Below, piece after piece: positions 1-21,633 of a stretch of 21,633 bases of DNA. The position numbers and the translations under genes are program-made. The notes beneath the pieces were generated by a model. That model made no database searches, had not been told where the DNA came from, and saw only the letters and a list, made by a program, of their open reading frames with translations. The DNA comes from a virus, in IMG/VR virus record IMGVR_UViG_3300006950_000008, positions 1 through 21,633 of that record; one strand, 5' to 3'. Every line of letters begins with the position of its first letter. Within the stretch, counting starts at the first letter, position 1.

Positions 1-1
1 A

Positions 2-154
2 CCATCTGAACTCGTTGACTTTACCACGGCGTGGAAGGCTTATGAGGAAGGGAAAACAATCCAAAGCAGTTTAGAGGTTAAATTTAACGACACGGCAAAT
101 TATCGGGCATTTACACCGGTTGAAATTCGCGGCCTCTGGCAAATCCTTGGCTAG
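2..154 (+). CDS. Tad2/DUF2829-like protein, C-terminal fragment (cut by window edge)
   Basis: The reading frame is open from the left edge and ends with TAG at 152-154; the start lies outside the window. The 50 visible residues match the C-terminal half of the complete gene at 10448-10741: VDFTTAWKAYEEGKTIQS here against VDFATAWQAYENGRQIKS there, and EIRGLWQIL against EIRGKWIIL. The two are therefore paralogues. The complete copy begins like the Tad2/DUF2829 family, so this one probably does too, but its N-terminus cannot be seen. The family includes phage proteins that sequester the Thoeris immune signal; whether this member does so is unknown. Confidence 0.7.
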   Translation, partial: PSELVDFTTAWKAYEEGKTIQSSLEVKFNDTANYRAFTPVEIRGLWQILG

Positions 155-308
155 CCGCTGCGCCGAGGGCTCCTGTCTCTACGGCAAGCCCATCTGCTGC
201 GTGGACTGCGACAAGCCGGACCCGGAGCAATGCGCCGAATACTGCGAGAGCGCGAAGAAGCCGCTGTGCGTGGCGGTAAGAGAGAATGAGGAGGGTACGG
301 AAAAATGA
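147..308 (+). CDS. Small cysteine-rich protein
   Basis: A frame of about 53 codons encodes a Cys-rich peptide with CAEGSCLYGKPICCVDC followed by CAEYC and one more Cys, a pattern that suggests zinc or iron-sulfur binding. There is no ATG. TTG codons at 120 and 147 are both possible, and neither has a clear ribosome binding site. The TTG at 147 was chosen because it limits overlap with the preceding stop (152-154) and starts near the conserved-looking part. The stop at 306-308 overlaps the next ATG as ATGA. Small Cys-rich proteins of this kind are common in phage early regions; the function is unknown. Confidence 0.55.
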   Translation: MASRCAEGSCLYGKPICCVDCDKPDPEQCAEYCESAKKPLCVAVRENEEGTEK

Positions 309-457
309 AATGTAAGAAGTGCTGTTTTTGGAGTCAGGTTATGGCTAAAGCTATTGACGGAATTGTGTTTGCACTTTGCGAAAATAAGAACAGCGAACGA
401 TATATGGAATATACCGGTGAATATAGTAGCGGATGTTACGAGGGGGAAGAAAAATGA
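305..457 (+). CDS. Small Cys-rich (zinc-finger-like) protein, 50 aa
   Basis: An ATG overlaps the previous stop as ATGA, and the gene ends in an ATGA overlap with the Gp157 gene, so it fits the tightly coupled operon. The product starts MKCKKCCFW and has later Cys residues in ALCEN and SGCYEGEEK. CxxC plus FW near the start, a middle Cys and a final GC with acidic residues recur in small phage zinc-finger-like proteins. Similar layouts occur in this window at 8838-9125 and 10206-10451. Function unknown. Confidence 0.6.
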   Translation: MKCKKCCFWSQVMAKAIDGIVFALCENKNSERYMEYTGEYSSGCYEGEEK

Positions 458-951
458 CAATCAGCCTATACCAATTAATCCCGGCATATCAGGGAGTCAT
501 GGAGGCTATCGAGAGCGCGGACCAAGAAGAAATGCAATGCCTTGTTGACACTCTCGAATCCATCAATGCCAGTTTGGAAGTCAAGGCCGAAGGGTACTGC
601 AAAATGGTTGCAATGCTTGACCGCCACGCTGATGCAATGGAGGCCGAACGTGACCGCATGGCTTCGCTTATGCTCTCCGTACGCAACAAGTCCAAGTACA
701 TGAAAGAGCGGTTGCAGAACGGCATGGAGGCAATGGGGAAGGACGAAGTGAGAACGGAGATTTTTACGATCCGGATCAAAAACAATCCGCCGGCGGTCGA
801 TGTTCACGACCCGGACAAAATCCCTGCCGACTTCAAGCGCACGACAGTCACCGTGGCAATAGACAAGGCAAAGATCAAAGCCGCGATTCAGTCCGGGCAG
901 GAAGTCCCAGGGGCGGCAATGATGCAGGGAAGGAGACTTGATATCAAATGA
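454..951 (+). CDS. Siphovirus Gp157-like protein
   Basis: The 165-residue product matches the Sipho_Gp157 family layout. It has an N-terminal segment with LYQLIPAYQGVMEAIES, a long charged helical middle that is probably coiled coil (about residues 40-95), and the typical C-terminal block with FTIRIKNNPPAV, KIPADFK and AIQSGQEVPGA. Family members usually sit beside single-strand annealing proteins, and here the next gene is ERF, so a role in phage recombination is likely; a Gp157 member was also linked to phage resistance in Streptococcus. The ATG at 454 follows a GAGGGGGAAGAAA ribosome binding site. The earlier TTG at 433 lies inside the preceding gene and is not needed. Confidence 0.88.
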   Translation: MTISLYQLIPAYQGVMEAIESADQEEMQCLVDTLESINASLEVKAEGYCKMVAMLDRHADAMEAERDRMASLMLSVRNKSKYMKERLQNGMEAMGKDEVRTEIFTIRIKNNPPAVDVHDPDKIPADFKRTTVTVAIDKAKIKAAIQSGQEVPGAAMMQGRRLDIK

Positions 952-1679
952 ACGACCTGACACAACTTATCCCGGCGCTGGTAAAGTTTCAATCCGAATG
1001 CCCGTCAATCCCCAAAGACAAAGAAAACCCATTTTTTGAAAATAAGGTTACGCATAAAAAGTGTATGTATGCTGACCTGCTGACAATTGTAGAAAAAACG
1101 CGAAAGCCACTATCAGATAACGGGCTGTCAGTTTTGCAATTGGTGAATAAAGGGACGCTGGAAACGGTCTTGTATCATACCTCCGGGCAAATTCTGGAAT
1201 CGGAAATGGACCTGTTGAATGATAAAAACACGATGCAGGGTCTCGGGTCCGCAATCACCTACGCAAGGCGATATGCGATGTCAACAATTCTTGGGATTGT
1301 GACTGAAGAAGACGATGACGGCAACGGCGCATCAGGAACCCCTGCAAGCCCTCCAAAATCCTCCCCGGGTACAACCACACCCCCCCCCGCCGCAAAACCT
1401 CCCACAGGCGAAGCAGGGGCGAAATCCAACCCTTCCACGCCGCTACAACACAACCAGATTAACTCACTCTGGCAAGATTTGGGCAAAACCGAAGCGCAGC
1501 TGAAAGCGCAGTTGAAACAGGATATGCAGGTTGACTGCGTGGAGGAACTGACCGGAGGGCAGGCGGGGATTGTGGTAGCAGGGATATTGGGGCTGCTGAA
1601 AAAGGCGAAGGCTGAACAATCTCTCTCGGGGTTGGCAGCAAAGGGCGGGATGAACGAGGGCGAACTTGTTCCTCGCTAA
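948..1679 (+). CDS. erf: ERF-family single-strand annealing protein
   Basis: The 243-residue product carries the hallmark ERF stretch NTMQGLGSAITYARRYA followed by MSTILGI (residues about 94-117), then an acidic EEDDDG turn. ERF proteins, as in phage P22, bind single-stranded DNA and promote annealing and genome circularisation. After residue 126 comes a linker rich in Ser, Pro and Ala, followed by a separate C-terminal domain of about 80 residues. The linker contains a run of nine C bases at 1380-1388. The gene starts on an ATGA overlap with the Gp157 gene and overlaps the following HNH gene by 14 bp. Confidence 0.9.
   Translation: MNDLTQLIPALVKFQSECPSIPKDKENPFFENKVTHKKCMYADLLTIVEKTRKPLSDNGLSVLQLVNKGTLETVLYHTSGQILESEMDLLNDKNTMQGLGSAITYARRYAMSTILGIVTEEDDDGNGASGTPASPPKSSPGTTTPPPAAKPPTGEAGAKSNPSTPLQHNQINSLWQDLGKTEAQLKAQLKQDMQVDCVEELTGGQAGIVVAGILGLLKKAKAEQSLSGLAAKGGMNEGELVPR
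1380..1388 (+). repeat. C9 homopolymer inside the erf linker
   Basis: Nine consecutive C bases encode three prolines in the linker between the ERF domain and its C-terminal domain. Gain or loss of one base would separate the annealing domain from the C-terminal domain. The tract is read directly from the sequence; slippage is inference. Confidence 0.6.
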
Positions 1680-1956
1680 GCAGAAACGAGTCAGGCTGAC
1701 GGGCGCAGCACTAAAAAAAGTATATGCGGTTGTGTGGCAACGCGAAAACGGGTGTTGCGTCCTATGTCAAATCTTCGTGGAACCGGGAACCCCGCCGCAT
1801 CACGTGGTCTTCCGCAGCCACGGCGGCAGCGATTCGGCAGGAAATTGCGTAGTTTTGTGTGGTTGTTGTCACAGGATAGCACATGGTGAGTTTGCGAGAG
1901 AGGCGAGGGTAAAGTTACTGAAGTATTTGGGGAGGGAGAAAAATGCGAGAGATTAA
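1666..1956 (+). CDS. HNH endonuclease
   Basis: The 96-residue product has the order expected for a small HNH nuclease: CVLC (first zinc pair, about residues 31-34), PPHHVVFRSHGG (the HH core), then the Asn of SAGNCVVLC and CGCCHRIAHG supplying the second zinc pair and final His. Start choice: a TTG at 1666 is preceded by GAGGG about six bases upstream, and no ATG fits. Small HNH proteins in phages include packaging partners, homing enzymes and recombination nucleases. Its place straight after ERF favours a recombination role, but this is inference. Confidence 0.82.
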   Translation: MFLAKQKRVRLTGAALKKVYAVVWQRENGCCVLCQIFVEPGTPPHHVVFRSHGGSDSAGNCVVLCGCCHRIAHGEFAREARVKLLKYLGREKNARD

Positions 1957-2338
1957 ATTCCGAGCGTGGGACAAGAAAAACGGGAAAATGATTCATCCGT
2001 CTGGTGCATACGGAAGCGACGAATATTGGCAGATTGAAAACGCAAACGGTCAACATTGGGGCATGTTCCATAAGATGAAGCGGATTTGTGGAAGCGCGGA
2101 CGGTTCGGGAATATTAATGCAGTATACGGGGTTGCGCGACAAAAATAAACGGATGATTTTTGAGGGGGATATTTTAGAGTTTAACGCGGCAGAATGGGGC
2201 GCGACCAATGGAAATATCGCAGTTGTTTGTTTTAATTCGTACGATGGATGGCAAGCCCTCGGAAGCACAAAAGAATGGGGAACATATTGTTCCATCATCG
2301 GCAACATCCACGAAAACCCCGAACTGGTGCAACCATGA
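1943..2338 (+). CDS. YopX-family protein
   Basis: The 131-residue product begins MREIKFRAWDKKNGKM and contains LMQYTGLRDKNKRMIFEGD and later IIGNIHENPEL, which are the three signature blocks of the YopX family (phage SPbeta YopX type). Members are common in Bacillota phages; their molecular role is not established. A GGGGAGGGAG ribosome binding site precedes the ATG, which lies 14 bp inside the HNH gene. The stop overlaps the next ATG as ATGA. Confidence 0.9.
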   Translation: MREIKFRAWDKKNGKMIHPSGAYGSDEYWQIENANGQHWGMFHKMKRICGSADGSGILMQYTGLRDKNKRMIFEGDILEFNAAEWGATNGNIAVVCFNSYDGWQALGSTKEWGTYCSIIGNIHENPELVQP

Positions 2339-2694
2339 GCGATAACACAACCGGCGACCTGTCGGAACAATGCGACGCACTATCAGAGATTCTGGCAGCA
2401 AAATACCTGATCGTTGCTGACTACGAATCGGACCACGAACACGCCGTGAAACTGACCATCAGGGCAAAGGCGGCGGCTACGGGACGAACCAAAGGAACGC
2501 CAATGGTTATACGTATGCTCATAGAAAATGACCCGCAAGTGGTTGACGCGTCAGAAAAGGAATCCGCCGCGTTCGCAACCCTCACTTTAGGCAACGCGGA
2601 AATCAAGGGACTTGAAGCGCGGTTCCAAGCGGCGAAGCATTTGGTCCAACTCAAAATTCAGGAGTTGCGAAACCTGGGAGGGTACGGACGATGA
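2335..2694 (+). CDS. Unrecognised phage protein, 119 aa
   Basis: The product is acidic at its N-terminus and Ala-rich, probably mostly helical. The C-terminal third (LEARFQAAKHLVQLKIQEL) looks like an amphipathic or coiled-coil helix. No family was recognised. It starts on an ATGA overlap with the YopX-like gene and ends just before the cytosine methyltransferase. There is no clear ribosome binding site of its own, so expression by translational coupling is likely. Position suggests an accessory to recombination or modification, but nothing in the sequence shows this. Confidence 0.7.
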   Translation: MSDNTTGDLSEQCDALSEILAAKYLIVADYESDHEHAVKLTIRAKAAATGRTKGTPMVIRMLIENDPQVVDASEKESAAFATLTLGNAEIKGLEARFQAAKHLVQLKIQELRNLGGYGR

Positions 2695-2698
2695 TCGG

Positions 2699-3421
2699 AT
2701 GAAAGTGCTTTCATTATTCTCGGGTATCGGCGGCCTCGATTTGGCAGCGTCCTGGGCCGGCATGGAAACGGTAGCATTTTGTGAGATTGAACCGTATGCC
2801 TGCAAGGTTTTGGAAAGGAGGTTTCCGGGTGTACCAATTTATAACGATGTTCGAGAACTTACAGCAGAGCGATTGCGACAGGATGGAATCAGAGAAATCG
2901 ACATCATCACCGGAGGATTCCCGTGTCAGGACGTTAGCTGCGCGGGTAAAAGAACTGGCTTCCATGATTCAGACGGGGAAGTTACCCGAAGCGGTTTGTG
3001 GGCAGAGTACGCCCGAATCATTGGCGAAATTAAGCCCCAATGGGTTGTGGCTGAAAATGTCCGGGGACTCCTGTCAATCCCTGCTATGGGACAGCCAGGG
3101 GGAGGATTCGGAATTGTTCTCAGGGACTTGGCCGATATGGGGTATAGTGCTGGATGGTGTTGCTATGGCGCTGCCGATGTTGGAGCGCCGCACAGAAGGG
3201 AACGGGTGTTCATCGTGGCCCACGATAACAGCGGAATGCGGAGATCATCCCGGTCGCAAGAAGTACAAGCCGGGGCAACAACTGCACCTGACAGGGGCCG
3301 TGTGGCCGCAGAACTGGCCGACACCAAAGACCCCTACGGGTGGCGGGCAGGTCCAACGCAATACGCCGGGTGGGGGTATCCGCAAATTAGAAGATGCTGT
3401 ATCGGGGGAAATCGGATATAA
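2699..3421 (+). CDS. C5-cytosine DNA methyltransferase, catalytic part (motifs I-VIII)
   Basis: The 240-residue product has the front half of a C5 methyltransferase: motif I LFSGIGGLDLA (residues 6-16, SAM binding), CEIEPYA (acidic SAM contact), motif IV GGFPCQDVS with catalytic Cys76, motif VI AENVRG with Glu119, and motif VIII VGAPHRRERVFIVAH. Motifs IX and X are absent: the frame runs into an unremarkable tail and stops at 3419-3421. The missing C-terminal part, including motif X, is encoded one base forward in the frame ending at 3893. The ATG at 2699 gives the usual MKVLSLFSG start; upstream codons do not look like this family. Either the two frames make two subunits, a frameshift joins them, or the gene is broken. 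Confidence 0.85.
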   Translation: MKVLSLFSGIGGLDLAASWAGMETVAFCEIEPYACKVLERRFPGVPIYNDVRELTAERLRQDGIREIDIITGGFPCQDVSCAGKRTGFHDSDGEVTRSGLWAEYARIIGEIKPQWVVAENVRGLLSIPAMGQPGGGFGIVLRDLADMGYSAGWCCYGAADVGAPHRRERVFIVAHDNSGMRRSSRSQEVQAGATTAPDRGRVAAELADTKDPYGWRAGPTQYAGWGYPQIRRCCIGGNRI

Positions 3422-3893
3422 CACCGGCCAACTAAATAGTGACTGGGTTGAAATCCTGATGAACTATCCCATAGGCTACACAGACTTAGACGTGGACAAA
3501 TTGCAGGAGTGGCCGGGGTGGCCTGCGGGGATGGGGGCGAGGGAGTGGATGACGCCACAGGCTGGGCAATGCGGAAGTACGGCGAGAACGTCAGGCAGGC
3601 CGCTGGAGATGTCAACGCACTTGCAGGCGCAGGTTACGGTTGCAGAAAAAGCATGGGCCACTCCATCGGCGGGAGACGCACAAGGAACAACTGGCGGCGG
3701 TCAGGGAAGAAGTTTGCGAACAGATACGCGCTGCGCGTCTAACGGCCAATACCCCTACGAACCGCCCCGCGTAATTCAAGGGCAGAAGAGCAGGGCGAAG
3801 AGGCTAAAATGTTTGGGGAACTCCGTTCTGCCGCTGCAAGCATACCCAATATTCAAGGCAATTATGGACATTGAGAAGGAGATAAAAACATGA
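2883..3893 (+). CDS. Overlapping +1-frame ORF with C5 methyltransferase TRD/motif X region
   Basis: This frame is +1 to the methyltransferase and open from about 2781 to 3893. Its C-terminus has motif X-like RLKCLGNSVLPLQAYPIF, the part absent from the 2699-3421 product. Before it lie GQLNSDWVEILMNYPIGYTDL (read as GQLNSDWVE and ILMNYPIGYTDL) and WPTPKTPTGGG, patterns I know from phage cytosine methyltransferase C-termini. The part overlapping the catalytic gene also looks family-like: PEDSRVRT over the PCQ motif, CGQSTPESLAKLSP over WAEYARIIGEIKP, and FSGTWPIWGIV with ALPMLERRTEG over GAPHRRER. The start is uncertain: ATG 2883 (chosen), ATG 2847, GTG 2781 or internal ATG 3165, none with a strong ribosome binding site. 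The stop overlaps the next ATG as ATGA. Confidence 0.7.
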   Translation: MESEKSTSSPEDSRVRTLAARVKELASMIQTGKLPEAVCGQSTPESLAKLSPNGLWLKMSGDSCQSLLWDSQGEDSELFSGTWPIWGIVLDGVAMALPMLERRTEGNGCSSWPTITAECGDHPGRKKYKPGQQLHLTGAVWPQNWPTPKTPTGGGQVQRNTPGGGIRKLEDAVSGEIGYNTGQLNSDWVEILMNYPIGYTDLDVDKLQEWPGWPAGMGAREWMTPQAGQCGSTARTSGRPLEMSTHLQAQVTVAEKAWATPSAGDAQGTTGGGQGRSLRTDTRCASNGQYPYEPPRVIQGQKSRAKRLKCLGNSVLPLQAYPIFKAIMDIEKEIKT

Positions 3894-4147
3894 TCGACGC
3901 GACAACCATCAAAGCCGCCGGACGCATGCTCAAATCCGGCATGCCGCCGAAACAAATCGCCGCCGAACTCGGCATACGTGTTGGGTCAGTCTACCGCTGG
4001 CGGGCGAAGCTGGGGATAAAAAGCGGTCCGGGAGCGAAGAAACTACGGATAGAGAAAGAACTCGGCGACCTGTCGGATAGGGCGGTAGCGCAGAAGTGCG
4101 GGGCGAGCAGGGCGTACGTGTGGGACGTGAGGGCGGGGCGGCGATGA
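3890..4147 (+). CDS. Small HTH DNA-binding protein
   Basis: The 85-residue product shows two helix-turn-helix-like segments: PPKQIAAELGIRVGSVYRWR (about residues 19-38, resolvase/MerR-like) and DRAVAQKCGASRAYVWDVR (about 63-81). It is strongly basic at the C-terminus. A GAGAAGGAGA ribosome binding site precedes the ATG, which overlaps the methyltransferase stop as ATGA, and the gene is also coupled by ATGA to the next methyltransferase. It may regulate or target the flanking modification genes; that is inference. The first segment resembles the C-terminus of the protein at 8229-8588. Confidence 0.7.
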   Translation: MIDATTIKAAGRMLKSGMPPKQIAAELGIRVGSVYRWRAKLGIKSGPGAKKLRIEKELGDLSDRAVAQKCGASRAYVWDVRAGRR

Positions 4148-5028
4148 ATGAACGAACCACGAAACAGATAAAAACAGAATTGTTTTGCGACAATTTCCAA
4201 AACTATAAAAGATACGGCATACCGAAAGCGCAACTGGTTATCGCCGATATTCCTTATAATTTGGGCAAAAATGCTTACGGTTCGAGCACGGAATGGTATA
4301 TCGACGGCGATAACAAAAAAGGCGAAAGCAAAAAGGCTGGTAAAGGATTTTTCAACACGGACTATGCTTTCAACATCGTCGAATACTTCCACTTTTGCAG
4401 CAACCTGCTGATCAAGGAACCGAAAGAAGCAGGCAAAGCCCCGGCAATGATCGTGTTTTGTTCTTTCGAGCAAATGAACCTCGTGATCGAGTGCGGCAAA
4501 AAATATGGATTCCCAAAAAGTTACCCGCTGTTTTTCATCAAGAACACTTCAGCACAAGTGCTAAAGGCAAACATGCGGATTGTGGGCGCGACTGAACACG
4601 CAGTAGTTTTATACCGCGACAAGTTACCGAAGTTCAACAATAACGGCAAGATGATTTTGAATTGGCAAACATGGGAAAAAGACAACCGAGCCGCATATCC
4701 CAAGGTGCATCCTACCCAGAAGCCTGTCAACGTGCTGAAACGCCTCATAACTGCATTCACGGACCCCGGTGATGTAGTTATTGACCCCGTGGCTGGCAGC
4801 GGAACAACGCTAAGGGCTTGTATGGAATTGGGTCGCAGCAGTTACGGGTTCGAAGTGTCAAAGATATTTTACCGGTTGGCGAAACTGAAAATGCTGTCGA
4901 ACGTAAACATTCAAACAGAATTGATGCAGGAAGAAAGATTTATTGCGTCGGTATTCGGGCAGAACTTATTCGAGGATTCGGTAACGTGTGAAGGGGAGCA
5001 GCCGAAGCAGGGCGGAGCGGGGGCTTGA
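4144..5028 (+). CDS. Beta-class DNA methyltransferase (N6-adenine or N4-cytosine)
   Basis: The 294-residue product has the beta-class motif order. Motif IV lies near the N-terminus (VIADIPYNLG, residues 32-41), a variable target-recognition middle follows, and then HPTQKPVNVLKRLI (189-202) and the SAM-binding motif I VIDPVAGSGTT (212-222). Such enzymes use SAM to methylate exocyclic amino groups of A or C. The catalytic tetrapeptide reads DIPY rather than the common DPPY/NPPY/SPPY, a conservative variant. No restriction partner is visible, so it is likely a solitary phage methyltransferase that protects phage DNA. It starts on an ATGA overlap with the HTH gene. Confidence 0.88.
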   Translation: MNERTTKQIKTELFCDNFQNYKRYGIPKAQLVIADIPYNLGKNAYGSSTEWYIDGDNKKGESKKAGKGFFNTDYAFNIVEYFHFCSNLLIKEPKEAGKAPAMIVFCSFEQMNLVIECGKKYGFPKSYPLFFIKNTSAQVLKANMRIVGATEHAVVLYRDKLPKFNNNGKMILNWQTWEKDNRAAYPKVHPTQKPVNVLKRLITAFTDPGDVVIDPVAGSGTTLRACMELGRSSYGFEVSKIFYRLAKLKMLSNVNIQTELMQEERFIASVFGQNLFEDSVTCEGEQPKQGGAGA

Positions 5029-5054
5029 CAAGGTATTATTACTTGTGGTATTGT
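5025..5054 (+). promoter_or_regulatory. Candidate sigma-70-type promoter
   Basis: A perfect -35 box TTGACA (5025-5030) is followed after 18 bp by TATTGT (5049-5054; four of six consensus bases). The gene at 5076 follows with a strong AAGGAGGGG site at 5062-5070. This is one of the few real gaps in the early block, which fits separate transcription of the replication genes. The -35 box overlaps the stop of the upstream methyltransferase. Confidence 0.5.
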
Positions 5055-5075
5055 TATGTATAAGGAGGGGATAAA

Positions 5076-5237
5076 ATGGACGTAAAATATGAACTCGAAA
5101 AAACGGCAAAAAGCAAGGTTCAAATCGCGGTAGAAGTTGGGGTAACTCCTCAAACTATCCGATACTGGGAACTGGGGTTGACTGAGCCGACAGAAGAAAA
5201 CCTCGAAAAGTTGAAGGTTTGCTTAGGGGTTGATTAA
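5076..5237 (+). CDS. Very short HTH (XRE-like) regulator, 53 aa
   Basis: The product is almost only a helix-turn-helix: KSKVQIAVEVGVTPQTIRYW followed by ELGLTEPTEENLEKLK, typical of the XRE/Cro family recognition helix and its trailing helix. It is preceded by AAGGAGGGG and a candidate promoter, and its TAA directly abuts the ATG of the replication protein (TAAATG). As the first gene after the promoter it may regulate the replication operon or help recognise the phage origin; this is inference. Confidence 0.75.
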   Translation: MDVKYELEKTAKSKVQIAVEVGVTPQTIRYWELGLTEPTEENLEKLKVCLGVD

Positions 5238-5918
5238 ATGCAATGGTTTCGAATGTATGGAGAATTTGCAAGTGACCCCAAGGTTCAGTCAATGGAAGAA
5301 ACGTTTCAAAGACGTTACATCATGTTACTGTGTTTGAAATGCAACGAAGAATTGCCGGGACTTTCGGATGAAGAAATTGGCTGTTCGTTGCGAATAAGTG
5401 AAGACGAGACAAAACGGACGAAAGAAAAACTCGTAGGCAAGGGGTTGATACTTGACAACTGGGACCCTACGAAATGGGACAAAAGACAATTTGTTAGTGA
5501 CCTTTCAACGGGTAGAGTCCAAAAATTCCGTAATAAGAACGTTCCAGATACAGAAACAGATACAGATACAGAGGAGAAACCGTTACAGAAACAAAAAGGA
5601 AACGTTACTGAAACGTTTCAAGACACTTCTGCGCTCGAAACAACTATTTTAGACTTCAAGATAATGCGGAACAAGATTAAGAAACCATTGACACCAAGAG
5701 CAGAAAAAATGCTGCGAAACACTCTTGATAAGTTGGGAAATACAGATGAAGAAAAGATAGCGCTTTTGGAACAAAGTATTCTGCATTGTTGGCAAGATGT
5801 TTACGCATTGAAAGAACAAGCAGCAAAACCAGTTAAGACAATGACAAAGGCGCAGCTTGACGCAATGACCGATGATGAGTATTTTGCCTATACGCAGGCC
5901 TGTAAGGGGGCGAATTGA
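5238..5918 (+). CDS. Phage replication protein with winged-helix-like N-terminus
   Basis: The 226-residue product opens with WFRMYGEFASDPKVQSM and RRYIMLLCLKCNEELPG, then DEEIGCSLRISEDE and LVGKGLI. This pattern occurs in phage replication initiator/replisome organiser proteins whose N-terminal domain resembles a winged helix. The middle (about residues 95-130) is a polar linker with a TETDTDTEE run. The C-terminal part (about 135-205) is helical, with SILHCWQDVYALKE, and could bind the helicase. It sits directly upstream of the primase/helicase gene and overlaps its first codons, which supports a role in replication initiation or helicase loading. Confidence 0.75.
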   Translation: MQWFRMYGEFASDPKVQSMEETFQRRYIMLLCLKCNEELPGLSDEEIGCSLRISEDETKRTKEKLVGKGLILDNWDPTKWDKRQFVSDLSTGRVQKFRNKNVPDTETDTDTEEKPLQKQKGNVTETFQDTSALETTILDFKIMRNKIKKPLTPRAEKMLRNTLDKLGNTDEEKIALLEQSILHCWQDVYALKEQAAKPVKTMTKAQLDAMTDDEYFAYTQACKGAN

Positions 5919-7689
5919 AATAAACGTAAGAGATTTTGCCGAATCTTACATGAAGCCGTATAAAGAACACGGTGATGAACTCGTTGCTATGTACTGCCCA
6001 TTCTGCGGAGGTGGCAGGGACAGGAAGGACAAGTGGAAGTTTTACCTCAATAAGTCCAAAAAGACTTTTATTTGCCAGAGAGCAACCTGCGGGAAGAAAG
6101 GCCACTTCACGGAACTATGCAAGGAGTTTGGGCAGGTAGCAGATCGGGATGAAGAATGGAACGAACCTATTCGTCGGGTATATGTCAAGCCGTTACCGGA
6201 AAAGCTGCCACAATATACCGCGTTGGAGAAAGTCGAAGATTATCTAAGAAAGCGCGGATTCTCTAAGGCAACATGGGAGCGCAGGAAGGTTGGCGAATGT
6301 GACGGGGCAATAGCCATGCCTTACTACGAAAACGGCGAAGTTGTGTTGGTAAAATATCGGCCGGCGTATAAGGCTACGGACTATAAAACAAAGTCATGGA
6401 TGAGTGTTGGCGGGAAGCCCGTTCTATGGGGCATGGAATTATGTGACACGAAATATCCTCTCGTAATTACCGAAGGAGAAATGGACGCATTGGCATTGGA
6501 TGAATGCGGAGTAATGAATGTTTTATCCGTTCCTGTCGGGTGCGATAATCTTCTATGGATTGAAAACTGCTGGGACTTTTTGAAGCAATACGAGAAGATC
6601 ATTTTTTGGGGAGACAACGATATACCTGGGGAAAAGATGATTCACGAATGTCAGATAAGGTTATCGGATTGGAAACTTCGGCAGGTAAAGAGCCAATACA
6701 AAGACGCGAATGCTGCCATGTACGCCCTGCAAAACAATCAGGAAATAGCCTTGATGGTAGAAATGGCCCCGGCAATGCCGATAGCCGGGTTGATTGATTT
6801 GGCAGATTTGGATTCAGATGTTGATGAAAATTCGGGGATTGTCCGGGTAAAATCGGGGATGGGTAAACTTGATTCGGGGATTGGTGGATTTGCACTTGGA
6901 GAAATAACCATCTGGACCGGAGATCCCGGCGAAGGGAAATCAACCTTTGTTGGGCAAGTATTGCTGAACTCGCTAAAATTTAGGCAAAGGGTATGCGCTT
7001 ATTCGGGGGAACTTCGGGCGAAGCAGTTTAGGCATTGGCTATATTTGCAGGCTGCCGGGCCGGACAATGTGATTCAATACGAAGATAAAGAAACCGGGTA
7101 TGTCAGTTATCACGTTGTGCCAGAGGTGGCCGAAAAAATAAGGAGCTGGCACAGGGGAAGTTTGTTCCTGTACGATAACCGCAACGATCAAGCAGTAAGG
7201 GAAAATCAAATCCTGCCAATGTTTCAGAAGGCCGCGAATCAATACGGGTGTAATGTGTTTCTGATAGACAACATGATGACGGCTCAATTTGACTACGGCA
7301 GGGACAGGGATTATTACCAAGCGCAGGGAGACTTCTTCCGGTCCATATCGGCATTCGCGCAGGCGCATAATGTTCATGTTCACGTGGTAGCTCATCCACG
7401 CAAGACACAAGGTAAGGCTATGGGCGGGGATGATGTTGCAGGGACAAAGGTATTGTTTAACTTGACACAGAATCTTATTCAGGTGGCGAGGGGAGACAAG
7501 GAGAACGCAGCTAAAATAACCGTGATGAAGAACAGAGAAACCGGAATAAAAAATGTGAATTTTGATTATTTGTTTCTTCCTTCATGCAAGAGATTTTATG
7601 ATTCATCGGCCCCTATCCGTTTTGGGTGGGAAGATATGCCAAAACCGTCAATAATGGATAGTTTTAGTAGTGAAGAAAGTATATTTTAG
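5872..7689 (+). CDS. Bifunctional primase/helicase (T7 gp4-like)
   Basis: The 605-residue product has, in order, a zinc-binding motif CPFCGGGRD with a second pair C68/C73 (residues 42-73), a TOPRIM primase core VITEGEMDALAL and IFWGDND (198-250), and a RecA-type helicase. The helicase shows Walker A TGDPGEGKST (349-358), Walker B NVFLIDNM (461-468), VVAHPRK and GGDDVAGT. It should make primers and unwind DNA at the phage fork. The start is uncertain: ATG 5872 gives a 47-bp overlap with the upstream gene and lacks a ribosome binding site. AAGGGGG at about 5904-5910 sits only 3-4 bases before an in-frame ATT (5914) that would begin directly at IEINVRDFAESY. Confidence 0.92.
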   Translation: MMSILPIRRPVRGRIEINVRDFAESYMKPYKEHGDELVAMYCPFCGGGRDRKDKWKFYLNKSKKTFICQRATCGKKGHFTELCKEFGQVADRDEEWNEPIRRVYVKPLPEKLPQYTALEKVEDYLRKRGFSKATWERRKVGECDGAIAMPYYENGEVVLVKYRPAYKATDYKTKSWMSVGGKPVLWGMELCDTKYPLVITEGEMDALALDECGVMNVLSVPVGCDNLLWIENCWDFLKQYEKIIFWGDNDIPGEKMIHECQIRLSDWKLRQVKSQYKDANAAMYALQNNQEIALMVEMAPAMPIAGLIDLADLDSDVDENSGIVRVKSGMGKLDSGIGGFALGEITIWTGDPGEGKSTFVGQVLLNSLKFRQRVCAYSGELRAKQFRHWLYLQAAGPDNVIQYEDKETGYVSYHVVPEVAEKIRSWHRGSLFLYDNRNDQAVRENQILPMFQKAANQYGCNVFLIDNMMTAQFDYGRDRDYYQAQGDFFRSISAFAQAHNVHVHVVAHPRKTQGKAMGGDDVAGTKVLFNLTQNLIQVARGDKENAAKITVMKNRETGIKNVNFDYLFLPSCKRFYDSSAPIRFGWEDMPKPSIMDSFSSEESIF

Positions 7690-7698
7690 GAGGGGAAT

Positions 7699-8229
7699 AT
7701 GATTCATGCCATTGATACCATATTCGACGGCAGGAAGTTCCGTAGCCGATTGGAGGCCAGATATGCCGTCCTATTCAAAGAACTCGGATTAGAGTACCAA
7801 TACGAAGCAGAGGGACACGCTCTAAGTGGGGAAATGTATCTGCCTGACTTTAAATTACTTCAGATACCTTTGTGGGTTGAAGTTAAGGGGCAGATACCGT
7901 CAGAAAGAGAGCGGGCCATTATGCGGGTGCTATCGATTGAAACAGGTGTCAGAAGTACTATTGTTGGACCGTTGGAAAGCCTCTTTAACAGAGATGAGTT
8001 ATTGCATCAAGCGGTTTTCCCCGAAGGCATGTCTGACAGTCCTTATTATTTCTGTGAGTGTGAATGGTGCGGTAAGATTGGATTCCATTGGGACGGTTAC
8101 GGGAGCAGAATAACGTGTTGTGCAAGAAACGAAAAAAGCGGAGATTATGTAAGCAATAAGTCTATCCGACTTATACAGGCGCACGAAAAAGCAATGCAGG
8201 CAAGATTTGAACATGGGGAGAAAGGCTGA
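7699..8229 (+). CDS. PD-(D/E)XK-type nuclease with C-terminal Cys cluster
   Basis: In the 176-residue product, RSRLEARYA (Glu19), LPDFKL (Asp50) and WVEVKG (Glu61-x-Lys63) form the E...D...ExK signature of the PD-(D/E)XK nuclease fold. The start KFRSRLEARYAVLF is typical of phage endonuclease VII/VSR-like predicted nucleases. The C-terminal half adds CECEWCGK and CCAR, probably a zinc site. A perfect AGGAGGGG site precedes the ATG. It follows the primase/helicase, which suggests DNA processing during replication or recombination. Confidence 0.8.
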   Translation: MIHAIDTIFDGRKFRSRLEARYAVLFKELGLEYQYEAEGHALSGEMYLPDFKLLQIPLWVEVKGQIPSERERAIMRVLSIETGVRSTIVGPLESLFNRDELLHQAVFPEGMSDSPYYFCECEWCGKIGFHWDGYGSRITCCARNEKSGDYVSNKSIRLIQAHEKAMQARFEHGEKG

Positions 8230-8588
8230 TGAAACTTACCGACGCACTCCCGCCCGACGGACAAGCCTTCGTCACGGAATTTCTGCGCTCTCTGTCGCTC
8301 ACGGACTCGAAACTCCGCGACTGTGGTAAAAAGGTTGACGTTGCGCGGTTTATGGCCGAGTACCGCGCCGAGAACGGGACCATCGAATCAACGCGGGGCA
8401 TGCCTGAGAGCGAGAAGAAAAAGAGGAAGCAGCGAAAACTTGATGCGCGATGGTACTTGGTAGCGCACAGCGGGGAGCCGCTCGCAACGGTAGCGGCGGG
8501 GCTGGGGATAGGGATGCAGACGGTGGGGAAGTGGTACAGGGATTTTGGGATTAAGCGAACTAATTGGGTGGGGAGGGTGAGACAATGA
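8229..8588 (+). CDS. HTH-containing protein, 119 aa
   Basis: The N-terminal half is unrecognised. A highly charged segment ESEKKKRKQRKLDARW separates it from a C-terminal helix-turn-helix: PLATVAAGLGIGMQTVGKWYR then DFGIKR. The start overlaps the nuclease stop by one base (TGATG) and the stop overlaps the next ATG as ATGA. The HTH resembles that of the protein at 3890-4147. A role as a phage transcription regulator is possible but not shown. Confidence 0.68.
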   Translation: MKLTDALPPDGQAFVTEFLRSLSLTDSKLRDCGKKVDVARFMAEYRAENGTIESTRGMPESEKKKRKQRKLDARWYLVAHSGEPLATVAAGLGIGMQTVGKWYRDFGIKRTNWVGRVRQ

Positions 8589-8836
8589 CGTGGCGCGACA
8601 AATCAAACACCGTGATACAGAAAGCGTTGATTGATTTTTCCGATGAAACTGACGCCGATAAGTTGTTTCAGAAAATTAGCCGTGAGAGGTATCCCTTCGG
8701 CCCACGAGAACAATTTCCATATAAAGCGTGGTTGAGTGCTATTGCGAAGAACAAAGAATTATATCTCAGCCGAACGCAGCAACCAAAACCGCAAGAAGTT
8801 ATTGATTATAAAGTTGGATTATTTGAGGAGGTGTGA
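8585..8836 (+). CDS. Unrecognised phage protein, 83 aa
   Basis: The product has a mid-region RERYPFGPREQFPYKAWLSAI followed by a polar tail (in two parts: RERYPFGPREQ, FPYKAWLSAI). The YPFGPRxxFPYKxWL pattern is one I associate with small phage proteins found next to DNA-modifying or replication genes, but no function is known to me. It is coupled to the preceding gene by an ATGA overlap. Confidence 0.65.
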   Translation: MTWRDKSNTVIQKALIDFSDETDADKLFQKISRERYPFGPREQFPYKAWLSAIAKNKELYLSRTQQPKPQEVIDYKVGLFEEV

Positions 8837-8837
8837 T

Positions 8838-9125
8838 ATGGATAAAATAACGGTAGCCGAAGCGATTGAGTTTTTAAACTGGCACAACTATAATTGTTCG
8901 ACCTGCCACAAAATAGCGGTGTTGGTTGAGCGCCAATCTAAAGAGATTGGCACGCTCCGTTGTTGCGGTACTTGCGAGCGATATGAGGTTGAATTTGAGG
9001 GATGCGGGAAGAAACAAATATTAGTTTACCGTCAACAAACTTGTGAAGAATGGGAAGAAATGATTATTACTAATGACAACGGTGCAAGAATTGGGGAATG
9101 CAAAAATCGGGAGGCGAAGAAATGA
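8838..9125 (+). CDS. Cys-rich small protein, 95 aa
   Basis: The start ATG follows GAGGAGGTGTGAT. The product contains two Cys clusters, CSTCH and CCGTCERYE, then GCGKK and a final TCEEWEEM, which suggests a zinc-binding protein. The same C..C / GCG / CxxWE layout appears in the product at 10206-10451, so the two may be distant paralogues. The stop overlaps the next ATG as ATGA. Function unknown. Confidence 0.65.
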   Translation: MDKITVAEAIEFLNWHNYNCSTCHKIAVLVERQSKEIGTLRCCGTCERYEVEFEGCGKKQILVYRQQTCEEWEEMIITNDNGARIGECKNREAKK

Positions 9126-9343
9126 CATTAGTTGAATTGCAAAAAGTGCTTGGGGACCGAATCGAAGTAGCGCTGGACGATACTCTAACAGAAGATGCAC
9201 GTGCGATTGAGGTGGAAAGGTCCGAGATAATCGCTCGCATGGCGAAACAAATGATTAATAACGCAGACATTGTTTTGAGAACCGACAAGTTACGATCGGA
9301 AGGTAAGCTGGTAGATAGCGCGATAGGGAAGATTGTGGGGTAA
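9122..9343 (+). CDS. Small helical acidic protein, 73 aa
   Basis: The product is predicted from its residue pattern to be mainly helical: TLVELQKVLGDRIEVAL at the start, then a long charged helix around ERSEIIARMAKQMINNADIV. No family was recognised. It starts on an ATGA overlap with the Cys-rich gene, after GGGAGGCGAAGAA. The following HNH endonuclease begins five bases after its stop. Confidence 0.65.
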   Translation: MTLVELQKVLGDRIEVALDDTLTEDARAIEVERSEIIARMAKQMINNADIVLRTDKLRSEGKLVDSAIGKIVG

Positions 9344-9347
9344 AACT

Positions 9348-9971
9348 GTGGGTAAGTATAACGCTTACACGGAAGAACAGGAGTTATTTTTACATAATAG
9401 CTCCTTCGGGTTAACTCGCCAAGAATTAACTAATAAGTTTAATGCCAAATTTGACACGAACAAGAGTCTGTTAGCTATCAAATCTTGGTGCAATAATAGA
9501 AAATTTATGTCAGGGCTTGATGGCAGATTTGACGGAACAAATCCATCATGGCAAAAAGGGTTGAAAGGGGACGAGTATAAATCACATTACTCCGAAAGTA
9601 GTCTTATAAAAGCGCAATCCGGAATAAGCAATAGACGGAAACATGAAATAGGTGGTGAGATTACACGTAGTGGAAGACCATATATTATAAAAAGCGTGGA
9701 TAAAAACACTGATCTTGATAGGAGAATAGTTTCGAAAAGGAGGTACGTATATGAGAACCTTTTTGGTAAAATCCCTAAAGGCCATAAAATAATCAATTTA
9801 GATGGAAATGCTTTTAATTGTTGCCCTGCGAATCTCTGTTGTATCCCCGCAAAATATATTCCAATCTTAAATAAAAATGGGTGGCTCACAGAAAGCGCGG
9901 AGCACACTTTAACCGCAATAAAATGGTGCGAATTGTTTTATGCGAGGAAAGATAAAAAAGGGAGAGGTTGA
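9348..9971 (+). CDS. Freestanding HNH homing-type endonuclease
   Basis: The 207-residue product has an N-terminal DNA-binding segment found in phage HNH nucleases (YTEEQELFLHNSSFGLTRQE followed by LTNKFNAKF and LAIKSWCNNRKF). The HNH core lies near residues 127-165: YVYENLFGKIPKGHKIINLD, then GNAFNCCPANL. GTG at 9348 is chosen because a GGGG site lies seven bases upstream; a TTG at 9333 would overlap the previous gene. Its base use is visibly more AT-rich than that of its neighbours, which fits arrival by horizontal transfer as a selfish gene. No intron or intein is apparent around it. Confidence 0.82.
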   Translation: MGKYNAYTEEQELFLHNSSFGLTRQELTNKFNAKFDTNKSLLAIKSWCNNRKFMSGLDGRFDGTNPSWQKGLKGDEYKSHYSESSLIKAQSGISNRRKHEIGGEITRSGRPYIIKSVDKNTDLDRRIVSKRRYVYENLFGKIPKGHKIINLDGNAFNCCPANLCCIPAKYIPILNKNGWLTESAEHTLTAIKWCELFYARKDKKGRG

Positions 9972-9972
9972 A

Positions 9973-10209
9973 ATGAACGTGCAAGAATTGAGGAAACAGT
10001 TCGAATCTGACATGGAAGAATATGGCGCGGTAAACCCTGATACGATGCGCGAAACGCTCGATAGACTTGAAGCAAGCGAGAAGGTATGTGAATCGGCGCA
10101 GGCGTTAAGCAGACTATATGACGGTGACTTGGACACGAACAAGCCGCTTTTGTATGAAACATGGGCAGCGGTCGATAACGCATTAATTGCGTGGCAAGGC
10201 ATCCGATGA
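9973..10209 (+). CDS. Unrecognised small phage protein, 78 aa
   Basis: The ATG follows GGAGAGGTTGAA. The product is helical and acidic, with VQELRKQFESDMEEYGAVNP and ETLDRLEASEKVCESAQAL, then a C-terminal WAAVDNALIAWQGIR. No family was recognised. It is linked by ATGA to the next gene and appears to belong to the run of small accessory genes downstream of the inserted HNH gene. Confidence 0.65.
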   Translation: MNVQELRKQFESDMEEYGAVNPDTMRETLDRLEASEKVCESAQALSRLYDGDLDTNKPLLYETWAAVDNALIAWQGIR

Positions 10210-10451
10210 ACGCCCGTGAAGCAATCCAAGCGCTACAACAATTTGATCGACTTGACGATGATCAAGTAAAGGAAATTGTGGAGTGTATTGAAGGTTTAAT
10301 ATGTTGCGGGAACTGCATCCAATTCAGTACTTATTGCGGCGAGGGGAAATGCTATGTTGATATTCCGGAAGGACCGGTATACCGTAGTGATGCAAGAGCG
10401 AAACCGGCTGATGGGTCTGAAAAATGCGACGAATGGGAGAGCGTGAAATGA
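10206..10451 (+). CDS. Cys-rich zinc-finger-like protein, 81 aa
   Basis: After a helical N-terminus (REAIQALQQFDRLDDDQVKE), six or seven Cys residues follow: CIEGLICCGNC, STYCGEGKC and KCDEWES. The CxxC / YCG..C / CxxW layout matches many small phage proteins assumed to bind zinc. It overlaps both neighbours as ATGA, and the Tad2-like gene comes directly after it. Function unknown. Confidence 0.68.
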   Translation: MNAREAIQALQQFDRLDDDQVKEIVECIEGLICCGNCIQFSTYCGEGKCYVDIPEGPVYRSDARAKPADGSEKCDEWESVK

Positions 10452-10741
10452 AATTTGAAGAAGTATTGCCGGCGCTGAGGGAAGGGAAAAAGATTCGGCG
10501 CAAGGAGATTAATGAAGCGTTCGACGCGAAAGACAGAGGGTTTTTAACCATTACTTCGTTCCTTTCAGAAGATTGGGAAGTCGTTCAAGAAACCGTAGAC
10601 TTCGCAACGGCGTGGCAAGCATACGAGAATGGGCGGCAGATTAAAAGCGAATTTTTCAGTGGTATTTACGAAAAATACCAATCAGACAGAGGTGACACAT
10701 TTACTTCAGATGAAATCCGCGGGAAGTGGATTATCCTATGA
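10448..10741 (+). CDS. Tad2/DUF2829-like protein (complete copy)
   Basis: The 97-residue product starts MKFEEVLPALREGKKIRRKE and reaches LSEDWEVVQE at about residue 44, the usual opening and closing blocks of the Tad2/DUF2829 family. The common RxxW tryptophan is missing. The second half (VDFATAWQAYENGRQIKSEF ... SDEIRGKWIIL) looks like a diverged repeat of the same unit. Studied Tad2 proteins bind the Thoeris second messenger and block that defence; this divergent member may or may not. A paralogue is cut off at the left edge of the window. Both ends overlap neighbours as ATGA. Confidence 0.7.
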   Translation: MKFEEVLPALREGKKIRRKEINEAFDAKDRGFLTITSFLSEDWEVVQETVDFATAWQAYENGRQIKSEFFSGIYEKYQSDRGDTFTSDEIRGKWIIL

Positions 10742-11130
10742 CCCCGCGCACGATAACCTTCTTCATCCCCGGCCGCCCTGCCACCAAGAAAACCGGCCAG
10801 CGAATCGTGACGGTTAGAACCTTCCAAAAGATTCTCCCGTCAAAAGCCTATTGCGATTACGAGGCATATTGTCTGCAATGGCTGGGATGGCAGATCAAGG
10901 AACGTTTTACGGGGAAGGTCCAGATATCCGCTGTCTACACAATGCCCGATCGCCGAAGCTGGCCCGACCTATGCGGGCTCTTCCAGGCGACGGGTGACAT
11001 ACTCGAAAAGGCGAAGATCATCGCCAACGATAGGGATATTGTTTCGTGGGATGGGTCGAGGATTGAGGACGAAACCAGCCGATTAGATGCCGGGGTGCGA
11101 ATCACGATAACCGAAGTAACACCGTTTTAG
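10738..11130 (+). CDS. RusA-like Holliday junction resolvase
   Basis: The 130-residue product begins TFFIPGRPATKKTGQRI, the RusA-type N-terminal block, and has the Asp-containing central block RRSWPDLCGLFQATGDILEK followed by IIANDRDI, where the family carries its catalytic Asp residues and a dimer helix. RusA enzymes cut Holliday junctions as dimers, which would resolve recombination intermediates made by the ERF system or clear junctions before packaging. It starts on an ATGA overlap with the Tad2-like gene. The window's ERF, HNH and RusA-like genes form a plausible recombination set. Confidence 0.86.
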   Translation: MTPRTITFFIPGRPATKKTGQRIVTVRTFQKILPSKAYCDYEAYCLQWLGWQIKERFTGKVQISAVYTMPDRRSWPDLCGLFQATGDILEKAKIIANDRDIVSWDGSRIEDETSRLDAGVRITITEVTPF

Positions 11131-11140
11131 GAGGTACACG

Positions 11141-11281
11141 ATGGACGCGACATTCGCACAAATCGAATTTATCAAATCCCTGTGCGCTCAGACCGGCTAC
11201 GACTCCGACGAATACAACTTCGCGACAATGACCAAAAGCGAAGCGTCGGAGATCATAACGGAAATGTTGAAGGAGGCGTGA
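11141..11281 (+). CDS. Small acidic protein, 46 aa
   Basis: An AGGAGGTACACG site directly precedes the ATG. The product reads as a compact helical peptide with FAQIEFIKSLCAQTGYDSDE and SEASEIITEML. Sequences of the form IKxLxxxTGxDxxxY..LTxxEAS are typical of small phage proteins with a helical recognition-like fold, but no role is known. It sits between the RusA-like gene and a zinc-finger-like gene, three bases from the next start. Confidence 0.65.
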   Translation: MDATFAQIEFIKSLCAQTGYDSDEYNFATMTKSEASEIITEMLKEA

Positions 11282-11283
11282 CC

Positions 11284-11616
11284 GTGGAAATAATTAGCAC
11301 CGATAAACGGAAGGCACAAAAAGAACACACTTGCGATTTTTGCAGATTGGAAATTGCGGTCGGGGAAATCTATCAAAACCAAACCAATGTCTACGACGGG
11401 TTGTATCATTGGAAATCTCACTTGTCATGCACCGAGATTGCACGAAAGCTGGAAATGTTCGATTATAGCACGTGCGATGAAGGGTTGACCGGGGAAGATT
11501 TTAGAGAAGGTGTGAGGAAATTTTTACAGAGCAACGAGATTGTTTATGCAAATTGGGCTGACGCGATGGCAAAGGCAAGAGAAACAGTGCTGAAGGAGGC
11601 ACACGATGGGCATTAG
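11284..11616 (+). CDS. Treble-clef-like zinc-finger protein, 110 aa
   Basis: A GTG start follows AAGGAGG at a seven-base spacing, which decides it over longer in-frame extensions. The product has HTCDFCRLEIAVGEIY, then YHWKSHLSC, i.e. CxxC plus a later His/Cys pair around a pair of conserved aromatic residues. This is a layout common in small phage proteins that probably bind zinc. The C-terminal half is helical (DFREGVRKFLQSNE). It overlaps the next gene by 11 bp. Function unknown. Confidence 0.72.
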   Translation: MEIISTDKRKAQKEHTCDFCRLEIAVGEIYQNQTNVYDGLYHWKSHLSCTEIARKLEMFDYSTCDEGLTGEDFREGVRKFLQSNEIVYANWADAMAKARETVLKEAHDGH

Positions 11617-11797
11617 AGAATACCTTGCCACAATCTACCGCAAGCCCCAGCCGGACCCGCTCGCCCTCGCCAACGCCGAACTGCTTCGCGCCGCGCAGAA
11701 CGCGCTGAAACACGGCGCGTACAACTACAAGACGATTCAATACCACGAGTTGGCGGCGGCGGTTCGGAAGGTTGAATTGGCGAATGGTAAAAATTGA
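11606..11797 (+). CDS. Small phage protein, 63 aa
   Basis: AAGGAGGCACACG precedes the ATG, almost the same leader as that of the gene at 11141. The product is Ala-rich and helical: ALANAELLRAAQNALKHGAY then YHELAAAVRKVELA. It starts with IREYLATIYRKPQPDPLALA. Not recognised beyond its similarity in style to small phage proteins. Confidence 0.66.
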   Translation: MGIREYLATIYRKPQPDPLALANAELLRAAQNALKHGAYNYKTIQYHELAAAVRKVELANGKN

Positions 11798-11812
11798 AGG
11801 GGGAATGAGCAA

Positions 11813-12142
11813 TTGAAAGCATGGACAGTCATTGACCCCAGCGAAGAATCATCTATTGTCATATTCGCTGATACTCGGGGCAAAGCGAGAATGTTCGGAG
11901 CCGGTGAACTCGGTAGCTGTTATGAATTTATTGATTATGGTATTAAGCGTTCGCCTGAATTTGATAAATACGCTGAACAGGGTGAAGTGCCGTTGTCCGT
12001 GCTGATGGAGCATAATTGGTGGATTGAGTGCCGTGGTTGCGATTACAGGGTTTTTCTTGATGACCTCACGGAGGGACTTGCCGTAATGATTGACGGAGAG
12101 CCGTACTGCGCAAAATGCGCGGCGAAGAAGAAGGGAGAATGA
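11813..12142 (+). CDS. Zinc-finger-like phage protein, 109 aa
   Basis: The start is TTG at 11813, nine bases after AAGGGGG; no ATG fits. The product starts KAWTVIDPSEESSIVIFADT and RGKARMFGA, a layout seen in phage proteins that begin with a small mixed beta region. It then has a likely zinc site from ECRGC and CAKCAAKKK at the C-terminus. It lies downstream of the RusA-like operon and is followed after 22 bases by another small gene. Function unknown. Confidence 0.68.
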   Translation: MKAWTVIDPSEESSIVIFADTRGKARMFGAGELGSCYEFIDYGIKRSPEFDKYAEQGEVPLSVLMEHNWWIECRGCDYRVFLDDLTEGLAVMIDGEPYCAKCAAKKKGE

Positions 12143-12164
12143 GGGGGATGGAGTGCAATGACAA

Positions 12165-12368
12165 GTGAGCGATTATTGTGGGCTTCACCGAAGCCCCATG
12201 ACCCCGCCCGAAACCCTCGCCCATGGGTGCAGGAACCCGACCAAGCAGTCCAAGTGGGGAACTGAGCAATGCCGATGGCTGGTGCCTGACGGCGAGGATT
12301 ACGCGAGTTACCTGGTACGGTGGAAATGGGAGAAGGGACAGAAGAAGAAAGGGAGGAGAAAGCGATGA
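12165..12368 (+). CDS. Basic small protein, 67 aa
   Basis: GTG start with only a weak upstream GGAG. The product has CGLHRSP, HGCRNPTKQ and QCRWLVPDGEDYASYLVRW, then ends in a run of Lys and Arg. The Cys/His spacing could form a small zinc site. It overlaps the next gene as ATGA, which supports it being translated. Not recognised. Confidence 0.5.
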   Translation: MSDYCGLHRSPMTPPETLAHGCRNPTKQSKWGTEQCRWLVPDGEDYASYLVRWKWEKGQKKKGRRKR

Positions 12369-12859
12369 AAAACCCGACAGTTGAAGAACTGAATAAAGGG
12401 AGAAACCAATATTACGGCGCTTTGCAAGACAAATCCACGGACCGGGGCGCGGCAGAGCGTAGGATGTTGCAAGCAGAACAGGATAGCGCGGCGTATCAAT
12501 ATTCGCAAGCTTCGCAGGCGCAGTCTCAACAAGGGACGACCGAGGTATATAATCCGGATAGGGACTGCACCCGTAATTCGCAGGTGGGCGGGCCTGTTCA
12601 ATCGCCCATGGAAAAGACCATTGCGAATCAGATCGAAGAACTCGAAAAATCCGTGCAATGCGCATTGGTAGAGATGTCCACGCTCGAAGAAGCCGTTTAC
12701 ATCGGGCACGGCTGCGAGAATGGGGGCGTAGTACCACGGTCAATGGTCACCGCGGAGTTAATCGCGGGATGCGCGGCGAGTGTACGCGAACTCTCCAGCC
12801 GAATCAGGGGCGTGGGCAGGACGGTCGGCGGGCAGTTGCAGGGGTACAGGCTCGAATAG
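12365..12859 (+). CDS. Unrecognised protein, 164 aa, Gln/Ala/Ser-rich middle
   Basis: The N-terminal half is polar and low-complexity (AAYQYSQASQAQSQQGTTE). The C-terminal half is more ordered and helical, with EKTIANQIEELEKSVQCALV, MSTLEEAVYIGHGC and a glycine-rich end RGVGRTVGGQLQGY. No family was recognised. It starts on an ATGA overlap. A longer upstream frame exists but only runs through the previous gene. Confidence 0.6.
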   Translation: MKNPTVEELNKGRNQYYGALQDKSTDRGAAERRMLQAEQDSAAYQYSQASQAQSQQGTTEVYNPDRDCTRNSQVGGPVQSPMEKTIANQIEELEKSVQCALVEMSTLEEAVYIGHGCENGGVVPRSMVTAELIAGCAASVRELSSRIRGVGRTVGGQLQGYRLE

Positions 12860-12885
12860 GCGAAAAGAAGGGGACGGGATAATAG

Positions 12886-12975
12886 ATGGTTGAAATTGGC
12901 ATAAACATTACAATAGTTTTAGTTTTCTTGATTGTGGCCGTTGTTGTCTGTTTTGGATTTTGGACCGTGAAATAA
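12886..12975 (+). CDS. Single-span membrane peptide, 29 aa
   Basis: The whole product is a short N-terminal segment MVEIGINI, a strongly hydrophobic stretch (TIVLVFLIVAVVVCFGF), and WTVK at the end. It would sit in the host inner membrane. The ribosome binding site is weak (GGGACGGG). Such peptides in phages include holin-like, superinfection-exclusion and membrane-anchoring proteins; nothing here distinguishes them. It is not next to an endolysin, which argues against a holin. Confidence 0.5.
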   Translation: MVEIGINITIVLVFLIVAVVVCFGFWTVK

Positions 12976-12989
12976 GGGAGAAATAAAAA

Positions 12990-13202
12990 ATGGGAAGAAA
13001 AGCATACCCACTAAAAAACCTTTCTGTTGCTGGCATGAAAAGAAGATTATCTAAAACAGTTATCCCCAATTGTTTTGCGGCGTGCAACTGTGATGACGAG
13101 TGTTTGAGAGTACATTGTGATTGCGGACATTCGCACTTTGACAATCTCGATTGCATCAAATGCGGATTTTGCTACTTAAATAACTTGATAAGTAAACCAT
13201 AA
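12990..13202 (+). CDS. Cys/His-rich protein, 70 aa
   Basis: Preceded by AAGGGAG about ten bases before the ATG. The C-terminal half packs Cys and His: FAACNCDDECLRVHCDCGHS and LDCIKCGFCYL, enough for one or two zinc sites. The N-terminus is basic. It is the last gene of the rightward early block, and its stop lies at the foot of the bidirectional terminator. Function unknown. Confidence 0.62.
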   Translation: MGRKAYPLKNLSVAGMKRRLSKTVIPNCFAACNCDDECLRVHCDCGHSHFDNLDCIKCGFCYLNNLISKP

Positions 13203-13239
13203 TAACAAAGCCCCGCCGTAATAGCGGGGCTTTGTTATT
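13201..13239. terminator. Bidirectional intrinsic terminator
   Basis: A perfect 16-bp inverted repeat: AATAACAAAGCCCCGC at 13201-13216 and its complement at 13224-13239, with a 7-base loop. The GC-rich core is flanked by A/T stretches on both sides, so it can stop rightward transcription after the gene ending at 13202 and leftward transcription after the gene ending at 13242. It sits exactly at the point where the two gene blocks converge. Confidence 0.92.
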
Positions 13240-13241
13240 AT

Positions 13242-13439
13242 TTATTCTTCCGTCCATCCTGCCTGTTTCTTAATCCATGTTATTGCTTGATGCTCTTTAT
13301 CGAATAGTGGCATATTCATGTTTAGTTCATAAGGTTGCCCCAAAAAGCTGGTTTCAAACGCATATTTCCCTATCCCTAACAGCTTTAATTTTGCGGTTTG
13401 GACAACTTCTAAATCATGTTTTCTTGCGTATATTTTCAT
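13242..13439 (-). CDS. Unrecognised small protein, 65 aa (end of leftward cassette)
   Basis: ATG at 13439-13437 with a strong upstream GGGGAGGAG. The product begins MKIYARKHDLEVVQTAKLKL, then GIGKYAFETSFLGQPYEL and a helical end ITWIKKQAGWTEE. No family was recognised. Its start overlaps the stop of the ribbon-helix-helix gene as ATGA, so the two are translationally coupled, a toxin/antitoxin-like layout by position only. Its stop is two bases from the terminator stem. Confidence 0.65.
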   Translation of the reverse strand: MKIYARKHDLEVVQTAKLKLLGIGKYAFETSFLGQPYELNMNMPLFDKEHQAITWIKKQAGWTEE

Positions 13440-13600
13440 TTTAATTGCTCCTCCCCTTCATCGTGTTTCGCTATGTGCGCTATCAGCGCCTCCTCGATCA
13501 CCAACCGCTTCGGCTTGTCAGTCTCTCTGGCAATGCGCTCGATGGCGGCGTAGACGGCGGGGTCGAAGTCAATGGAGTTGCGGATTTTTGGCGTGGCCAT
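13436..13600 (-). CDS. Ribbon-helix-helix (CopG/Arc-like) DNA-binding protein, 54 aa
   Basis: The product begins MATPKIRNSIDFDPAVYAAI, with a beta strand and a first helix, then ERIARETDKPKRLVIEEAL and AHIAKHDEGEEQ, the second helix. This is the ribbon-helix-helix pattern of small repressors and antitoxins. An AAGGAGTG site precedes the ATG at 13600. It is the only clear regulator in the leftward cassette and may control that cassette through the promoter and palindrome near 14373-14432; this is inference. On the other strand this stretch also has an open frame, which looks like a shadow. Confidence 0.78.
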   Translation of the reverse strand: MATPKIRNSIDFDPAVYAAIERIARETDKPKRLVIEEALIAHIAKHDEGEEQLK

Positions 13601-13612
13601 GTTAATCACTCC

Positions 13613-13783
13613 TTACTTTTTATATGGTATATTTTCTTCCTCGCCTGCAATGATGCTGAAATTTGCTTTAAGAAATTGGTGCGTTTCATGCTTTTGGTAT
13701 TCGCGTATTAGGTCTATTGCGGATTTGCGGCTGGCTGTGCTTGCTTCTGCTTTCCCGTCTTTCAGTATGTAATATCTTGTCAT
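13613..13783 (-). CDS. Small conserved-looking phage protein, 56 aa
   Basis: AGGAGGAATTGAC precedes the ATG at 13783. The product starts MTRYYILKDGKAEASTASRK, then AIDLIREYQKHETHQFLKA and NFSIIAGEEENIPYKK. The pattern YxILKDG...AIDLIRxYQxxETH...FSIIxGEEE is one I associate with small proteins of Bacillota phages; the function is not known. It ends 12 bases before the start of the ribbon-helix-helix gene. Confidence 0.68.
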   Translation of the reverse strand: MTRYYILKDGKAEASTASRKSAIDLIREYQKHETHQFLKANFSIIAGEEENIPYKK

Positions 13784-13795
13784 GTCAATTCCTCC

Positions 13796-13990
13796 TTATT
13801 CTTCGGGTGTGGCATCATCGGGGGAGAAACAAAGGGACCATCCGCCTGACTTGCCGAAAAACCGCTGTGTTACCTCACTCCATCCAGTGACTTCGACCAC
13901 GGACCCTGCTGGTATCATCTTGCTGTTGTTGGCGTAGTTGGTGAATCCTGGGCGGGCTACTGTCAGCGTTGCTTTCATGCCTGCGTACAT
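13796..13990 (-). CDS. Small beta-rich protein, 64 aa
   Basis: ATG at 13990 is chosen; an in-frame TTG six bases upstream is closer to the GGAGAG site but less usual. The product reads MYAGMKATLTVARPGFTNYA, then NNSKMIPAGSVVEVTGWSEV and FFGKSGGWSLCFSPDD, alternating hydrophobic/polar stretches that suggest a small SH3-like barrel. No function known. It ends 12 bases before the next gene in the cassette. Confidence 0.65.
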   Translation of the reverse strand: MYAGMKATLTVARPGFTNYANNSKMIPAGSVVEVTGWSEVTQRFFGKSGGWSLCFSPDDATPEE

Positions 13991-14010
13991 TGTCAATCTC
14001 TCCTTCCTTT

Positions 14011-14030
14011 GCCGGGGATACCGCCCCGGC
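14011..14030. repeat. GC-rich hairpin between cassette genes
   Basis: GCCGGGG (14011-14017) and CCCCGGC (14024-14030) form a perfect 7-bp stem with a 6-base loop. In the leftward transcript it lies between the first and second genes and is not followed by a T run, so it is more likely an mRNA-stability or attenuator hairpin than a full terminator. Confidence 0.6.
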
Positions 14031-14044
14031 TCGGTTGTGGGTGG

Positions 14045-14293
14045 TTATTTTGGCAGTGGCTCTATTAAACTTATATCCAAGCTTCCTCCGGTAAGTAGGT
14101 GCCTTTTGTCCTTTCGATAGTTTCCGACCGAGTCATAAATCATGGCGTTGACTTGCTCCATTAGATGCCATGACTTTTTCCACATTTTTTCTCTTTCGGG
14201 TGAGTTGCCAAGGTTTGCATATCTTGCATCAATTTCTCTTTTTTGCTTTTCAAGGGTTAGGATTTGGATATCCCCTGTGCTTAAGTTTGTCAT
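14045..14293 (-). CDS. Helical protein, 82 aa, first gene of leftward cassette
   Basis: ATG at 14293 is preceded by GAAAGGATG at a good spacing, which decides it over longer upstream in-frame starts (the earliest a TTG at 14362). The product begins MTNLSTGDIQILTLEKQKRE, then IDARYANLGNSPEREKMWKK and a helix with WHLMEQVNAMIYDSVGNYRK. It is probably coiled coil in the first third. No family was recognised. Its leader contains the candidate leftward promoter and the palindrome at 14373. Confidence 0.62.
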   Translation of the reverse strand: MTNLSTGDIQILTLEKQKREIDARYANLGNSPEREKMWKKSWHLMEQVNAMIYDSVGNYRKDKRHLLTGGSLDISLIEPLPK

Positions 14294-14372
14294 TTTAATC
14301 ATCCTTTCGTTTTCGGCTTGCGCCGTTTCTTTATCTACCCTTATCATATACCAACCAACCAATGTGTATATG

Positions 14373-14384
14373 GGACTTTAGTCC
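14373..14384. promoter_or_regulatory. 12-bp palindrome, candidate operator
   Basis: GGACTTTAGTCC is two 5-base arms around TT. It lies between the leftward cassette and the candidate promoters at 14403-14439, a place where a repressor such as the ribbon-helix-helix protein could bind. Role is inferred from position only. Confidence 0.35.
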
Positions 14385-14402
14385 TATCTTTTGCGAAATA
14401 TA

Positions 14403-14432
14403 AATATATATTGCAATTTGCGGAAACATCAA
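14403..14432 (-). promoter_or_regulatory. Candidate leftward promoter for the small-gene cassette
   Basis: On the - strand, TTGATG (14432-14427) and TATATT (14408-14403; five of six consensus bases) are 18 bp apart. It would give a leader of about 110 bases before the ATG at 14293. It overlaps the rightward candidate promoter, so the two may exclude each other. Confidence 0.35.
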
Positions 14433-14439
14433 TTACAAT
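14411..14439 (+). promoter_or_regulatory. Candidate rightward (late-gene) promoter
   Basis: TTGCAA (14411-14416) and TACAAT (14434-14439; five of six consensus bases) are separated by 17 bp. It is the only good candidate upstream of the packaging and structural genes in this strand change-over region, so it may drive the late operon. Confidence 0.4.
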
Positions 14440-14683
14440 AGGCTTAATGGAACAAGATATGTCACTCAGCAGCTTTGGGCGCTAACACGCTCCCCTGCCC
14501 AGTGAATCGGAGAGTCATGGCGGGCGCTGTGGCTCTTTCTCTATTTGTAGGCCGAAGGCTGAGCGCAGCGAGTAACCATAAAGTCCACGTAAATCTATCG
14601 CAGGATATACGGGTATAAACCCTCACACGTCTACATCGTAGGCAGCGACAGGGGCGGGAGTCGGAGAGGGTAGGGGAGGGAGA
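14440..14683. other. Gap without a convincing gene before the packaging genes
   Basis: Only tiny frames without ribosome binding sites are present, such as ATG 14447 (12 codons) and ATG 14517 (33 codons). Short complementary stretches are visible, for example CGCTG near 14524 with CAGCG near 14566, and GGCC/GGCT around 14551-14560, so a structured leader RNA is possible. The end, 14650-14683, is purine-rich and merges into a ribosome binding site. Packaging sites (cos or pac) often lie next to terS, so this is a reasonable place for one, but I see no defining motif. Confidence 0.4.
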
Positions 14684-15007
14684 ATGGCGGCAATGCGGAT
14701 ACCAGAATCCTCGATTCAAACATTTTTGGAACGATGGAACGCAGGGGATACAATAGCACATATTTGCGCGATTACGGGACATGACACGGAAACATTTAGG
14801 CGCTGGCGGGTTGTATCCGATAACGCGATTAGCATGCGCGATAATCAACTGATACGCATCCGGGCGCGGGCGATACAAGGGGGAGGGCAACATGGCAAGC
14901 GACAAACTGACGGCAAAACAGCGGCTATTTGTCGCGGAGTACATCGTGGACCTCAACGGCACGCAGGCGGCTATTCGGGCGGGGTACAGCCCCAAGACAG
15001 CGAATGA
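14684..15007 (+). CDS. Small HTH-like ORF overlapping terS
   Basis: The ATG follows the strong purine-rich GGGGAGGGAGA. The first 65 residues look real and DNA-binding: SSIQTFLERWNAGDTIAHIC, AITGHDTETFRRWRVV. The last part (from about residue 70) runs 116 bp into the small terminase gene out of frame and is Gly/Gln-rich with no clear fold. The protein could be an auxiliary packaging factor that recognises DNA near terS, or a remnant of a longer small terminase; both are inference. A separate function cannot be assigned. Confidence 0.5.
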   Translation: MAAMRIPESSIQTFLERWNAGDTIAHICAITGHDTETFRRWRVVSDNAISMRDNQLIRIRARAIQGGGQHGKRQTDGKTAAICRGVHRGPQRHAGGYSGGVQPQDSE

Positions 15008-15485
15008 GCAGGCGTCTCGATTGTTAGCAGATGTTAATATCCAAACCGAGCTCACGGCGGCCATGGACAAGCGGGCTGCGCGCACTGACATAACGGCAGA
15101 CAACGTATTGCAGGAGCTCTGGTCAATCGCCAAGGATGACCTGAAAAACTATCTGGCGTTCCGGACGGAAAACACGGTGATTGGGCATGACGCCCTCGGG
15201 AACCCGCTTAGCGAATACCGCACAATCGCTGATATAAAGGACAGTTCGACGATCGACACTAAGAACATATCGGAAATATCAATCGGCAAGGATGGCCAGT
15301 TTAAGTTTAAACTCTACTGCCGTGACACTGCATTGGTACAGGTAGGCAAACATCTTGGCATGTTCGTGGACCGGTCGGAAGCGAACGTGAATTTGCAGGG
15401 TGAGATCACAGTCAAGGACCCGGCCGACGTAGAAAAGCGAATTTCTGAGCTTATGGCTCGTAAAATATCCAACCCTTCAAAATAA
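14892..15485 (+). CDS. terS: Terminase small subunit (Terminase_2 type)
   Basis: The 197-residue product opens with the family signature LTAKQRLFVAEYIVDLNGTQ, then AAIRAGYSPKTANEQASRLL, a DNA-binding helical domain. A middle region follows with DNVLQELWSIAKDDLKNYL, then DTALVQVGKHLGMF, and an oligomerisation-like C-terminus with EKRISELMA. Small terminases bind the packaging site and hand DNA to the large subunit, encoded directly downstream. GGGGGAGGGCAAC precedes the ATG at 14892, inside the previous ORF. Confidence 0.92.
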   Translation: MASDKLTAKQRLFVAEYIVDLNGTQAAIRAGYSPKTANEQASRLLADVNIQTELTAAMDKRAARTDITADNVLQELWSIAKDDLKNYLAFRTENTVIGHDALGNPLSEYRTIADIKDSSTIDTKNISEISIGKDGQFKFKLYCRDTALVQVGKHLGMFVDRSEANVNLQGEITVKDPADVEKRISELMARKISNPSK

Positions 15486-15573
15486 TGGTAAAACAAGAAT
15501 GTTGAATTATCAGGCTTGAATGCGGTTTACTAATCGGGCTGAGACTGAAAGATGTTTCCAATTGGAGAAAAAC

Positions 15574-16230
15574 ATGCTAACGGAGAAAGAAAACCTCGAG
15601 TTAATGAAGCTGTTGGAGTGGCAGTCATGGAGTCAAAACCCTTCGGCGTGGATAGATGATTGTTTGGTGACGAGGGACGAAGCCGACGAGGGCAAGATCA
15701 AGCCATTTCCGAAAAAGGATTATCTGTACCTGGTGGATCAGCGATTTGTGGAAGAACCAATCCTTGCTATACCAAAGAGCCGGCGCATGATTATCACGTG
15801 GAGACTGCTGGCATTACACTTGTGGCATGGAATATATAATTCTAACCAAGTCATATTCGTGCAAAGCAAAATAGGTGAGGATTCTGCATATCTGCTTGGT
15901 GAGGACCGCATGATGTTTCTGTATTCACATTTGCCGGCCGGCTATCCGTGGCCGAAATTGACGCGAAAGCTCAAAGACAATTCAGGCAAAGGGTATGAAA
16001 CAGTACAGTTCGACAACGGGACAAGTTATTATGCTGTGTCCGAGGGCGCAGACCAACTGAGACAGTACACGGCCAGCAGAGTATATTGCACAGAGATGGC
16101 CTTTTGGGAAAAAGCAGAGGCAACATGGAACGCACTACTCCCAACAATTCAAGGCGGGGGCAAGATTTGCATAGATAGCAGCGCAGAGCCCGGATTCTTT
16201 TTCCGGGAACTGCTGGGGATGTGTCAATAG
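15574..16230 (+). CDS. terL: Terminase large subunit, ATPase half (ends at in-frame TAG)
   Basis: This 218-residue part holds the packaging motor: VEEPILAIPKSRRMIITWR is the Walker A-like region (residues 59-77), RVYCTEMAFWEKAE the Walker B with its catalytic Glu (169-182), and CIDSSAEPGFFFREL the coupling motif (199-213). TAG at 16228-16230 then interrupts the frame, and the next codon is ATG in the same frame, with the nuclease half continuing at once. The ATG at 15574 has GGAGAAAAAC before it; an ATG at 15520 lacks a ribosome binding site. TAG also ends other genes here, so a general change of the code is unlikely. Confidence 0.85.
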   Translation: MLTEKENLELMKLLEWQSWSQNPSAWIDDCLVTRDEADEGKIKPFPKKDYLYLVDQRFVEEPILAIPKSRRMIITWRLLALHLWHGIYNSNQVIFVQSKIGEDSAYLLGEDRMMFLYSHLPAGYPWPKLTRKLKDNSGKGYETVQFDNGTSYYAVSEGADQLRQYTASRVYCTEMAFWEKAEATWNALLPTIQGGGKICIDSSAEPGFFFRELLGMCQ

Positions 16231-17034
16231 ATGGAGGGTATCACCGAGTTCAAACGTAACGGCATCCACGTGATGCGGATTCATTACACGGCAGACCCCG
16301 ATAAGCGCACGGCTGAATGGATGGCAGGAGCCAAGATAGGCATGACGTTGCAGGGATGGAAAAAGGAAATGGAGATAGACCCGACGATCAAGCTTGGTAA
16401 AGCCTGGTACCCTGAGTTCCGCTATGATTTCCACGTGGCCAAAGAGCCACTCACCCCGATATACGGCAGGCCCATGGTATCAGGCTGGGACTACGGGCTC
16501 ACGCCCGCCACGCTGTTCGGACAGACCACCGCCAAAGCGCAACTGTGCATCCTGTACCCGGAGCTTCAGTCCTTCGACCACGGGATACTAGCGCATGGCA
16601 GAGTCGTCAAAAGTGAGATGGCGACATACTTCCCCGGGTACACGTTCACGCACTTCGGGGATCCGGCGGGGAACCAAAGAGCGCAGACGGACGAGAAGAC
16701 CGCGAACCAGATACTTCGGGACGAGCACGGCATTACGGTACTACCCGGGCCAGTGTCGTTTGAGACACGCGACAACGCCATACGCAAGCTACTGACCATG
16801 ACCACGCCTGATGGCCAGCCCATGCTACTGATAGACCCACGCGATTCATGGCTGATTGGGGCATTTACAGGCGGATACCACCGTAAGGAAGTAGCAGGCA
16901 GATTCCTCGAAGACCCGGAGAAGAACGAGTACAGCCATATCATGGATTGTCTGGGCTACATTGCGTCGATGGTTTACACCGTGGTTGAGAGGCCCAAGCG
17001 TAACGGACCAGCACCGAAGAGAGGAGCGATTTAG
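16231..17034 (+). CDS. terL: Terminase large subunit, nuclease half (in frame after TAG)
   Basis: The 267-residue part starts MEGITEFKRNGIHVMRIHYT and ADPDKRTAEW, the usual linker between motor and nuclease, and has the RNase H-like nuclease Asp residues in SGWDYGLTP (Asp87), THFGDPAGN (Asp144) and YSHIMDCLGY (Asp239). It would cut the phage DNA at the ends of packaging. The ATG follows the TAG of the ATPase half directly (CAATAGATGG). It could be made by coupled restart, or the two halves could be joined by TAG readthrough or suppression. A disabling mutation is the third option. Confidence 0.85.
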   Translation: MEGITEFKRNGIHVMRIHYTADPDKRTAEWMAGAKIGMTLQGWKKEMEIDPTIKLGKAWYPEFRYDFHVAKEPLTPIYGRPMVSGWDYGLTPATLFGQTTAKAQLCILYPELQSFDHGILAHGRVVKSEMATYFPGYTFTHFGDPAGNQRAQTDEKTANQILRDEHGITVLPGPVSFETRDNAIRKLLTMTTPDGQPMLLIDPRDSWLIGAFTGGYHRKEVAGRFLEDPEKNEYSHIMDCLGYIASMVYTVVERPKRNGPAPKRGAI

Positions 17035-17172
17035 ATGATATATTTGGGAGAATTTTGGGTATGCCCTGATTGCGGAGAGACGCATCCCTACGCTATTTGT
17101 ACTAAGCCTGCATGCAAGTGTGGGTTTGTTGGCAATGCAATATCAAGAATGGACGAGGTAACGCATGAGTAG
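17035..17172 (+). CDS. Zinc-ribbon peptide, 45 aa
   Basis: Starts directly after the terminase stop (TAGATG) and overlaps the portal gene by 8 bp. The product is a compact Cys cluster: FWVCPDCGETHPYAIC and PACKCGF, which fits a small zinc ribbon. A tiny zinc-binding protein between terL and portal could be a packaging or head-assembly helper, but only its position suggests so. Confidence 0.6.
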   Translation: MIYLGEFWVCPDCGETHPYAICTKPACKCGFVGNAISRMDEVTHE

Positions 17173-19342
17173 TGCAACAGAGCGCCGCGACCGCATAGAG
17201 AAGCAGGTAATAGCCAAGCGGGACAAGGCACGCGACCACAAGTCTGCAAACATCGCGCCAAAGGATAAGGAGCGGCTGCAGCGCTTTCGTTCGTCTAAGG
17301 AGTATTACGAGGGCAAGCTTCCGAACCTGACGCAATACTCAATGAGCGACACGTCCGTAATGAGTGCTACTGAGCGCATGACGGCGCAAATAATGAAGAT
17401 GCTGTTTGGCAACGCTGACATCGGGAGCATGAAGGGACGGAACGCTGAGGACGACGCCAACGCCGATACGATGCAGCAGTTCTGCAACTGGCAGATAGAG
17501 TACCCAAACAAAGGCTATCAGAAGTTCTACTGGTGGATTAAAGAATGTCTGTACCAGTTGTACTCCGTGGTCATAGTCACGCAGAAGCGCGAATACACCG
17601 AAGTTGAAGAAGAGAAGATCGTGCCTGCCGGACAGGAAGAAGAGTTCATGCGGCAGACTAAAGAAAACAACGTCGAAATACTTGGGGCAACAGTCGAAAC
17701 TAACCCAGAGACGGGGGAACAGTTCGAACGAGTGCAAGTCAAGTATATGAAGCTGACCGCTAACTATCCTTTGATAGAGAACGTACCGACCGAGGAGTTA
17801 ATCTGGACTCCCGGCGCGAATACATTTGCAGAATGTGAACTTGTTGGGCGCCGGAAACAGGTCACGATTGATTCACTCGTTCGCAACATCCGCAAGAAGC
17901 AGAAAGACGGTACTTATACCGGAATGTATGATAAGGCGAAGGTCATGGAGATAGTGGAGAGCGGCGCATCTTCGTCAAACTCCGACAATTCCAACGACAA
18001 CATAGATTCGACACGGCAGGGATTCGCGGGCGACGACAGTTACGACCTCGAAGACCCGAACCGCAAGATATGGATAACGGAGAGCTACGTCAAAGCCGAC
18101 ATCAACGGAGATCATAAACTTGAAGACTGCATCATGACCGTGACCGACGAGGGCAACACGTTTATCAGGTACGAAGAGAACGAGGACGGCTTTCCGTTCT
18201 GCGTTATCTCGCCTGTGTTCGACCCGTTCCGCATCGTGCCTGACGTGTCAGGGATTGACGCTCTGGGACAGTGGCAGGATTTACTGACAGCGATTATTCG
18301 ATTGACGGTGCAGAACCTGGCGCTGAACAACAACCCGCAACTGATTGTTCAATCGGCGGCATTCGTAGACTTTAACCAAGTGCTGGACAGTGAGCAGTTC
18401 TTGGAAACCAATGGTATCGCAAGCGACGTAATGAAACCTGTCGCACAAATCCCGCTTGCTCCGTACACTCTGCAGTTGATTGAGATGATCAAGGGCTGGG
18501 GCGAAGAAGCCAGCAACATCAACCGCTACAACCAAGGCATGGATTCAAAGAGCCTTAACAAAACTGCAACTGGCATTACGGCGCTGATCAACCAAGGCGG
18601 GCAGGCCATGGAACTGATCATGCGCAACATTGCCGAAACCGGCATGAAAGACCTGTTCATGCGCATGGTTTTTCTCAATCAAAAGTACGTCGACCAAGAG
18701 CAGGTAGTCCGGCTGACGAACAAAGACCTGCAGGTCAACAAGGACAATCTCAAGGGCGACTTTGACTATGTTGTCAATGCCGGCATGGGCGCAGGGGCAA
18801 AAGAAACGGACATTGCCAATATCTCCGGCGTGATTCAAGAGATGCCGACGCTAATGCAGGCAGGGCTTGCAACGCTTAAGAACGCCTACAACGCCTACAA
18901 GAAGAAACTGGAACTAATCGGCATGCGCAACACCGACGATTATGTAACCGACCCCGAGGCAGCGCAACAGCAGCCACAGCCACAAGGGGCACAGGGACAG
19001 CCGCAGGCCCCCGAGAAGGACAATATAAGCGCCAACATCAAAGACGCTCCGGACGAAATCCAAGCGCAGTTCTGGGCTAAGCAGGGGTTCCAGTCAGACC
19101 CGTCGATGTTCGCAAAGCAGAAAGCCGAACAGATGGAACAATCCCGCGTCGACCAAGAGCAGAAAGCGTTATACGGCGCAGGCAAGGAAGTTATCGCAAA
19201 GCACTTAAGCCCCGAATCAATCACGTTAGGAGGCCCTTTGAATGGACAAGGTGGACCGAATGGCATTGGCCCCGCAAGTAATGGAAGTAATAAAGGATAT
19301 CCAACTGGAAATCAACAAGGACCTGCTCAAAATGTTGTCTGA
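17165..19342 (+). CDS. Portal protein (P22-like podovirus type)
   Basis: The 725-residue product has the length of P22-type portals. Recognisable parts are the Lys/Arg-rich start, YYEGKLPNL, FCNWQIEYPNKGYQKFYWWI, the core FCVISPVFDPFRIVPDVSGI (about residues 340-360) with LNNNPQLIV, and the long helical region around WGEEASNINRYNQG and ITALINQGGQAMELIMRNIA. The C-terminal 130 residues form the Gln/Pro/Gly-rich tail (QQQPQPQGAQGQPQ). Portals form the 12-mer ring through which the terminase pumps DNA. The gene overlaps the zinc-ribbon peptide before it and a small gene at its end. Confidence 0.9.
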   Translation: MSSATERRDRIEKQVIAKRDKARDHKSANIAPKDKERLQRFRSSKEYYEGKLPNLTQYSMSDTSVMSATERMTAQIMKMLFGNADIGSMKGRNAEDDANADTMQQFCNWQIEYPNKGYQKFYWWIKECLYQLYSVVIVTQKREYTEVEEEKIVPAGQEEEFMRQTKENNVEILGATVETNPETGEQFERVQVKYMKLTANYPLIENVPTEELIWTPGANTFAECELVGRRKQVTIDSLVRNIRKKQKDGTYTGMYDKAKVMEIVESGASSSNSDNSNDNIDSTRQGFAGDDSYDLEDPNRKIWITESYVKADINGDHKLEDCIMTVTDEGNTFIRYEENEDGFPFCVISPVFDPFRIVPDVSGIDALGQWQDLLTAIIRLTVQNLALNNNPQLIVQSAAFVDFNQVLDSEQFLETNGIASDVMKPVAQIPLAPYTLQLIEMIKGWGEEASNINRYNQGMDSKSLNKTATGITALINQGGQAMELIMRNIAETGMKDLFMRMVFLNQKYVDQEQVVRLTNKDLQVNKDNLKGDFDYVVNAGMGAGAKETDIANISGVIQEMPTLMQAGLATLKNAYNAYKKKLELIGMRNTDDYVTDPEAAQQQPQPQGAQGQPQAPEKDNISANIKDAPDEIQAQFWAKQGFQSDPSMFAKQKAEQMEQSRVDQEQKALYGAGKEVIAKHLSPESITLGGPLNGQGGPNGIGPASNGSNKGYPTGNQQGPAQNVV

Positions 19343-19451
19343 GAGTCCTGACAAGGCCGTGAGCGCACACTACGAATATCTGGCGCTGAACCGCATTGTC
19401 GGCAAGATTCAGCAAGATATCAACGCAGGCAAGAGGGAGGAACGGAAATGA
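19242..19451 (+). CDS. Small helical protein overlapping the portal C-terminus, 69 aa
   Basis: TAGGAGGCCCTTTGA gives a strong ribosome binding site before the ATG at 19242, so this frame is translated although it starts 101 bp inside the portal gene. The product is helical and charged: MEVIKDIQLEINKDLLKMLS, then DKAVSAHYEYLALNRIVGKI, and a Lys/Arg-rich end. It may be a head-assembly helper; no family was recognised. It is coupled by ATGA to the next gene. Confidence 0.68.
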   Translation: MDKVDRMALAPQVMEVIKDIQLEINKDLLKMLSESPDKAVSAHYEYLALNRIVGKIQQDINAGKREERK

Positions 19452-19552
19452 AGAAGCCGGACAAGAAAGAAGCAAAGTTCCCCGACAAGAAGATGACGCC
19501 AATGGCAATGATGAAAATGATGCCGAAGATGCCGAAGATGAAAAAGAAATGA
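19448..19552 (+). CDS. Met/Lys-rich peptide, 34 aa
   Basis: The product is almost only Met, Lys and Pro: MKKPDKKEAKFPDKKMTPMA, then MMKMMPKMPKMKKK. It overlaps both neighbours as ATGA, which supports translation, and lies between the portal and cold-shock-like genes. Its charge could let it bind DNA or RNA, or it may be only a coupling relay for the next gene. Function unknown. Confidence 0.5.
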   Translation: MKKPDKKEAKFPDKKMTPMAMMKMMPKMPKMKKK

Positions 19553-19743
19553 CCGGACGAGTAACGGACTGGTCCGTCGACAAGGGCTATGGGACCATCA
19601 CCGGCGAAGACGGCCGCAAATACTTCTGCCATGGCAGTGCTATACAGTCTCAGTCGTTCTCGCTGGACGTAGGCGACGACGTGACCTTCACGCCATCTGA
19701 GTCGAAGCGGGGCAAGACGGCGACGCTGGTGGCGAAGAAATAA
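19549..19743 (+). CDS. Cold-shock-domain (OB-fold) protein, 64 aa
   Basis: The product is one cold-shock-like domain: TGRVTDWSVDKGYGTITGED has the KGYGTI strand equivalent to the KGFGFI RNP1 motif of CspA, and RKYFCHGSAI equals the RNP2 block (FVHFSAI). LDVGDDVTFTP and KTATLVAKK follow as the last strands. Cold-shock proteins bind single-stranded nucleic acids. Here one sits between portal and scaffold, an unusual place; it might be a phage RNA chaperone for late transcripts or a decoration-related protein. ATGA overlap with the Met/Lys peptide. The longer frame upstream merely reads through the Met/Lys gene. Confidence 0.85.
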   Translation: MTGRVTDWSVDKGYGTITGEDGRKYFCHGSAIQSQSFSLDVGDDVTFTPSESKRGKTATLVAKK

Positions 19744-19767
19744 CCCCTTGAAATAGTTCCCCTTGCC

Positions 19768-19839
19768 GTGGCGGTAATCAGCGGCATAAAAATAAAGAAG
19801 CAGGTGGCGGCTATACAGCCTGCGAAGGAGCAAACATGA
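19768..19839 (+). CDS. Possible tiny ORF between cold-shock and scaffold genes (weak)
   Basis: After the TAA of the cold-shock gene the same frame stays open for about 31 codons (PLEIVPLAVAVISGIK then KKQVAAIQPAKEQT) and ends in an ATGA overlap with the scaffold start. Possible starts are only GTG 19768 or rarer codons, with no clear ribosome binding site. The hydrophobic start and basic end resemble a short membrane or structural peptide. Weak support; it may also be non-coding. A GGCTatacAGCC hairpin (19809-19820) lies just before the scaffold ribosome binding site. Confidence 0.25.
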   Translation: MAVISGIKIKKQVAAIQPAKEQT

Positions 19840-20843
19840 AAACATTCGTAATGGATATTCAGAGATTCGCAGAGGACGAAGGACTCACCGTAGACCAAGC
19901 ACTTGACGCACTCAACGGCAAGGAGTCCGAAGCGAAGCCCGAAGCTGCGAAGACCAAAGAAACACCCGCGGTAGTGGAGGAAAAACCGGAGGAAGAGCCC
20001 GAAGCCGAAGAGGAAACGAAACCCGAGGCCCCTGCCGTAGACTTCACCGCCAAGATCAAGTTCCGGGCCAACGGCGTGGAGCAGGAGCAGTCACTCCAAG
20101 ACCTGATCAACGCGGCGCAGCTGGGCAGCAACTACAACCAAAAGATGCAGGAGCTCGCCACGCAGCGCAAGGCGTTTGAACTGGCACAGCCGAAGGAAGT
20201 CGACCCCGCGAAGGACTTCGAAGACCTCGATAGGATGATCACCGAACGCGCCATGAAGCGGCTGCATATTACGGACCCCGACGAGTTCAGCCCTGATGCG
20301 TCGATCAACAGAATCCATTTCGCGGCGTATCAGCAGGCCCTGAACGAGATCAATCAAGAGAAGCAGCAGTCGGACTATGTGGAACGCGAAGCGCAGCAGG
20401 TGGAGAATACCTTTGTCAGTAAGGTCAACACTTTGGCGGCTGAAGCGGACTTCAAAGAGGTAAACCAATTCGCGGAGAAGGAATTGTATAACCTCCCGGC
20501 GAAAGGCCCGGACGGGATTAAGGAGTTCAATCAACTCTACCCCGTGATGCAGAAACTGAAACTCCGTGACGCAATGTTCAACGCAGGGCAGGACTACAGA
20601 GTCGTAAGACTGACCACCGCCGAAGTCAACGCGATCACCGGATTTTACGAGACTCAGAAGACCGCGTATGTCTCGCAGAAGAACAAGCCCGCTCCGGTAG
20701 TGGTCCCGAAAGGCGCGGTCATCAAGCCGACAGTAAGAGTCGAATCAGGCACAAACGAAGGACCGGCCCCAGTTAAGAAGATCGACTTCAAGAAGGTCCG
20801 CGAGATGGACTTGGAAGAGGTCGCGAAACTATTAAACGGATAG
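19836..20843 (+). CDS. Capsid scaffolding protein
   Basis: The 335-residue product is very acidic after its start (many Glu/Pro/Ala repeats to about residue 68), has a long helical middle (LQDLINAAQLGSNYNQKMQE, NQEKQQSDYVEREAQQVENT), and ends in a basic helix (KKIDFKKVREMDLEEVAKLL). That layout, plus the place between portal and major capsid genes, fits an internal scaffold whose C-terminal helix binds capsid. Its first 12 residues, MKTFVMDIQRFA, nearly match those of the capsid protein. AAGGAGCAAAC is the ribosome binding site. No separate protease is seen beside it. Confidence 0.82.
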   Translation: MKTFVMDIQRFAEDEGLTVDQALDALNGKESEAKPEAAKTKETPAVVEEKPEEEPEAEEETKPEAPAVDFTAKIKFRANGVEQEQSLQDLINAAQLGSNYNQKMQELATQRKAFELAQPKEVDPAKDFEDLDRMITERAMKRLHITDPDEFSPDASINRIHFAAYQQALNEINQEKQQSDYVEREAQQVENTFVSKVNTLAAEADFKEVNQFAEKELYNLPAKGPDGIKEFNQLYPVMQKLKLRDAMFNAGQDYRVVRLTTAEVNAITGFYETQKTAYVSQKNKPAPVVVPKGAVIKPTVRVESGTNEGPAPVKKIDFKKVREMDLEEVAKLLNG

Positions 20844-20855
20844 GAGAGTGACAAA

Positions 20856-21633
20856 ATGAAAACTTTCATTATGGATATTCAGCGGTTCGCAAGAACAGGC
20901 GTAGAGAACATGTATGCCGCCGATAGTTCCGGCGTAAACCCCGAAGACTACCATCAGATCATACTTAACACCAGCCCGAAGTCCACCCCGTTACTGTCAG
21001 ACATCGGAGACGGCGACGATATCAAGAACATCGAGTACAGCTGGGCTGTTGAATCCCTCGCTGCTCCGGCAGTTAGCGAAATTGCCGAAGGTGCCACCGC
21101 TGCCGCTGCCGGCCATGCGCTGCCGACCCGGATACACAACTACACGCAGTTGATGGAAAAAGGCTATGCCATCACCACGACCGAGGAAGCTATCGCGAAG
21201 AAGAACGGCACAATGACCGACATCAACAAGAGGATGTTGGAAGCGGCCCTGAACATGAAGCGCGGCGCGAACAAGTCCATCCATGAGAATTCCACGATGG
21301 TCAAGCACTCGGAAGGTGTTGCCGGTAAAATGGGCGGCCTGCCGTATTGGTTCGTTACCGGAAATGCTCAGCTCGCCAACGCGAACGCTATCGCCTGCGG
21401 CTCTGTCGCACTCAGCGAAAAGCTGATTCTGCAAGGCATGCAACAGGTCTATGACATCCACGAGTTTGAAGTTCTCACCGGCTACTGCAATTCCAAGCAG
21501 AAGATGCGCTTTGACAACTTCTCAGGCGGCGCCGTGGTGAACAAGAACAAGAGCGAGAAGAAAGCCGGCAACATCATCGACGTGTACGAAACTTCCTGCG
21601 GAACTTTGCAGGTCAAGATCGACCGTCAAGCTG
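20856..21633 (+). CDS. Major capsid protein, HK97-fold (SU10/DUF5309-like), cut by window edge
   Basis: An AGGAGAGTGACAAA site precedes the ATG. The visible 259 residues start MKTFIMDIQRFARTGVENMY, then NPEDYHQIILNTSPKSTPLL, a pattern of HK97-fold capsid proteins whose first helix is followed by a TPLLS loop. The EYSWAVESLAAP, RIHNYTQLMEKGYAITTTEE and NMKRGANKSIHENSTM segments match the SU10-type family in order. Its N-terminal peptide is shared with the scaffold. The C-terminus lies outside the window, so total length is unknown. Confidence 0.88.
   Translation, partial: MKTFIMDIQRFARTGVENMYAADSSGVNPEDYHQIILNTSPKSTPLLSDIGDGDDIKNIEYSWAVESLAAPAVSEIAEGATAAAAGHALPTRIHNYTQLMEKGYAITTTEEAIAKKNGTMTDINKRMLEAALNMKRGANKSIHENSTMVKHSEGVAGKMGGLPYWFVTGNAQLANANAIACGSVALSEKLILQGMQQVYDIHEFEVLTGYCNSKQKMRFDNFSGGAVVNKNKSEKKAGNIIDVYETSCGTLQVKIDRQA

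Follow-up and report, generated by a model that had tools for sequence, protein, structure and literature searches.

The stretch analyzed here, hereafter the window, comprises 21,633 nt (IMG/VR virus record IMGVR_UViG_3300006950_000008), and the features of the terminase region described below lie on its plus strand. Between the gene for a terminase small subunit (14892..15485; Terminase_2, PF03592, E = 3e−36) and the gene for an SU10-type portal protein (17165..19342; PF23899, E = 5e−111), which is the position of a large terminase (TerL) gene, we found a pair of open reading frames (ORFs). The first, terL-A (15574..16230), encodes an ATPase-core polypeptide of 218 amino acids from the ATG at 15574, and the second, terL-B (16231..17034), encodes a lid and nuclease polypeptide of 267 amino acids that starts with ATG GAG GGT (MEGITEF). 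From position 16213 the sequence reads CTG GGG ATG TGT CAA TAG ATG GAG GGT ATC, which spans the interval 16216-16245 highlighted in a preliminary description of this DNA. That description had reported an in-frame TAG followed directly by ATG, and this arrangement is real: the TAG that ends terL-A (16228..16230) and the ATG of terL-B together occupy 16228-16233, with 0 nt between the flanking ORFs and the same frame on both sides. The same TAG is found in a second contig (L001; IMG/VR contig 3300025891_000006, 37,412 bp), which is 100% identical to the window over 7,512 bp across the TAG and also over window positions 1-12000. An isolated base-calling error is therefore unlikely, with the qualification that the two assemblies may share reads.

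Translation signals were evaluated for both ORFs. An upstream in-frame ATG at 15520 provides a longer option for terL-A (15520-16230, 236 codons); judged by the Shine-Dalgarno (SD)-like sequences, the ATG at 15574 would be the better start (GGAG, −6.4 kcal/mol versus −2.5 kcal/mol for 15520). The terL-B start is preceded by the SD-like sequence GGGGATG (16215..16221), whose duplex with the anti-SD sequence (−8.5 kcal/mol) is matched in strength at just 8% of the 433 plus-strand ATGs of the window. An SD-like sequence also precedes the nuclease start in most relatives with a split terminase (exceptions are L242, L137, L201, and L209). A second in-frame TAG-ATG boundary lies at 17032..17037, where the terL-B stop meets the start of the next small gene. 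This gene is a 45-amino-acid, cysteine-rich ORF (17035..17172; CPDCG..CTKPACKCG; CPDCGETHPYAICTKPACKCG) whose first codon directly adjoins the terL-B TAG; it has its own SD-like sequence (duplex −8.3 kcal/mol), and overlaps the portal gene start through an ATGA.

Searches of Pfam, PHROGs, and NCBIfam left both terL-A and terL-B without a match at the cutoffs applied (E = 0.001 for Pfam and PHROGs). Both keep the catalytic motifs of a large terminase, as the preliminary description had noticed. In terL-A, the Walker A-like KSRRMIIT (15775..15798) carries its lysine at the N-terminal end, and K68 and R70 are invariant in 14 homologues. The catalytic glutamate E174 (16093..16095), at the end of Walker B (...VYCTEMAFW), is invariant in two homologue alignments and aligns with the Glu of the T4 gp17 YIDECAF. 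The ATPase coupling motif III, SSAEP (16177..16191), has S202, S203, A204, and P206 invariant in 14 homologues and is aligned next to TTTPN of T4 gp17. A family profile matches T4 gp17 with E = 2e−14, and the fold match to the T4 gp17 ATPase domain described below likewise identifies terL-A as an ASCE ATPase core. In terL-B, the catalytic Asp D87 (16489..16491; GWDYGLTPA) and D144 (16660-16662) are invariant across 14 aligned sequences, at least 90% of which also have D239 (16945-16947), and the fold matches known TerL nucleases with Z scores of 12 to 21, as expected for an RNase H-like nuclease. Because some relatives of the window pair are fused, the homology of the split pair to TerL is beyond doubt. 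As an aside, the ATPase half resembles the terminases of T4-like and jumbo phages, and the nuclease half is similar to that of podovirus-type terminases (BcepC6B, Ss1, Rollin, Hodr), in which the ATPase carries a classical GPxGSGKS loop; the two resemblances suggest an old domain swap.

The location of the break within the protein was examined on predicted structures built from shallow alignments (27 and 14 rows). The model of the read-through pair has a mean pLDDT of 83, with junction residues 210-218 below 50. Its residues 7-271 match the ATPase domain of T4 gp17 (2O0H, Z = 24, RMSD 2.9, 240 aligned residues), and stand-alone nuclease structures match it from residue 272-276 onward, whereas the TAG corresponds to residue 219. 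When terL-B was modeled alone, matches to the nuclease domains of T4 (gp17 361-562, 3CPE, Z = 15, over terL-B residues 57-255), D6E, P22, and SPP1 began at about residue 55 (54-60) and reached residue 255; the first ~55 residues of this model have pLDDT values of 64-74, and most of the nuclease domain exceeds 90. The ATPase domain consists of ASCE and lid subdomains (PMC5727402). Given that the ATPase match runs to residue 271 and the TAG falls at 219, about 52 lid-region residues are carried by the second chain (16231..16392; model residues 220-271, within the T4 ATPase match); in fused terminases, the homologous residues form the end of the ATPase domain. The break had been described as falling exactly at the domain border, and this needs correction: in the predicted structure it lies some 52 residues before the ATPase domain ends, between the ATPase core and the lid. 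We propose that the ATPase subunit is probably completed by terL-B, which would make each motor subunit a heterodimer.

To place the window among its relatives, we gathered a large family from IMG/VR and from GTDB genomes, the IMG/VR scans using an alignment of each half. Every forward-strand ORF of these loci was compared with two HMMs, one for each half; a locus was called fused if both halves were in one ORF, and near copies were removed to leave 82 non-redundant rows. The terminase is split in 59 of these rows and fused in 23. Among the split rows, the two halves are near or overlapping genes in 22, are separated by a gap in 35 (up to about 2 kb), and occur in reversed order in 2. The closest relative, L251 (JAGGAD010000060, an unclassified Bacillota MAG), is 68% identical in the ATPase half and 66% identical overall. 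It has the breakpoint and restart Met context of the window, but its ORFs overlap out of frame, whereas those of the window abut in frame: the ATPase ORF ends at 5660, past the nuclease ATG at 5638 in another frame. Overlap junctions of the ATGA or TAATG type are found among L039, L206, L128, L131, L242, L137, L209, and L225. In L162, L189, L191, and L195, the gene order is swapped: both genes are on one strand, but the nuclease gene comes first, ~1.3-1.7 kb ahead of the ATPase gene. Since just 2 of the 22 near junctions are in frame (20 of 22 being out of frame), the in-frame abutment in the window is unremarkable and needs no special explanation. As judged from these loci, the two-gene terL state is not peculiar to the window phage but is shared by dozens of its relatives, most of them uncultured. 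The closest relatives are in Bacillota, and several belong to the same class as Megasphaera; this gives no more than a hint as to the host.

Two further features were noticed among the loci. A gene with an HExxH motif stands between the halves in the split loci L233 (2962-3465), L239 (3381-3974), L227 (3543-3968), and L038 (835-1164), and such loci are spread over two distant parts of the tree. Some terminase ORFs are over-long (L242, 1573-3615; L243, 3929-5971; L234, 3944-5485; L227, 1454-2971), with domain matches spread across about 490-660 residues; these could contain inteins or inserted domains.

The position of the break is strongly conserved across the family. By a simple motif count over the rows in which the motifs were found, the ATPase ORF ends a median of 18 residues (quartiles 16-23) past motif III (42 of 59 split rows), and the nuclease Met lies a median of 24 residues (18-29) ahead of a conserved HY motif (44 of 59). 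The corresponding distances in the window are 17 and 17; the window and its split relatives thus share a two-ORF TerL broken between motif III and the lid. The N terminus MEGITEF aligns with MQGITEY (exactly in L251, and also in L129 and L131), MQGVTEY (L128), and MQGITDF (L201). Aligning the junction with relatives, as the preliminary description had suggested, gave a divided answer: the start Met is conserved among the split relatives, but the in-frame stop arrangement is not.

The fused homologues inform the direction of change. The nearest of them include those in prophages of Megasphaera paucivorans and M. massiliensis (NZ_FNHQ01000001, NZ_HF954537), which are 54-57% identical to the window over both halves and encode TerL in a single ORF of 513-519 amino acids, in place of the two ORFs of the window. 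In a class-level genome search around Megasphaera, the ATPase-bearing frame was 513-519 amino acids long in two Megasphaera genomes and 215-293 amino acids long in most other matching genomes; one further genome (G318) has a fragmented copy. The fused Megasphaera-type homologues have about 12 more linker residues (for example, within NEDEPEEEQEPHDV), where the window has the stop and the start only. In a tree of 32 rows, the Megasphaera-type fused rows form one clade (support 100/100), and the five fused rows form, with the window and L251, a seven-row group (100/99) that is nested in a 20-row clade whose remaining 13 rows are all split. A constraint placing the 15 split rows in a clade apart from the five fused rows was rejected (AU test, P = 0.00165). 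In an ATPase-only tree with a fused T4-like outgroup, the earliest branch is a fused group; the rows that follow are mostly split, and the Megasphaera type is placed deep among them. On the concatenated tree of all 82 rows, the split and fused states require only 3 changes. The nesting of the fused clade within a split clade, together with the branching relative to the T4-like outgroup, is read as early fission and later re-fusion, and the Megasphaera fused homologues are probably derived; in the wider tree, supports are modest, the root is uncertain, several deep branches are weak, and L136, L173, L181, and L149 are long and uncertainly placed.

Considering these observations together, we favor, with a probability of about 0.86, the reading that terL-A and terL-B are two adjacent terminase genes, that the TAG is an ordinary gene boundary, and that the two chains associate, with terL-B completing the ATPase subunit. 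Under this reading, terL-A would end at the TAG and supply the ASCE ATPase core, N terminus to coupling motif III inclusive; ribosomes would start at the abutting ATG by reinitiation and/or by means of the GGGG SD-like sequence and make terL-B; and terL-B would supply the lid part of the ATPase domain and the RNase H-like nuclease. The two products would then associate, with terL-B completing every ATPase subunit in the ring that sits at the portal. The split itself would be inherited from an old split lineage rather than be a fresh nonsense mutation. The existence of two stable proteins, their hetero-assembly, the mode of restart, and the stoichiometry are inferred. A two-polypeptide terminase made by restart was one of the two possibilities raised in the preliminary description, and it is supported by the comparison: the split in relatives occurs at an equivalent site, often with the halves out of frame, the Met is conserved, and an SD-like sequence is usual. 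For the family as a whole, we lean toward a broader proposal, that a large, mostly uncultured clade of tailed phages uses obligate heterodimer motors of early origin, that separation and reversal of the genes have been tolerated, and that the genes re-fused in Megasphaera phages.

The other possibility raised earlier was programmed readthrough of the TAG, which would yield a small amount of fused TerL beside the short ATPase and serve as a switch in the timing of packaging. Some fusion is possible at the window junction, where the second ORF follows the stop in the same frame and without a gap, and fused homologues exist. However, stop readthrough is unable to join halves that are out of frame, overlapping, or swapped, as they are in L251, at most near junctions, and in relatives with reversed gene order. 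The fused homologues are also longer by the ~12 linker residues that are absent from the window, the Met used for restart is conserved, and the next gene boundary (17032-17037) is likewise an in-frame TAG-ATG. A suppressor tRNA had been proposed as something to look for, and a tRNA search found none in either the window or the flanking parts of the 37.4 kb contig. We consider readthrough unlikely.

Less probable still is that a fused gene was broken by a recent nonsense mutation, leaving a defective phage, or only seems broken through an error of sequencing or assembly. It would be in line with a closest fully fused clade, the Megasphaera prophages, at 54-57% identity, but the second contig is identical, both ORFs keep the conserved motifs, and the absence of the 12-residue linker requires more than a single base change. 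The split state of L251 refutes this reading, provided that L251 is not an error as well. A sense codon at this place in all close relatives, which the preliminary description had named as evidence against its proposal, is not what the family contains: the closest relative, L251, is split, and the next-closest clade is fused.

About equally improbable is a mobile intron or homing endonuclease that splits terL and is spliced out to restore one protein, as happens in the Jug huge phages, whose terL is also in more than one ORF and is spliced back from group I introns (PMC12363816). HNH-like ORFs, judged by eye, lie between the halves in L201, L241, and L248, and single separated relatives could still fit this explanation. 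The window, however, unlike the Jug phages, has no insert of any kind, which refutes the explanation there, and the overlapping out-of-frame junctions and swapped gene order in relatives also argue against it. No intron family was matched by Rfam in the window, and no intron was found at gathering thresholds in 17 loci with separated halves, which yielded one tRNA, in L233 only. L233 belongs with L002 to a group (IMG/VR 3300035698) that has homologous ATPase and lid-nuclease genes with the breakpoint of the window, but whose halves stand ~2.2 kb apart, with a tRNA and further genes in the interval; its ATPase is 26-28% identical to that of the window.

Finally, TAG-recoded phages are known, but decoding of the TAG as an amino acid, by recoding or a suppressor tRNA, into one fused terminase is largely refuted and the least credible explanation, since TAG terminates 7 of the 27 genes checked, readthrough would merge distinct neighbors (for example, 5872-7689 with 7699-8229, or 19836-20843 with the gene that follows it), and no tRNA was found in the window and contig flanks as searched; the earlier judgments that other genes here end in TAG and that full recoding is unlikely both hold.

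Two adjacent terminase genes depart from the known systems with which we compared them. The two-domain fold is common to the window pair and the T4 gp17-type terminase (Terminase_6N plus an RNase H-like nuclease), at about 10-16% identity, but gp17 is one polypeptide, whereas the window encodes two, cut between the ATPase core and the lid. In a tblastn search of 50,697 phage records, no match to terL-A or terL-B reached 60% identity, and the ATPase matches listed were at about 22-31%. The matched records that were examined (Rollin, Hodr, Pmp11, Ss1, HSTV-2, GAP32, RM378, RAS14, Mel-JY01, and MW202803) each have a single TerL ORF of ~475-590 amino acids; Vibrio phage PVA7 was left out of the comparison because its annotation is fragmented throughout. 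Searches with the small terminase and portal proteins gave no further loci of the window TerL beyond the identical contig. Published overviews describe one TerL polypeptide with ATPase and nuclease domains (PMC7824862, PMC8589836). In the open-access literature we found accounts of intron-split terL only, and no clade described as encoding TerL in two genes without an intron; this is weak evidence of absence.

The occurrence of a split TerL extends far beyond the window phage, and the function that we infer for the two chains would bear on how the motor is understood. Reviews regard the nuclease domain as belonging to every large terminase, and DNA translocation is modeled on the basis of how core, lid, and nuclease are coupled within a single chain. 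A natural clade with a separate lid-nuclease protein offers a direct test of the extent to which the motor needs covalent coupling, and also of whether the nuclease can be supplied in different numbers. TerL is, in addition, a standard marker gene for phages, and because both halves of the window TerL go unmatched in Pfam, PHROGs, and NCBIfam at the cutoffs applied, phages of this kind may escape detection or be taken to have a broken terminase.

One further observation concerns the region downstream of the portal gene. Two neighboring genes near the capsid region encode nearly the same N-terminal peptide, MKTFVMDIQRFAEDEG (19836-19880) versus MKTFIMDIQRFARTGV (20856-20895). We take these N termini to resemble the LQLFA-type N termini common to some Firmicutes phage head proteins.
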